NCBI GenBank assembly: GCA_015059785.1 | Contig: SUZS01000003.1 | Span: forward strand, 1-64,000 | From: Rikenellaceae bacterium | GTDB taxonomy: Bacteria > Bacteroidota > Bacteroidia > Bacteroidales > Rikenellaceae | Length of the DNA: 64,000 bases | Reading direction: 5' to 3' | Shown: positions 1 through 64,000 of the stretch, piece by piece | How positions within the stretch are numbered: position 1 is the stretch's first letter | Layout: every line of letters starts with the position of its first letter | Program-made: the position numbers and the translations under genes | The notes under the pieces: generated by a model | Told to the model about the DNA's origin: nothing | The model's input: the letters and a program-made list of their open reading frames with translations, nothing else | Database searches by the model: none

Positions 1-133
1 CTCTGTGTAACAGAGGACAATTGAGCAAACCGAGTGCAGAGTAGAGTTTACTTTAACTATGCCGAGGTGCCGCCAATTGAAGCCGAAAGGATTGCAACGC
101 AATCCTCGGCAAGTTAAGCTCACTAAATTCTTT

Positions 134-165
134 AAGCCAATCCATTAAGGGTTGGCTTTTTTGTT
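134..165 (+). terminator. Rho-independent terminator of a gene/RNA left of the window
   Basis: AAGCCAATCC-ATTAA-GGGTTGGCTT stem followed by TTTTTTGTTTT. Confidence 0.6.
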
Positions 166-260
166 TTGGTTGTCTACGGTTGATTGTCTACCGTTTTGCA
201 CTTTAATTTTGTGGCTTAAAGAGTCGGCTGAGCCGATTGTTGTGTCACCCACCCCCTAAA

Positions 261-280
261 TCCCCCTCCTGTGAGGGGGA
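261..280. repeat. GC-rich hairpin within CACCCCCTAAATCCCCCTC...GAGGGGGACTT-type intergenic sequence
   Basis: TCCCCCTC-CTGT-GAGGGGGA perfect stem in non-coding DNA. Confidence 0.5.
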
Positions 281-400
281 CTTATGTTTCTGTAGGTGCA
301 AATAATCCATTACACCAACAATATAACGATAGATTTATTTTATTACAAAGCAATCTTCGGCAAGTTAAGCGAGAGACCTATTCTATTCAGATATAGGCAC

Positions 401-432
401 AAAAATAGGGAACGAACCACTTGTTCCCTATT
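401..432 (-). terminator. Terminator of the GDPD gene
   Basis: AATAGGGAAC-N9-GTTCCCTATT perfect 10-bp stem; A-run on the left gives a T-run on the minus strand. Confidence 0.7.
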
Positions 433-453
433 GAATTAGTTTGATAATGATTG

Positions 454-1233
454 CTACTTTGTGATGTGGTCGTAGAAGTCTGTGGTTGCCCAGGTGAAGC
501 CCAAGTCCTTGGCGATGTTGTAGGTATATGGGCTATTTACCATCCAAAGGAAGGTCTCTATGCCGTAGCTCTTGAACTGATCAATCCACTCGGGGTGGTT
601 AAGGATAACATTGATGTTATAAGATACAGCATAGTAGCCGCGCTCTTTAACCTCGGCTGGGGTGAGTGAGTGGTGCAGGCTGCTTGAGTTAAGAATAACC
701 TTCATATTTGGCTCCTGACGGAGTACTTCGTCTACTGTTGAGCTCTTAAATGAGAGCATATAGACTTGGTCTACCATATCAAGCTCGCGGATAATTTCAA
801 GGCTCTTTGTGATAAGTTCCTTCTCGCGCTCGCCCTTATGAGACTTAATCTCAAGCATCTGGTAGATGTGTGGAGTCTTCTTTGCCTGCTCAAGCCACTC
901 GCGAAGAGTAGGAATCTGGTGGCCAAATGGTAGGCGGTGGGCGCGAATCTCGTCAAAAGTGCTTCCCTGACAGCTCAGCTCATCTGTAATCTTATTATCG
1001 TGGCGGATAACAAGCTGGTCGTCTGCTGTAAGGTGTACATCAAACTCAATACCTGCGAAATTCAGCTCCTGTGCGCGACGAAGAGCGTCAAGGGTATTCT
1101 CATCTGTTGTAAACTCGGTGCCTGTGCTGGCATTTCCGCGGTGGGCGAGGAGTTTAACATCGGCGCTCGCCTGCTTGCAGCAAGAGCTTAGAGCAAGTGC
1201 TGCAACAGAGAGAATTGCTAAAATCTTCTTCAT
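454..1233 (-). CDS. Glycerophosphodiester phosphodiesterase family lipoprotein
   Basis: 259 aa; lipobox LSSC; AHRG...EN..D..IEFDVHLTADDQLVIRHD GDPD motifs. Confidence 0.85.
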   Translation of the reverse strand: MKKILAILSVAALALSSCCKQASADVKLLAHRGNASTGTEFTTDENTLDALRRAQELNFAGIEFDVHLTADDQLVIRHDNKITDELSCQGSTFDEIRAHRLPFGHQIPTLREWLEQAKKTPHIYQMLEIKSHKGEREKELITKSLEIIRELDMVDQVYMLSFKSSTVDEVLRQEPNMKVILNSSSLHHSLTPAEVKERGYYAVSYNINVILNHPEWIDQFKSYGIETFLWMVNSPYTYNIAKDLGFTWATTDFYDHITK

Positions 1234-1235
1234 AG

Positions 1236-2051
1236 CTATCTTTCATTTGGTAGGTTAAACACATCGCGAATCTCTTGTACAGCCTCTGGTGTCATACCTT
1301 CGGCAGTAAAGCCGAAGTTCTTGGCAGTCATATAGATATTTGCGGCCTTATTAAGCACATCGGTCTGGTCAAAGGCCTCCATCATATCTGGGCCAACAGC
1401 AACAGTACCGTGCTTCTCCCACAGAACAACATCGTATCGTCTAATCTGCTTTAGTGTAGGCTCTACAAGCTCTGTTGATGATGGCAGGGCGTAAGGCACA
1501 ACGCCAATGCCGAGCGGTGCAAAGGCAAGGGTCTCTGGAATCATTGACCAGAGAACCTGTGTAAGGTGCTCTGAATCGAGGAACTCCTTTGAGTGTGACA
1601 GAGCCACAAGCTCAATAGGGTGGGTGTGAAGTGTAGCCTTATAGCCTGAGCCACACTCAATCATATAGTCCTGAATTGCAAGGTGAGAAGATATCTCAGA
1701 TGTAGGAACGATAGGGTTGTCGGCGATAATCTCGTATGATGCGCAGTCGTCAAGGATGCGGACAATGCTTCCAGCGCACATTGGGTCGCGAGCAAGGTCG
1801 CGCATACGCTTGCCTGTACCCTTGCAGTAGAAGTAGCAACCCTTAAGGTGTGGAAGTGTCACGCCAATAGCCTTTGGAGCACATATTGCAGGCATAGCGC
1901 GCATACTATCGTCTACATACTCTGTGATATTGAGCGTAAGATTACCACCATTGCGCTCTGCCCAGCCCTTCTGCCATAGATAGCCTGCAACCTCGGCAAC
2001 GCTATCAAGAGCCTTCTTAAGTTCAGGGCGAGATGAAAGAATAGATGTCAT
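1236..2051 (-). CDS. rhaD: Class II aldolase, rhamnulose-1-phosphate aldolase-like
   Basis: 271 aa; WAERNGGNLTLNI start, LHTHPIELVALSH and WEKHGTVAVG metal-site motifs. Confidence 0.8.
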   Translation of the reverse strand: MTSILSSRPELKKALDSVAEVAGYLWQKGWAERNGGNLTLNITEYVDDSMRAMPAICAPKAIGVTLPHLKGCYFYCKGTGKRMRDLARDPMCAGSIVRILDDCASYEIIADNPIVPTSEISSHLAIQDYMIECGSGYKATLHTHPIELVALSHSKEFLDSEHLTQVLWSMIPETLAFAPLGIGVVPYALPSSTELVEPTLKQIRRYDVVLWEKHGTVAVGPDMMEAFDQTDVLNKAANIYMTAKNFGFTAEGMTPEAVQEIRDVFNLPNER

Positions 2052-2078
2052 ATTAGTTTGAGTTTTTAGGTTTAAGGT

Positions 2079-3110
2079 TTATGAAAGTTGCTTCTTGTTC
2101 ACCCAGAAGGTAAGCTCGCCACCAGCCAAGAAGTTCTGATAATTCTTGATAGCGAAGATAGGAGCATCGCAGAATGAGTTTACTGTAATGCCACCAAGGT
2201 GGTTAGTAAGGGTGATGTTGTCATACTTGAGGTAGAACTCTGGGATATCTGGCTCGGTCTCAAATACATCAATAGCTGCACCAAGCAGTTTGCCACTATC
2301 CATAGCGCGCTCAAAGGCCTTTGTATCAACAAGATATGAGCGGGCTGTGTTGATAAGGTATGAGTTCTGCTTCATAAGCCCAAACTCACGGTCGGTCATA
2401 ATTGCACCATTTGAGCGGGCGTGGAGCGTTACGATATCTGCTGTTGCGAGCAGCTCGTCCATAGGAACTACAGTAACATAATCCTCCTTGCACTCCTTAA
2501 GGAATGGGTCGGCAACAAGAATCTTACAGCCAAAGACAGAGAGTTTATAAGCCACAAGGCGACCAATAGAGCCATAGCCAACGATACCAACGGTCATATC
2601 GGTCATCTCCTTGACTGAGGTCTCGGTATTTGGATATACGATTCTCCACTCGCGGTTACGCAGAGCGATATTTGAGCGGGAGATGTTACGAGTCTCGGAC
2701 AGAATAACGCCGATAGTAAACTCTGCAACGGCATTTGCGTTGTGTGCAGGGTTGTTTGACACGATAATACCAAGCTCTGTTGCATCCTCAACATCAATAT
2801 TCTCCAATCCGCCACGGCAGGTCATAATAGCCTTGAGGTTTGGAGCCTTCTCAATCATACGGCGCTTGATAGGGCAGAGGTGCACGATAATAAGGTCGGC
2901 AGCAGCGATAGCCTCCTCAAGACCCTCTGGATAGACGATATTGTCGTGGCGACGAGCCTCAATGTCCTTAATAATGTCGCGCATCTGCGACTTATCCGGC
3001 AGACCAAAGAAGAAGGTCTCCATAGTATCGCCCTGCTGAAGGTAAGGGCGTACGCCTTTCTCCATCATCTCAGTAGTGATAAAGGCGTCAGCAATACAAA
3101 CAATTTTCAT
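2079..3110 (-). CDS. D-isomer specific 2-hydroxyacid dehydrogenase / phosphoglycerate dehydrogenase-like
   Basis: 343 aa; VGIVGYGSIGRLVAYKL Rossmann motif, NTARSYLVD, NHLGGIT. Confidence 0.85.
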   Translation of the reverse strand: MKIVCIADAFITTEMMEKGVRPYLQQGDTMETFFFGLPDKSQMRDIIKDIEARRHDNIVYPEGLEEAIAAADLIIVHLCPIKRRMIEKAPNLKAIMTCRGGLENIDVEDATELGIIVSNNPAHNANAVAEFTIGVILSETRNISRSNIALRNREWRIVYPNTETSVKEMTDMTVGIVGYGSIGRLVAYKLSVFGCKILVADPFLKECKEDYVTVVPMDELLATADIVTLHARSNGAIMTDREFGLMKQNSYLINTARSYLVDTKAFERAMDSGKLLGAAIDVFETEPDIPEFYLKYDNITLTNHLGGITVNSFCDAPIFAIKNYQNFLAGGELTFWVNKKQLS

Positions 3111-3149
3111 AGATATGTGTTTTTAGGTTGTTATTTTGGTTACTGATAA

Positions 3150-3180
3150 CAAAGGTAGTAATTTAATGTTAGTTTGCAAA
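3150..3180 (-). promoter_or_regulatory. Bacteroidetes-type promoter for the PGDH-rhaD-GDPD operon
   Basis: Minus strand TTTG (3180-3177)-N19-TACCTTTG (3157-3150). Confidence 0.65.
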
Positions 3181-3212
3181 AAAAATAGGTTGGCAAAAAC
3201 TTGCCAACCTAT
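3177..3212 (-). terminator. rpoC terminator
   Basis: ATAGGTTGGCAA-AAAC-TTGCCAACCTAT, 12-bp perfect stem with A-run on the left (T-run on minus strand). Confidence 0.85.
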
Positions 3213-3230
3213 CTATAGAGTGAATAAATA

Positions 3231-6200
3231 TTAGTTTTCAGCTGTAAGAATACCCTCTACATCAGCTCTAAGACCAACGACAATGTCGTCGTACTCGCGA
3301 AGACCTGTACCGCCAGGGATACGGCCACCGCAGATAACATTCTCCTTAAGGTTTACAAGGTGGTCGGTCTTTGCCTGGATAGCAGCCTCGTTGAGCACCT
3401 TAGTAGTCTCCTGGAAGGATGCAGCTGAGATGAAGCTGGTTGTCTGAAGTGCTGCACGAGTAATACCCTGAAGTACCTGATTTGATGTTGCAGCAACTAC
3501 TGGACGAGTCTCAACAAGTCTCATATCGCGACGCTTGAGTGATGAGTTCTCATCGCGAAGCTTACGCATTGAGATAATCTGACCTGCATAGACTGTCTGT
3601 GAGTCGCCTGCATCGGTAACAACAACCTTATCGTAAAGCTCGTCATTAACATCCATAAACTCCCACTTATCGACAATCTGGTTCTCGAAGAAGCGTGAAT
3701 CTCCTGGGTCCTCAATCTGAACCTTGTTCATCATCTGGCGAACGATAACCTCAAAGTGCTTGTCGTTAATCTTCACACCCTGCATACGGTAAACCTCCTG
3801 TACCTCGTTCACGATGTACTCCTGAACCTTTGTAGGTCCGAGGATGCGAAGGATATCGCTTGGAGTGATAGCACCGTCAGAGAGTGGCATACCGGCACGA
3901 ACGAAGTCGTTCTCCTGTACGATAATCTGGCGTGACAGTGGTACGAGGTAACGGCAAATCTCACCAGACTTAGAGGTGATGATAATCTCACGATTACCAC
4001 GCTTGATCTTACCGAATGATACCTCGCCATCAATCTCTGATACGATAGCAGGGTTAGATGGGTTACGAGCCTCGAAGAGCTCTGTAACTCGTGGAAGACC
4101 TCCGGTGATATCACCACCGCTCTTACCTACAACACGAGGAATCTTGAACAGGATATCTCCGACATGAACCTTACCGTTGTCCTTAACAGCAATGTGGGCT
4201 GATACTGGAAGGTTGTATGAGCGAAGCTCCTCGCCCTCCTTGCTCACAATCTTGATTGATGGAGTAACGGTACGACGGTCACGAGACTCGATAACTACTC
4301 GCTCTGACATACCTGTCTGCTCGTCACGCTCATCGCGGTAGGTAATACCCTCCTTGAGTGAGTCGTAGACTGCCTTACCATCGTGCTCGGCGATAACTAC
4401 TGCGTTATATGGGTCCCACTCGCAGATAAGGTCGCCCTTCTTAACCATCGAGTCATGCTCCATAAAGATGGTTGCACCATATGGAAGTGCGTGAGTGTAG
4501 AGTGTAATCTCGGTCTTAGGATCAACAATACGGAACTCTGACTGACGAGAGATTACGATGTTGATAGCCTCACCCTGTGAGTTCTTACCCTTAACGGTAC
4601 GGAGCTCATCAATCTCAAGGCGACCCTCATACTTAGAGACAACATTGGTCTCAATAGTAGAGCCACCCGCAACACCACCGACGTGGAATGTACGAAGAGT
4701 AAGCTGTGTACCTGGCTCACCGATACTCTGTGCTGCGATAACACCTACAACCTCGCCCTTCTGAACCATACGAGCGGTTGCAAGGTTACGGCCATAACAC
4801 TTAGCACATACGCCGTGGCGTGATGCACAAGTGAGTACCGAGCGGATATCTACTGACTCGATTGGAGACTTCTCAATAGCCATAGCGATGTCCTCTGTAA
4901 TCTCATCACCAGCGCGGCAGATAACCTCGTTAGTAAGTGGGTTTACCACATCGTTAAGAGCTGTACGGCCCAGGATACGGTCGTAGAGAGTCTGAACAAC
5001 ATCGTCGTTACGCTTGATAGCTGTCGCATTAAGACCACGAAGTGTACCGCAATCCTCCTCAGTGATAATCACATCCTGAGCAACATCTACAAGACGACGA
5101 GTAAGGTAACCTGCATCGGCAGTCTTAAGAGCGGTATCCGCAAGACCCTTACGAGCACCGTGAGTAGAGATAAAGTACTCAAGCACTGAAAGTCCCTCCT
5201 TAAAGTTAGAGAGGATAGGGTTCTCGATAACCTGCTGACCACCCTCAACACCAGACTTCTGTGGCTTTGCCATCAGACCACGCATACCAGAGAGCTGACG
5301 AATCTGCTCACGGGAACCACGCGCACCTGAATCAAGCATCATATATACTGGGTTAAATCCGTCGTCATCGTTTGTAAGTGTCTTTACCACCTGTGCTGAG
5401 AGTCGGTTGTTTACATTGGTCCAGACATCAATAATCTGGTTATATCGCTCGTTGTTGGTGATAAGACCCATGCTATAGTCGTCCATAATTGCCTCGGCCT
5501 TCTGGTAGCCCTCAGCAACCAACTCCTCCTTAGCCTCAGGGATAATTACAGCGTCAAGGTTAAATGACAGACCACCGCGGAATGCCATCTGGTAACCCAT
5601 ATTCTTGATATCGTCAAGGAACTTAGCTACCTTATCAGCACCCGCCTTCTTCATCACTACAGAGATAATATCACGCAGTGACTTCTTTGTCAGGAGCTCA
5701 TTTACATAGCCAACCTCCTCTGGAACAACCTGATTTACAATGATTCGACCTACGGTTGTGTCTACGAGCTTAATAACGGCCTGGCCATTCTCGTCGATAT
5801 CGCGCACGCGGCACTTAACCTCAGCGTGGATATCTACGCGACCCTCGTTATAGGCGATAATTGCCTCCTCAGGACCGTAGAACTTAAGACCAGTACCCTT
5901 AACGCCCTTGCGAGGCTTTGTAATGTAGTACAGACCAAGGACCATATCCTGTGAAGGGACAGTAATAGGTGCACCATTAGCTGGGTTAAGGACATTGTGA
6001 GAACCGAGCATAAGCAGCTGTGCCTCAAGGATAGCTGCGTTGCCAAGTGGCAAGTGAACCGCCATCTGGTCACCATCAAAGTCCGCGTTAAACGCAGTAC
6101 ATGAGAGTGGGTGGAGCTGCATTGCCTTACCCTCGATAAGCTTTGGCTGGAAGGCCTGAATACCGAGACGGTGAAGGGTTGGAGCACGGTTCATTAGCAC

Positions 6201-7490
6201 TGGATGACCCTTAATAACATTCTCAAGAATACCCCAGATTACTGGGTCCTTGCGGTCAATAATCTTCTTTGCGCTCTTTACAGTCTTTACAATACCGCGC
6301 TCAATGAGCTTACGGATGATAAATGGCTTGTAAAGCTCTGCTGCCATATCCTTTGGAATACCCATCTCGTGCATCTTCAGCTCTGGACCTACGACGATTA
6401 CTGAACGAGCTGAGTAGTCAACACGCTTACCGAGCAAGTTCTGACGGAAGCGGCCCTGCTTACCCTTCAGTGAGTCTGAAAGTGACTTAAGCGGACGGTT
6501 GCTCTCGTTCTTTACTGCGTTGCTCTTTCGTGAGTTATCAAACAGTGAGTCTACAGCCTCCTGAAGCATACGCTTCTCGTTGCGAAGGATAACCTCTGGA
6601 GCCTTAATCTCAATGAGTCGCTTGAGTCGGTTATTACGGATAATAACACGACGATAAAGGTCGTTAAGGTCTGAAGTTGCGAAACGACCACCATCCAGTG
6701 GCACGAGTGGACGAAGCTCTGGTGGAATTACTGGAATAACATCCAGCACCATCCACTCTGGGCGGTTCTTACCCTGTGATGCGCGGAAAGACTCAATAAC
6801 ATTAAGCTGCTTGAGGCTCTCGCTCTTACGCTGCTGTGAAGTCTCGCGTGATGCGCGGTCACGAAGCTCGTAAGACATCTTGTCAAGGTCTACCTCCTGA
6901 AGCAAAATCTTGATTGCCTCAGCACCCATCATAGCTACAAACTTATCTGGATCGCCATCAGGAAGGTTCTGGTTGCCTGCAGGAAGTGCCTCAAGAACAT
7001 CGAGATACTCCTTCTCTGCAAGGGTCTGGTATTTTGCAATACCCTGCTTCTCTGCTGCACCAGCGTTAATAACTACATAACGCTCGTAGTAGATAATGCC
7101 CTCAAGCTTCTTTGATGGAATACCAAGCAGGTAGCCAATCTTTGAAGGCAGTGACTTGAAGTACCAGATGTGTACCACTGGCACTACGAGTGAGATGTGT
7201 CCCATACGCTCGCGGCGTACCTTCTTCTCGGTAACCTCTACACCGCATCGGTCGCAGACAATACCCTTATAACGGATACGCTTGTACTTTCCGCAGTTAC
7301 ACTCATAGTCCTTCACTGGACCAAAGATGCGCTCGCAGAACAGTCCGTCACGCTCCGGCTTGTAGGTACGATAGTTGATAGTCTCAGGCTTGAGCACCTC
7401 GCCGCTTGATTGAGCCAAAATCTCCTCTGGAGAGGCGAGGCTAATCGAAATGCGGCTATAACCGGTTGTATTATCTTTATTGCTTGCCAT
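3231..7490 (-). CDS. rpoC: DNA-directed RNA polymerase subunit beta'
   Basis: 1419 aa; [15 protein letters not shown] catalytic motif, zinc-binding [20 protein letters not shown]. Confidence 0.99.
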
Positions 7491-7521
7491 ATTTCTTACT
7501 TTTATTTATACCTACTTATTA

Positions 7522-10500
7522 TTACTCAAGTTTTACTGACAGAGCAAGACCGCGAAGCTCGTGCAACAGCACATTCATAGCCTCTGGAATACCAGGCTTT
7601 GGAAGGTTGTCGCCCTTAACGATTGCCTCGTAGGTCTTTGCACGACCTGTTACATCATCACTCTTAACGGTAAGAATCTCCTGAAGGATATTTGCTGCAC
7701 CGAAGCCCTCAAGAGCCCAAACCTCCATCTCTCCAAATCGCTGACCACCAAACTGTGCCTTACCACCGAGTGGCTGCTGGGTGATGAGTGAGTATGGACC
7801 GATTGAACGGGCGTGCATCTTATCGTCAATCATATGGCCCAGCTTAAGCATATAGATTACACCCACAGTTGCTGGCTGGTCGAAACGCTCGCCTGTACCA
7901 CCATCATAGAGGTATGTACGGCCACTGCGTGGTATACCTGCCTGTGCTGTATACTCGTTAATCTGCTCAAGTGATGCACCGTCAAAGATTGGTGTTGCGA
8001 ACTTCAGACCAAGCTCACGACCTGCCCAACCAAGTACAGTCTCATAAATCTGACCGAGGTTCATTCGTGAAGGCACACCAAGTGGGTTCAGACAGATATC
8101 TACAATAGTTCCGTCCTCAAGGAATGGCATATCCTCATCGCGGACAATCTTAGCTACAATACCCTTGTTACCGTGACGACCCGCCATCTTATCACCTACC
8201 TTAAGCTTACGCTTCTTACCGATGTAAACCTTAGCAACCTGAATAACACCTGCCTGTGGAAGCTCGTCACCATTTGTAAGGTTAATCTTCTCACGCTTAA
8301 TAGCCGCGTCAATCTTCTTAAACTCAACGATATAGTTGTTGATAATAAGTGCTACAAGGTCATTGGTATGAGCATCATCAGTCCAGTTGCAAGGGCCGAG
8401 GTTCAAGTAGCCTACATTGAGCTTGCTCTTCTCGTCAATGCTCTTGTGAGCAATATCCTCAAGCATCTTCTGAGTGAACTTAGCGCCTGCAGCATAGAGC
8501 TCAACGCCAAAGTAGTCTACAATGCCTGTAGTGGTCTTACCCTGAAGAACCTTCCACAACTTAGATACAAGCACCTCAGTAAGTGCATCTGCCTGCTCGC
8601 GGTGCTTCTCGTCAATCTTCAGCAGAGCCTCACGCTCAGCTGCGCGGTTCTTCTTATCTACAGTACCTGCGCGGCTATAGAGCTTAGTGTCAATAACAAC
8701 ACCGTGCAGTGAAGGCTGTGCCTTGAGTGATGCGTCCTTAACATCGCCTGCCTTGTCGCCGAAGATAGCGCGGAGCAGCTTCTCCTCTGGAGATGGGTCG
8801 CTCTCGCCCTTAGGGGTAATCTTACCGATAAGGATATCGCCTGGCTTAACATTTGCACCGATGCGGATAATACCGTTTGCATCGAGGTCGCGAGTTGCAT
8901 CCTCGCTAACATTTGGAATATCTGAAGTGAGCTCCTCCTTACCACGCTTAGTGTCGCGCACCTCAAGAATGTACTCGTCTACATGCACTGAAGTGAACAA
9001 ATCCTCGCGCTGGATACGCTCTGAGATAACAATAGCATCCTCGAAGTTGTAACCCTTCCATGGCATGAAGGCAACCTTAAGGTTACGACCAAGGGCAAGC
9101 TCGCCGTTCTGAGTAGAGTAGCCCTCAGTAAGAATCTGACCCTCCTCTACGCGCTCTCCGGTAAGAACCAGTGGACGCAGTGTTACAGAGGTGTTCTGGT
9201 TTGTACGGCGGTAGCGTGGTAGGGTGTATGTAGTAATCTCTGGCTCAAAGGTGCAGATATCCTGCTCCTCTGTGCGGTCATAGCGGATGTCAATGCGAGT
9301 AGCATCTGCAAAGACAACCTCTCCCGCGCCGCGTGCAACAATCTGTATGCGGCTATCAGAGATCATATCCTTCTCAATACCAGTTCCTACGATAGGGGCC
9401 TCACAGTTTACAAGCGGTACTGCCTGACGCATCATGTTAGAACCCATCAGCGCACGGTTAGCATCGTCGTGCTCAAGGAATGGAATAAGGCTCGCTGCGA
9501 TAGAGGCAACCTGATTTGGAGCAACATCCATAAGGTTGACATCTGTGTCGTGAACTACAGGGAAGTCTGCCCCCTCACGAGCCTTAATACGGTCGTGGTT
9601 CACAAAGTGGCCATCGTCAGTAAGCTGCTCATTTGACTGAGCTACAATCTGACCCTCCTCCTCCTCGGCTGAGTAGTAGCGGATATGAGAGTTGTCAAGG
9701 TCTACTACGCCATTCTCTACTGTGCGGTATGGAGTCTCAATGAATCCCATATCTGAAATCTTCGCAAATACGCAAAGAGATGAGATAAGTCCGATGTTTG
9801 GACCCTCAGGAGACTCAATAGGGCAGAGACGACCGTAGTGAGTGTAGTGTACATCTCGCACCTCAAAGCCTGCGCGGTCACGAGAAAGACCACCAGGACC
9901 CAGAGCCGACAGACGACGCTTGTGAGTAACCTCAGCAAGTGGGTTAATCTGGTCCATGAACTGTGACAGCTGTGAGGTTCCGAAGAATGAGTTGATAACG
10001 CTTGACAGTGTCTTAGCATTAATCAAATCAACTGGAGTAAAGACCTCATTATCACGCACATTCATACGCTCGCGGATTGTACGAGCCATACGAACAAAAC
10101 CAATAGAGAACTGGTTTGAAAGCTGCTCGCCTACAGTACGAACGCGACGATTTGACAAGTGGTCGATATCATCAAGCTCTGCGTGTGAGTTGATAAGCTC
10201 AATAAGGTACTTGATAATGGCGATAATATCCTCACGAGTAAGGGTGCGGATTGATGGATCGATGCCAAGCTCAAGCTTCTTGTTAATGCGGAAACGACCC
10301 ACATTACCGAGGTCATAGCGCTTGTCAGAGAAGAATAGCTTATCAATTACATCACGAGCTGTATCATCATCTGGAGCCTCAGAAGCACGGAGCTGACGGT
10401 AGATGTAGCGTACTGCATCTACCTCAGAGTTACAAGCGTCCTTCTGAAGGGTGTTATAGATAATTGAGAAGTCAATGCCTGACTGATTCTCCTTGTGGAG

Positions 10501-11379
10501 GATGATTGTCTTGACACCGCTCTCAAGAATAGCATCAATATGGTTCTCCTCAAGAATGGTCTCGCGGTCTACTATAACATCGAAACGCTCGATAGATACA
10601 ACCTCACCAGTATCCTCGTCAACAAAGTCCTCAAAGCGAGAAGAGAGAATACGAGCTGCAAGCTTACGACCTACCGCCTTCTTAAGGTTACTCTTTGTGA
10701 CTTTAACCTCATCTGCAAGGTCAAAGATATCAAGAATCTGTCTATCAGTCTCAAAACCGATAGCACGAAGAAGGGTTGTTACAGGCAACTTCTTCTTACG
10801 GTCGATATATGCGTACATCACATTGTTGATGTCGGTAGCAAACTCAATCCATGAACCCTTGAATGGAATGATTCGTGCAGAGTAGAGCTTAGTACCGTTA
10901 GTATGAACGCTCTGACCAAAGAATACACCCGGAGAACGGTGGAGCTGCGAGACAATAACACGCTCAGCACCGTTGATGACGAAGGTGCCTCGCTCCGTCA
11001 TATATGGGATGTTGCCAAAATATACATCCTGAACTACTACCTTGAAATCCTCGTGCTCATTGTCGTTGCAAGAGAGGCGCAGCTTAGCCTTGAGCGGAAC
11101 ATTATAGGTCAGTCCGCGCTCTAAACACTCCTCAATGGTGTAGCGTGGTGGATCAATGTAGTAATCGAGAAACTCCAACACAAAGTTGTTGCGAGTATCT
11201 GTAATAGGGAAATTCTCCTGAAAGACTCTGTATAGACCCTCACTCTTACGCTGCTCAGCGGTGGAGTCCATCTGGAAGAAGTCTCGGAATGACTTGAGCT
11301 GAATCTCCAACAGGTCTGGATAAGGCACACGGTTCTTAACTGTGGAGAAGCTAATACGATTTTGTGTTTTTGTGGACAT
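7522..11379 (-). CDS. rpoB: DNA-directed RNA polymerase subunit beta
   Basis: 1285 aa; [42 protein letters not shown]. Confidence 0.99.
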
Positions 11380-11800
11380 AAATTAATCCGGTTGTTTTTT
11401 GTGAGTACTCGAAAGGGAAAAAACTACCCTCATTACGGTTCTATTTCACACCGCTAATGCCCTCAATATTGGCGCATAGCACCCCTGAGAGCATCCAGAG
11501 GACTCAGACATTGCCATACTCTTCATAGACGAACTGTTTTTCGCACTGCCGCGTGAAGCTCTCCCTCACCCTTGATGCGAGCTGTCTCTTCGCTCTATCA
11601 AGATTATGGATTCTTCTGAATCCTTTATCCCCATTTTCGGCACAGCAAAGCACTCCGAAAAGGGTGATTTTTTATTTGCTTTGGTCGCCAACCCGTCATA
11701 TTGCGCAAAAAACGGATTTTAAGACCGGAAAAGGCATAGAGCTTACACTGCAGTAGTAAGCCCTACGCCTGAGTTGCGTTTGGATAAACCAAGTAACGAA

Positions 11801-12175
11801 TTACTTAAGCTCAACCTCAGCACCAGCCTCCTCGAGAGCAGCCTTGAGAGCCTCAGCCTCCTCCTTAGAAACACCCTCCTTAACAGCCTTAGGAGCTGCA
11901 TCAACGAGAGCCTTAGCGTCACCAAGTGAGAGACCAGCAGCCTCCTTAACAGCCTTGATAACCTGAAGCTTAGCCTGACCTGCAGCCTTAAGAACTACAT
12001 CCCAAGTAGTCTTCTCTGCAACAGCAGCCTCACCTGCAGCAGGTGCAGCAGCAACTGCAACAGCTGCAGCAGCTGGCTCAATACCGTACTCCTCCTTGAG
12101 GATGGTAGCCAATTCGTTTACCTCTTTAACAGTCAAGTTTACCAACTCCTCTGCCAATACTTTTACATCTGCCAT
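11801..12175 (-). CDS. rplL: 50S ribosomal protein L7/L12
   Basis: 124 aa; Ala-rich hinge and conserved C-terminal domain ([30 protein letters not shown]). Confidence 0.98.
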
Positions 12176-12214
12176 AGTTGTAATTTTTATTAAATTTGTT
12201 TTTTGTTTCTTTTA

Positions 12215-12739
12215 TTAATTGTTTCTTTCTTCGAGAGTCTTTACCAGACCCGCGATCTTCTCGCCTGCATTAGCACGCAGTGCAGAGATAACATTCTTTG
12301 CAGGTGACTGGAGCAGTGCAACGATGTCGCCAATGAGCTCCTCTCTGCTCTTGATGCTGCACAGTGTATCCAACTGATCATCACCAACATATACGCAACC
12401 CTCTACGCATGCAGCCTTGATAATAGGCTTGTCGCACTTCTTGCGGAACTCCTTAATAAGAACTGCTGGAGCCTTACCTGTGTTGGTAAGCATGATAGCA
12501 GTTGAGCCTGCAAGTACGTTTACTAACTCCTCATCTGCCTTCTCTACACGCTCCAATGCCTTACGAAGAAGGGTGTTCTTTACAACGATAAGCTTAATCT
12601 CGCTGTCAAAACACTTGCGACGAAGAGCAGCAGTCTGAGTTGCGTTGAGTGCCTCAATGTCTGTGATATAAAAGTGAGGATACTCAGTGAGCTGTTGAGC
12701 AAGATTGTCGATAACGACAGCTTTTTGTTCTTTAGTCAT
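12215..12739 (-). CDS. rplJ: 50S ribosomal protein L10
   Basis: 174 aa; position between rplL and rplA and L10-like sequence. Confidence 0.97.
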   Translation of the reverse strand: MTKEQKAVVIDNLAQQLTEYPHFYITDIEALNATQTAALRRKCFDSEIKLIVVKNTLLRKALERVEKADEELVNVLAGSTAIMLTNTGKAPAVLIKEFRKKCDKPIIKAACVEGCVYVGDDQLDTLCSIKSREELIGDIVALLQSPAKNVISALRANAGEKIAGLVKTLEERNN

Positions 12740-12754
12740 TGTTCAATCCTCCTT

Positions 12755-13453
12755 TTATTTTGTTTCTACTGATTTTGGATCAACCTGTACGCCTGGGCTC
12801 ATTGTTGTTGAGAGATAGATGCTCTGAACATAAGTACCCTTTGCAGCGGATGGTTTGAGTTTGATAATGGTGCTCATTACCTCACGAGCATTCTCCTCGA
12901 TCTGCTCAGCGGTGAATGAAACCTTACCGATAGAGGTGTGAACGATACCGTACTTATCAACCTTAAAGTCAATCTTACCGGCCTTCACATCCTGTACAGC
13001 TTTGCCGACCTCCATAGTAACTGTACCAGTCTTAGGGTTTGGCATAAGACCGCGAGGACCGAGGATACGACCGAGCGCACCTACCTTACCCATAACGTTA
13101 GGTGTACAGATGATTACGTCTACATCAGTCCAACCAGACTTGATCTTGTCTACATACTCATCCAAACCTACGAAATCGGCTCCTGCAGCCTGTGCCTCTG
13201 CCTCCTTCTCAGGTGTACAGAGTACGAGAACTCGTACTACCTTACCTGTTCCGTGAGGGAGAGTTACAACGCCACGAACCATCTGGTTAGCTTTACGAGG
13301 GTCAACGCCTAAACGCACGTCAATATCTACTGAAGCATCAAACTTTGTAAAGGTGATTTCCTTCAGAAGAGCGGCAGCCTCACCGAGCTTGTAAGCCTTG
13401 TTTGGCTCAATCTTTGCGTAGGCAATCTTTTGATTTTTTGTCAACTTACTCAT
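12755..13453 (-). CDS. rplA: 50S ribosomal protein L1
   Basis: 232 aa; [36 protein letters not shown]. Confidence 0.98.
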
Positions 13454-13466
13454 CTTTGTAATTTAA

Positions 13467-13907
13467 TTACGCGTTAGGAAATTCACCAACTACGTTGATA
13501 CCCATACTGCGTGCAGTACCAGCAATCATACGCATTGCAGCCTCAATAGTGAAGCAGTTAAGATCAGGCATCTTATCCTTTGCAATCTCTGCAACCTGCT
13601 CCCATGTTACCTCTCCGACCTTAGAGCGGTTAGGCTGTGCGGAACCGGACTTGATCTTTGCAGCTTCCTTGAGCTGAACGGCTACCGGTGGCTGTTTTAC
13701 GATGAAATCGAAAGACTTATCGCTATAAACTGTGATGATGACTGGGAGAACCTTTCCCGCCTTGTCCTGTGTACGAGCATTGAACTGCTTACAGAAGTCC
13801 ATAATATTGACTCCCTTAGAACCCAATGCTGGACCTACCGGAGGTGAAGGGTTGGCAGCACCACCTTTGATCTGCAACTTAATAAATGCAGCAACCTCTT
13901 TTGCCAT
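13467..13907 (-). CDS. rplK: 50S ribosomal protein L11
   Basis: 146 aa; [33 protein letters not shown]. Confidence 0.98.
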
Positions 13908-13923
13908 AATTTTCCTTGGTTTA

Positions 13924-14490
13924 TTATTCTTTTTCTACTTGTGTGAAGCTCAACTCCATTGGAGTCTTGCGACCAAATATCTTCACCGAAACAACAAGCT
14001 TACGCGCCTCGCTATTGACACTCTCAATGGTACCTTGGAAGCTTGAGAATGGACCATCTGTAACCTTTACGGTCTCGCCAACAACGTACGGTATCTCCTG
14101 TTCCTCTTCCGCCTCACTCAACTCATCGACGCGACCTAAAATGCGACTTACCTCTTGTGGACGTAGAGGGGTTGCAATTAGTTTGCGGCTCTCTTCCTTA
14201 GTATCACCAAGGAAACCGAGTACGTTTGGCGTATTGCGAATGATATATGGAATTTGTCCGTCTAAAATAGCCTCTACCAACACATAACCCGGATAAGAGA
14301 CTCTCTCCTTTGAGACCTTCTTTCCGTTGCGAATGGTATAGACCTTCTCTGTAGGAATAAGTACCTGGGATATCTGCTCTTGCAATCCGTTACGACGAAT
14401 CTCCGCATCAAGGTACTCTTTAACCTTATGCTCCTTGCCGCCGATTGCGCGAACTACATACCACGCCCTCTCCTTCTTTGTTTCGCTCAT
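13924..14490 (-). CDS. nusG: Transcription termination/antitermination protein NusG
   Basis: 188 aa; [12 protein letters not shown]-terminus and KOW region [20 protein letters not shown]. Confidence 0.97.
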
Positions 14491-14502
14491 TGCTTGTAAC
14501 TA

Positions 14503-14697
14503 TTACTGACCTAAATTACCGAGGAACTTGTAGATTCCCTGCATAATGGTCTCAAACGAAACATCCATAACAAGAACAATAATGGCAAAGATCAGTGATG
14601 CGACCATTACCACAATTGTTGAACTTTGTAACTGAGCAAAAGAAGGCCAGCTAACCTTCTCTACTAACTCTTTGTATGAGTCTTTAATATATCCCAT
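14503..14697 (-). CDS. secE: Preprotein translocase subunit SecE
   Basis: 64 aa; single TM protein with KDSYKELVEKVSWPSFAQLQSSTIVV motif upstream of nusG. Confidence 0.93.
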   Translation of the reverse strand: MGYIKDSYKELVEKVSWPSFAQLQSSTIVVMVASLIFAIIVLVMDVSFETIMQGIYKFLGNLGQ

Positions 14698-14721
14698 AGT
14701 CTTTTACTCTTTTATCTTAAG

Positions 14722-14792
14722 CAGGAGCAGAGAGATTCGAACTCCCATCAACGGTTTTGGAGACCGCTATTCTACCCTTGAACTATGCTCCT
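14722..14792 (-). tRNA. tRNA-Trp (CCA)
   Basis: AGGAGCA...TGCTCCT acceptor; anticodon loop CTCCAAA on minus strand; T-arm GTTCGAAT. Confidence 0.92.
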
Positions 14793-14835
14793 AAAGTGGG
14801 AGAGGAAAAACCTCTCCCTATGTTGTCAAGTTTAA

Positions 14836-16020
<1,185 letters not shown>

Positions 16021-16127
16021 AGCTGTAAAATTATTAAGTTTTTAAAAAGTTACTTTTATATTTGTTTTAAGGTTTCTTTTATACTATGCAAGCAATACAC
16101 CCTATTAAGGTGTATTGCAAACATTGA

Positions 16128-16199
16128 GCGGAAGACGAGGCTCAAACTCGCGACCCTCAGCTTGGAAGGCTGATGCTCTATCAACTGAGCTACTTCCGC
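16128..16199 (-). tRNA. tRNA-Gly (TCC)
   Basis: GCGGAAG...CTTCCGC acceptor; anticodon loop CTTCCAA on minus strand. Confidence 0.93.
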
Positions 16200-16240
16200 A
16201 AGTGAAAAAATATTGTGCTTCGTGTCGCCGCCACTTGAGT

Positions 16241-16322
16241 GGGAAGAGATGGATTCGAACCACCGAAGGTAAAAACCAGCAGATTTACAGTCTGCCCCAT
16301 TTGGCCACTCTGGTATCTTCCC
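16241..16322 (-). tRNA. tRNA-Tyr (GTA)
   Basis: GGGAAGA...TCTTCCC acceptor, long variable arm, anticodon loop CTGTAAA. Confidence 0.93.
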
Positions 16323-16346
16323 GATGGTTGGAGTTGTGAATTTAGA

Positions 16347-16419
16347 GCCGATGGAGGGATTCGAACCCCCGACCAGCTGATTACAAATCAGCTGCTCTGG
16401 CCAACTGAGCTACATCGGC
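16347..16419 (-). tRNA. tRNA-Thr (TGT)
   Basis: GCCGATG...CATCGGC acceptor; anticodon loop TTTGTAA on minus strand. Confidence 0.92.
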
Positions 16420-16789
16420 AGATGTTTCCCCAACCGCGGTGCAAAGATAGACTAAAAATTTTAATCTGCAAAATTTTTTGCACAAATTTTTCAAATTTCT
16501 TTCAAAGAACCTGATTTCGCGTTCTCTTTAAGTTTTAGTCGCAAAATCGAGTGCAAAGATAAAATAGTTTTGTGAAAAATGAAAGAGTCTGAGCAATTTT
16601 TATCAAAAAAGTTGCAATTTTCTTCATTTTCTCGATATACCTATATTTATATATTATATTAAGCACCTCCCAATTTTTCTCTGTGGTGTTAAGAAATGAA
16701 AAAATAGGTATTTTTACGATACAATGTTCCGAATTATTTACTACCTTTGCGTTGCATTATGTCTAAAACACTTTATTTTATATTGCTAT

Positions 16790-18061
16790 ATGGTAGATAT
16801 TTTTGAACGCCTTGAAAGGAATACAGGCGGACCTATCGGTCAGTACATGCAGAATGTACACGGTTACTTTGCTTTCCCAAAGCTTGAGGGTGAGATTGGA
16901 CCTCACATGCGCTTCCGTGGCAAGATGATGCTCAACTGGAGCCTTAACAACTACCTCGGTTTGGCTAACCACCCTGAGGTTCGCAAGGCTGACGCAGCTG
17001 GTGCAGCGGAGTTCGGTATGGCAGCCCCTATGGGAGCTCGTATGATGAGCGGCCAGACTAAGTATCACGAGCAGCTTGAGCGCGAGCTGGCTGAGTTTGT
17101 CGGCAAGGAGGATGCCTTCCTTCTTAACTTCGGTTATCAGGGTATGATCTCTATTATCGACTGCCTGCTCACACACCGTGATGTTGTTGTCTATGATGCT
17201 GAGGCTCACGCTTGTATTATCGACGGTCTGCGTCTGCACAAGGGTAAGCGTTTTGTATATGCACACAACGATGAGGCTTCACTTCGTCGTCAACTCCAGC
17301 ACGCAACTGACCTTGCTGAGGAGCAGAAGGGTGGTGTGCTCGTAATTACAGAGGGCGTATTCGGTATGAAGGGCGATTTGGGCTTCCTCGATGTTATCGT
17401 AAAGGCTAAGAAGGATTTCAACTTCCGTCTGCTTGTTGACGACGCTCACGGCTTCGGTACTATGGGCCCTGGCGGTCGCGGTACTGCTGCCCACTTCGGC
17501 GTTGTTGATGGAGTAGATGTGCTCTTCAATACTTTTGCTAAGTCTATGGCTGGTATCGGCGCATTTGTCTCTGGTCCACGCTGGCTTATCAACCTCTTCC
17601 GCTACAATATGCGTTCACAGCTCTATGCTAAGTCACTGCCAATGCCAATGGTTATCGGTGCACTGAAGCGTCTTGAGCTTATCCGCAACCACCCTGAGTA
17701 TCAGGAGAAACTGTGGGAGATTACCCGCGCATTGCAGAGCGGTCTTAAGGCTAACGGCTTTGAGATTGGCGTTACTCAGTCTCCAGTAACCCCTGTCTAT
17801 ATGAAGGGCGGAAATGAGGAGGGCACAAACCTTATCGTAGACCTTCGTGAGAACTACGGCGTGTTCTGCTCTATCGTAATCTACCCTGTTATCCCTAAGG
17901 GCGAGATTATCCTGCGCGTAATCCCTACCGCAGCCCACACCATGGAGGATGTAGAGTACACCATCAACGCATTTAAGGCCGTTCGCGATAAGTTTGAGTC
18001 TGGTTATTACAGCTCAATGCCTATTCCGATGAAGGCCGACCCTGATTTCAAAGTCCGCTAA
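16790..18061 (+). CDS. spt: Serine palmitoyltransferase-like alpha-oxoamine synthase (aminotransferase class I/II fold)
   Basis: MVDIFERLERNTGGPIGQY; NYLGLANHPEV, VDDAHGFGTMG, NTFAKSMAGIGAF (PLP lysine). Start moved from ORF 16724 to 16790. Confidence 0.85.
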   Translation: MVDIFERLERNTGGPIGQYMQNVHGYFAFPKLEGEIGPHMRFRGKMMLNWSLNNYLGLANHPEVRKADAAGAAEFGMAAPMGARMMSGQTKYHEQLERELAEFVGKEDAFLLNFGYQGMISIIDCLLTHRDVVVYDAEAHACIIDGLRLHKGKRFVYAHNDEASLRRQLQHATDLAEEQKGGVLVITEGVFGMKGDLGFLDVIVKAKKDFNFRLLVDDAHGFGTMGPGGRGTAAHFGVVDGVDVLFNTFAKSMAGIGAFVSGPRWLINLFRYNMRSQLYAKSLPMPMVIGALKRLELIRNHPEYQEKLWEITRALQSGLKANGFEIGVTQSPVTPVYMKGGNEEGTNLIVDLRENYGVFCSIVIYPVIPKGEIILRVIPTAAHTMEDVEYTINAFKAVRDKFESGYYSSMPIPMKADPDFKVR

Positions 18062-18180
18062 ATTACATTTTAAGTGGAATTTACTTCCGCTAGCTTATAA
18101 ATCAGCAAAGGGTTGTACCGAAAGTACTACCCTTCGCTGTTTTATAACCCGAGCGTGGTAACTTCCTACTTAAAATGAAA
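18062..18180. repeat. Long imperfect inverted repeat, copy 1 of the TTTACTTCCGCTA/CCGAGCGTGGTAA hairpin element
   Basis: CATTTTAAGTGG/CCTACTTAAAATG outer stem, TTTACTTCCGCTA (18080-18092)/CCGAGCGTGGTAA (18149-18161) internal region, GCTTATAAATCAGCAAAGGGTTGTAC/GTACTACCCTTCGCTGTTTTATAAC inner stem. Confidence 0.8.
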
Positions 18181-18272
18181 TTTAGGGGAGGTGTTTTTGC
18201 CGAGCGTGGTAAATCCCTGTCTAAAATCAGATTATTTCATTGGCTAATGGCTAATGGCCAATAGCTAATGGT

Positions 18273-18323
18273 TATAAAACAGCAAATGGTTGTACTCACT
18301 GTACAACCATTTGCTGTTTTATA
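18273..18323. terminator. Bidirectional terminator between convergent spt and dksA-like genes
   Basis: TATAAAACAGCAAATGGTTGTAC-TCACT-GTACAACCATTTGCTGTTTTATA, 23-bp perfect stem. Confidence 0.8.
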
Positions 18324-18338
18324 GGCTATTGCGAAATG

Positions 18339-18746
18339 TTACTTACGCGCCTCTTTGGCCTCAATGCACTCTGTTGCGTGAGGTACGCGCAGCAGGCGCT
18401 CGCGAGGGATGAGCTTGCCTGTAGTTTTGCAGATGCCGTAGGTCTTATGCTCAATGCGCACAAGGGCCATCTCAAGATTCTTGATAAACTTGAGCTGGTG
18501 TGCAGCAAGGCGTTCTATCTCCTCCTTAGAGAGAGTCATAGCGCCCTCCTCCAGCACCTTGAAGGTTGGCGAGGTATCCTCGGTGTCATTATCAGCCGAG
18601 CGAGTTATGGAGGCACGCAACTGCTCATAGTCGTTTCGCGCCACCTCTAATTTTTCCAGAATGAGCGCCTTGAACTCGGCTAATTCGGCGTCACTATATC
18701 TGGTCACAACAGTCTCTGCCATAGTTTTAAGGTTTTGTTTTATCAA
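18339..18746 (-). CDS. TraR/DksA-family protein with reduced Cys motif
   Basis: 135 aa; coiled-coil plus C-terminal YGICKTTGKLIPRERLLRVPHATECIEA. Confidence 0.85.
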   Translation of the reverse strand: MIKQNLKTMAETVVTRYSDAELAEFKALILEKLEVARNDYEQLRASITRSADNDTEDTSPTFKVLEEGAMTLSKEEIERLAAHQLKFIKNLEMALVRIEHKTYGICKTTGKLIPRERLLRVPHATECIEAKEARK

Positions 18747-18806
18747 AGATAAGAATAATTATCTACACTTACAAATTTTTTGCCGATTTTATTGACCTAC
18801 AATATA

Positions 18807-18838
18807 ATACCGCCCCTTTCCGAAGATAGGGACGGTAT
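18807..18838 (-). terminator. pgi terminator
   Basis: ATACCG-CCCTTTC-CGAA-GATAGGG-CGGTAT imperfect hairpin just 3' of pgi. Confidence 0.5.
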
Positions 18839-18858
18839 AAACTTCCTGTGCAGATAAT

Positions 18859-20190
18859 CTACAGGCGAGCCTTGATAGCAGCAGTCTGCTCCTCGTAGCC
18901 TGGCTTTTCAAGAAGGGCAAACATATTCTTCTTATAAGCCTCTACGCCTGGCTGGTCAAATGGGTTTACGCCGAGCATATAACCGCTAATGCCGCAAGCC
19001 TTCTCGAAGAAGTAGATAAGTGCGCCAAGGGTGCGCTCGTTGATTTCAGGAATCTCTACGCGTAGGTTAGGCACGCCGCCATCTACATGGGCAATCTTAA
19101 CGCCAAGCTCTGCCATGCTGTTGATGTCGCTCAGGCGGCGACCAGCGAGGTAGTTAAGGCCGTCAAGGTTCTCCTCGTCAGAGCATACGCGAACCTCGTA
19201 TTTTGGAGCAGCGACAGAGATAATAGTCTCAAAGAGTGTGCGCTCGCCATCCTGGATATACTGACCCATAGAGTGAAGGTCGGCAGTAAGGGTTACAGAA
19301 GCAGGGTAGATACCCTTGCCGTCCTTACCCTCGCTCTCACCATAGAGCTGCTTCCACCACTCGTTGATATTAACAAGTTTAGGCTCATATGAACCGAGAA
19401 TCTCAATCTTCTTACCTGCGCGGTAGAGGGCGTTACGAACAGCAGCATACTGAGCAGAGATGTTATCCTCATAAGCAGTGCCTGCCTTAGTAGCCTGCTC
19501 AACAGCCTTTGCACCAGCAACGAGCTCGGCGATATCTACGCCACCAACAGCCAGTGGAAGAAGACCTACTGGAGAGAGAACAGAGAAACGACCACCTACA
19601 TTGTCAGGAATAACGAAAGTAGGGTAGCCCTCCTGAGTTGCAAGGGTCTTGAGTGCACCACGAGCCTTGTCGGTAATAGCTACGATGCGGTTCTTTGCAT
19701 CCTCCTTGCCATAGCGACGCTCAATCTCCTCCTTAACAATGCGGAAGGCGATAGCAGGCTCGGTAGTTGTTCCAGACTTTGAGGCAACGATAGTAGCGAT
19801 AGAGTAATCCTTCAGTGCCTCCATCATCTCGCCCAGATAGTCCTCAGAGATATTCTGACCAGCGAAAAGAACGATAGGGTTCTTGTGGCTCTTGTGCAGA
19901 AGCTCAAAAGAGTTTGTCATTGCGTCAATAACAGCCTTTGCGCCCAGATATGAGCCGCCAATACCGATGCAAATAACAACCTGAGCAACCTCACGCAGCT
20001 TTGCGGCCTGAGCGTTGATAGCATCAAGGTGAGCCTGGTCAATATCTGACGGAAGGGTTATCCAACCAAGGAAGTCGTTACCCTTGCCCTCACCTGCGTG
20101 GAGAAGTTCGTTTGCAGCGATAGCCTCGCGCTTAATCTGATCTGAAATTTCGATACCAGCACTACGGGTATCAAGCTTAATTAATTCCAT
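18859..20190 (-). CDS. pgi: Glucose-6-phosphate isomerase
   Basis: 443 aa; [46 protein letters not shown]. Confidence 0.97.
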
Positions 20191-20380
20191 AAAATGATGT
20201 TTATTATATGTTTATATGTGTTCATCTAAAAGCACACCAAAGATACGAAAAAAAATCTGAAAAAAATATAAGATTGTGATAAAACTTTCCCAAGATTTTT
20301 TTATACCTTTGTGTCCAGATAGCTCACCACTCCGGAAACGGATGGTATGTTATGTTGAAATCAAAAAAATAAATAACAAT

Positions 20381-21400
20381 ATGGGATTCTTTTCATTAAC
20401 TCACGAGTTGGCGATAGACTTAGGTACTGCCAACACGCTAATCGTCTACAATGATGAAATTGTAGCAGAGGAGCCATCGGTAATTGCGGTGGACCTCCAA
20501 GGTAAATTGAAGGCATTTGGTCACGAGGCGGCACGATATATAGGTAAGTGTCCGGACAATCTTCGTACCATTCGTCCTCTTCAGAATGGTGTTATTGCAG
20601 ATTTTGATGCCACTGAGATGATGCTCAAGGGTATGATTAGCCGCATTAAGACAACAGGCTCGCTCTTCTCTCCATCGCTCAAGATGGTTATCTGTATTCC
20701 GTCGGGCTCGACAAATGTCGAGATTCGTGCTGTGCGCGAGTCTGCCGAGCATGCTGGTGGTCGCGAGGTGGCGATGATTTTTGAGCCTATGGCTGCTGCT
20801 CTTGGTGCTGGATTGGATGTTACTGCGCCAGAGGGTAATATGATTATCGACATAGGTGGTGGTACATCAGAGATTGCTTGTATCTCTCTGGGTGGTATTG
20901 TCTGCTCAAAGTCTATCAATGTTGCGGGCGATGTGTTTACTAACGATATTAAGAACTATGTTCGTGTACAGCACAATATCCGTATTGGAGAGCGTACTGC
21001 CGAGCAGATTAAGTGCCGCATTGGTGCTGCGCTGCCAGAGCTTGAGGATGAGCCAGAGGATATGTCAGTTAGCGGACCAAGCGTGCTTACATCGCTGCCA
21101 CAGACCGTAACGCTCAACTATAGCGAGATTGCTTATGCCCTTGAGGGTTCGCTTGCTCAGCTTGATGATGCACTGATGTCTGTGCTTTCAGATATGCCTG
21201 CCGAGCTATACTCTGATGTAGTGAAGAATGGTGTATACATCGCTGGTGGTGGTGCTATGATTAAGGGCTTGACAAAGCGTCTGTCAGATAGAACAGGATT
21301 GCAGTTCCATATTGCCGAGGATCCGCTGCGTGCAGTTGTGCGTGGTACAAATTTGGCCCTGAAGAATATGGATCGCTACTCATTCCTTATTCGCGCATAA
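20381..21400 (+). CDS. mreB: Rod shape-determining protein MreB
   Basis: 340 aa from MGFFSLTHELAIDLGTANTLIVY; actin-like IDIGGGTSEIA. ORF track start 20276 trimmed. Confidence 0.97.
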   Translation: MGFFSLTHELAIDLGTANTLIVYNDEIVAEEPSVIAVDLQGKLKAFGHEAARYIGKCPDNLRTIRPLQNGVIADFDATEMMLKGMISRIKTTGSLFSPSLKMVICIPSGSTNVEIRAVRESAEHAGGREVAMIFEPMAAALGAGLDVTAPEGNMIIDIGGGTSEIACISLGGIVCSKSINVAGDVFTNDIKNYVRVQHNIRIGERTAEQIKCRIGAALPELEDEPEDMSVSGPSVLTSLPQTVTLNYSEIAYALEGSLAQLDDALMSVLSDMPAELYSDVVKNGVYIAGGGAMIKGLTKRLSDRTGLQFHIAEDPLRAVVRGTNLALKNMDRYSFLIRA

Positions 21401-21463
21401 TAGGTTGTAACAGCTTTTGGTAGGCTGTCTTTTCGGGCAGCCTATCTCGTTTACATATTCGCT

Positions 21464-22339
21464 ATGAACAAGCTAATATACTTCATAAAGAAGATATATA
21501 CGCCACTGATTTTCTTTGTTGTTGAGATTCTGGCTATATATCTCTATGCTACATCGTCTCCATATACAACGGCGCAGCTCAGAAGCTTCAATCACCATAT
21601 TTTGGGTTGGAGTAGCGGTGTGTTTACAAAGGTAAGCCGATTTTTCTCTCTTGAGCACGATAATATTGCACTCAACGAGCGAATAGCGGAGCTTGAGACC
21701 CTGCTTGCAAACTATCGCCGCCTTAATTCAGATGTTGTTGAGACCGATTTGGATATATCTCCAGAGCTATATGTGCCGGCAAAGGTGGTGAGCAATACGC
21801 TTAATAGAGAACAGAATTATATTGTTGTCAATAAGGGTATTGATGACTGTGTCCGCATAGGTATGTCTGTGCTCTCGCCTGAGGGGTATGCTGTAGGCTA
21901 TATAACAAACTGCTCTGAGCGATTCTCTATAGCAACCTCCATTCTTAGCACCTCGCTCAAGATTAGCTCTCGCCTTTCGACAGACAAGAGTATGTGTTTG
22001 GCATATTGGGGTGGTGGAGATGCCTCTACATTTAAGGTGGCAGATATCTCAAAGTATGCAAAGATTGAGGTCGGAGAGACTATTGAGGCTATAGACTTCT
22101 CGGAGTACTTCCCAAGTGGTACTATTATCGGCACTTTAGAGAGCTTTGAGATGAACGATGACAAGACTATGTATAGTGGCACACTGCGCCTTGCAGCCGA
22201 CTTTTCGCGTATTGATAATGTTATCTTGGTCGATAATCGAGATATTGACCAGGTGCGCCTGCTCAAGAAAGAGCCTATCCCAGCACTGGACTCTGTTTTG
22301 CCAGAGCAGGAGGATAAACAGGAACCGACAACAAACTGA
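21464..22339 (+). CDS. mreC: Rod shape-determining protein MreC
   Basis: 291 aa; position between mreB and mreD; N-terminal TM then coiled coil then beta domain. Confidence 0.92.
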   Translation: MNKLIYFIKKIYTPLIFFVVEILAIYLYATSSPYTTAQLRSFNHHILGWSSGVFTKVSRFFSLEHDNIALNERIAELETLLANYRRLNSDVVETDLDISPELYVPAKVVSNTLNREQNYIVVNKGIDDCVRIGMSVLSPEGYAVGYITNCSERFSIATSILSTSLKISSRLSTDKSMCLAYWGGGDASTFKVADISKYAKIEVGETIEAIDFSEYFPSGTIIGTLESFEMNDDKTMYSGTLRLAADFSRIDNVILVDNRDIDQVRLLKKEPIPALDSVLPEQEDKQEPTTN

Positions 22340-22344
22340 TAGCT

Positions 22345-22857
22345 ATGAAAAACCGATATCAATATATACTCTTTGTAGTGGTAGTGCTGCTTGTGCAGAT
22401 ACTGCTACTCAATAATTTGACCTTCAGCCCCTATGTCGCACCGATAGCATATATAGTACTCATTATCTTGACTCCACTTGGAACTTCGTCTCTCAAGATG
22501 ATTTTTGTGGGTACTCTTTTGGGTCTTGTTATGGACCTGGCTATGGGAACGATAGGTATTAATGTTGCGGCAACGCTTCCATTGGCATATTTCCGTCGTC
22601 CTATACTCCACTTCTTTGCTTCGTATGCCGATATGGATGGCGAGGGTGGTGTGCCTACACCGTTGCGTGTCAGTGGTTTCCATAACTATGTTGTGGCTAT
22701 GGTTGTGCTTCATTGTCTGCTCTTTTTTGCTCTTGAGCACCTCTCGCTCCAGAATTTGGGATTTATGGCTCTGCAGTTTGTGATAAGTACACTTGTCTCG
22801 CTTGCTGTTGTCTACTTCTTTATTGGGATATTCACCGCTAAACTGACACGAAGATGA
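22345..22857 (+). CDS. mreD: Rod shape-determining protein MreD
   Basis: 170 aa polytopic membrane protein between mreC and mrdA. Confidence 0.88.
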   Translation: MKNRYQYILFVVVVLLVQILLLNNLTFSPYVAPIAYIVLIILTPLGTSSLKMIFVGTLLGLVMDLAMGTIGINVAATLPLAYFRRPILHFFASYADMDGEGGVPTPLRVSGFHNYVVAMVVLHCLLFFALEHLSLQNLGFMALQFVISTLVSLAVVYFFIGIFTAKLTRR

Positions 22858-24698
22858 GTAACCCTCGAAATGATAAGTGGCGCCCTATTGTGCTACGCTG
22901 GATTGTAATACTCGCTTTCCTCTTTTTAGGGATTTCGGCTGGTTATCTTCAGCTTGTTGAGGGTAACGAGTATTTTGATAGGGCAGAGCGAAATGTGATA
23001 AGATATATAACGACCTACCCTCCGCGAGGAGAGGTCTTTGATAGAAATGGAGAGTACCTTATTCAAAATCGTATCTGTTATGATCTTATGGTAATCCCCG
23101 TTGAGACCTCTAAGCAGGGTTTAGATACTCTTCGCCTCTCGCAGATTACGGGTGCATCAGTAGCATCGCTCAAGCGCGCCTTTAAGGATGCGCGCGCTAC
23201 GGGTCGAATAGCCTCGCCAGTGGCAAAGTATCTTACGGCCGAGGCGAAGCTGAAGCTGGATGAGTGGAATTTGCAGGGCTTCTATACTGTGCCGCGTACA
23301 GTAAGACAGTATCCGCGAAATATTGGCGGAAACCTTCTTGGAAGCCTTCGTGAGGTGTCTCGCGAGTTTTTGGAGCATAAGAATGAGGATAATTACTACA
23401 TCGCTGGAGATTACTATGGCGAGCAGGGTATTGAGTCTGCTTATGAGGAGGAGCTTCGTGGAGAGAAGGGACGCGTACGCAGAAATATATATGCCGACCA
23501 CGCATCCACCGACGAGGTTGAGAAGGAGGCAGTACCAGGTAAAAACCTTGTCTGCACTATTGATGCTCGCCTGCAGGCCTTTGCCGAGGAGCTGATGGAG
23601 GGAAAGGTTGGCTCTGTGGTGGCTATAGAGCCAAGTACAGGAGAGATTCTTGTTATGGCATCCTCACCAACTTTTGACCCTAATGAGCTTGTTATTGGTC
23701 GTGACAGAGGTAATAACTATATGCGCCTGCTTAATGAGCCACGCCGCCCGCTATACAATCGCGCGGTGACATCGTCACAACCTCCAGGCTCTACATTTAA
23801 GCTCCTCAATGGACTTATTGGATTGCAGGAGGGTGTGCTCTCTCCGCATAATCGCTACACATGTAATAAGGGATATCGCTCTGGTAGTGTGAAGATGGGC
23901 TGTCACGAGCACCGCTCGCCACTGGACCTTGACTACGCTATTGCAACATCGTGCAACGCATACTTTGCCAATGTGTTCCGTAATATTCTGGAGAATAAAA
24001 AGTATAAGTCTCCAAAGGAGGGCTATGAGGTGTGGCGAAATTATGCCGAGAGCTTTGGATTTGGTACTCGCTTGGGTGTAGATATTCTTGGCGAGCGCAA
24101 GGGCGTTGTAAAGCATCGCGACTACTACGATAAGACATACCGCCGCTCGTGGAACGCTCTTACGGTGCTTTCGGTATCTATCGGTCAGGGCGAGATTCAG
24201 TCTACATCGCTTCAGCTTGCAAACTTTGCAGCGACAATCGCCAACCGAGGTTACTACTATACTCCTCATATTATCAAGCAGATACAGGGTCAGGACTCTA
24301 TTGATATAAAGTATCGCACACCGCACTATACACCAGTTGATAAGCGGCACTTTGAGACCATTATCAAGGGTATGTGGCGAGGTGTAAACCGCGATGGAAC
24401 TTGCCAGCTTGCAAAGCTTGAGGGTTATGATGTCTGCGGAAAGACCGGTACGGCACAGAATCCTCAGGGCGATGACCACTCGACATTTATCTCCTTTGCG
24501 CCGAGAAACAATCCTAAGATTGCTATCGCTGTATATGTTGAGCATGGCGTGTGGGGTGCTACTGCGGCAGTGCCTATAGCGTCGCTTATAGAGGAGATGT
24601 ATCTTACCGATACTATTACCCGCCCATGGCTTGTTGAACATGTTAAGAACCTTGAATTAGACTACTATAAGGCCTATGACAGACATAAGAAGAAATAA
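22854..24698 (+). CDS. mrdA: Penicillin-binding protein 2
   Basis: 614 aa; SSQPPGSTFKLLNGL, SCNAYF, KTGTAQNP motifs. Confidence 0.97.
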   Translation: MSNPRNDKWRPIVLRWIVILAFLFLGISAGYLQLVEGNEYFDRAERNVIRYITTYPPRGEVFDRNGEYLIQNRICYDLMVIPVETSKQGLDTLRLSQITGASVASLKRAFKDARATGRIASPVAKYLTAEAKLKLDEWNLQGFYTVPRTVRQYPRNIGGNLLGSLREVSREFLEHKNEDNYYIAGDYYGEQGIESAYEEELRGEKGRVRRNIYADHASTDEVEKEAVPGKNLVCTIDARLQAFAEELMEGKVGSVVAIEPSTGEILVMASSPTFDPNELVIGRDRGNNYMRLLNEPRRPLYNRAVTSSQPPGSTFKLLNGLIGLQEGVLSPHNRYTCNKGYRSGSVKMGCHEHRSPLDLDYAIATSCNAYFANVFRNILENKKYKSPKEGYEVWRNYAESFGFGTRLGVDILGERKGVVKHRDYYDKTYRRSWNALTVLSVSIGQGEIQSTSLQLANFAATIANRGYYYTPHIIKQIQGQDSIDIKYRTPHYTPVDKRHFETIIKGMWRGVNRDGTCQLAKLEGYDVCGKTGTAQNPQGDDHSTFISFAPRNNPKIAIAVYVEHGVWGATAAVPIASLIEEMYLTDTITRPWLVEHVKNLELDYYKAYDRHKKK

Positions 24699-26136
24699 CG
24701 AAATAGCACTCTTTCAAGGTGTCGATTGGGGAACGGTTGTTCTCTATGTGCTGATAACCTTTATGGGCTTTGCTGCGGTCTTTAGTGCCTCTTATGTAGA
24801 GGATGCTCAGGATATGTTTAGCTTTGACCACTACTATATCAAGCATCTGTTCTGGATGGGTGTGGCGTACTTTATAGGACTGATAATACTGCTCTTAGAT
24901 CGTAGCTTTTGGCATAAGTGGGCTTATATACTATACCCGCTCTCGTTGTTAGTTCTCTGCCTGACCTTTATTCCTGGACTTGGTAAGGAGGTCAATGGAG
25001 CAAAGGCGTGGATTGAGGTGGCAGGCTTTACGCTCCAGCCTATGGAGATTGCAAAGGTGGGCGTGTCGTTGGCCGTGGCGCGTATGATGAGTAACTACGG
25101 CTTTACGGTGCAGCGTTTTGGCGATGTGGTGAAGGTGTTACTTCTGCTACTTGTGCCGCTGCTTATTGCTGTTGTGCAGAATGATACCGGCTCGGGTATA
25201 GTTTTCTGCTCTTTCCTCTTTATGTTCTATCGCGAGGGATTAGACCATTGGATTTGTGTGCCGGTAATATTCTTTGTTGCGCTGCTTATCCTCTCGTTCC
25301 TGCTTACCCCTTTTGTGCTGCTGGTTGCGTTGTTACTTATCTTTACCTTTTGTGCAGGAATGCTTATGCGTGACCGCTGGAAGGTGTGTGTTAAGTATGT
25401 GGCTGTGTTGCTCTTTGTAAGTACTCTTCTGTTTTTGTTGCTCGGATCTGTCGCTCCAAAAAAGTTTAATTTCTACGACTGCCTGCTCTATACCACTATG
25501 GCATCTATGATTGTTGTTGTAGTGTATGCCTATAGAGCAAATATCCGCAAGCTATACTTTCTGGTGCTTATATTCTTTGTGTCGGTTATCTGTCTGCCAA
25601 CCTCGGATATGATGTTCCGCCACCTTAGAGCACACCAGCAGGATCGTATCAGAACTTTTCTCGGCCTGCACCATGACAAAGATTTGCTCTATAATGTCAC
25701 TCAGTCCAAGATTGCTATCGGCTCTGGAGGCTTCTCGGGTCAGGGATATCTTGAGGGCGTGATGGTGCGATATGGACGAGTGCCAGAGCGCCATACAGAC
25801 TTTATCTTCTGTACTGTGGGCGAGGAGTTGGGATTTATTGGCGTTGCAGTGCTGTTTACACTGCTGGCAATGCTTATACTGCGTATTATGAGGATGGGAG
25901 ATCGTCAGCTTGACACCTTCGGTCGAGTCTACTGCTATTGCGTGGCGTCAATACTGCTCTTCCACTGCTTTATAAATATCGGAATGACTATGGGTGTGGT
26001 GCCAATTATGGGTATCCCACTGCCACTTATAAGCTATGGAGGCTCATCAATGTTGGGATTCTCGATACTCATTTTTATAGCTATCGCCCTTGATGCCTCC
26101 CCTATAAAGAGACAATCATCACTAAATAAATGGTAA
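24676..26136 (+). CDS. rodA: Rod shape-determining protein RodA (SEDS glycosyltransferase)
   Basis: 486 aa; KVGVSLAVARMMSNYG, PLPLISYGGSSML. Confidence 0.95.
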   Translation: MTDIRRNNEIALFQGVDWGTVVLYVLITFMGFAAVFSASYVEDAQDMFSFDHYYIKHLFWMGVAYFIGLIILLLDRSFWHKWAYILYPLSLLVLCLTFIPGLGKEVNGAKAWIEVAGFTLQPMEIAKVGVSLAVARMMSNYGFTVQRFGDVVKVLLLLLVPLLIAVVQNDTGSGIVFCSFLFMFYREGLDHWICVPVIFFVALLILSFLLTPFVLLVALLLIFTFCAGMLMRDRWKVCVKYVAVLLFVSTLLFLLLGSVAPKKFNFYDCLLYTTMASMIVVVVYAYRANIRKLYFLVLIFFVSVICLPTSDMMFRHLRAHQQDRIRTFLGLHHDKDLLYNVTQSKIAIGSGGFSGQGYLEGVMVRYGRVPERHTDFIFCTVGEELGFIGVAVLFTLLAMLILRIMRMGDRQLDTFGRVYCYCVASILLFHCFINIGMTMGVVPIMGIPLPLISYGGSSMLGFSILIFIAIALDASPIKRQSSLNKW

Positions 26137-26140
26137 GAAT

Positions 26141-26941
26141 ATGAAAAAAATTGTGCTTATACCACTACTGCTGCTCTCTATGGTGGCCTGTCAAAAGCAG
26201 GACGAAGAGCCAAAACCCAAGTCGATTACCCTAACCTTTGAAGGAGGCTCTTTCGCGGGTGGCGATGCTGAGAGTGATAATACAATAACAACCGATTGGT
26301 GGAGCCAGTATATTGATAACCCACAGTATGGCGGAAATCTGCTCTATGGCGGAAAGGGATATGCGTGGTATGATAATGATACAAAGCTAACATCCTATCT
26401 GCCAGACTATTGGAAGGATGGAACATTCTTCGGTGGCGGTATCGCTATCTCAAACTATGTTGAGAATGCTCCAAACACAACCTATGAAAAGCAACTCACT
26501 ATCGGTGTTGGACCTGTGTCGGGAGCAAACTTTGCTGTCTGCTATGTAGCTACCAACGAGTGCCCTCCATTTTTAGAGTTTAAGTATGGCACCGGCGTAA
26601 TTGAGAACCTCTATATTGTACCAACAGCCTACCTAAATGAGGTTGTTCAGAATGGAAATGCCTTTGCAAAGGCGATGACTGCAAATGGCTATATCCGCGT
26701 TGAGGCTACAGGCATAGATGCTGCTGGCAAGACAACTGCTACAGCTACTATCTATCTCTACGACGGCCCTACCTTTGCCGGTTGGCGCAAGTGGGACCTC
26801 TCTATGCTCGGAGAGGTTAAGCGCGTAGAGTTCCGTATGTACGAGGGTGAAGTTGAGGGTGGCCTTAGAGTTGATTCAACAGCCGAGTATCCTAACTTTC
26901 CTAACTATTTTGCCATTGACAATATAACCGTTAGCTTTTAG
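26141..26941 (+). CDS. DUF4465-like surface lipoprotein
   Basis: 266 aa; lipobox SMVAC; LTFEGGSFAGGD...FGGGIAISNY...YFAIDNITV architecture. Confidence 0.65.
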   Translation: MKKIVLIPLLLLSMVACQKQDEEPKPKSITLTFEGGSFAGGDAESDNTITTDWWSQYIDNPQYGGNLLYGGKGYAWYDNDTKLTSYLPDYWKDGTFFGGGIAISNYVENAPNTTYEKQLTIGVGPVSGANFAVCYVATNECPPFLEFKYGTGVIENLYIVPTAYLNEVVQNGNAFAKAMTANGYIRVEATGIDAAGKTTATATIYLYDGPTFAGWRKWDLSMLGEVKRVEFRMYEGEVEGGLRVDSTAEYPNFPNYFAIDNITVSF

Positions 26942-26943
26942 CT

Positions 26944-27229
26944 GTTGGCTTGCCTTCGGCAACCCGACCCTGCTCCGCCTCGGCAATTCAAACAAGTTTG
27001 ATTGCTCTCGGCTTAATCGCGGCGTTAGCTGGCTGACGCAGAACAGAGAATTTAAGGAGGTTAGGGAAAATAGTGAATTTAATGGTACTAAACTACTCTC
27101 CTTAAACTCACTAAACTCCTTAATCTCCCTATACTTAGTCTTATAGAGAAACGAAGTTTACGGCATTCTGCCGTTTCCTCCTCGCGGCTCGGCAAAGCCT
27201 GCGAGCAGTCTCTGCTCTCGCTCCGCAGC
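26944..27229. repeat. Composite non-coding repeat, copy 1
   Basis: Shares modules in the same order with 35235..35623, including 24/24 identity (27003-27026) and 79/80 identity (27150-27229). Confidence 0.85.
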
Positions 27230-27458
27230 GTCGGTTTTCAGAAAGTTTTTGGCAGGAGGGGTTTTAATCTTTCTTGCGATGTTATTTGTGAGATGTTTTT
27301 TGGAATTTGGCGCGCAAACTCTGCAGTCACATAGCGCGGACTATTTGACAAAGAGGTTGTGTGACAAAAACTAAAAACAGCCACAAAGAACGAAGTAAGG
27401 AGGGTTAAAACAACTCCTATGCTTTTTCGCGAAAAAGCGGGCAGTACTGCGTAGCCAC

Positions 27459-27488
27459 AAAAAATCAGCGGAGGAGGACCTCCGCTGA
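27459..27488 (-). terminator. Terminator of the FadL-family gene
   Basis: TCAGCGGAGG-AGGA-CCTCCGCTGA perfect stem with adjacent A-run (T-run on minus strand). Confidence 0.85.
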
Positions 27489-27525
27489 CGACACACACAT
27501 TATGATTACCTTTTAAGAGTTGCTC

Positions 27526-28980
27526 TTAAAAGTGGAAATCCACACCGATACCCCAAGCCCAGCGGTTGTACTTATAGGTGTCAGAGCCACCTAAGCCGAG
27601 GGTGTTGCCGTTATAACCGCTCTCTACGCTCTTTGTAACATCTTTATAGAGAGGTTTCATCACGCCAGCGTTGAGGCGTACATGCTCGCTGAAGTTATAT
27701 GCGAAGCCAAGGCCGATAGTATGAGCCTCGCAGACGAAGTCGAGGTCTGAGTACTTTGCTACATCAAGGTTGAAGTCTGTGAACTGATAGCCTGCGCTAA
27801 CGAGCCACTTATTGTTGATATAGTACTCTACGCCAGCAAGATACTCGTTTGTGTTGCCAAGCACAGTGCCTGCAGCTGTAAAACCGTTGTCGGCGTTCTT
27901 CTCAAAGAAGTGGTGCCACTCAACAGTAAGCTTAACCTTGTCGGCAAATGTACGGCTTGCGGCGATAGCGAGCTGAGCAGGCATATCTGCGGCAGTTACT
28001 GCGCCGTCTGGGAAGATGCCACCGATAACAGGGTCCTTTGCAGATACCTCAGCAGCCTTTGTTGTAAGGTCAAGATTTGAGCGGAACTCATACTTTACGC
28101 TTGCAGCCCACCCCTTGTGGTTGAACATCAGGGCAACAACTGGCGAAATTGACCAACCATTCTGCTTAACATCAAGCTCGTGGTCTGAAGTAAGGGCAGC
28201 GTAGGTCATATACTGTGTATATGCAGCGATAGCCTCCTGGTTTCCAGCCTGCACGCCTGGAGCGTACTGGTTTGCCATTGCAGTAAAGAACTGAGGAGCA
28301 GAACCCATTGCCTGTGTGAGAGGGTTGAACATCTGGATATTCTTAAGGTAGCCAGTGTAGCTCTTTGTTGCGTAGTGTAGTCGAGCCTGAGCAGCTACAG
28401 AGAGCCAGTTAGTGATGCGGAAAGAGACGCCTACCTGACCCTGGAAGGTCATAGAGCTACCCTTGATATTCATATCCATAGAGTATGGGAAACCCTGCTG
28501 TCCTTGAGTCGCCTGCATACCGACACCAAATGGGATTTGGGCGAGCATACTCTCAAAAGAGGCAAGTCCCTGGTCGTACTTTGCAGTACCTCCTCCGCCG
28601 CCAATTCCGAACGATGCCATTACCGCCCAACGCTTTTTCTTCCACACAAGGTCAAAGCTCGGAATGACTGGCGCGAAGGTCTTACCTACAAACTCCTTTG
28701 TAGGATTTCCTGTATTATTTGTGCTTAGTGCAAAAGGTGCGAATGTTGATACTGTAGAACGCTTCTGTGATACCTCTTGTATATTAAGAGCAAAATGAAA
28801 ACCGTCGTTCATAAATGATGCTCCTGCAGGGTTGTGGTATACTGCATCAGGGTCAAGAGTTGTTCCGCGTGCTACGCTACGCAGATATGCTGCTGCGTGG
28901 TTTGTGTTTACATTTGTTCCGCCGGCAAATGCTGTAGCCACAGCCGCAAGCGAGATGATAGTAAGTAAAATTTTCTTCAT
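27526..28980 (-). CDS. Outer membrane protein transport protein (OmpP1/FadL/TodX family)
   Basis: Signal peptide MKKILLTIISLAAVATAFAGG; NHAAAYLRSVARGTTLDPDAVYHNPAGAS; C-terminal aromatic residue. ORF start 29004 trimmed. Confidence 0.85.
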   Translation of the reverse strand: MKKILLTIISLAAVATAFAGGTNVNTNHAAAYLRSVARGTTLDPDAVYHNPAGASFMNDGFHFALNIQEVSQKRSTVSTFAPFALSTNNTGNPTKEFVGKTFAPVIPSFDLVWKKKRWAVMASFGIGGGGGTAKYDQGLASFESMLAQIPFGVGMQATQGQQGFPYSMDMNIKGSSMTFQGQVGVSFRITNWLSVAAQARLHYATKSYTGYLKNIQMFNPLTQAMGSAPQFFTAMANQYAPGVQAGNQEAIAAYTQYMTYAALTSDHELDVKQNGWSISPVVALMFNHKGWAASVKYEFRSNLDLTTKAAEVSAKDPVIGGIFPDGAVTAADMPAQLAIAASRTFADKVKLTVEWHHFFEKNADNGFTAAGTVLGNTNEYLAGVEYYINNKWLVSAGYQFTDFNLDVAKYSDLDFVCEAHTIGLGFAYNFSEHVRLNAGVMKPLYKDVTKSVESGYNGNTLGLGGSDTYKYNRWAWGIGVDFHF

Positions 28981-29227
28981 TTTTTTCTTGAATTTTGATT
29001 TCAACAGCGGCGAAGGTAGTGTATTGTTTTGCCAATCCGAAATTTAAGTGATAGCGACCCCTATTTAGGGAGTAAAACGCGGTTTTAGGGGTGAAATTCG
29101 CTATTTAGGGGCGAAATACTTTGACGCGATAGGTTGAGAAGGTGAATTTTTTTCGTTTTTTGTCAGAAAAGTAGCACCAACTATGGAGTAAAAATAGACT
29201 CTTGAGTTGCCCGCGCGCGCGTGCCTA

Positions 29228-29258
29228 TTGTTATTTTTAATAAAAATTTTTAACTTTG
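29228..29258 (+). promoter_or_regulatory. ileS promoter
   Basis: TTG (29228-29230)-N20-TAACTTTG (29251-29258). Confidence 0.5.
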
Positions 29259-29301
29259 CACGATTATATACACACGCAAACAAAATCAAAATTATTATAG
29301 T

Positions 29302-32300
29302 ATGAAATTTGCACAGTACAATGGATTAAACTTGCCACAGGTTACCGATGAGGTGTTGCAGCTGTGGGATGCGGAAGATACCTTCCGCCAAAGTATCGAG
29401 ACTCGTGAAGGACATCCTGCATTTGTCTTTTATGAGGGTCCGCCATCAGCAAATGGTATGCCGGGCATTCACCATGTTATGGCCCGAACACTTAAGGATA
29501 TTATCTGTCGCTATAAGACCCAGAAGGGCTTCAAGGTTCACCGTAAGGCTGGTTGGGATACGCACGGACTGCCAGTAGAACTTGGTGTTGAGAAATCTTT
29601 GGGTATTACAAAGGAGGATATTGGTCGTACAATCACTGTTGAGGAGTATAACCGTCACTGTCGCGCCGATGTGATGAAGTACACAGGCGTGTGGAGCAAG
29701 CTCACTCGCCAGATGGGATACTGGGTAAACCTTGACGATCCATATATCACATACGACAACAAGTATATTGAGACTCTGTGGCACCTTCTTAAGCGTCTGT
29801 TTGATAAGGGCTTGCTATATAAGGGTTACACTATTCAGCCATTCTCGCCAGCGGCGGGTACAGGTCTTTCAACACACGAGCTTAATCAGCCAGGTTGCTA
29901 CCGTGATGTTAAAGATACAACTTGTACTGCTCAGTTCCGCGTAGTGCGTAATGAGAAGAGTGAGCATCTGTTTGCAGATGTTGAGGGCGAGCTGTTCTTC
30001 CTTGCTTGGACAACAACTCCATGGACCCTCCCTTCTAATACGGCTCTCTGCGTTGGTCCTAATATTGACTATGTGAAGGTTAAGTGTCTCAATCCATATA
30101 CAGAGACTCCGCAGACAATTATCATGGCGTCAGACCTTGTGCCAACCCTCTTTGGTAAGAAGATGGCAGGTAAGTTTACCGTTACCGACGAGCACTATAA
30201 GGGTACAGAGCTTGAGGGTATTCGTTATGAGCAGCTCATTGGCTGGGTAAAGCCTATGGAGCAGTATGGCGATGCTTTCCGAGTAATTCTGGGCGACTAT
30301 GTGACTATCTCTGACGGTACTGGTATTGTGCACATTGCCCCAACATTTGGTGCTGATGATGACCGCGTGGCTAAGGCTGCGGGCATTGCTCCACTCTTTG
30401 TTGTAGATGCTGCGGGTAAGAACTGCCCAATGGTAGACCGCTCAGGTCGTCTGTTCCGCCTTGAGGATATGGATAGCGACTTTGTGGCTGCAAATGTAGA
30501 TGTTGAGGCGTATAAGGAGTGGGCTGGTCGCTATGTTAAGAATGCCTACGACAGCGAGGCAACTGATGATACCCCAACTCTGGATGTGGATATCTGCGTA
30601 GCTCTGAAGGCTGAGAATAAGGCGTTTAAGATTGAGAAGCACACCCACTCATATCCACACTGCTGGAGAACTGATAAGCCAGTACTCTACTACCCACTTG
30701 ACTCTTGGTTTATCAAGGTTACCGAGCTGCGTGACAGAATGGTAGAGCTGAACAAGACAATCAAGTGGCAGCCAGAGAGCACTGGTAGTGGCCGCTTTGG
30801 TAAGTGGCTTGAGGGACTTGCTGACTGGAACCTCTCTCGTTCTCGCTTCTGGGGTACTCCACTGCCTATTTGGGCTACTGAGGACTACTCTGAGATGAAG
30901 TGTATCGGCTCTATTGAGGAGTTGCTGGCAGAGATTGAGAAGTCTGTCTCTGCGGGCGTTATGACCGAGAATCCATTTAAGGACTTTGTTGTGGGCGATA
31001 TGTCAAAGGAGAACTACTCTACAGAGCGCATTGACCTTCACAAGCCTTATGTAGATAAGATTGTCCTGCTCTCATCAAAGGGCGAGCCTATGCACCGCGA
31101 GAGCGACCTTATTGATGTGTGGTTTGACTCTGGAGCTATGCCATACGCGCAGCTGCACTACCCATTTGAGAATGCAGAGCTCTTTGAGACTGTCTTCCCA
31201 GCAGACTTTGTTGCCGAGGGTGTTGATCAGACTCGTGGTTGGTTCTATACACTCCACGCCCTTGCTACAATGCTCTTTGATAAGGTTGCCTTCCGCAATA
31301 TCATCTCTAATGGCCTTGTGCTTGACAAGAATGGTATGAAGATGTCTAAGCGTCTTGGTAATGCTGTAGACCCATTTGAGACTCTTGATAGGTTCGGTGC
31401 TGATGCTACTCGTTGGTATATGATTAGCAACTCTCAGCCGTGGGATAATCTTAAGTTTGATGCCGATGGTGTGGATGAGGTGCGTCGCAAGTTCTTCGGA
31501 ACACTCTACAACACATACTCATTCTTCGCCCTCTATGCAAATATTGACGGCTTTACTGGCCAGGAGGCTGAGGTTCCTGTAGCCCAGCGTCCAGATATGG
31601 ACCGTTGGATTCTCTCGGAACTCAATACACTCATCGCTCGCGTTACTGAGTACCTTGACAGCTACGATCCAACACCTGCAGCTCGTGCAATCCAGACATT
31701 TGTCTGCGACAACCTCAGTAACTGGCATGTGCGTCTAAACCGCAAGCGTTTCTGGGGTGGTGGTCTTACGGAGGATAAGCTGGCTGCTTACCAGACCCTC
31801 TACACCTGCCTTGAGACCGTGGCTAAGCTCTCGGCTCCATTTGCACCATTTATCTCTGACCGTATCTACCGCGACCTTAACGCTGTTAGCGGCCGCAATG
31901 CAGAGCCATCTGTGCATTTGACCTCTTTCCCTGTCTATGATGCAAGCCTCTGTGATTCAGACCTTGAGCAGACTACTGCCGTAGCGCAGCAGCTCTCTTC
32001 AATGGTTCTTGCCCTGCGCCGTAATGTGAATATTAAGGTGCGTCAGCCACTTGCAAAGATTATCATCCCTGTGCTGGATGCAGAGCTTGAGCGCCGCGTT
32101 CGCGCTGTTGAGGCACTGGTGGCAAACGAGGTAAATGTTAAGACTATAGAGCTTATCCATGACACAGCGGGTATTATTACTAAGCGCATTAAGCCAAACT
32201 TCAAGACTTTAGGTCCAAAGTATGGCAAGTATATGAAGGCTATTCAGGCTCTTGTAGCAACATTTGATCAGGCTCAGATTGCAGCTGTTGAGTGTGGACA

Positions 32301-32709
32301 GATTACCTCTCTTGACATCGCTGGCGAGGCTATTGAGGTTACAGCAGCCGACTTTGAGATTACCTCGGAGGATATGCCAGGCTGGCTTGTAGCTTCAGAG
32401 GGTAAACTTACTGTGGCTCTTGATATTACAGTGACCCCAGAGCTTGAGCGCGAGGGCGTTGCTCGTGAACTTGTAAACCGTATTCAGAATATCCGTAAGG
32501 AGTCTGGCCTTGAGATTGTTGATAAGATTCGCGTTGAGGTTGAGGATTGTGAGCTTGTTCGTGAGGCTGTAGCCCAGTGGACAGACTATATCTGCCAGCA
32601 GACCCTCGCTGTTGAGGTTGTTTTGGTAGAGAGTCCAGCAGGTCTGTCTATAGATAAGTACAACAAGGTTAACGATGCGCCAGTAAAGATTGCTATTTCA
32701 AAAATCTAA
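29302..32709 (+). CDS. ileS: Isoleucyl-tRNA synthetase
   Basis: 1135 aa; GWDTHGLPVE, KMSKRLGN. Confidence 0.97.
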   Translation: MKFAQYNGLNLPQVTDEVLQLWDAEDTFRQSIETREGHPAFVFYEGPPSANGMPGIHHVMARTLKDIICRYKTQKGFKVHRKAGWDTHGLPVELGVEKSLGITKEDIGRTITVEEYNRHCRADVMKYTGVWSKLTRQMGYWVNLDDPYITYDNKYIETLWHLLKRLFDKGLLYKGYTIQPFSPAAGTGLSTHELNQPGCYRDVKDTTCTAQFRVVRNEKSEHLFADVEGELFFLAWTTTPWTLPSNTALCVGPNIDYVKVKCLNPYTETPQTIIMASDLVPTLFGKKMAGKFTVTDEHYKGTELEGIRYEQLIGWVKPMEQYGDAFRVILGDYVTISDGTGIVHIAPTFGADDDRVAKAAGIAPLFVVDAAGKNCPMVDRSGRLFRLEDMDSDFVAANVDVEAYKEWAGRYVKNAYDSEATDDTPTLDVDICVALKAENKAFKIEKHTHSYPHCWRTDKPVLYYPLDSWFIKVTELRDRMVELNKTIKWQPESTGSGRFGKWLEGLADWNLSRSRFWGTPLPIWATEDYSEMKCIGSIEELLAEIEKSVSAGVMTENPFKDFVVGDMSKENYSTERIDLHKPYVDKIVLLSSKGEPMHRESDLIDVWFDSGAMPYAQLHYPFENAELFETVFPADFVAEGVDQTRGWFYTLHALATMLFDKVAFRNIISNGLVLDKNGMKMSKRLGNAVDPFETLDRFGADATRWYMISNSQPWDNLKFDADGVDEVRRKFFGTLYNTYSFFALYANIDGFTGQEAEVPVAQRPDMDRWILSELNTLIARVTEYLDSYDPTPAARAIQTFVCDNLSNWHVRLNRKRFWGGGLTEDKLAAYQTLYTCLETVAKLSAPFAPFISDRIYRDLNAVSGRNAEPSVHLTSFPVYDASLCDSDLEQTTAVAQQLSSMVLALRRNVNIKVRQPLAKIIIPVLDAELERRVRAVEALVANEVNVKTIELIHDTAGIITKRIKPNFKTLGPKYGKYMKAIQALVATFDQAQIAAVECGQITSLDIAGEAIEVTAADFEITSEDMPGWLVASEGKLTVALDITVTPELEREGVARELVNRIQNIRKESGLEIVDKIRVEVEDCELVREAVAQWTDYICQQTLAVEVVLVESPAGLSIDKYNKVNDAPVKIAISKI

Positions 32710-32731
32710 TACACCTTAAATAGGCACTTGG

Positions 32732-33499
32732 ATGAATGAGAGACTGATTTTTGTAACCAATGATGATAGCTATCAGTCAAAGGGTTTTAAGGCGGCAATA
32801 GAGGTTGCTCGCCAATTTGGAAAGGTTATTGCTGTGGCTCCAGATACCGTGCAAAGCGGTAAGAGCCAGGCAATTACCATATGCGATACTCTTCGACTTA
32901 AGACTATCAGCATAAGTGACGATGTTGAGATTTACTCACTCAATGGTACGCCTGTGGACTGCGTAAAGTTCGCCTTTGACTACTTTCTGAAGGGTCGCAA
33001 GGTTGATATGACTATCTCTGGCATTAACCACGGCACAAACTCGGCGGCTAACCTGCTCTACTCGGGCACTATGGGCGCGGCTATTGAGTCGGCATTCTAC
33101 GGTGTGCCATCTATAGGCCTATCAAATGTCGACCATAGCGATGATGCAGACTTTGAGGCCTCTGTAGAGTACGGTATAAGGATTGCTAAGAGCGTGATTG
33201 ATAGTGATATACGCCCTCTATGCCTTAATGTCAATGTACCAATTCTGCCCGCAGAGCAGATTAAGGGTATAAAGGTGTGTCGCCAGACAAAGGGCTTCTG
33301 GGTAGACGAGGTTCTTGAGCGCAAAGACCCATATGGCAAGAGCTACTACTGGTTTACGGGCGGTTTTCAGAATGCTGAGCCCGAGGCGGTTGATAGTGAC
33401 GAGTGGGCACTGAAGAATGGATATGTCTCAGTAGTACCTGTGCAGGTGGACCTTACATCATACGCGCAGATGAGCTCTGTGGCTGATATTTTGGAGTAG
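32732..33499 (+). CDS. surE: 5'/3'-nucleotidase SurE
   Basis: 255 aa; VTNDDSYQSKG, SGINHGTNSAANLLYSGTMGAA. Confidence 0.93.
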   Translation: MNERLIFVTNDDSYQSKGFKAAIEVARQFGKVIAVAPDTVQSGKSQAITICDTLRLKTISISDDVEIYSLNGTPVDCVKFAFDYFLKGRKVDMTISGINHGTNSAANLLYSGTMGAAIESAFYGVPSIGLSNVDHSDDADFEASVEYGIRIAKSVIDSDIRPLCLNVNVPILPAEQIKGIKVCRQTKGFWVDEVLERKDPYGKSYYWFTGGFQNAEPEAVDSDEWALKNGYVSVVPVQVDLTSYAQMSSVADILE

Positions 33500-33514
33500 A
33501 TTTTTTTAACGACT

Positions 33515-34471
33515 ATGGGAACGCCTCTCGCACTAAAGATTGTGGTGGTTATTGCGCTGTTTTTTCAGCTCATAGCCATTATATATGCCATTCGCCTTGT
33601 CAGAAGAACTAAGTATAATTCTATCTGGATTCTCTGTATCATTGGCTTTGTGCTTATCGCCGTAGAGCGATATTTTGAGGTTATCGGTATTGAAAACACT
33701 CAGGTAGGACTCTATATATCTATCGCTTTAGGTGTTAGCGTATCGATATGCGTCTCTGTTGCCGTTATGTTTGGCCATAGATTGGTCAGCTACATTGAGC
33801 GCGTAGAGCGTCAGCGTGCAACCTTTAATCGCCGAATTATGACGGCGGTGCTCAGAGCTGAGGAGCGTTCAAGGCTAAACTTCTCTAAGGAGCTTCACGA
33901 CGGTATGGGGCCGTTGCTTTCGTCGGCGAAGATGTCTCTTTCGGCCCTGTCGCAAGAGGGACTTACAGCGCAGCAGCGCGAGATATTGAGCAATACAACA
34001 TATGTTCTTGACGAGGCTCTGCGCTCTGTGCGTGAGATATCTAACAACCTATCGCCTCAGGTGCTTCTGGATTTCGGATTGCGCCAGGCTGTGCAGAACT
34101 TTACAACACGATGCTCGTCGCTACATGGCGTGACTATTAAGTTTAACACCACGCTGCGTGCCGAGCGATTTGATAACGATGTGGAGGTTATTATCTACCG
34201 AGTGATTTGTGAGCTGATAAACAACTCACTTAAACACTCAGGCTGTACGACTATCAAGCTCAAACTTGATTATGACAACAATTTACTCACGCTTAGCTAT
34301 GCCGATAATGGACGGGGCTTTGAGCCTCAGGCGATGATGGATTGCGGTATGGGATTGTCAAATATGTCGTCGCGCATAGGCTCTTTGGGCGGTGTATTTA
34401 CCATTGATAGTGCTAAGGGGAAGGGTATGAAAGCCCAGGCGTCGGTGCAAGTAAATAGTGTTACGGTATGA
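33515..34471 (+). CDS. Sensor histidine kinase (HisKA_3 / NarL-system type)
   Basis: 318 aa; two TM segments, LHDGMGPLLSSAKMSL, HATPase YADNGRGF. Confidence 0.9.
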   Translation: MGTPLALKIVVVIALFFQLIAIIYAIRLVRRTKYNSIWILCIIGFVLIAVERYFEVIGIENTQVGLYISIALGVSVSICVSVAVMFGHRLVSYIERVERQRATFNRRIMTAVLRAEERSRLNFSKELHDGMGPLLSSAKMSLSALSQEGLTAQQREILSNTTYVLDEALRSVREISNNLSPQVLLDFGLRQAVQNFTTRCSSLHGVTIKFNTTLRAERFDNDVEVIIYRVICELINNSLKHSGCTTIKLKLDYDNNLLTLSYADNGRGFEPQAMMDCGMGLSNMSSRIGSLGGVFTIDSAKGKGMKAQASVQVNSVTV

Positions 34472-35076
34472 TAAGAATCGCGCTTGTAGATGACCATACT
34501 CTCTTTAGAAATGGTCTTAAGGGTCTGCTGTTGACAAACTCGCGCTACACAGTAGTTGGCGAGTTCTCTGACGGCTCACAGCTTATTGCCGCACTGCCAC
34601 ACTTGGAGGTAGATGTGGTGCTGATGGATATATCTATGCCAAATATGGATGGCAAAACAGCCACAATCCTTGCGCTGCAACAACGCCCCGAGCTGAAGAT
34701 TGTCGCCCTTACAATGTACGGCGAGGAGCAGTATGTCCAGCAGATGGTAGATGCCGGTGTGGTAGGCTTTATCCATAAAGATTCTGATATCAAGATTGTA
34801 TTTGAGGCTATTGATACTGTTGTCGCTGGTGGCGAGTATCTTCCAGAGATTCAGATTGTTGAGGGGCTTGATGACCCTGATATGCTAACTGAGCGAGAAC
34901 TCGCAGTTCTCACCTGCATCTGCAAGGGACTCTCAACCCCTCAGATAGCCGAGCATCTCAACATCTCTAAGCGCACCGTAGATGCCCACCGCGCCCGCAT
35001 CCTTGAAAAAACCGGATGTAATAATACAGCCAGTTTGGTGGTTCACGCAGTTACTAAGCTCAAAATTTTGCCGTGA
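34468..35076 (+). CDS. LuxR/NarL-family response regulator
   Basis: 202 aa; receiver VLMDISMPNMDG and C-terminal LTERELAVLTCICKGLSTPQIAEHLNISKRTVDAHRA HTH. Confidence 0.95.
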   Translation: MIRIALVDDHTLFRNGLKGLLLTNSRYTVVGEFSDGSQLIAALPHLEVDVVLMDISMPNMDGKTATILALQQRPELKIVALTMYGEEQYVQQMVDAGVVGFIHKDSDIKIVFEAIDTVVAGGEYLPEIQIVEGLDDPDMLTERELAVLTCICKGLSTPQIAEHLNISKRTVDAHRARILEKTGCNNTASLVVHAVTKLKILP

Positions 35077-35203
35077 TTTTGTTGTGAAAATGGGTATTTA
35101 CTTCCGCTAACGAGAAAAATTGTCTTGGCTGTACGTTTTGAGTACTATCCTGCGCCAATTTTTCTCGCCGAGCGTTGTAAATCCTCCATTTTGACAACAA
35201 AAT
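35076..35203. repeat. Long imperfect inverted repeat, copy 2 of the TTTACTTCCGCTA/CCGAGCGT hairpin element
   Basis: ATTTTGTTGTGAAAATGGGTATTTACTTCCGCTAACGAGAAAAATTG pairs with CAATTTTTCTCGCCGAGCGTTGTAAATCCTCCATTTTGACAACAAAAT. Confidence 0.8.
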
Positions 35204-35225
35204 GGGGCGGTACTCTAATTGAACT
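35173..35225. repeat. 53-nt direct repeat, copy 1
   Basis: CGTTGTAAATCCTCCATTTTGACAACAAAATGGGGCGGTACTCTAATTGAACT; 52/53 identical to 35401-35453. Confidence 0.9.
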
Positions 35226-35234
35226 TTACCGAGC

Positions 35235-35623
35235 GCTGGCTCGCCTTTGGCGACCCTTCCCCGCTGCGCCTCGGCAGTATCAGTCGCAGTGCAAGCACTT
35301 CAAAATGCGAAATTGAAAATCTGTGAACAAGTTCCCATTTTCAATTGTCGCCTTTTGCACCTTCGGTGTGCGACCGCTACTGCTCTCGGCTTAATCGCGG
35401 CGTTGTAAATCCTCCATTTTGACGACAAAATGGGGCGGTACTCTAATTGAACTGATAGTAGTGAATTAAGGAGGTTAATGAGTTTAGGGAAAATCACTAA
35501 ATTCCCTAATTTCACTAATCTCCTTAAATTCTTTATTCAGAGGAACAAAGTTTACGGCATTCTGCCGTTTCCTCCTCGCGGCTCGGCAAAGCCTGCGAGC
35601 AGTCTCTGCTCTCGCTCCGCAGC
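35235..35623. repeat. Composite non-coding repeat, copy 2
   Basis: Same module order as 26944..27229. Confidence 0.85.
35401..35453. repeat. 53-nt direct repeat, copy 2
   Basis: CGTTGTAAATCCTCCATTTTGACGACAAAATGGGGCGGTACTCTAATTGAACT. Confidence 0.9.
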
Positions 35624-35639
35624 AAAAAATCGTGAATTT

Positions 35640-35671
35640 TTTGGAAATAATATATAAATCTGTTATCTTTA
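35640..35671 (+). promoter_or_regulatory. Promoter for the ResB-CcsA-CCP operon
   Basis: TTTG-N20-TATCTTTA. Confidence 0.45.
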
Positions 35672-35688
35672 CACAAAAAAGAGGAATT

Positions 35689-36513
35689 ATGCAGGTCTCT
35701 ATCAGCCGTTATACGATTACTTCGGTGCTGCTTGTCTTGGTGGCGGGGGTTGTGTCGTGGCTGTTGGAGGCTATTGTGGGGGCGTTTCCGATAGATTTTT
35801 TCGCCTTCCCGATGAATGTTATCCTGATTGTGATATGGGGAGTGGTTGTTGTTGAGCTTTATAGGGCGAGGGCGCGCAGTGTTGTTGCGCGTTATCTTCT
35901 CTCTGTCTCGGCGACTATCACGGCTCTTGTGCTCTCGGCTGTGGGTTGCGTTGTTGTTGGATTGCAGAGTGAGCCTGCAACGCAGAGTTATGGTTTTGTG
36001 CTGTTGGTTTTATATGTTATGACAGTTCTTGCTATGGTTACTCTGAGAGGATGGTATGCAGGCGGAGTTCGTTGGAGGTTTTTGTTTAGCCACTTGGGAC
36101 TTCTGCTTGCTCTTATTGCGGGATTTTGGGGGGCGGCGGATTATGAGGAGCTTCGTATGGTTGTGGATGATGAGCCACGACAGGAGGCTATATATATAAA
36201 TGGTATGGCAACAAATCTTGACTATACACTTCGCCTTGCAGATTTTGATGTTGAGTATGGTGCTTCGGGTGTTCCAGAGCAGTACCGAGCAGATATTGAG
36301 GTGGATGACAAAACTGTTGCCCTTGAGGTTAATAGCCCGTATAGAGTTGGTTTTGGTGAGAGCATCTATCTGATGAACTTTGATAGTGCGGAGCAGGGTG
36401 TTCGCCTTGTTGTGCAGATTGTCCGTCAGCCGTGGCGTGGTGTTATGGTTGTGGGCATTGTGATGATGATTTTAGGTGCGTTGTTAATGTTTTTAGGAGG
36501 GGCAAAGCGATGA
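35689..36513 (+). CDS. ResB-like cytochrome c biogenesis protein
   Basis: Four TM helices with periplasmic insert; immediately upstream of a CcsA-like gene with ATGA overlap. ORF start 35632 trimmed. Confidence 0.7.
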   Translation: MQVSISRYTITSVLLVLVAGVVSWLLEAIVGAFPIDFFAFPMNVILIVIWGVVVVELYRARARSVVARYLLSVSATITALVLSAVGCVVVGLQSEPATQSYGFVLLVLYVMTVLAMVTLRGWYAGGVRWRFLFSHLGLLLALIAGFWGAADYEELRMVVDDEPRQEAIYINGMATNLDYTLRLADFDVEYGASGVPEQYRADIEVDDKTVALEVNSPYRVGFGESIYLMNFDSAEQGVRLVVQIVRQPWRGVMVVGIVMMILGALLMFLGGAKR

Positions 36514-37286
36514 TTGGTTGGGGTATTTTCTCAGTTTTTGCCATTGTGGCGGCTTTGCTGGGTGTTGTAGGCTCTGTGGCGGCGTTGCGCGGTAAGGAGA
36601 AGAGTCGTGTGGCAACTGTCGCTATGTGGGTAGCTACGGCAGTGCTCCTTCTGTTTGTCGTGGGGCTGTGGATAACCCTTGGCCGACCACCTATGAGGAC
36701 AATGGGTGAGACAAGAGTGTGGTATAGCCTCTTTCTCTTTGCCTCAGGAGCCTTTACCTTTCAGCGTTGGGGCTATAGATGGGTGCCTACCTTTGCGACA
36801 ATGCTCGCTACGGTATTTATGGTTATAAACTGCTTGAGACCAGAGATTCACGACGCTACGCTGATGCCGGCACTGCAAAGTGTGTGGTTTATACCGCATG
36901 TGGCTATCTATATGTTTGCCTATGCGCTGTTAGGCTGTGCGACACTGCTGTCGGTCTACTCGCTATTTGGGCGTCAGAGTGTTGATAACGCCGTAGAGAG
37001 TCTGCTCTATGGCGGAGTGGCTTTCCTTACAGTCGGTATGCTTACGGGTGCGCTGTGGGCAAAGCAGGCGTGGGGAGACTACTGGAGTTGGGATGCTAAG
37101 GAGAGCTGGGCGGCGGCTACATGGTTGTTGTACCTGCTTGCTATACACCTTTTGAGGCTCAAGAGGGGTAGTAAAGGGGTTGTTTGCGCAGTTATAGTAG
37201 TGGCTTTTCTGTCGCTACAGATGTGTTGGTATGGGGTCAATTACCTGCCATCGGCAAAGCAAAGCGTGCATGTATATAATAGATAA
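36510..37286 (+). CDS. ccsA: Cytochrome c biogenesis protein CcsA
   Basis: Multi-TM; WGDYWSWDAKESWAAATWLLYLLAIH WWD-like motif. ORF start 36432 trimmed. Confidence 0.88.
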   Translation: MIGWGIFSVFAIVAALLGVVGSVAALRGKEKSRVATVAMWVATAVLLLFVVGLWITLGRPPMRTMGETRVWYSLFLFASGAFTFQRWGYRWVPTFATMLATVFMVINCLRPEIHDATLMPALQSVWFIPHVAIYMFAYALLGCATLLSVYSLFGRQSVDNAVESLLYGGVAFLTVGMLTGALWAKQAWGDYWSWDAKESWAAATWLLYLLAIHLLRLKRGSKGVVCAVIVVAFLSLQMCWYGVNYLPSAKQSVHVYNR

Positions 37287-37307
37287 AACACATTAAACCA
37301 AACAGTT

Positions 37308-38669
37308 ATGATGAAAAAACTACTTTATGGATTGTTGGCTCTTGTGGCGGTGCTCTTTGCGATTTATCGCATAAGTTGCTCAGCGCCGTCTGATAAGTTG
37401 CCTGAGAATGAGCAGCTGCTCGCAATTCTTGATGAGGGAGGCTGCTTGAGCTGCCATAGTGCAGAGCCACAGCTGCCTTTTTACGCCTCTTTCCCAATTA
37501 TTGGCGACATGGTCAAGGCAGATAGCCAGACGGGCTACAAGATGTTTGACATTGCGCCGATGATGGCGGCACTGAAAAATGGCGGTAAGATTTCTGTTGT
37601 AGATGTAGCCAAGGTTGAGAAGGCTGCCCTTGATGGCGATATGCCAATGGCAAAGTACTACCTTGTGCATTGGGGTAGCCAGATGACAAAGGCTAAGGCG
37701 GCTATTGTAGATAGCTGGGCAGATAACTATCGCGCACAGTACTACAACGACGGTCTAAAGGGAGAGGTTATCCGTCCTATTGCGCAGAGCATACCTACAG
37801 ATGCGGCAAAGGTTGAGCTTGGTCGTATTCTCTATCACGACACACGCCTTTCTATTGACAACACTGTCTCATGTGCCTCTTGTCACGGTCTTAACACCGC
37901 TGGCGTAGATAATAAGCAGTACTCCGAGGGCGTTGGTGGACAGTTTGGTGGCGTAAATGCTCCAACGGTATACAATGCTGTATATAACTTTGTTCAGTTC
38001 TGGGATGGTCGCGCAGCTACGCTTGAGCTTCAGGCTGCAGGACCTCCGCTCAACCCAGTAGAGATGGGCTGTGAGACTTTTGACCAGATTGTGGCAAAAC
38101 TGGCAAAGGATAAGGCGCTGACAAAGAAGTTCAAGGCGGTCTATCCAGATGGCTGGAACGAGAAGAATATCACTGATGCTATTGCCGAGTTTGAGCGCAC
38201 GCTCATCACCCCTAACTCTGCCTTTGACAACTATTTGCGTGGCGATATGACGGCAATTACCGAGGAGCAGAAAGAGGGTTATGAGCTCTTTGTAAAGTAC
38301 AACTGCGCGACCTGCCATGTAGGCGCAAATCTCGGTGGAGAGTCGTACGAGCTGATGGGCCAGTATGCAGACTACTTTGCCGATAGAGGCACAGAGCTGA
38401 CCGTTGAGGATAATGGTCGCAATAAGGAGACAGCCCTTGAGCGTGACCGCCACCGCTTTAAGGTTCCTGGCCTTAGAAATGTCGCCCTTACAGCACCTTA
38501 CTTCCACGATGGTACCGAGCCAGAGCTTAAGGAGGCTGTCTGCAAGATGGGTACTTATCAAGTAGGCGTATCGCTTACCGATGCTGAGGAGGAGAAGATT
38601 GTCGCCTTCCTTGAGAGTCTTACTGGCGAGCATAATGGTACACTACTTACAAACGACAATATGAAATAG
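37308..38669 (+). CDS. Triheme cytochrome c peroxidase
   Basis: 453 aa; three CXXCH motifs (CLSCH, CASCH, CATCH); ELGRILYHDTRLSIDNTVSCASCH, FHDGTEPELKEAV. Confidence 0.92.
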   Translation: MMKKLLYGLLALVAVLFAIYRISCSAPSDKLPENEQLLAILDEGGCLSCHSAEPQLPFYASFPIIGDMVKADSQTGYKMFDIAPMMAALKNGGKISVVDVAKVEKAALDGDMPMAKYYLVHWGSQMTKAKAAIVDSWADNYRAQYYNDGLKGEVIRPIAQSIPTDAAKVELGRILYHDTRLSIDNTVSCASCHGLNTAGVDNKQYSEGVGGQFGGVNAPTVYNAVYNFVQFWDGRAATLELQAAGPPLNPVEMGCETFDQIVAKLAKDKALTKKFKAVYPDGWNEKNITDAIAEFERTLITPNSAFDNYLRGDMTAITEEQKEGYELFVKYNCATCHVGANLGGESYELMGQYADYFADRGTELTVEDNGRNKETALERDRHRFKVPGLRNVALTAPYFHDGTEPELKEAVCKMGTYQVGVSLTDAEEEKIVAFLESLTGEHNGTLLTNDNMK

Positions 38670-38680
38670 TAACCAATTTT

Positions 38681-38712
38681 CTTGGTTCTTTATCTAAAAA
38701 GCACTACCTTTG
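38681..38712 (+). promoter_or_regulatory. thi operon promoter
   Basis: CTTG-N20-TACCTTTG placed about 12 nt 5' of the riboswitch P1 strand. Confidence 0.6.
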
Positions 38713-38723
38713 TAGTAAATACT

Positions 38724-38897
38724 GCAAAGGGGTGCTTTTGTTTTGCTCTGAACGGCATATGGCGTTTGGGTTAGCCTACAAATCTGGTTGGGTTTGTCGG
38801 TGGCTCAAGATTGGTTTGGCAGATGTGGTTTGAGCGGGCGTAAGGCTGAGATTATACCCTTGAACTTGATGTAGTTAGTACTACCGAAAGGATTGCG
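38724..38897 (+). ncRNA. TPP (Thi-box) riboswitch
   Basis: GGGGTGC...GGCTGAGATTATACCCTTGAACTTGATGTAGTTAGTACTACCGAAAGGATTGC; P2 AGGGGT/ACCCTT, P4 GTAG/CTAC. Confidence 0.93.
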
Positions 38898-38906
38898 CGG
38901 CTTAGG

Positions 38907-38970
38907 CCCTCTTTGTATCTATACAGTTACTATTATGAGACTTACTGTGAACAACAAAGAGGGTCTTTTT
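38907..38970 (+). terminator. Candidate riboswitch-controlled terminator spanning the thiS start codon
   Basis: CCCTCTTTG (38907-38915) ... CAAAGAGGG (38955-38963) TCTTTTT. Confidence 0.6.
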
Positions 38971-39132
38971 CTATCTACAACCCTCAGTCAGCTCATCGCT
39001 GAGCTATCAATTACCACTACGGGCATCGCTGTGGCGGTAAACAGAAAAATTATCCCCCGACAACTCTGGGAGCAGACAAATCTGACCGAGGGGGACTCTA
39101 TTGTTATAATTAAAGCAGTCTACGGAGGATGA
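38935..39132 (+). CDS. thiS: Sulfur carrier protein ThiS
   Basis: 66 aa, C-terminal GG; starts MRLTVNNKEG. Confidence 0.92.
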   Translation: MRLTVNNKEGLFLSTTLSQLIAELSITTTGIAVAVNRKIIPRQLWEQTNLTEGDSIVIIKAVYGG

Positions 39133-39733
39133 TACAGTTTATATCTCACTTTACGGCGCGCTACTCCTATTTGGACTCCGTAAGACTCGCCCTTGAGGGT
39201 GGTTGTCGGTGGATTCAGCTCAGAATGAAGGACGCTACGCAGACAGAACTCTATCGTACAGCACTGATTGTTAAACAGATGTGTAGCGACTATGGCGCGA
39301 CTTTTATTATTGACGACAATGTGCATATTGCCCATCGTATATCTGCCGATGGGGTGCATCTTGGCAAGAACGATATGCCGATAGCCTGGGCGCGAGACAT
39401 TTTGGGACCAAATGCCATTATTGGCGGTACGGCAAATACCTTTGAGGATGTTCTGTCTATAGCAAAGGCGGGTGGTAACTACATCGGCTGTGGGCCGTAT
39501 CGCTTTACCAAAACAAAGGAGCGGTTAAGTCCTATACTTGGTCTTGAGGGTTATCGGGATATTGTCAGGCAGATGCGAGAGCATAATATAACACTTCCGA
39601 TAGTGGCTATAGGAGGAATTACGGCTGAGGATTTGCCCGCTCTAAAGCAGACGGGCGTAGATGGTATAGCACTAAGTGGCAGTGTGTTAAGGGCTGATAA
39701 TCCAGAGTGTGAAATGAGTAAAATTATAAAACT

Positions 39734-39749
<16 letters not shown>
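39129..39749 (+). CDS. thiE: Thiamine phosphate synthase
   Basis: 206 aa; [39 protein letters not shown]. Confidence 0.93.
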
Positions 39750-43174
<3,425 letters not shown>

Positions 43175-43199
<25 letters not shown>

Positions 43200-43849
43200 C
43201 CCTCGCGGAAGTAGGCGAGGCGGGGCAACAGAAGATTAAGGGCACAAAGGTGCTTGTTGTGGGCGTTGGTGGACTGGGTGCAGTCGTGGCTCAGTACCTT
43301 GTGGCGGCTGGAGTGGGAAAGGTCGGAGTTGTTGATGGCGACAGCGTGAGTGTCAGCAACCTACATCGCCAAATTCTCTACAGCGAGCAGGATGTCAGAA
43401 GACCAAAAGTTGAGGTTGCAGCCGATAGACTGAGGGCGATGAATAGCGAGGTTGAGGTTGTTTCGTACAACACCTTCCTTACGGCAGAGAATGGGGCAGA
43501 GATTATTTCCGATTACGATATTGTCGTTGATGGGGCGGATAACTACGCTGTGCGGGCTGTAGCAGAGAGCATTTGTGCTGAGCAGAATAAACACTTTGTA
43601 CACGGGGCTGTGGAGGGCTTTGTGGGGCAGGTGTCGGTCTTTTGGGGCGATAGAACACACCGCTATAGTGAGATTTTTGAGCCTAACCAGAGCACAGAAA
43701 AGGGGATTGTTGGCGCTACGGCAGGGGTTGTTGCGGCAGCCGAGGTGTCGGAGTGCCTGAAGATTATCTGCGGCTATGGCACTGTGCTGTACAACCGACT
43801 GTGGAGGGTCGATTTAAGAACGATGAACTGCGAAATTTTTGAACTATGA
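43175..43849 (+). CDS. thiF: ThiF/MoeB/HesA adenylyltransferase
   Basis: 224 aa; RYSRQIALAEVGEAGQQKI, VGVGGLGAVVAQYL, GATAGVVAAAEVSECLK. Confidence 0.93.
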
Positions 43850-45171
43850 GACTACTTGCTATCACTCGCCCAGAACTCTATGTTGAGGAGATTCGTGAGG
43901 CTATATATCTGCTTGAAAATGTGGTGGATATCCTGCATATCCGTAAGCCAAATGCTACGGCAGAACAGGTGGAACACCTTCTCTGTGCATTGAGAAAATA
44001 TCGCGACCGTATAGTGTTGCACGACCACTTTGATTTGGCGGTAAAATACTCGCTTGCTGGTGTGCATCTGAATAGCCGAAATAGCACTGTGCCGACCTCT
44101 TTTCGGGGAACAATTAGCCGCTCGTGCCACTCGGCGGAGGAGGTTGTGCGGTATAAAGCCGAGTGCGACTATGTTTTTCTCTCGCCAATCTTTGACAGCA
44201 TATCTAAGGAGGGGTATCGCTCGGCCTTTTCTGCTGATGAACTTGAGGCACTTCGTGATAGCGGAGTAATTGATAGTAAGGTCTATGCACTGGGCGGAGT
44301 TACGATGAATAACCTTCAGAGGCTTAAGGCTTTAGGCTTTGGTGGCGCGGCGATGCTTGGCGCGGCGTGGAAGCATCATCTTACGCCACCTGTGGTGCTG
44401 ACTGTTGCAGGGTCTGATAGTAGCGGTGGCGCGGGCATTCAGGCAGATATAAAGACCATTTCGGCACTGCGTGGCTTTGCTGCCTCGGCAATTACCGCCG
44501 TTACGGCACAGAATACAATGGGGGTGACAGATATTGTTCCTCTCACTGCCGATGCCGTTAGAAATCAGGCTGTTGCAGTCTTTGAGGATTTGGATGTAAA
44601 GGCCGTGAAAATCGGTATGGTGCATAATAGTGAGGTCGTTAAGGCTGTGGCTGATGTGATTGAGAAGTACACTGCGCAGTATACAGTTTGTGACCCTGTT
44701 ATGGTGGCGACAAGTGGTGCAAAACTTATTGAGGATAAGACTGTTGCGACGCTCGTAAGTCGTCTCTTCCCACTCTCTACGCTTGTGACGCCTAATCTGC
44801 GCGAGGCGGCAGTTTTGCTCGGGCGTGAGATTAACAGCGTGGATGAGATGAAAAGAGCTGCAAAGGAGCTCTCCGAGCAGTACAGAACGGCAGTGCTTAT
44901 CAAGGGTGGGCATCTGTTGGATAGTACAATGTGTGATGTGCTGTGTAGTGGTGGCGAGATATATACCTTTGTCAGTCAGCGAGTTGAGAGTCGTAATACT
45001 CACGGCACGGGTTGTACTCTATCTTCTGCTATTGCCACTTTTTTGGCGCACGGATATGCTCTTAACAGCGCTGTCAGATTAGCAAAAGAGTATGTAACAA
45101 AGGCCATTGAGCAGGCAAAGGAGCTCTCATTTGGCAGGGGAAACGGTGCGCTGTGGCACTTTGGAGAGTAA
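43846..45171 (+). CDS. ThiE-like / ThiD fusion: thiamine phosphate synthase-like domain + hydroxymethylpyrimidine (phosphate) kinase
   Basis: 441 aa; N-terminal VDILHIRKPNA...GVHLNSRN..., C-terminal TVAGSDSSGGAGIQADIKTISALRGFAASAITAVTAQNT and THGTGCTLSSAIATFLA. Confidence 0.92.
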   Translation: MRLLAITRPELYVEEIREAIYLLENVVDILHIRKPNATAEQVEHLLCALRKYRDRIVLHDHFDLAVKYSLAGVHLNSRNSTVPTSFRGTISRSCHSAEEVVRYKAECDYVFLSPIFDSISKEGYRSAFSADELEALRDSGVIDSKVYALGGVTMNNLQRLKALGFGGAAMLGAAWKHHLTPPVVLTVAGSDSSGGAGIQADIKTISALRGFAASAITAVTAQNTMGVTDIVPLTADAVRNQAVAVFEDLDVKAVKIGMVHNSEVVKAVADVIEKYTAQYTVCDPVMVATSGAKLIEDKTVATLVSRLFPLSTLVTPNLREAAVLLGREINSVDEMKRAAKELSEQYRTAVLIKGGHLLDSTMCDVLCSGGEIYTFVSQRVESRNTHGTGCTLSSAIATFLAHGYALNSAVRLAKEYVTKAIEQAKELSFGRGNGALWHFGE

Positions 45172-45188
45172 TAATTTGGGCGAAAACC

Positions 45189-45219
45189 TTTGTACTTTCG
45201 TACAAAAGCACTACCTTTG
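45189..45219 (+). promoter_or_regulatory. susC-operon promoter with palindrome
   Basis: TTTG (45189-45192)-N19-TACCTTTG (45212-45219); palindrome TTTGTAC-TTTC-GTACAAA 45189-45206. Confidence 0.65.
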
Positions 45220-45225
45220 CCGATT

Positions 45226-48189
45226 ATGAACTCACTCAAACAATTTTTTCTTTTAATCGGCATACTACTGTTGAGCCTTACGGTATACTCTCCAGCTGCT
45301 GCGCAAGTGGCTGCTGGTCGCGTGACGGTAAGCGGTACGGTAGTATCTGCTGAGGACAACCAACCGCTACTCGGAGTGGCGGTTGTTGTGTTAGAGACGA
45401 TGCAGGGAGTGACATCCAACTTTGACGGTACTTACTCTATTGACGCTGCCGTGGGTAACACTATCTCCTTCTCCTTTTTGGGCTATAAGGAGGTAGTATG
45501 GAGAGTACCTGCATCACAGACAAACATTACGCACAACATTACTATGCAGCCTGAGACTGAGGCTATTGACGATGTTGTTGTTATTGCCTATGGCGTGCGC
45601 AAGAAGGGAACTATCACAGGCTCTGTCTCAACTGTAAAGATGGAGAAGGTTGAGAAGACCCCTACAGCGGCCTTTGACCAGGCATTGCAGGGTCAGGTGC
45701 CAGGCCTTACGGTTATGTTCAACACGGGCGAGCCAAGCGCAGCGGCGGTGATGACTATTCGCGGAACAAACTCAATCAACTCTGGCACCGCTCCGCTCTA
45801 TATCCTTGACGGAGTGCCTATTGCGGCAAGTGACTTTAACACAATCAACCCCGCAGACATTGAGTCTATATCAGTGCTTAAGGATGCCTCCTCAACATCT
45901 ATCTACGGTGCGCGTGCGGCAAATGGCGTTATTGTTATTACTACGAAGCGCGGTAAGGCTGCCGAGCGTCCTCGTATTGAGTATCGTATGCAGTTGGGCG
46001 TCTCGCAGGTGGCTTGTGGTAAGTGGGACCTTATGAATACCGCCGAGCGCATTGAGTATGAGCGACAGATAGGTATGGATGAGGGTCAGAACTACGCAGT
46101 ACTCTCGCAGACAGATATAAATTGGATGGATGTAGTCTTTAACTCGTCGGCTCTGCTGCAGAACTACGAGCTTGCTGTGTCGGGTGCAGACGACAAGACA
46201 TCCTACTATGTTTCGGGCGGCTACTACAACCAGCAGGGAACGGCTTTGGGCTCTGGATTCAAGCGATTTTCTACCCGTCAGAACTTTGAGCGCAAGGCTG
46301 CCAAGTGGCTCAAAATAGGTGTGAGCAATATGCTCAACTATCAGCTTATTCAGCAGGCGGATGAGGGTGCTTATACCCTTGTAACGCCAATCTCGGCAGC
46401 AAGATTTATGATGCCATACTGGAATCCATATCGCGCAGATGGAACTACAGCCTCTATTGCTGACGGTAGCTGGCGCGGAAATGGACAAAACCCGCTTGAG
46501 TGGCTTGAGCATAACCCAGTGACATTCAAGAAGTACAAGGTTCTCTCTACACAGTTTGCCGAGGCAACGCCTATTGAGGGGCTGACATTGAAGACGCAGT
46601 TTGGTATAGACTACTCACATACAACCGGCTTTGGGCAGTCATTGCCAAGCTATGCACCAAATCAGGGTCAAGGCTCTGCTTCGCGTAGCTCTACGGATAG
46701 CTATAGCCTGACAATCACAAATACTGTAAACTACCGCTTTGACATTGACAGAGTTCATAACTTCAACTTCCTCATTGGTCAGGAGGGCGTGGATAGCCAC
46801 TACGAGGCGTTTAATCTCCTTACGGCGGGTCAGAATAATGATAAGTTGACAAACCTCTCGTCTGGTACGCGCGCCAACTCGTGGGGCGATACTACAGACT
46901 CGGACTACGGCTTTGTATCCTTCTTTGGTCGTGGCGAGTATAACTACGACGACCGCTACTTTGCTGACTTCTCGGTGCGTACAGACGGTAGCTCCCGCTT
47001 TGGAGCCTCTCGCCGTTGGGCAGGCTTCTGGAGTGTCGGCTTTATGTGGAATATGCGCAACGAGGCATTTGTGGAGACGGCTAAAACATGGCTTACAAAT
47101 GCGCAGATATCACTCTCTACGGGTACTTCGGGTAACTCGTCAATACCGAACTATGAGCATCTTGCCCTTGTGGGTGGTGGTGTAGACTATGTCGGCAATG
47201 CGGGCGTAGGACTTATGCAGCCTGGCAATGAGCGACTGGGCTGGGAGAAGCCGTGGACAACAAACCTCGGCCTGCACTTCGGATTTTGGCATCGCCTAAA
47301 TGTAGACCTTGAGCTCTACTATAAACACACCTCTGATATGCTTATGCAGGTGCCAGAGCCATACTCAACTTCGGGCTTTGGATACTACTGGGATAATGTG
47401 GGCGCAATGGTAAATAAGGGTGTTGAGATGAATGTCGTGGGCACGCTTCTCTCGGCAAAGGATTTCCTGTGGACGGTAAATGCAAATGTGTCGTACAACA
47501 ACAATAAGATTACAGAGCTCTATAATGGCGTTCAGGAGTATGAGCGCTCGGGCACAAACACAAAACTTGTTGTGGGTCATCCACTTGGCGAGTTCTACAT
47601 CAACCGCTATGCAGGTGTAAATCCTGCCAATGGAGATGCGCTGTGGTATACAAAGGATGGCGAGCTGACAACAGTGTTGCGCGATGAGGATAAGGTGCTT
47701 GTTGGCAAGAGCTACATAGCCCCTTGGCAGGGAGGTTTTGGCACGGCACTGCAGTGGAAGGGCCTTCAGCTTACAGCGCAGTTTAGCTGGGTGGCAGACC
47801 GCTGGATGCTAAATAATGACCGATATTTTGATGAGTCAAATGGTCGCTTTGCATCCTACAACCAATCTTCGCGCCTGCTGGAGCGTTGGCAGAAGCCGGG
47901 CGATGTTACGGACATCCCTCGCCACGGAGTATATACAGAGTTTGACAGTCGACTGCTTGAGGATGCCTCATTCTTGAGACTTAAGAACCTGATGCTCAGC
48001 TACTCGCTGCCAGATAAGGCTATTCGCCGCACAAAGGTATTCTCTGGAGTTAGAGTATACGCACAGGCGCAGAACCTCTTTACATTCACTCGCTTCTCGG
48101 GTCTTGACCCTGAGGGAACGACAAATTTATATGCGGCGCAGTATCCAATGTCGCGCCAGTTCACTTTCGGTATTGATATAACCTTCTAA
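45226..48189 (+). CDS. SusC/RagA-family TonB-linked outer membrane protein
   Basis: Signal peptide, carboxypeptidase-like domain (VSGTVVSAEDNQPLLGVAVVV), plug (IRGTNSINSGTAPLYILDGVPI), SIYGARAANGVIVITTKRG. Confidence 0.97.
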   Translation: MNSLKQFFLLIGILLLSLTVYSPAAAQVAAGRVTVSGTVVSAEDNQPLLGVAVVVLETMQGVTSNFDGTYSIDAAVGNTISFSFLGYKEVVWRVPASQTNITHNITMQPETEAIDDVVVIAYGVRKKGTITGSVSTVKMEKVEKTPTAAFDQALQGQVPGLTVMFNTGEPSAAAVMTIRGTNSINSGTAPLYILDGVPIAASDFNTINPADIESISVLKDASSTSIYGARAANGVIVITTKRGKAAERPRIEYRMQLGVSQVACGKWDLMNTAERIEYERQIGMDEGQNYAVLSQTDINWMDVVFNSSALLQNYELAVSGADDKTSYYVSGGYYNQQGTALGSGFKRFSTRQNFERKAAKWLKIGVSNMLNYQLIQQADEGAYTLVTPISAARFMMPYWNPYRADGTTASIADGSWRGNGQNPLEWLEHNPVTFKKYKVLSTQFAEATPIEGLTLKTQFGIDYSHTTGFGQSLPSYAPNQGQGSASRSSTDSYSLTITNTVNYRFDIDRVHNFNFLIGQEGVDSHYEAFNLLTAGQNNDKLTNLSSGTRANSWGDTTDSDYGFVSFFGRGEYNYDDRYFADFSVRTDGSSRFGASRRWAGFWSVGFMWNMRNEAFVETAKTWLTNAQISLSTGTSGNSSIPNYEHLALVGGGVDYVGNAGVGLMQPGNERLGWEKPWTTNLGLHFGFWHRLNVDLELYYKHTSDMLMQVPEPYSTSGFGYYWDNVGAMVNKGVEMNVVGTLLSAKDFLWTVNANVSYNNNKITELYNGVQEYERSGTNTKLVVGHPLGEFYINRYAGVNPANGDALWYTKDGELTTVLRDEDKVLVGKSYIAPWQGGFGTALQWKGLQLTAQFSWVADRWMLNNDRYFDESNGRFASYNQSSRLLERWQKPGDVTDIPRHGVYTEFDSRLLEDASFLRLKNLMLSYSLPDKAIRRTKVFSGVRVYAQAQNLFTFTRFSGLDPEGTTNLYAAQYPMSRQFTFGIDITF

Positions 48190-48199
48190 ATGTGTGGAT

Positions 48200-49720
48200 A
48201 TGTTGAAAAATGTAAAGATATTATTTGTTGCACTTACAGCACTCTGTGCCGTATCGTGCCTTGACAAGGTACCTCAGTCGGCTATCCCACAGCAGCAGGC
48301 TATGCAGACTTTTGACGATGCCGAGCAGACCGTTACGGGCATATACTCGCTACTTAAGAGTAGTGCGCTCTATAGCGGTTACCTTACAATTCTGCCCGAC
48401 CTGCAGACCGACCTTGTGTATGCCGTAGATGGTTATTCAAATACCTATGGCAACTTCTGGTTGTGGACAATTCGCTCTACAACTTCCGAGATTGAGAGCG
48501 TATATGCCTCTCTGTATCAGATTATTGCTTCTTGCAACTTCTACCTTGACTATGTGCCTCGCGTAGTGGCAGCAACGACGGATGAGAATAAACTTAACGA
48601 CCTTAACACCTACACTGGCGAGGTCTATGCTATTCGCGCCCTTGCATACTCGGAGCTGCTCAAGTGCTACTGTAAGGCCTATAAGCCAGAGACGGCAGAG
48701 AGAGAGCTTGGTGTCGTGCTCCGTACAACGACCCTTGATAAGCAACCACTGCCTCGTGCATCGCTCTACGACTCTTACCAGCAGGTTATTAAGGATTTGG
48801 AGCGTGCAGAGGAGCTTCTTGATGAGGATAATGACGCCTACAGTAGTGCCTTTGTCACCCGCGCAATGGTCCTTGCACTCCACGCCCGCGTGGCCCTCTA
48901 TATGGAGGATTGGCAGAGCGCAGTTAAGTACTCTACAGAGCTTATTGAGAGTCGTAACTTCGCGCTGAGTTCGGCTGTGAGCTACTATACAAACAATATG
49001 ACCTACTTTGACTATATGTGGAACTACGATGTGGCTACAGAGATTATCTGGCGCATCGGCTTTACCACAACATCGTATGGTGGCGCACTGGGTCAGTCGT
49101 TCTTGGGCTTTAATGTAGACTATACATACTACTATCCAGACTATGTGCCTGCACAGTGGGTGCTTGACCTATACTCTAATAGCGATATGCGCTACAGTAG
49201 CTACTTCTACACCCTGCCGACAGGCTATAATCACGGATTGCAGTGGCCGCTGCTTGTAAAGTACTTTGGAAATCAAGACTTTATAAACAATGCACTGATT
49301 TATCACACCGTAATGCCAAAGCCGTTCCGCCTTGCTGAGCAGTACCTGATCCGTGCTGAGGCCCTCTGTCGTCAGCAGACGCCTAACTTCTCGGCAGCGA
49401 CAAAGGATATCAATACACTGCGCGCTTCGCGTATAGTCTCTGGTGGCGGAGTTAACCTTACGGCGGATAACTATATTGAGCAGATTGCTGCCGAGCGTGT
49501 GAGGGAGCTCTATATGGAGGGTTTCCGATTGCACGACTTCAAGCGTTGGGGAGAGCTATATCGTGGTGGAGAGGGCTTTACCCGCACCCCGCAGTCTAAC
49601 TCTCTAACGGAGGGTAGTAGCTTGAGCGTAAAGGCTGACGACCCGCTCTTTGTCTGGCCGATACCTATTCACGAGATTGAGGCTCCGGGCTCACTTGTTC
49701 AACCAAACGAAAGCAATTAG
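48200..49720 (+). CDS. SusD/RagB-family nutrient-binding lipoprotein
   Basis: Lipobox AVSC; EVYAIRALAYSELLKCYCKAY; ERVRELYMEGFRLHDFKRWG C-terminal motif. Confidence 0.96.
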   Translation: MLKNVKILFVALTALCAVSCLDKVPQSAIPQQQAMQTFDDAEQTVTGIYSLLKSSALYSGYLTILPDLQTDLVYAVDGYSNTYGNFWLWTIRSTTSEIESVYASLYQIIASCNFYLDYVPRVVAATTDENKLNDLNTYTGEVYAIRALAYSELLKCYCKAYKPETAERELGVVLRTTTLDKQPLPRASLYDSYQQVIKDLERAEELLDEDNDAYSSAFVTRAMVLALHARVALYMEDWQSAVKYSTELIESRNFALSSAVSYYTNNMTYFDYMWNYDVATEIIWRIGFTTTSYGGALGQSFLGFNVDYTYYYPDYVPAQWVLDLYSNSDMRYSSYFYTLPTGYNHGLQWPLLVKYFGNQDFINNALIYHTVMPKPFRLAEQYLIRAEALCRQQTPNFSAATKDINTLRASRIVSGGGVNLTADNYIEQIAAERVRELYMEGFRLHDFKRWGELYRGGEGFTRTPQSNSLTEGSSLSVKADDPLFVWPIPIHEIEAPGSLVQPNESN

Positions 49721-49723
49721 GAT

Positions 49724-50623
49724 ATGAGAAAGTTACCTATTTATATATTAGTGCTCTTGGCACTCTGCAGTTGTAAGGAGCAGTATACCACATATAGCGA
49801 TGCGGAGTATGTGATGTTTGCCGACAGCCTATCAACAAATATGGTTGAGAAGAGCAACAGCCGCTTTAGTGTGCCTATTGCCTCAACCGTTGCTCGCGAC
49901 TATGACCGCACATTCGGCGTTGAGGTTGTAGATGCGGGGAGCAATGCCGTTGAGGGTAAGCACTACCGCATTGTCTCAAATACCGTTACAATCCCTGCGG
50001 GTAAAACATCCGCAAATGTTGAGGTTGAGGGTATTTACGACAATATCGGGGCTACCGACTCGCTCGGCTTCAGACTGCGCCTTGTGATGAATAGCGCACT
50101 GAAGTGGGACCTCTATAAGGACTCGGATATGACAAAGGTCGTAATGTATAAGAGCTGTCCTTATGACCGCAATAACTTTACGGGTTATGCAGTGCTCTCG
50201 TCACTGCTTCTGCGTGACTATCCGGGCGAGAATGCCTCTTACCAGAAGGTTGTCTATACCGAGGCGCACCCTACAGAGCCCGATATGATAATTATCCGCG
50301 ATGCCTTCTACAATGGCTATGATATTACCCTTACTTTTGATGGAACAGACCCTGCCGAGCCACGCATTACGATGGATAGCGACCAGGTGTTGAGCGATGA
50401 GGCGTCGGTCTTTGGGCAGATTTTGGGCGATAACCATATCCTTGGCGACGATAGTCCGATATATGCCTCTTACTTCAACTCTTGCCAGCGATTTGCGGTG
50501 TTGTGGCTCCATGTATATGTTGAGAAGTTGGGCGAGCCTATCGGCACGGTAGGCCACTTCTACAATATCCTTGAGTGGATATCAGATGAGGAGGCAGAAA
50601 GACTTAAACGAGAGGGATTTTAA
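49724..50623 (+). CDS. DUF4843-like lipoprotein
   Basis: Lipobox LALCSC; position directly after SusD; VPIASTVARDYDRTFGVEVVDAGSNAVEGKHYRI. Confidence 0.65.
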   Translation: MRKLPIYILVLLALCSCKEQYTTYSDAEYVMFADSLSTNMVEKSNSRFSVPIASTVARDYDRTFGVEVVDAGSNAVEGKHYRIVSNTVTIPAGKTSANVEVEGIYDNIGATDSLGFRLRLVMNSALKWDLYKDSDMTKVVMYKSCPYDRNNFTGYAVLSSLLLRDYPGENASYQKVVYTEAHPTEPDMIIIRDAFYNGYDITLTFDGTDPAEPRITMDSDQVLSDEASVFGQILGDNHILGDDSPIYASYFNSCQRFAVLWLHVYVEKLGEPIGTVGHFYNILEWISDEEAERLKREGF

Positions 50624-50636
50624 CAAAAATAGATAT

Positions 50637-52625
50637 ATGAAGAAGATTTTTAGTTTGGCAAGCCTGATGCTTGCTGCGTCAATGATTTTTGTGGCGTGTG
50701 GAACAGACCCTGTAGATAACCCTACGGAGGAGCCTACACCGACCCCAACGCCAGATGTTGAGGAGCCAGCCTTTCCAGAGGCTGTGACCGCGACTGTGGC
50801 ACCCGGAAGTGAGTATACCCTTGCTATTGAGCCAAATATGGCGTGGGAGGTCAGTGTGCCAGAGGCTACAGCGGCTTATTTCCACATTAAGAGTGGCGAA
50901 AATGCTGTCTACACCCTTCGTGGCGAGGCCGGTAAGCACAATGTGGTTATTGCAGTTGCTGATGTTGAGGAGTTTGACGCTGACCGTGTATGTGAGGTGA
51001 CAATGAAGATGCAGTCTAAAACTAAGACCATTGCAACCCTTACACTTGCCCGCAAGGCGCGCGAGATGAAGATTTACCCTGTTGTGGTTGAGAATAACGC
51101 CTTTAGTTACGCAACAGAGGGCGAGCTAATCTATTCCTATCAGACCACAGAGGTTACTGCCGAGGGTGTGAAGATGATTTGGCCAGAGGAGATGGCACTC
51201 TACTCTACCCGCGTGAAGGTTGAGAGCAACTTTAACTGGATTGTAGATGGCGCGCCAGAGTGGATTGCACCTATTGAGGGCGGCGCAGCTGGTACAACAG
51301 AGCTCTGGATAAAGGGCAATGCGGCCAAATATCCGATGACCGAGCAGAGCGCTGTGCTACGCTTTGTAGATGCAGCAGCAGTAGATAAGGAGGCGATGAG
51401 CCTTAAGGTGGCTATCCCTGCGGCTACAGAGATATTTATGGTTGACGGAACGACCGAGAAGACAGAGTTTAACTATCAGGGTATGGTCTACAACACTATG
51501 ATTGGCGAGTATGTTGAGGGTGGCGTGAATGCAACGGTTACCGCTGTAGATGGCTCGGCTGTTGTTGCTGTAGAGTTTACCGAGACTGCGGGCCTTGTTC
51601 AGCCTACACTCGCCCCTGCTTGGCTTACGCTGGACTATGCAGCGTGGGATGCAACGGACGATAGCGTTATCCAGAGCCGTAGCCTTACAATCACTGCCGC
51701 TGTAAATGAGGGTGCTGCGCGTAAGGCAACGGTGCTTGTCCTTCCACAGAGCGTGGCTACAAACGATGTAGATGTTATCGCTGTAAATGGCGAGATAACT
51801 GCTGACTATCAGCAGTATATTGCCACTGTCGTGGAGCAGGCGGGCGACCCGGGCTCTATAGAGATTGTTGGCGAGCAGACTATGGAGGCTAATGGTGGAA
51901 GTATTGAGCCACTGGACGCTTCACACTGGATTTTTAGCAGCTTTGCTACAGCAAAGGTTGGCTACGATGTGCTCTACACCTCACAGTGGGCATATGAGGA
52001 TTGGTATGTCAATGTTGTGCGCCCATATACAGAGATTAAGTGCTACTCATTTGACGCTGCGGGCGCAATGGTAGAGCTTACAGGCAGTACTGCGTGGATT
52101 ACAACTACCGTTTTTGGTACCGCTTCCGAAAAGGTGCGCATTGTTATGGATGCAACAAAGCCTACGGCTGCACAGTCAAAGAATGCTCTTACTGGCGACT
52201 TTGAGGGTGTTGTGACCTTTGCCGATGCAGATGGCGTCTTTGCGCTCATCTTCTGTAGGTATAACGAGTCTGCGGCACAGCAATCTACGGGCGTGGCGTT
52301 TAGCTATCCAGAGTATGCGGCACAGCAGAACTCAACACTCGTAGAGCTTACCTCAGGTGACCTCTATACAAAGTACGCCTCTTATGGCGAGAAGGTCTAC
52401 CACCTAACATTTACAACCGCTACACCAAACCTCTCTATGCTCAAGGGCCTACCACAGGAGTGGGGCTATATTGATGAAGCTGATAAGAGCTGGCTGAGCT
52501 ACGAGTATAGCGATGAGAATCAGATGATTTTGATGAATGCCCAGACAGGAAACGGCAAGACTGGTGCTCTACAGTTTGGTCAGGGCAAGATAGTACTTAT
52601 TTGTACACTCAACATTGCTCAGTAA
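50637..52625 (+). CDS. Surface lipoprotein with repeated BACON-like beta domains (function unknown)
   Basis: Lipobox FVAC, Pro/Thr linker PTEEPTPTPTPDVEEP, beta-rich repeats. ORF start 50571 trimmed. Confidence 0.6.
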   Translation: MKKIFSLASLMLAASMIFVACGTDPVDNPTEEPTPTPTPDVEEPAFPEAVTATVAPGSEYTLAIEPNMAWEVSVPEATAAYFHIKSGENAVYTLRGEAGKHNVVIAVADVEEFDADRVCEVTMKMQSKTKTIATLTLARKAREMKIYPVVVENNAFSYATEGELIYSYQTTEVTAEGVKMIWPEEMALYSTRVKVESNFNWIVDGAPEWIAPIEGGAAGTTELWIKGNAAKYPMTEQSAVLRFVDAAAVDKEAMSLKVAIPAATEIFMVDGTTEKTEFNYQGMVYNTMIGEYVEGGVNATVTAVDGSAVVAVEFTETAGLVQPTLAPAWLTLDYAAWDATDDSVIQSRSLTITAAVNEGAARKATVLVLPQSVATNDVDVIAVNGEITADYQQYIATVVEQAGDPGSIEIVGEQTMEANGGSIEPLDASHWIFSSFATAKVGYDVLYTSQWAYEDWYVNVVRPYTEIKCYSFDAAGAMVELTGSTAWITTTVFGTASEKVRIVMDATKPTAAQSKNALTGDFEGVVTFADADGVFALIFCRYNESAAQQSTGVAFSYPEYAAQQNSTLVELTSGDLYTKYASYGEKVYHLTFTTATPNLSMLKGLPQEWGYIDEADKSWLSYEYSDENQMILMNAQTGNGKTGALQFGQGKIVLICTLNIAQ

Positions 52626-55264
52626 TGAATAGACTACTTTTAATACTATCCGCACTTATCATTGCGTTAGGCTGTACGAAAAGTGAGCCTGACTATCGCA
52701 ATGATGACTATGGATTTGCACAGTTCAAACTCTACAAGCAGGCCAGCTATGGCACTCGCGCAGTAAAACCTACGCTTGACTATCTTGCTGAGGCTTGTAA
52801 AGTCAAAGTTACGCTCGGCTACGGCGAGACGACCCTTGCTCAGACCCTTACGCTCTACTCTGTAGAGGGTGGTGCAGAGTTCGGTCTGCGCTCGGATAAG
52901 CTGCAACTGCTTACGGGCGAGTATCGCCTTGTGGCATTCTCTCTCTATGATACGGCGGACGAGTTAATCTATGCCGGCACGCCAGAGGCTGAGAGCGTTT
53001 TTACAGTTACCAGTGGCGGACTTACTGTCCACGACATTACCGTAAAGGTTGCCCAGCGTGGTAGTGCGCGCTTTACGCTCAAGAAGGCAAAGGAGGATTT
53101 CTCTAACGCTCCAACACGCGCCGTTGCTCGCCAGTATACCTTTGACGAGATTAAGTATGTGACTCTTACCGTAGGTCAGGTGCTTCAGTCGGGTAGCGTG
53201 ACAAACCCTATAAAGATTGAAAAGCTGCCTGCAAAGTTCTCAATGCACTTTGACGAGGATAATGAGATGAGTAGTGTTGAGGGATACCGCACATCGACTG
53301 TAGCCTGCGACTCGCTCGTTTCGCTGCCTGCGGCAAAGTATCGCGTAGTGGCATACGAGACCTACGACAGCGGTAAAAATCTACTTGAGAGCAATGCCTC
53401 TCCAAAGCTCTCGGAGTTTACTGTTGAGGATAACAAGACAACTCAGGCGGATGTGCGCGTGACACTCTACCAGAGCGATGAGTATCTAAAGGACTACTAC
53501 GCTCTGTATGAGATTTGGAAGAGCCTTGATGGCGAAAATTGGAGCTATGTGGGCGAGAACTTCCCTCGTGGAGCAAATTGGGAGTTTAACAAAGACCCAG
53601 ACTTGTGGGGTGATCAGCCAGGTGTGCAGTTGCACTCTAATGGTCGCGTGGCAAAGATAGATATCAGTGGCTTTGCCTTCCGTGGCGACCTCTCGCCAGC
53701 TATTGGCCAGCTGACAGAGCTTATAGAGCTCTATCTGGGTACGCACAACGATACAAACCTTATCTCCTACGACCCTACGCTTGATAGCAGCAAGAGTCTG
53801 TCGGAGCGTAACCGTACACGCCTTCAGAGTCACGGAGAGTATCTTCGCATTATACACCCTGCAACGCAGTTTGCCGAGCCTTGCGCCCGCGCACTTGCCG
53901 AGAACAATATCCACATCGCAGCAACATCGCTCTACGATACTATGTCAGAGGGCGATATTATAGACCGCAAGAGTGGAGAGCAGAGAATCCGTAAGATGGA
54001 TACCAACCACGGCACAATGTGCAATGGACTAAGGTCTCTGCCAGCAGAGATAGGTAAATTGACAAAGTTGCAGTACCTCTTTATTGCCAATGGCGCGCTT
54101 GAAACACTGCCAGAGGAGGTCGGGGAGCTTGTCTCTTGTACCGACTTTGAGCTTTATAACTGCTCAAAGCTCAAGCAATTCCCTCTGCAGATTGCCCGTA
54201 TGCCAGAGCTTGTATCTATCAATATCTCAAACAATAGTCAGTGGAGTGCCGAGCAGATTTATGCAGGTATGGATGCTATTGCTCGCGGCGCATCAAAGGA
54301 GAAGATTCAGATTCTCTATGCCCGCCAGAATAGCCTTGAGGAGCTGCCAGAGTCATTTAAGAATATGACAAAGATTTCGCTCCTTGACCTTGCCTATAAC
54401 AAGATTTCAAAGGTCTATCCGTTAGGCAAAAATGTCTCTCCAGTGCAGTTATACCTCGACAATAACCTGCTTGAGACGCTGCCAGCCGATAGCGAGGGCT
54501 ATTTCTGCGGTTATGCCGACTCGGAGGCCTTCTCGGTAAGGTATAATCGTCTGAAGAAGGTGCCAAACATCTTCTCGGCAAAGAGTAGCTCGCCACTCAC
54601 ATCTGTAGACTTCTCTGGTAACGATATTGATGGCTTTGAGGGCGAACAGGATGGTACATATCGCGGTATTAAGGTGGAGACGCTGACCCTTGCGCAGAAT
54701 CCGAAACTTACGAAGTATCCAAAGGCTCTTGCAACGACAAACTCTACAGTGGCATATATTATCCTTCGTGGATGTAATATAGACCAGATTCCAGAGGGTA
54801 GTTTTGAGTATGAAAATTCTATCTACCTGAACTCTCTCGATTTGTCGTATAACAACCTTACAGACCTGCCACGCGAGATGCACGCCGTCAACTTGCCGTA
54901 TCTCTATGGCGTGGAGCTGTCGTTCAACAACTTTGAGCACTTCCCATTTGAGCCGCTTGATAGCTCATATCTTACAGTGTTTGCCATTCGTAGTCAGCGA
55001 AATGCTGCGGGCGAGCGCTGCTTAAGAGAGTGGCCAGAGGGTATTTTCAACCATAAGGGTCTGCGTGGCCTCTACCTCGGTTCAAATGACCTGCGCAAGA
55101 TTGAAGATACTATATCTACGCTGATTTACTACCTTGACATATCGGACAATCCAAACATCATTTTTGATGCTACGGATATATGTTACGCATGGCAAGCAGG
55201 TGCTTATATACTTATTTATGACAAGTCGCAGACAATTCTTAACTGTGACGCAATGCTTGAGTAG
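52625..55264 (+). CDS. Leucine-rich-repeat lipoprotein, DUF4458-like N-terminus
   Basis: Lipobox IALGC; LRSLPAEIGKLTKLQYLFIANGALETLPEEVGEL and further LRRs. ORF start 52601 trimmed. Confidence 0.7.
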   Translation: MNRLLLILSALIIALGCTKSEPDYRNDDYGFAQFKLYKQASYGTRAVKPTLDYLAEACKVKVTLGYGETTLAQTLTLYSVEGGAEFGLRSDKLQLLTGEYRLVAFSLYDTADELIYAGTPEAESVFTVTSGGLTVHDITVKVAQRGSARFTLKKAKEDFSNAPTRAVARQYTFDEIKYVTLTVGQVLQSGSVTNPIKIEKLPAKFSMHFDEDNEMSSVEGYRTSTVACDSLVSLPAAKYRVVAYETYDSGKNLLESNASPKLSEFTVEDNKTTQADVRVTLYQSDEYLKDYYALYEIWKSLDGENWSYVGENFPRGANWEFNKDPDLWGDQPGVQLHSNGRVAKIDISGFAFRGDLSPAIGQLTELIELYLGTHNDTNLISYDPTLDSSKSLSERNRTRLQSHGEYLRIIHPATQFAEPCARALAENNIHIAATSLYDTMSEGDIIDRKSGEQRIRKMDTNHGTMCNGLRSLPAEIGKLTKLQYLFIANGALETLPEEVGELVSCTDFELYNCSKLKQFPLQIARMPELVSINISNNSQWSAEQIYAGMDAIARGASKEKIQILYARQNSLEELPESFKNMTKISLLDLAYNKISKVYPLGKNVSPVQLYLDNNLLETLPADSEGYFCGYADSEAFSVRYNRLKKVPNIFSAKSSSPLTSVDFSGNDIDGFEGEQDGTYRGIKVETLTLAQNPKLTKYPKALATTNSTVAYIILRGCNIDQIPEGSFEYENSIYLNSLDLSYNNLTDLPREMHAVNLPYLYGVELSFNNFEHFPFEPLDSSYLTVFAIRSQRNAAGERCLREWPEGIFNHKGLRGLYLGSNDLRKIEDTISTLIYYLDISDNPNIIFDATDICYAWQAGAYILIYDKSQTILNCDAMLE

Positions 55265-55265
55265 T

Positions 55266-56894
55266 ATGAGAAGAGGATTTCTATTTTTCGCCACAATGTC
55301 ACTACTTGTAGCTTGTGGCACAGATACGACTGAGAGTGCCTTTTCAACCGAGGGCATAGAGTTCGATGTTGAGGCAGCGGGCGGCGTTGTGACAAAGACA
55401 ATCACCTCGTCAAACCGCTGGATAGCCTCTACAGACAACCAGTGGATTACAGTATCGCCTGCCAATGGACACTCAACAACAGAGTGTAACTTTATCATTG
55501 ATTCGGCCCTTACAACAACACCTCGCCGTGGAGTAGTTATTATTGAGAACCTTGACACTTGGGAGCAACGACAGATTGTAGTCAACCAGAAGGGATTTGA
55601 TTATACCATTGAACTTGAGCAGCCAAAAGTAGAGATAGCAAACTACGACCGCCTTGATAGTCGATATTTTGATGTTACGGTAAAGTCAAATATTGACTTT
55701 GAGGTCGCTATTCCAGACAACGCCGGTTGGCTCAGTAGCGAGCGACACCACCTTGACCTTAACCGAGGTGCTCGCCCACGCACAACGACTGTTCGCTTTA
55801 AGTGGGATATCAACACCTCGCCAAAGGAGCGACTTGCACAGGTTGTCTTCCGCCCAAAGGGCGAGGTTGCGCTCGCCCATCAGGATAATCTGAATGTTAC
55901 ACAGCAGGCTGCCGAGCCAATCGTTCCAGATAGCCGTGCGGGCGACTCTGTGGCACTGCTCTCTATCTCTCGCACACTGCAAACTATGGCTTCGTGGGAT
56001 GCTTCACAGCCTATGGAGATGTGGGACAATGTTGTTCTGTGGGATAAGAGTATGAAGGGGTGTACAGATGATATGGTAGGCCGTGTGCGTAGCGCAGAGT
56101 TCTACTTCTTCAATATCAAGGAGCCTATGCCGTATGAGGTGCGTTACCTAACGGCTGCCGAGGAGCTATATTTCTTCGGAAATACAAACACCTTCCTCCT
56201 TAGCCTTGACTTGGGAGATGATATCTCGGAGTTGACACAGCTCAAGAGACTCACTGTGGGTAGTTATGGACTTACTTCGCTTCCAAAGAGCCTTGCAAAG
56301 CTGAAGAATCTGGAGCATCTTAATGTCAGCTCAAATAACTTCCAGACAGTTCCAGAGGTGCTTACAAAGGAGAATTTTCCTAAACTTCGTACGCTTATTC
56401 TCAATGCCAATCAGCGTAGCGTGGTCACTGATTTAAGTAATACCGTGCGTACAGACTTGGGAGGTTTTATTGACGAGCAGACATTCCCAGTGGACCTTAT
56501 TAAGTGGGATTTGGATACCCTTGTGCTCTCGGTAAACTATCTACAGGGTACACTTCCGACCTTTGAGGATGACGACACGGTGCCATACTATACGCAGGAG
56601 GAGATTGATGCAGTAGACTCGCTGCCGCAGATTCTTGTAGACCGCAAGATTAAGAAGGTTATGCCTTCGTGCAAGCGATTCTCAATAAATCATAACCGCC
56701 TCTATGGCCGTTTGCCAGATTGGTTGCTCTACCACCCTGCGCTTGATATGTGGATTCCATATAGCCTTGTCTTCCCACAGGAGGGAAGAGCAAAGAATGG
56801 TACACTTGCCGTCTTTGAGAATGAGCCATCAAATATGGACTACTATTATAAGGAGTATACAACAAAGAAAAAACCGATGGAAGATGAAGAGTAG
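55266..56894 (+). CDS. BACON-domain + leucine-rich-repeat lipoprotein
   Basis: Lipobox LVAC; AAGGVVTKTITSSNRWIASTDNQWITVSPANG; LTSLPKSLAKLKNLEHLNVSSNNFQTVP. ORF start 55134 trimmed. Confidence 0.72.
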   Translation: MRRGFLFFATMSLLVACGTDTTESAFSTEGIEFDVEAAGGVVTKTITSSNRWIASTDNQWITVSPANGHSTTECNFIIDSALTTTPRRGVVIIENLDTWEQRQIVVNQKGFDYTIELEQPKVEIANYDRLDSRYFDVTVKSNIDFEVAIPDNAGWLSSERHHLDLNRGARPRTTTVRFKWDINTSPKERLAQVVFRPKGEVALAHQDNLNVTQQAAEPIVPDSRAGDSVALLSISRTLQTMASWDASQPMEMWDNVVLWDKSMKGCTDDMVGRVRSAEFYFFNIKEPMPYEVRYLTAAEELYFFGNTNTFLLSLDLGDDISELTQLKRLTVGSYGLTSLPKSLAKLKNLEHLNVSSNNFQTVPEVLTKENFPKLRTLILNANQRSVVTDLSNTVRTDLGGFIDEQTFPVDLIKWDLDTLVLSVNYLQGTLPTFEDDDTVPYYTQEEIDAVDSLPQILVDRKIKKVMPSCKRFSINHNRLYGRLPDWLLYHPALDMWIPYSLVFPQEGRAKNGTLAVFENEPSNMDYYYKEYTTKKKPMEDEE

Positions 56895-58890
56895 ACTATT
56901 TTATATACTAACCCTGCTGCTTATTTTTGCCTCTTGCAGTAGATTTGAGGAGCAGAGCGTAACTACCACTCCAGCACCATATACGGCGGATGAGATACTT
57001 GTAAAGTTCACTGAGCAGGTGGCGCAGATGATTGCCGAGGCTGGTGTTGAGGGTAGTCGCGTAACTCGCAGTGGCGATATAGAGTTAGACGAGGTGCTTG
57101 AGACTATCGGCACTTGCACTATTGAGCGCGTCTTTGCTGTAGATAGCTCTGCTGAGGAGCGAACAGTAGAGAGTGGACTTAACCTTTGGTATGTGGTCCG
57201 CTTTGATAGTAGTAAAACTCCTGTAGAGGATGTTGCTCGCCGCTTTGCCCGCCTTGGTCAGGTGCAGAAGGTGGATGTTAATAGAACAGTGAAGCGTAAC
57301 TATACACACCGAGCAACACCTCTGCCACAGAGTAAGTTAGATGTCGCTATGGCGGCTACTCGCACAAGTGTAACCGACCCGCTACTCCCTGCACAGTGGA
57401 ATCTGATTAACAGCGGCGACCTATTTGTTAAGGATGGCGTTGTAAAGAGTGTTAAGGATGCCGATGTGCAGTGTCAGGGCGCGTGGGAGAAGTGTACGGG
57501 CGACAGTAGTGTTGTTGTGGCAGTGCTTGATGAGGGTATCTTTGTAGAGCACCCAGACCTGTTGCCAAATATGTGGGTAAACGAGGGCGAGAGACTACAC
57601 TCGGATGTAGATGCCGACGGTAATGGCTATAAGGGCGATGTATACGGCTACAACTTTGTGCATCAGTCAGGTAAGATTGTCTGGGATGATGCCTACGACT
57701 CTGGTCACGGAACGCATGTGGCGGGTGTAATCTCGGCAGTGAATAGTAACGGCATTGGCATTAGCTCTATCGCTGGTGGCAATGGAAGCGAGAATAGCGG
57801 TGTGAAGATTATGTGCTGCCAGATATTCTCTGGAAATGTGGCAACAAGCATCCTTTCGACTGTCCGCGCAATAAAGTATGCGGCAGATAATGGTGCAGTG
57901 GTGCTTCAGTGTAGCTGGGGATATGTATCTCCTTGTGCAAATGTCTACGACTGGGGTGCTGCGGGCTTTGGCTCAAAGGAGGAGTGGATAGCCGGCTCGC
58001 CACTTGAGCGCGAGGCTCTGGAGTATTTTACCCACTATGCGGGCTCGGCAAATGGCACTGTTGAGGGCGGTATAGCTGTCTTTGCGGGTGGTAATGAGAG
58101 TGCTGCGGCTGCGGGTTATCCGGGTGCTGCTGAGGAGTATATCTCTGTGGCGGCCACAGCGGCGGACTTTACCCCTGCCGTATATACAAACTATGGCACA
58201 GGAACTACTATCTCTGCTCCTGGTGGTGATCAGGACTACTACTATGAGTATGTAGACAGTGAGCATAACTATGGCGAGGTGGGCTGTATTCTCTCTACAC
58301 TGCCTTACCATATCGCGCCAAGCGGATATGGATATATGGAGGGTACATCTATGGCTTGCCCACATGTGTCGGGCGTGGTGGCATTGGGTATAAGTTACGC
58401 TACACAGCTGCGCAAGCACTTTACCGCTACAGAGATTAAAAACCTACTCGTTCAGAGTACAGTTGATATTGACAGCTACTTTGTCGGCACAAAGAGATAC
58501 TGCCGTTATGTTGCCGATGTAGGCCCAATTCAGCCTATGCAGATAAATATGGCGGACTATCGTGGCGGTATGGGCGGACAGGTAAATGCCGAGGCCTTCC
58601 TTGCAGCTATTGAGGGTGCGGGCGTAGATATGCGCTTCCCGAACATATATGTTGCAACAGATCGTCAGGTGGCTGTTGCCCCTGCCAGATACTTTAAGGG
58701 GGATAACCAGACCTTTGCGGTGACTATTGCCGATACTGAGGTGGCAAGTGTTACTAAGAGCGGGGCTATGCTTGTTTTCAAGGGTCTTAAGAGTGGCTCT
58801 ACTGCGGCGACAATCACGGCGAGTGGTGGTAGCAGCCAGACATTTACAATCACAGTTCGCCGTGGTGCAAACGATAACGGTTGGCTGTAA
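56884..58890 (+). CDS. S8-family (subtilisin-like) serine protease lipoprotein with prodomain and C-terminal Ig-like domain
   Basis: Lipobox FASC; AVLDEGIFVEHPDL, GHGTHVAGVISA, GTSMACPHVSGVVAL triad, FAGGNES oxyanion Asn. ORF start 56704 trimmed. Confidence 0.9.
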   Translation: MKSRLFYILTLLLIFASCSRFEEQSVTTTPAPYTADEILVKFTEQVAQMIAEAGVEGSRVTRSGDIELDEVLETIGTCTIERVFAVDSSAEERTVESGLNLWYVVRFDSSKTPVEDVARRFARLGQVQKVDVNRTVKRNYTHRATPLPQSKLDVAMAATRTSVTDPLLPAQWNLINSGDLFVKDGVVKSVKDADVQCQGAWEKCTGDSSVVVAVLDEGIFVEHPDLLPNMWVNEGERLHSDVDADGNGYKGDVYGYNFVHQSGKIVWDDAYDSGHGTHVAGVISAVNSNGIGISSIAGGNGSENSGVKIMCCQIFSGNVATSILSTVRAIKYAADNGAVVLQCSWGYVSPCANVYDWGAAGFGSKEEWIAGSPLEREALEYFTHYAGSANGTVEGGIAVFAGGNESAAAAGYPGAAEEYISVAATAADFTPAVYTNYGTGTTISAPGGDQDYYYEYVDSEHNYGEVGCILSTLPYHIAPSGYGYMEGTSMACPHVSGVVALGISYATQLRKHFTATEIKNLLVQSTVDIDSYFVGTKRYCRYVADVGPIQPMQINMADYRGGMGGQVNAEAFLAAIEGAGVDMRFPNIYVATDRQVAVAPARYFKGDNQTFAVTIADTEVASVTKSGAMLVFKGLKSGSTAATITASGGSSQTFTITVRRGANDNGWL

Positions 58891-59615
58891 TGCGTAATTT
58901 TCTAACCCTTATACTCAGCCTTGTTTGGGCTGGTGCGGTGGCGCAGATACGCCTTGTGCCAAGGTCGGTGCTTGATAGCATTGCAAACCCTCGGACCGTA
59001 AAGACTGCGCTTGTTGTGGAGCAGCAGAGAGTTGATTTTGGACGCTTAACGGAGGCAGATAAGGTAGAGTATAGGGTGGCCGTGAAAAATGTCGGCACAG
59101 AGACGATGACCTACCGTACAGTGCCCTCCTGCCGCTGTCTTAAGGTGACGGATGGTGTAGTTCGGGCAGGCGAGAGTGGCGAGATAGTTATATCTTTCTC
59201 GGGCAAAGGTCTGCCAGGACCCTTTACCCATATGGTATCTGTCTATGCTGCCGATATGACAACACCTACAGCCGTTATTTGGGTTAGGGGCTATGTTAAA
59301 GCGGGTAGAGACCACCGAGGTGAATACTACCCATACACTTGCGGAGCGTTGCTACTTCGTCAGCCAGGCGTAAAGATTAGGAGTAATTCTATTGAGTGCA
59401 TTGCTTGTATGAATAACAGCGATAGGGCTGTGACAATAACACAAGATAGCCTGCTTTCGTCTGCGGGTATAGAGGCCTGTACCTATCCAAGGACTCTGCA
59501 GGCGGGCCAAGAGGGCGATTTGCTTATTTCGATTCGTGGACAGAAGCAGCAGAATATGAAACTATTTATAGTGGGGGAGTATGCACCCTCAAAACGAGAG
59601 ATAAAAATTGAGTAA
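58890..59615 (+). CDS. DUF1573-like secreted protein
   Basis: VDFGRLTEADKVEYRVAVKNVGTETMTYRTVPSCRCLKVTDGVVRAGESGEIVISF. Confidence 0.7.
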   Translation: MRNFLTLILSLVWAGAVAQIRLVPRSVLDSIANPRTVKTALVVEQQRVDFGRLTEADKVEYRVAVKNVGTETMTYRTVPSCRCLKVTDGVVRAGESGEIVISFSGKGLPGPFTHMVSVYAADMTTPTAVIWVRGYVKAGRDHRGEYYPYTCGALLLRQPGVKIRSNSIECIACMNNSDRAVTITQDSLLSSAGIEACTYPRTLQAGQEGDLLISIRGQKQQNMKLFIVGEYAPSKREIKIE

Positions 59616-59616
59616 T

Positions 59617-60069
59617 ATGAGACGATACATTACACTACTTTTTGCGGCACTGGCACTCTGCTCGTGCGTGAAAAATGAGGCAGAGCAGGGAGAGCCTTTA
59701 GTAGATGTTACACCAGTAAATCTTGCTGGCGTGTGGGAGCTGACAAGTTTTGACAATGGCGCAACGCTGCAAGAGGGGGATTATGTCTACATCAGTTTTG
59801 AGCTTACCGACCGCGCCTATACTATCTACCAGAATATTGGCACGATGTATGGCGAAAAGCGTAGCGGACACTACTTTGTAGATACCGACCCTATGCTTGG
59901 TGCGGTGATTCGCGGAAACTATGGCACCGATGAGTACAACTTTTTTGACTGGTCGCACCGCTACAAGGTGGAACTCAGGGCCTCAACAATGCGCTGGACA
60001 GCTACAGACGATAGCCAGAATGTGTCGGTATATACCCGCATTGAGAGCCTACCAGATGCTCTGCGGTAA
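59617..60069 (+). CDS. Small lipoprotein, lipocalin-like hypothetical
   Basis: Lipobox LALCSC; LAGVWELTSFDNGATLQEGDYVYISFE start of a beta-barrel-like protein. Confidence 0.55.
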   Translation: MRRYITLLFAALALCSCVKNEAEQGEPLVDVTPVNLAGVWELTSFDNGATLQEGDYVYISFELTDRAYTIYQNIGTMYGEKRSGHYFVDTDPMLGAVIRGNYGTDEYNFFDWSHRYKVELRASTMRWTATDDSQNVSVYTRIESLPDALR

Positions 60070-60094
60070 TCAACAACCTTAAACTTTTAATATT

Positions 60095-60187
60095 ATTAAA
60101 CGACTAACCCTTTTAGCACTGCTTGTTGTGGCATACGCAGCTACAACAGCACAGAATGTACAGCTTCACTACGACTCTTGCCGCTAA
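60095..60187 (+). pseudogene. Truncated 5' remnant of a secreted protein (DUF5020-like N-terminus)
   Basis: Frame reads IKRLTLLALLVVAYAATTAQNVQLHYDSCR*; signal peptide plus first mature residues, no ATG, no continuation. Confidence 0.5.
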
Positions 60188-60213
60188 GTGGACTTTCTAA
60201 TGCTACAATATCC

Positions 60214-60252
60214 AAAAAAATAAGCACCGCTTTGGACGGTGCTTATTTTTTT
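60214..60252. terminator. Bidirectional terminator between the Sus-like operon and GDPD #2
   Basis: AAAAAAATAAGCACCG-CTTTGGA-CGGTGCTTATTTTTTT, 16-bp perfect stem. Confidence 0.9.
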
Positions 60253-60268
60253 GCGTACTCTGTTAAGA

Positions 60269-61129
60269 TTATTTCTGTGGCTTCTCGTAACCCTTAATCT
60301 TTACAAATGGAAGGTTCTTCTCTGCCCAGTCAGCAACCTCAAAGAAACGGTCGCAGCACATAGCATCGCAACCAAGAGCAGCTCCGAGGAAGAAGTCCTC
60401 CTTGTTGTTGCCTGGCCACAGAGATACAATCATACCGAGCTTGTGGCCCAAGCGGATTGTTGAACGAGTCGTGCCGTCCATCTTACAACCTACGCGCATA
60501 ATGCCCATATTGTAAGCCTCCATAAGAATCTCTGGAGATGCAGGCTTGCTCTTAAGAAGCATCATCTCAGCCTCAGGGTGCAGACGCTTCATAACATTGA
60601 GCGCGCGCTTGTCAAATGATGTAAATAGGTAGAGTGAAGACTCTGGCTTCTGTGGCATAGTCATATTCCACAGCTTCTCGCACAGCTCCTCAAGCTTAGC
60701 CTCTGTATAGAGCTCTGGGATGGTCTTAATCTCCCACTCAATATACATATTAGGTTTGTCAGCCAAAAAGTCTGCAAGCTCCTGACACAGTGCAAGAGGG
60801 TTGCCAGACTTAGTCTTAATCTTCAGGCACTCCTTAGTTGTAAGGTCCTCAGTCTGAACATCTACACCACAAGTGCGGTAGAGTGACTCGTCGTGGCTAA
60901 GAATAAGGTCGCCAGAGCCAGTCATACGGACATCGGTCTCAAAGCCGCGTGCACCACGAGCATAAGCCTCGCGGAAGGCAAGCATAGTGTTCTCATCATA
61001 CTCAAAACGGCTACCACGGTGTGCAAAGAACTGAATGGTTGGGTAGTCCTCAACTCTGCGCTGTGCTGTTGCAAAGTCCGTAGAGAAGAGCATAGCAGCA
61101 AATGCTGCAAACATAAAGAATCTTTTCAT
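60269..61129 (-). CDS. Glycerophosphodiester phosphodiesterase family protein (secreted)
   Basis: 286 aa; FAHRGSRFEYDENTMLAFREAYARGARGFETDVRMTGSGDLILSHD. Confidence 0.88.
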   Translation of the reverse strand: MKRFFMFAAFAAMLFSTDFATAQRRVEDYPTIQFFAHRGSRFEYDENTMLAFREAYARGARGFETDVRMTGSGDLILSHDESLYRTCGVDVQTEDLTTKECLKIKTKSGNPLALCQELADFLADKPNMYIEWEIKTIPELYTEAKLEELCEKLWNMTMPQKPESSLYLFTSFDKRALNVMKRLHPEAEMMLLKSKPASPEILMEAYNMGIMRVGCKMDGTTRSTIRLGHKLGMIVSLWPGNNKEDFFLGAALGCDAMCCDRFFEVADWAEKNLPFVKIKGYEKPQK

Positions 61130-61295
61130 CTCTGTTATTCGTTTAAGGTTAAAAAATCTTTCTAATCGTCAAAGGTAGTAATTTTTCTTCAAAATGCGAA
61201 ATTTAGAGGCTGTTTAAGATTAAAACTAAAACAACTTCTTAACTTTTTCGTCCCAAAAAGCTCTATATAGATGAAATAATTATTAACTTTGTGAT

Positions 61296-61664
61296 ATGAA
61301 AAAGATACTATCAACACTACTCTTTGTTATGGCGGCAGTCACTGCGCAGGCTCAGAGCTTGGCAGCTGTAAGTGGCACTCCAGTGCCAAAGAAGAGCGCG
61401 CAGGCAATCTCTGGTGCACTCGTTACATTTACCTCAGAGTGGGATTCTGAGCTCAAATACCAGCGCAAGGTAGATAGCGAGGGCTTTCGCGTTGTGCTTC
61501 CTCCGGGTGGCTATATCCTCACCATAGAGGCAGAGGGCTACGAAACCTTCCGCCAAGAAATCGAGGTCGATGAGCCAAACATAGACCTTGACCTTATCGT
61601 TATGCTTACTAATGAGCAGGCTGGGGAGAGGGATTTGAAGCGCAAAAAGCGAGTAAAATTTTAA
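61296..61664 (+). CDS. Secreted carboxypeptidase-regulatory-like domain protein
   Basis: 122 aa; signal peptide; ISGALVTFTSEWDSELKYQRKVDSEGFRVVLPPGGYILTIEAEGYETFRQEIEV. Confidence 0.6.
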   Translation: MKKILSTLLFVMAAVTAQAQSLAAVSGTPVPKKSAQAISGALVTFTSEWDSELKYQRKVDSEGFRVVLPPGGYILTIEAEGYETFRQEIEVDEPNIDLDLIVMLTNEQAGERDLKRKKRVKF

Positions 61665-61668
61665 TTTC

Positions 61669-61692
61669 AGCGGTGCTCTCTTCCGCTTTTTT
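61669..61692 (+). terminator. Terminator of the 122-aa gene
   Basis: AGCGG-N9-CCGCT followed by TTTTT. Confidence 0.5.
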
Positions 61693-61707
61693 GCCGAGCG
61701 TGGAAAA

Positions 61708-61733
61708 CCCTCCCTATCTGACGATAGGGAGGG
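61708..61733 (-). terminator. Hairpin 3' of the SSS symporter gene
   Basis: CCCTCCCTATC-TGAC-GATAGGGAGGG perfect 11-bp stem between convergent genes. Confidence 0.55.
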
Positions 61734-61756
61734 TAGACTGATTTTAGGGCCGTAGA

Positions 61757-63328
61757 TTATCTCTTCTCTGGTTTGCCCATCATACAGATTGCTGTAGAGA
61801 TGATACCGCCGATAGGTGCCCACCAGGTCCAAGCAATATACTGAGTACCGAAAAGCTGCTTCTGGAACATCAGCGGGATGATAATCAGCGCGCCGACAAC
61901 AATAGCGGCAACAACGCTGGCTGTATTTCCGCGCTTAGTAAATATCGCAGTAAGGAATACGCCAATCATACCTGCATATGCAAAGCACATAACGCCTGTA
62001 GCGAAGTCTACAAGGTTAAGCCCGCTCGCCTCCTGCATCACTGCCGTAACGATAGCAAAACCAGTAAGGAGCATACCCATAAAGAAGACCATCTTACGAG
62101 AAGATGACAACTGCTCAGCATCGCCCTTTACCGCCTTGCCCTTATCTGCACGGATAGGCAAGTAGAGGTCCGTCACGAAACTTGACGCCATAGCGTTAAT
62201 AGCCGAGTTAAATGACGATAGGGCAGCCGCAAGTAGACCAGTAATCATCAGTCCGCGCACACCCATAGGGATATGGTTCTTGATATACTGCGGGAAGATG
62301 TCGCGAGCATCCGTAAAGAACTGCGAAGGGACTCCTGTAGCCATAAACTCACTCTTATACTTAACAAAGAGCAGTGAGCCGATAAGTAGGAACACCAGCA
62401 CGATAGGCAGTGAGATAAGCTGTGACCAGACAAGCGACATTGATGCCTGCTTAACATCGCGGCAGGCGAGCTGACGCTGTACAAACTCGTGGTCTGTAGT
62501 GTACTGGCAGACCTTGAAGAATGCTACGCCAATCATACCACCAAGGACAGTGTATGGCGATGCCCAGTTAATTGAGAAGTCAAACATCTTGAGTTTGCTA
62601 CCCTCCTGCCAACCGACAAGTGAACCATCAGCAGCCACAGCACCTGCATCTGCTCCTGGAACCTTTGTCAGACCACCATCGGTAAGCATTGCCCACATAT
62701 CTGATATTGGCATATCTATAGAGCAGAAGACCATAATAAGTGCCACAACACCAGTACCAACAAGCAGCAGTGTCTGGAAAGTATCAATATAGAGCAGACC
62801 CTTGATACCTCCCATCATTGTATAGATAGTAGATACAAGGCCGAGCAGGATGATTGAGTAGACCATAAAGTCAAACTTAATACCACCAAAGACAATTACC
62901 GAGATTGCAATAGCAGCAATAAAGAGTCGTGAGCCAGAGGTAAAGAGCTGTCCGAGAAGGAACATAGCACTATTTACTCGCTTAGACTTCTCGCCGAAGC
63001 GGTCACCGATATATCCATAGATAGTAATAGTATTTGCCTTGTAGAGCTTTGGCATAATAAGCGCTGCCACAAGCATACCACCTACAATAGCACCCAGCAG
63101 GTTGAGCACATAGGTAAGGTCTGTATTAAATCCCAACTCTGGCGAGCCAACGAAAGTACCCGCCGAGATAGTCGTTCCAGTAGCGGCGATAGCCACAATC
63201 CAACCTGGCATAGAGCGACCTGCAACGAAGTAGTCTTCAACATCTTTGTTCTTGCGAGAGAAGGCATAGCCGATAGCCATCAGCGTGCCTAAGAATAGGG
63301 CTACTATGAGCCAATCAATAAAAGTCAT
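61757..63328 (-). CDS. Sodium:solute symporter (SSS family)
   Basis: 523 aa; multi-TM; GRSMPGWIVAIAATGTTISAGTFVGSPEL, ALSSFNSAINAMASSFVTDLY. Confidence 0.92.
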   Translation of the reverse strand: MTFIDWLIVALFLGTLMAIGYAFSRKNKDVEDYFVAGRSMPGWIVAIAATGTTISAGTFVGSPELGFNTDLTYVLNLLGAIVGGMLVAALIMPKLYKANTITIYGYIGDRFGEKSKRVNSAMFLLGQLFTSGSRLFIAAIAISVIVFGGIKFDFMVYSIILLGLVSTIYTMMGGIKGLLYIDTFQTLLLVGTGVVALIMVFCSIDMPISDMWAMLTDGGLTKVPGADAGAVAADGSLVGWQEGSKLKMFDFSINWASPYTVLGGMIGVAFFKVCQYTTDHEFVQRQLACRDVKQASMSLVWSQLISLPIVLVFLLIGSLLFVKYKSEFMATGVPSQFFTDARDIFPQYIKNHIPMGVRGLMITGLLAAALSSFNSAINAMASSFVTDLYLPIRADKGKAVKGDAEQLSSSRKMVFFMGMLLTGFAIVTAVMQEASGLNLVDFATGVMCFAYAGMIGVFLTAIFTKRGNTASVVAAIVVGALIIIPLMFQKQLFGTQYIAWTWWAPIGGIISTAICMMGKPEKR

Positions 63329-63356
63329 ACGGTTTTTGTTTAGGTTTATATTGTTA

Positions 63357-63387
63357 CAAAGGTAATAAATATTTGCAAAGAGTCAAA
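63357..63387 (-). promoter_or_regulatory. Symporter promoter (minus)
   Basis: Minus strand TTTG (63387-63384)-N19-TACCTTTG (63364-63357). Confidence 0.65.
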
Positions 63388-63403
63388 ATTATTGCTAATT
63401 TTG
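63372..63403 (+). promoter_or_regulatory. Promoter of the FAD oxidoreductase gene (plus)
   Basis: TTTG (63372-63375)-N20-TAATTTTG (63396-63403). Confidence 0.6.
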
Positions 63404-63432
63404 TGTAACAAAATTTCAAATAACATAAAAAT

Positions 63433-64000
63433 ATGAAATTAAGCAAATCAAATTCAGTAATGGTCTTGGCAACGACCTTTGCTGAGCGTGGCGACTGGAC
63501 TGTAGAACAGCAGTTTGTACTTCAGATGGGCTCATCCTATCTGTTGGCTCACGGAATTGGTACTCCACTTGCAAAGGATGCTGTAACGACTGTCTCTGTT
63601 CCTTGTGATGGCGAGTATAACATCCTTGTTCGTACAAAGAACTGGACAAAGCATTGGTCTGATGGCCCAACTCCGGGTATCTTTGAGGTAAAGATTGACG
63701 GTGTGAGCGACGGCACAACATACGGCACTGACTCTGTAAACTGGTACTGGCAGCGCGGTGGTAAGGTTGCGCTCAAGGCTGGCGAGCATACTGTTGCCCT
63801 GCACGACCTTACTGGTTTTGATGGCCGTTGTGATGCTATAATCCTTACAACCGAGGACTATACACCATCTGAGAGTCTTGAGGAGTACTTTGCTCTTCGT
63901 GAGGCACTGCTTGGCAAAGTGGCTCCAGAGGATAAGGGTAGTTACGACTTTGTTGTTGTCGGCGGTGGAATCTCTGGTATCTGCGCAGCCTTGGCAGCTT
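63433..64000 (+). CDS. FAD-dependent oxidoreductase, truncated by window end
   Basis: Frame open to 64000 from MKLSKSNSVMVLATTFAERGDW; YDFVVVGGGISGICAALAA dinucleotide-binding motif. Confidence 0.8.
   Translation, partial: MKLSKSNSVMVLATTFAERGDWTVEQQFVLQMGSSYLLAHGIGTPLAKDAVTTVSVPCDGEYNILVRTKNWTKHWSDGPTPGIFEVKIDGVSDGTTYGTDSVNWYWQRGGKVALKAGEHTVALHDLTGFDGRCDAIILTTEDYTPSESLEEYFALREALLGKVAPEDKGSYDFVVVGGGISGICAALAA

Follow-up and report, generated by a model that had tools for sequence, protein, structure and literature searches.

RagAB of Porphyromonas gingivalis works without a co-encoded protease, and to our knowledge, it has no co-encoded S8, LRR, or BACON partners. A study of RagA reports that residues N893 to F898 are conserved in RagA-1 to -4, absent in SusC, and likely to matter for the change from sugar to protein (PMC11817032). 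In the levan and dextran utilisomes, SusCD, a surface binding protein, and a surface enzyme are co-encoded (PMC7618045). In Bacteroides thetaiotaomicron, a structure of the BT2261-64 SusCD with a bound oligopeptide has been determined (PMC7782687), and the BT4240-50 mucin locus has a peptidase with BACON together with SusCD, for which the import of glycopeptides has been proposed (PMC11992087). RagAB and the utilisomes are already known kinds of system. Here, we describe an operon at positions 45189 to 60252 of a 64,000-nucleotide stretch (referred to as the window) of a Rikenellaceae genome (GenBank assembly GCA_015059785.1, contig SUZS01000003.1). Judged from its genes, the operon probably encodes an outer-membrane peptide acquisition system in which a transporter resembling RagAB is paired with a dedicated, lipid-anchored protease.

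Gene content and organization

The nine packed plus-strand genes that the original prediction had placed between a promoter and a terminator were all found as open reading frames, spanning 45226 to 60069. Gene starts were refined from the sequence, and a cut-off of 0.01 was used for Pfam. The features, in gene order, are as follows.

45189..45219, plus strand, Bacteroidota-type promoter TTTG-N19-TACCTTTG, a good match to TTTG-N19-TAnnTTTG
45189..45206, no strand, candidate operator formed by the inverted repeat TTTGTAC-TTTC-GTACAAA, which overlaps the -33 box
45226..48189, plus strand, SusC/RagA TonB-dependent transporter, 987 aa, ATG at 45226, NNDRYF at residues 863 to 868
48200..49720, plus strand, SusD/RagB lid lipoprotein, 506 aa, ATG at 48200 (Pfam)
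49724..50623, plus strand, DUF4984 lipoprotein (gene 3; Pfam and AlphaFold2 model)
50637..52625, plus strand, fast-evolving lipoprotein of 662 aa with tandem Ig/BACON-like domains (gene 4; orthologues and AlphaFold2 model)
52625..55264, plus strand, LRR lipoprotein with two DUF4458 domains (gene 5; Pfam and PDB homologues)
55266..56894, plus strand, BACON and LRR lipoprotein (gene 6; Pfam)
56884..58890, plus strand, lipid-anchored S8 subtilase with an S8_N region and a weak C-terminal Ig domain (Big_2) (gene 7)
58890..59615, plus strand, DUF1573/HYDIN-like Ig secreted protein (gene 8; Pfam)
59617..60069, plus strand, small lipocalin-like lipoprotein, the last gene of the conserved unit (gene 9)
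60213..60252, plus strand, intrinsic terminator hairpin, folding at -22.9 kcal/mol

The start of the LRR gene at 52625 overlaps the stop of gene 4 as TAATG, the S8 start at 56884 overlaps the BACON-LRR gene, and the DUF1573 start at 58890 overlaps the S8 gene. The identities originally assigned to the SusC, SusD, LRR, BACON-LRR, S8, and DUF1573 products were borne out by Pfam, whereas gene 3, which had been called DUF4843-like, encodes a DUF4984 protein (E value, 5e-40), with DUF4843 matching only below its cut-off. The seven lipoboxes had been counted correctly and belong to genes 2 to 7 and 9; the product of gene 8 has a signal peptide-like N terminus without a lipobox. In orthologues scored alone, the lipoboxes are followed by a negatively charged stretch, which is strongest in genes 4, 5, and 9 and resembles the surface-export signal of Bacteroidota lipoproteins. 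After gene 9, a short plus-strand reading frame (60100 to 60190), ending in LTLLALLVVAYAATTAQNVQLHYDSCR and a stop, resembles a signal peptide left behind by the decay of a gene for a secreted protein.

Transcription signals

The promoter ends 6 nt ahead of the susC ATG, and a near-leaderless transcript is therefore predicted; in most relatives, TAnnTTTG is found no more than approximately 35 nt from the start of susC. TTTGTAC-N4-GTACAAA occurs in a single exact copy in the 2.24-Mb genome. The arms of the repeat are kept in close relatives despite diverged upstream flanks, with a spacer that varies in length and sequence, the exceptions among these relatives being one locus (L063) that breaks one arm and two with a longer spacer. 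Most of the more distant relatives retain TAnnTTTG without the inverted repeat. A sigma-70 scan found no excess of promoters, as expected for Bacteroidota, and the terminator scan run with it missed the hairpin at 60213 to 60252, the stem of which runs into the T tract. This terminator may also serve the convergent GDPD gene. No RNA family, TPP riboswitch included, was found by Rfam in positions 30000 to 64000.

Immediately upstream (39129 to 45171) are genes that read from sequence as thiamine synthesis (thi) genes. A thi gene stop is located 17 bp ahead of the -33 box, and read-through from the thi genes into the operon is possible in this strain. No STN domain was found by Pfam, which makes the usual sigma/anti-sigma control unlikely. 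A histidine kinase and LuxR-type response regulator pair is encoded about 10 kb upstream (33515 to 35076), and nothing ties the pair to control of the operon.

Conservation across Bacteroidales

A total of 80 named loci were fetched by their LRR protein, and all those on sufficiently long contigs show the same gene order, with only a few fast-evolving genes going undetected. In the 58 loci with all nine genes readable, the order is kept, with median gaps of 4 to 45 bp. In addition, all 56 LRR-carrying genomes of the window's family have the S8 and LRR genes on one contig, no more than about 5 kb apart (tables read by eye), which, together with the order in the 58 loci, indicates that the genes are associated beyond chance. 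Gene-order conservation, proposed with the original prediction as a check, was thus confirmed: the same nine-gene order is present in sufficiently complete loci named Alistipes, Tidjanibacter, or Bacteroidales and in two other Bacteroidales families. These further nine-gene versions come from the L131 genome, which we regard as Bacteroidaceae-like, and from family f9 (L108 and L132). The L131 and window operons have identities of 56% for SusC and 44% for S8; the L131 DUF1573 copy was taken from the open reading frame list, and tblastn did not report it.

The flanks vary, with neither the upstream thi genes nor the downstream GDPD gene being conserved, and the genes past gene 9 are unrelated and mostly convergent (33 loci listed). 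The fixed nine-gene order within changing flanks indicates that susC to gene 9 is an inherited unit. The thi genes were considered as a part of this unit and rejected because they are not conserved upstream of the operon in relatives. The distribution of the operon is patchy: the LRR gene was found in 56 of the 150 genomes of the window's family and in 10 of the 151 genomes of the L131 family. The closest named loci are from metagenome-assembled Alistipes of the ruminant hindgut, the best being from a water deer rectum, with 95% identity for the LRR protein. In L108 (18336 to 20000; DUF4988) and L131 (1 to 1634), an extra codirectional lipoprotein gene follows gene 9, and the unit may therefore have ten genes there.

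SusC and its relationship to RagA

The best match of the window SusC among solved structures is RagA, with 601 bits, versus 385 bits for the dextran SusC (PDB 8aa4) and 334 bits for the levan SusC (PDB 5t3r). In a tree of 60 sequences, ten operon SusCs and RagA formed one clade with a support of 1.0, which excluded both glycan SusCs and the 47 control SusCs, drawn from two genomes (that of the window and L131); the sequences used for RagA and the two glycan SusCs came from alignments and are nearly complete rather than full length. Given a 20-residue offset, N893 to F898 of RagA correspond to NNDRYF. This motif, counted with a regular expression permitting R/K and Y/F, is found in 64 of the 65 operon SusCs (in one as NNDRFF), versus 0 of the 47 control SusCs; the L108 SusC, which is outside the 65, has NNDRYY. 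The other peptide-side aromatics of RagA (399 to 409) are mostly missing from the operon SusC in the alignment.

The window SusC thus has two features expected of a RagAB-type transporter, namely, grouping with RagA and the RagA-specific contact motif, and NNDRYF may separate peptide-importing from glycan-importing SusCs. Motif and tree position depend on each other, and shared ancestry without a shared substrate could account for both; as read from sequence, they amount to ancestry plus one motif rather than proof of substrate.

The S8 subtilase and accessory proteins

The catalytic residues of the S8 subtilase are D215, H274, N403, and S488 (numbered from the codon at 56887), and this triad with its oxyanion Asn is invariant in the alignment of all 76 S8 sequences. 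With a strict HGTH regular expression, 42 S8 sequences had seemed to lack the catalytic His; in the alignment, the motif is mostly HGSH and the His is kept in all, and the pseudoprotease reading was therefore dropped. The lipidation site precedes the S8_N region, the place of which suggests that it is a propeptide, and if so, cleavage may release the predicted enzyme. The same genome carries a second S8_N-S8 subtilase (G000:C4:133584-135425; L001), which is 42% identical to the operon S8.

Three versions of the operon (L109, L110, and L111) keep susC to the BACON-LRR gene and lack the S8, DUF1573, and gene 9 genes, which are replaced by another LRR lipoprotein and a different lipoprotein. Pfam gave no match for the L109 and L110 copies of the latter; the L111 copy is partly masked. 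The absence of S8 from some deeper versions points to a core made up of the importer and its LRR/BACON partners, with the protease as a variable add-on. In addition, the SusCs of L110 and L111 retain NNDRYF without S8, which indicates that the coupling of protease and importer is not obligatory.

The AlphaFold2 model of the DUF4984 protein (pLDDT, 88.6) shows a fold of the Calx-beta/DUF1735 kind, which is also seen in the accessory binding proteins of SusCD systems. No Pfam match was found for the window copy of gene 4; in its orthologue alignment, 15 of 44 members match BACON, and its AlphaFold2 model (pLDDT, 86.8) matches tandem Ig folds. The TM-scores of the gene 3 and 4 models to whole targets are low, and only the domain class is therefore claimed for them. 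The LRR protein (gene 5) has homologs with solved structures, PDB 4ecn and 4eco, of which the best match is 4ecn, presumably BT_0210. The lipocalin-like assignment of gene 9 is weak in the window copy (E value, 0.015) and was matched in all four orthologues.

A polysaccharide utilization locus would have tandem susC and susD genes together with one or more glycan-active CAZymes. The tandem pair is present here, and no glycoside hydrolase (GH), polysaccharide lyase (PL), CE, or sulfatase was found by Pfam and NCBIfam, in agreement with the original prediction, against which a CAZyme in one of the unrecognized proteins would have counted. Foldseek searches with genes 3 and 4 likewise returned binding or Ig folds and no enzyme. 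The peptide import that had been proposed is now better supported, by the RagA clade, NNDRYF, the intact subtilase, and the lack of a detected CAZyme, whereas the part that made BACON a capture adhesin is not supported: the BACON domain of B. thetaiotaomicron BT4244 bound no sugars and was read as a spacer (PMC11992087), and BACON looks like a spacer here as well.

Possible functions

In the proposed peptide acquisition system, SusC would be the pore and SusD the lid of a pedal bin of the RagAB type, and the DUF4984, Ig/BACON, two LRR, and lipocalin-like lipoproteins would be displayed on the surface around the pore as binding and spacing parts of a single complex. Any part played in it by the LRR, DUF1573, and lipocalin-like proteins is putative. 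The lipid-anchored S8 subtilase would, at the cell surface, cut proteins into oligopeptides, the SusD lid would close on these, and TonB energy would drive their import, coupling cutting to uptake.

The S8 enzyme might instead not serve feeding at all, and it might mature or trim the operon's own surface proteins or act on host or rival proteins, with SusCD importing peptides made by other proteases. The operon versions without S8 would fit such a role, as would RagAB, which manages without a protease of its own. In B. thetaiotaomicron, EspB was still cleaved by each of seven single protease mutants, among them that of BT_0212, the gene matching S8, and redundancy was suspected (PMC6282197). 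We nevertheless regard a nonfeeding role as unlikely, given the linkage of S8 in 56 of 56 LRR-carrying genomes of the window's family and the invariance of its catalytic residues in 76 of 76 sequences.

Similarly unlikely is the uptake of glycoproteins or glycopeptides, in which S8 would free glycosylated fragments for import by SusCD and glycosidases would be encoded elsewhere, as proposed for BT4240-50. The operon lacks a CBM and an M60-like peptidase, S8 is not a mucinase family, and SusC groups with RagA, although the bacterium is a hindgut inhabitant and mucin has been connected with B. thetaiotaomicron loci that combine a peptidase and SusCD, one of which has an M60-like peptidase but lacks a CAZyme (PMC11992087). 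The capture of a micronutrient, with S8 cutting a carrier protein to yield its cofactor or metal, is more improbable still. Two reports describe the uptake of iron and B12 by surface lipoproteins and TonB-dependent transporters in Bacteroides (PMC13142918, PMC10404256), and the last gene is lipocalin-like; however, the transporter is of the RagA type and not of a metal type, and the listed expression of BT0207-08 and BT0211-13 in B. thetaiotaomicron fell rather than rose when iron was limiting, with P values of 0.08 to 0.57 (PMC10434189).

Comparison with known systems

By published annotation, BT_0206-BT_0214 of B. thetaiotaomicron appears to have the same layout as the operon: BT0207-08 are annotated as SusD and DUF4984 and BT0211-13 as BACON, S8, and DUF1573 (PMC10434189), and the positions left over would suit the Ig/BACON and LRR genes. 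This likeness to the operon is one of annotation, and the Bacteroidaceae-like L131 version, with its nine genes, shows diverged sequence. In the open-access literature searched, we found no functional study of BT_0206-0214 and no description of a RagA-type importer, its own subtilase, and an LRR/BACON set inherited as one unit. Protein feeding by gut Bacteroidales is far less known than glycan feeding, and a species amenable to genetics appears to carry a counterpart of this conserved locus. It is possible, and we suggest it tentatively, that the operon is a dedicated utilisome for ordinary nonglycosylated protein, in which a RagA-type importer, its own subtilase, and five accessory lipoproteins act as one machine, inherited as a unit in several families of Bacteroidales, among which annotation would place human gut Bacteroides.

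The levan and dextran utilisomes differ from the operon in that their enzyme is a glycoside hydrolase and their SusCs fall in other clades without NNDRYF. The BT4240-50 mucin locus has an M60-like peptidase with CBM32 and several glycosidases, and the BT2261-64 SusC is distant from the operon SusC (101 bits). RagAB has the nearest characterized SusC among those compared, and it shares with the operon NNDRYF, the SusD/RagB lid, and the lack of a CAZyme, although the operon SusC has few aromatics in the 399-to-409 region.
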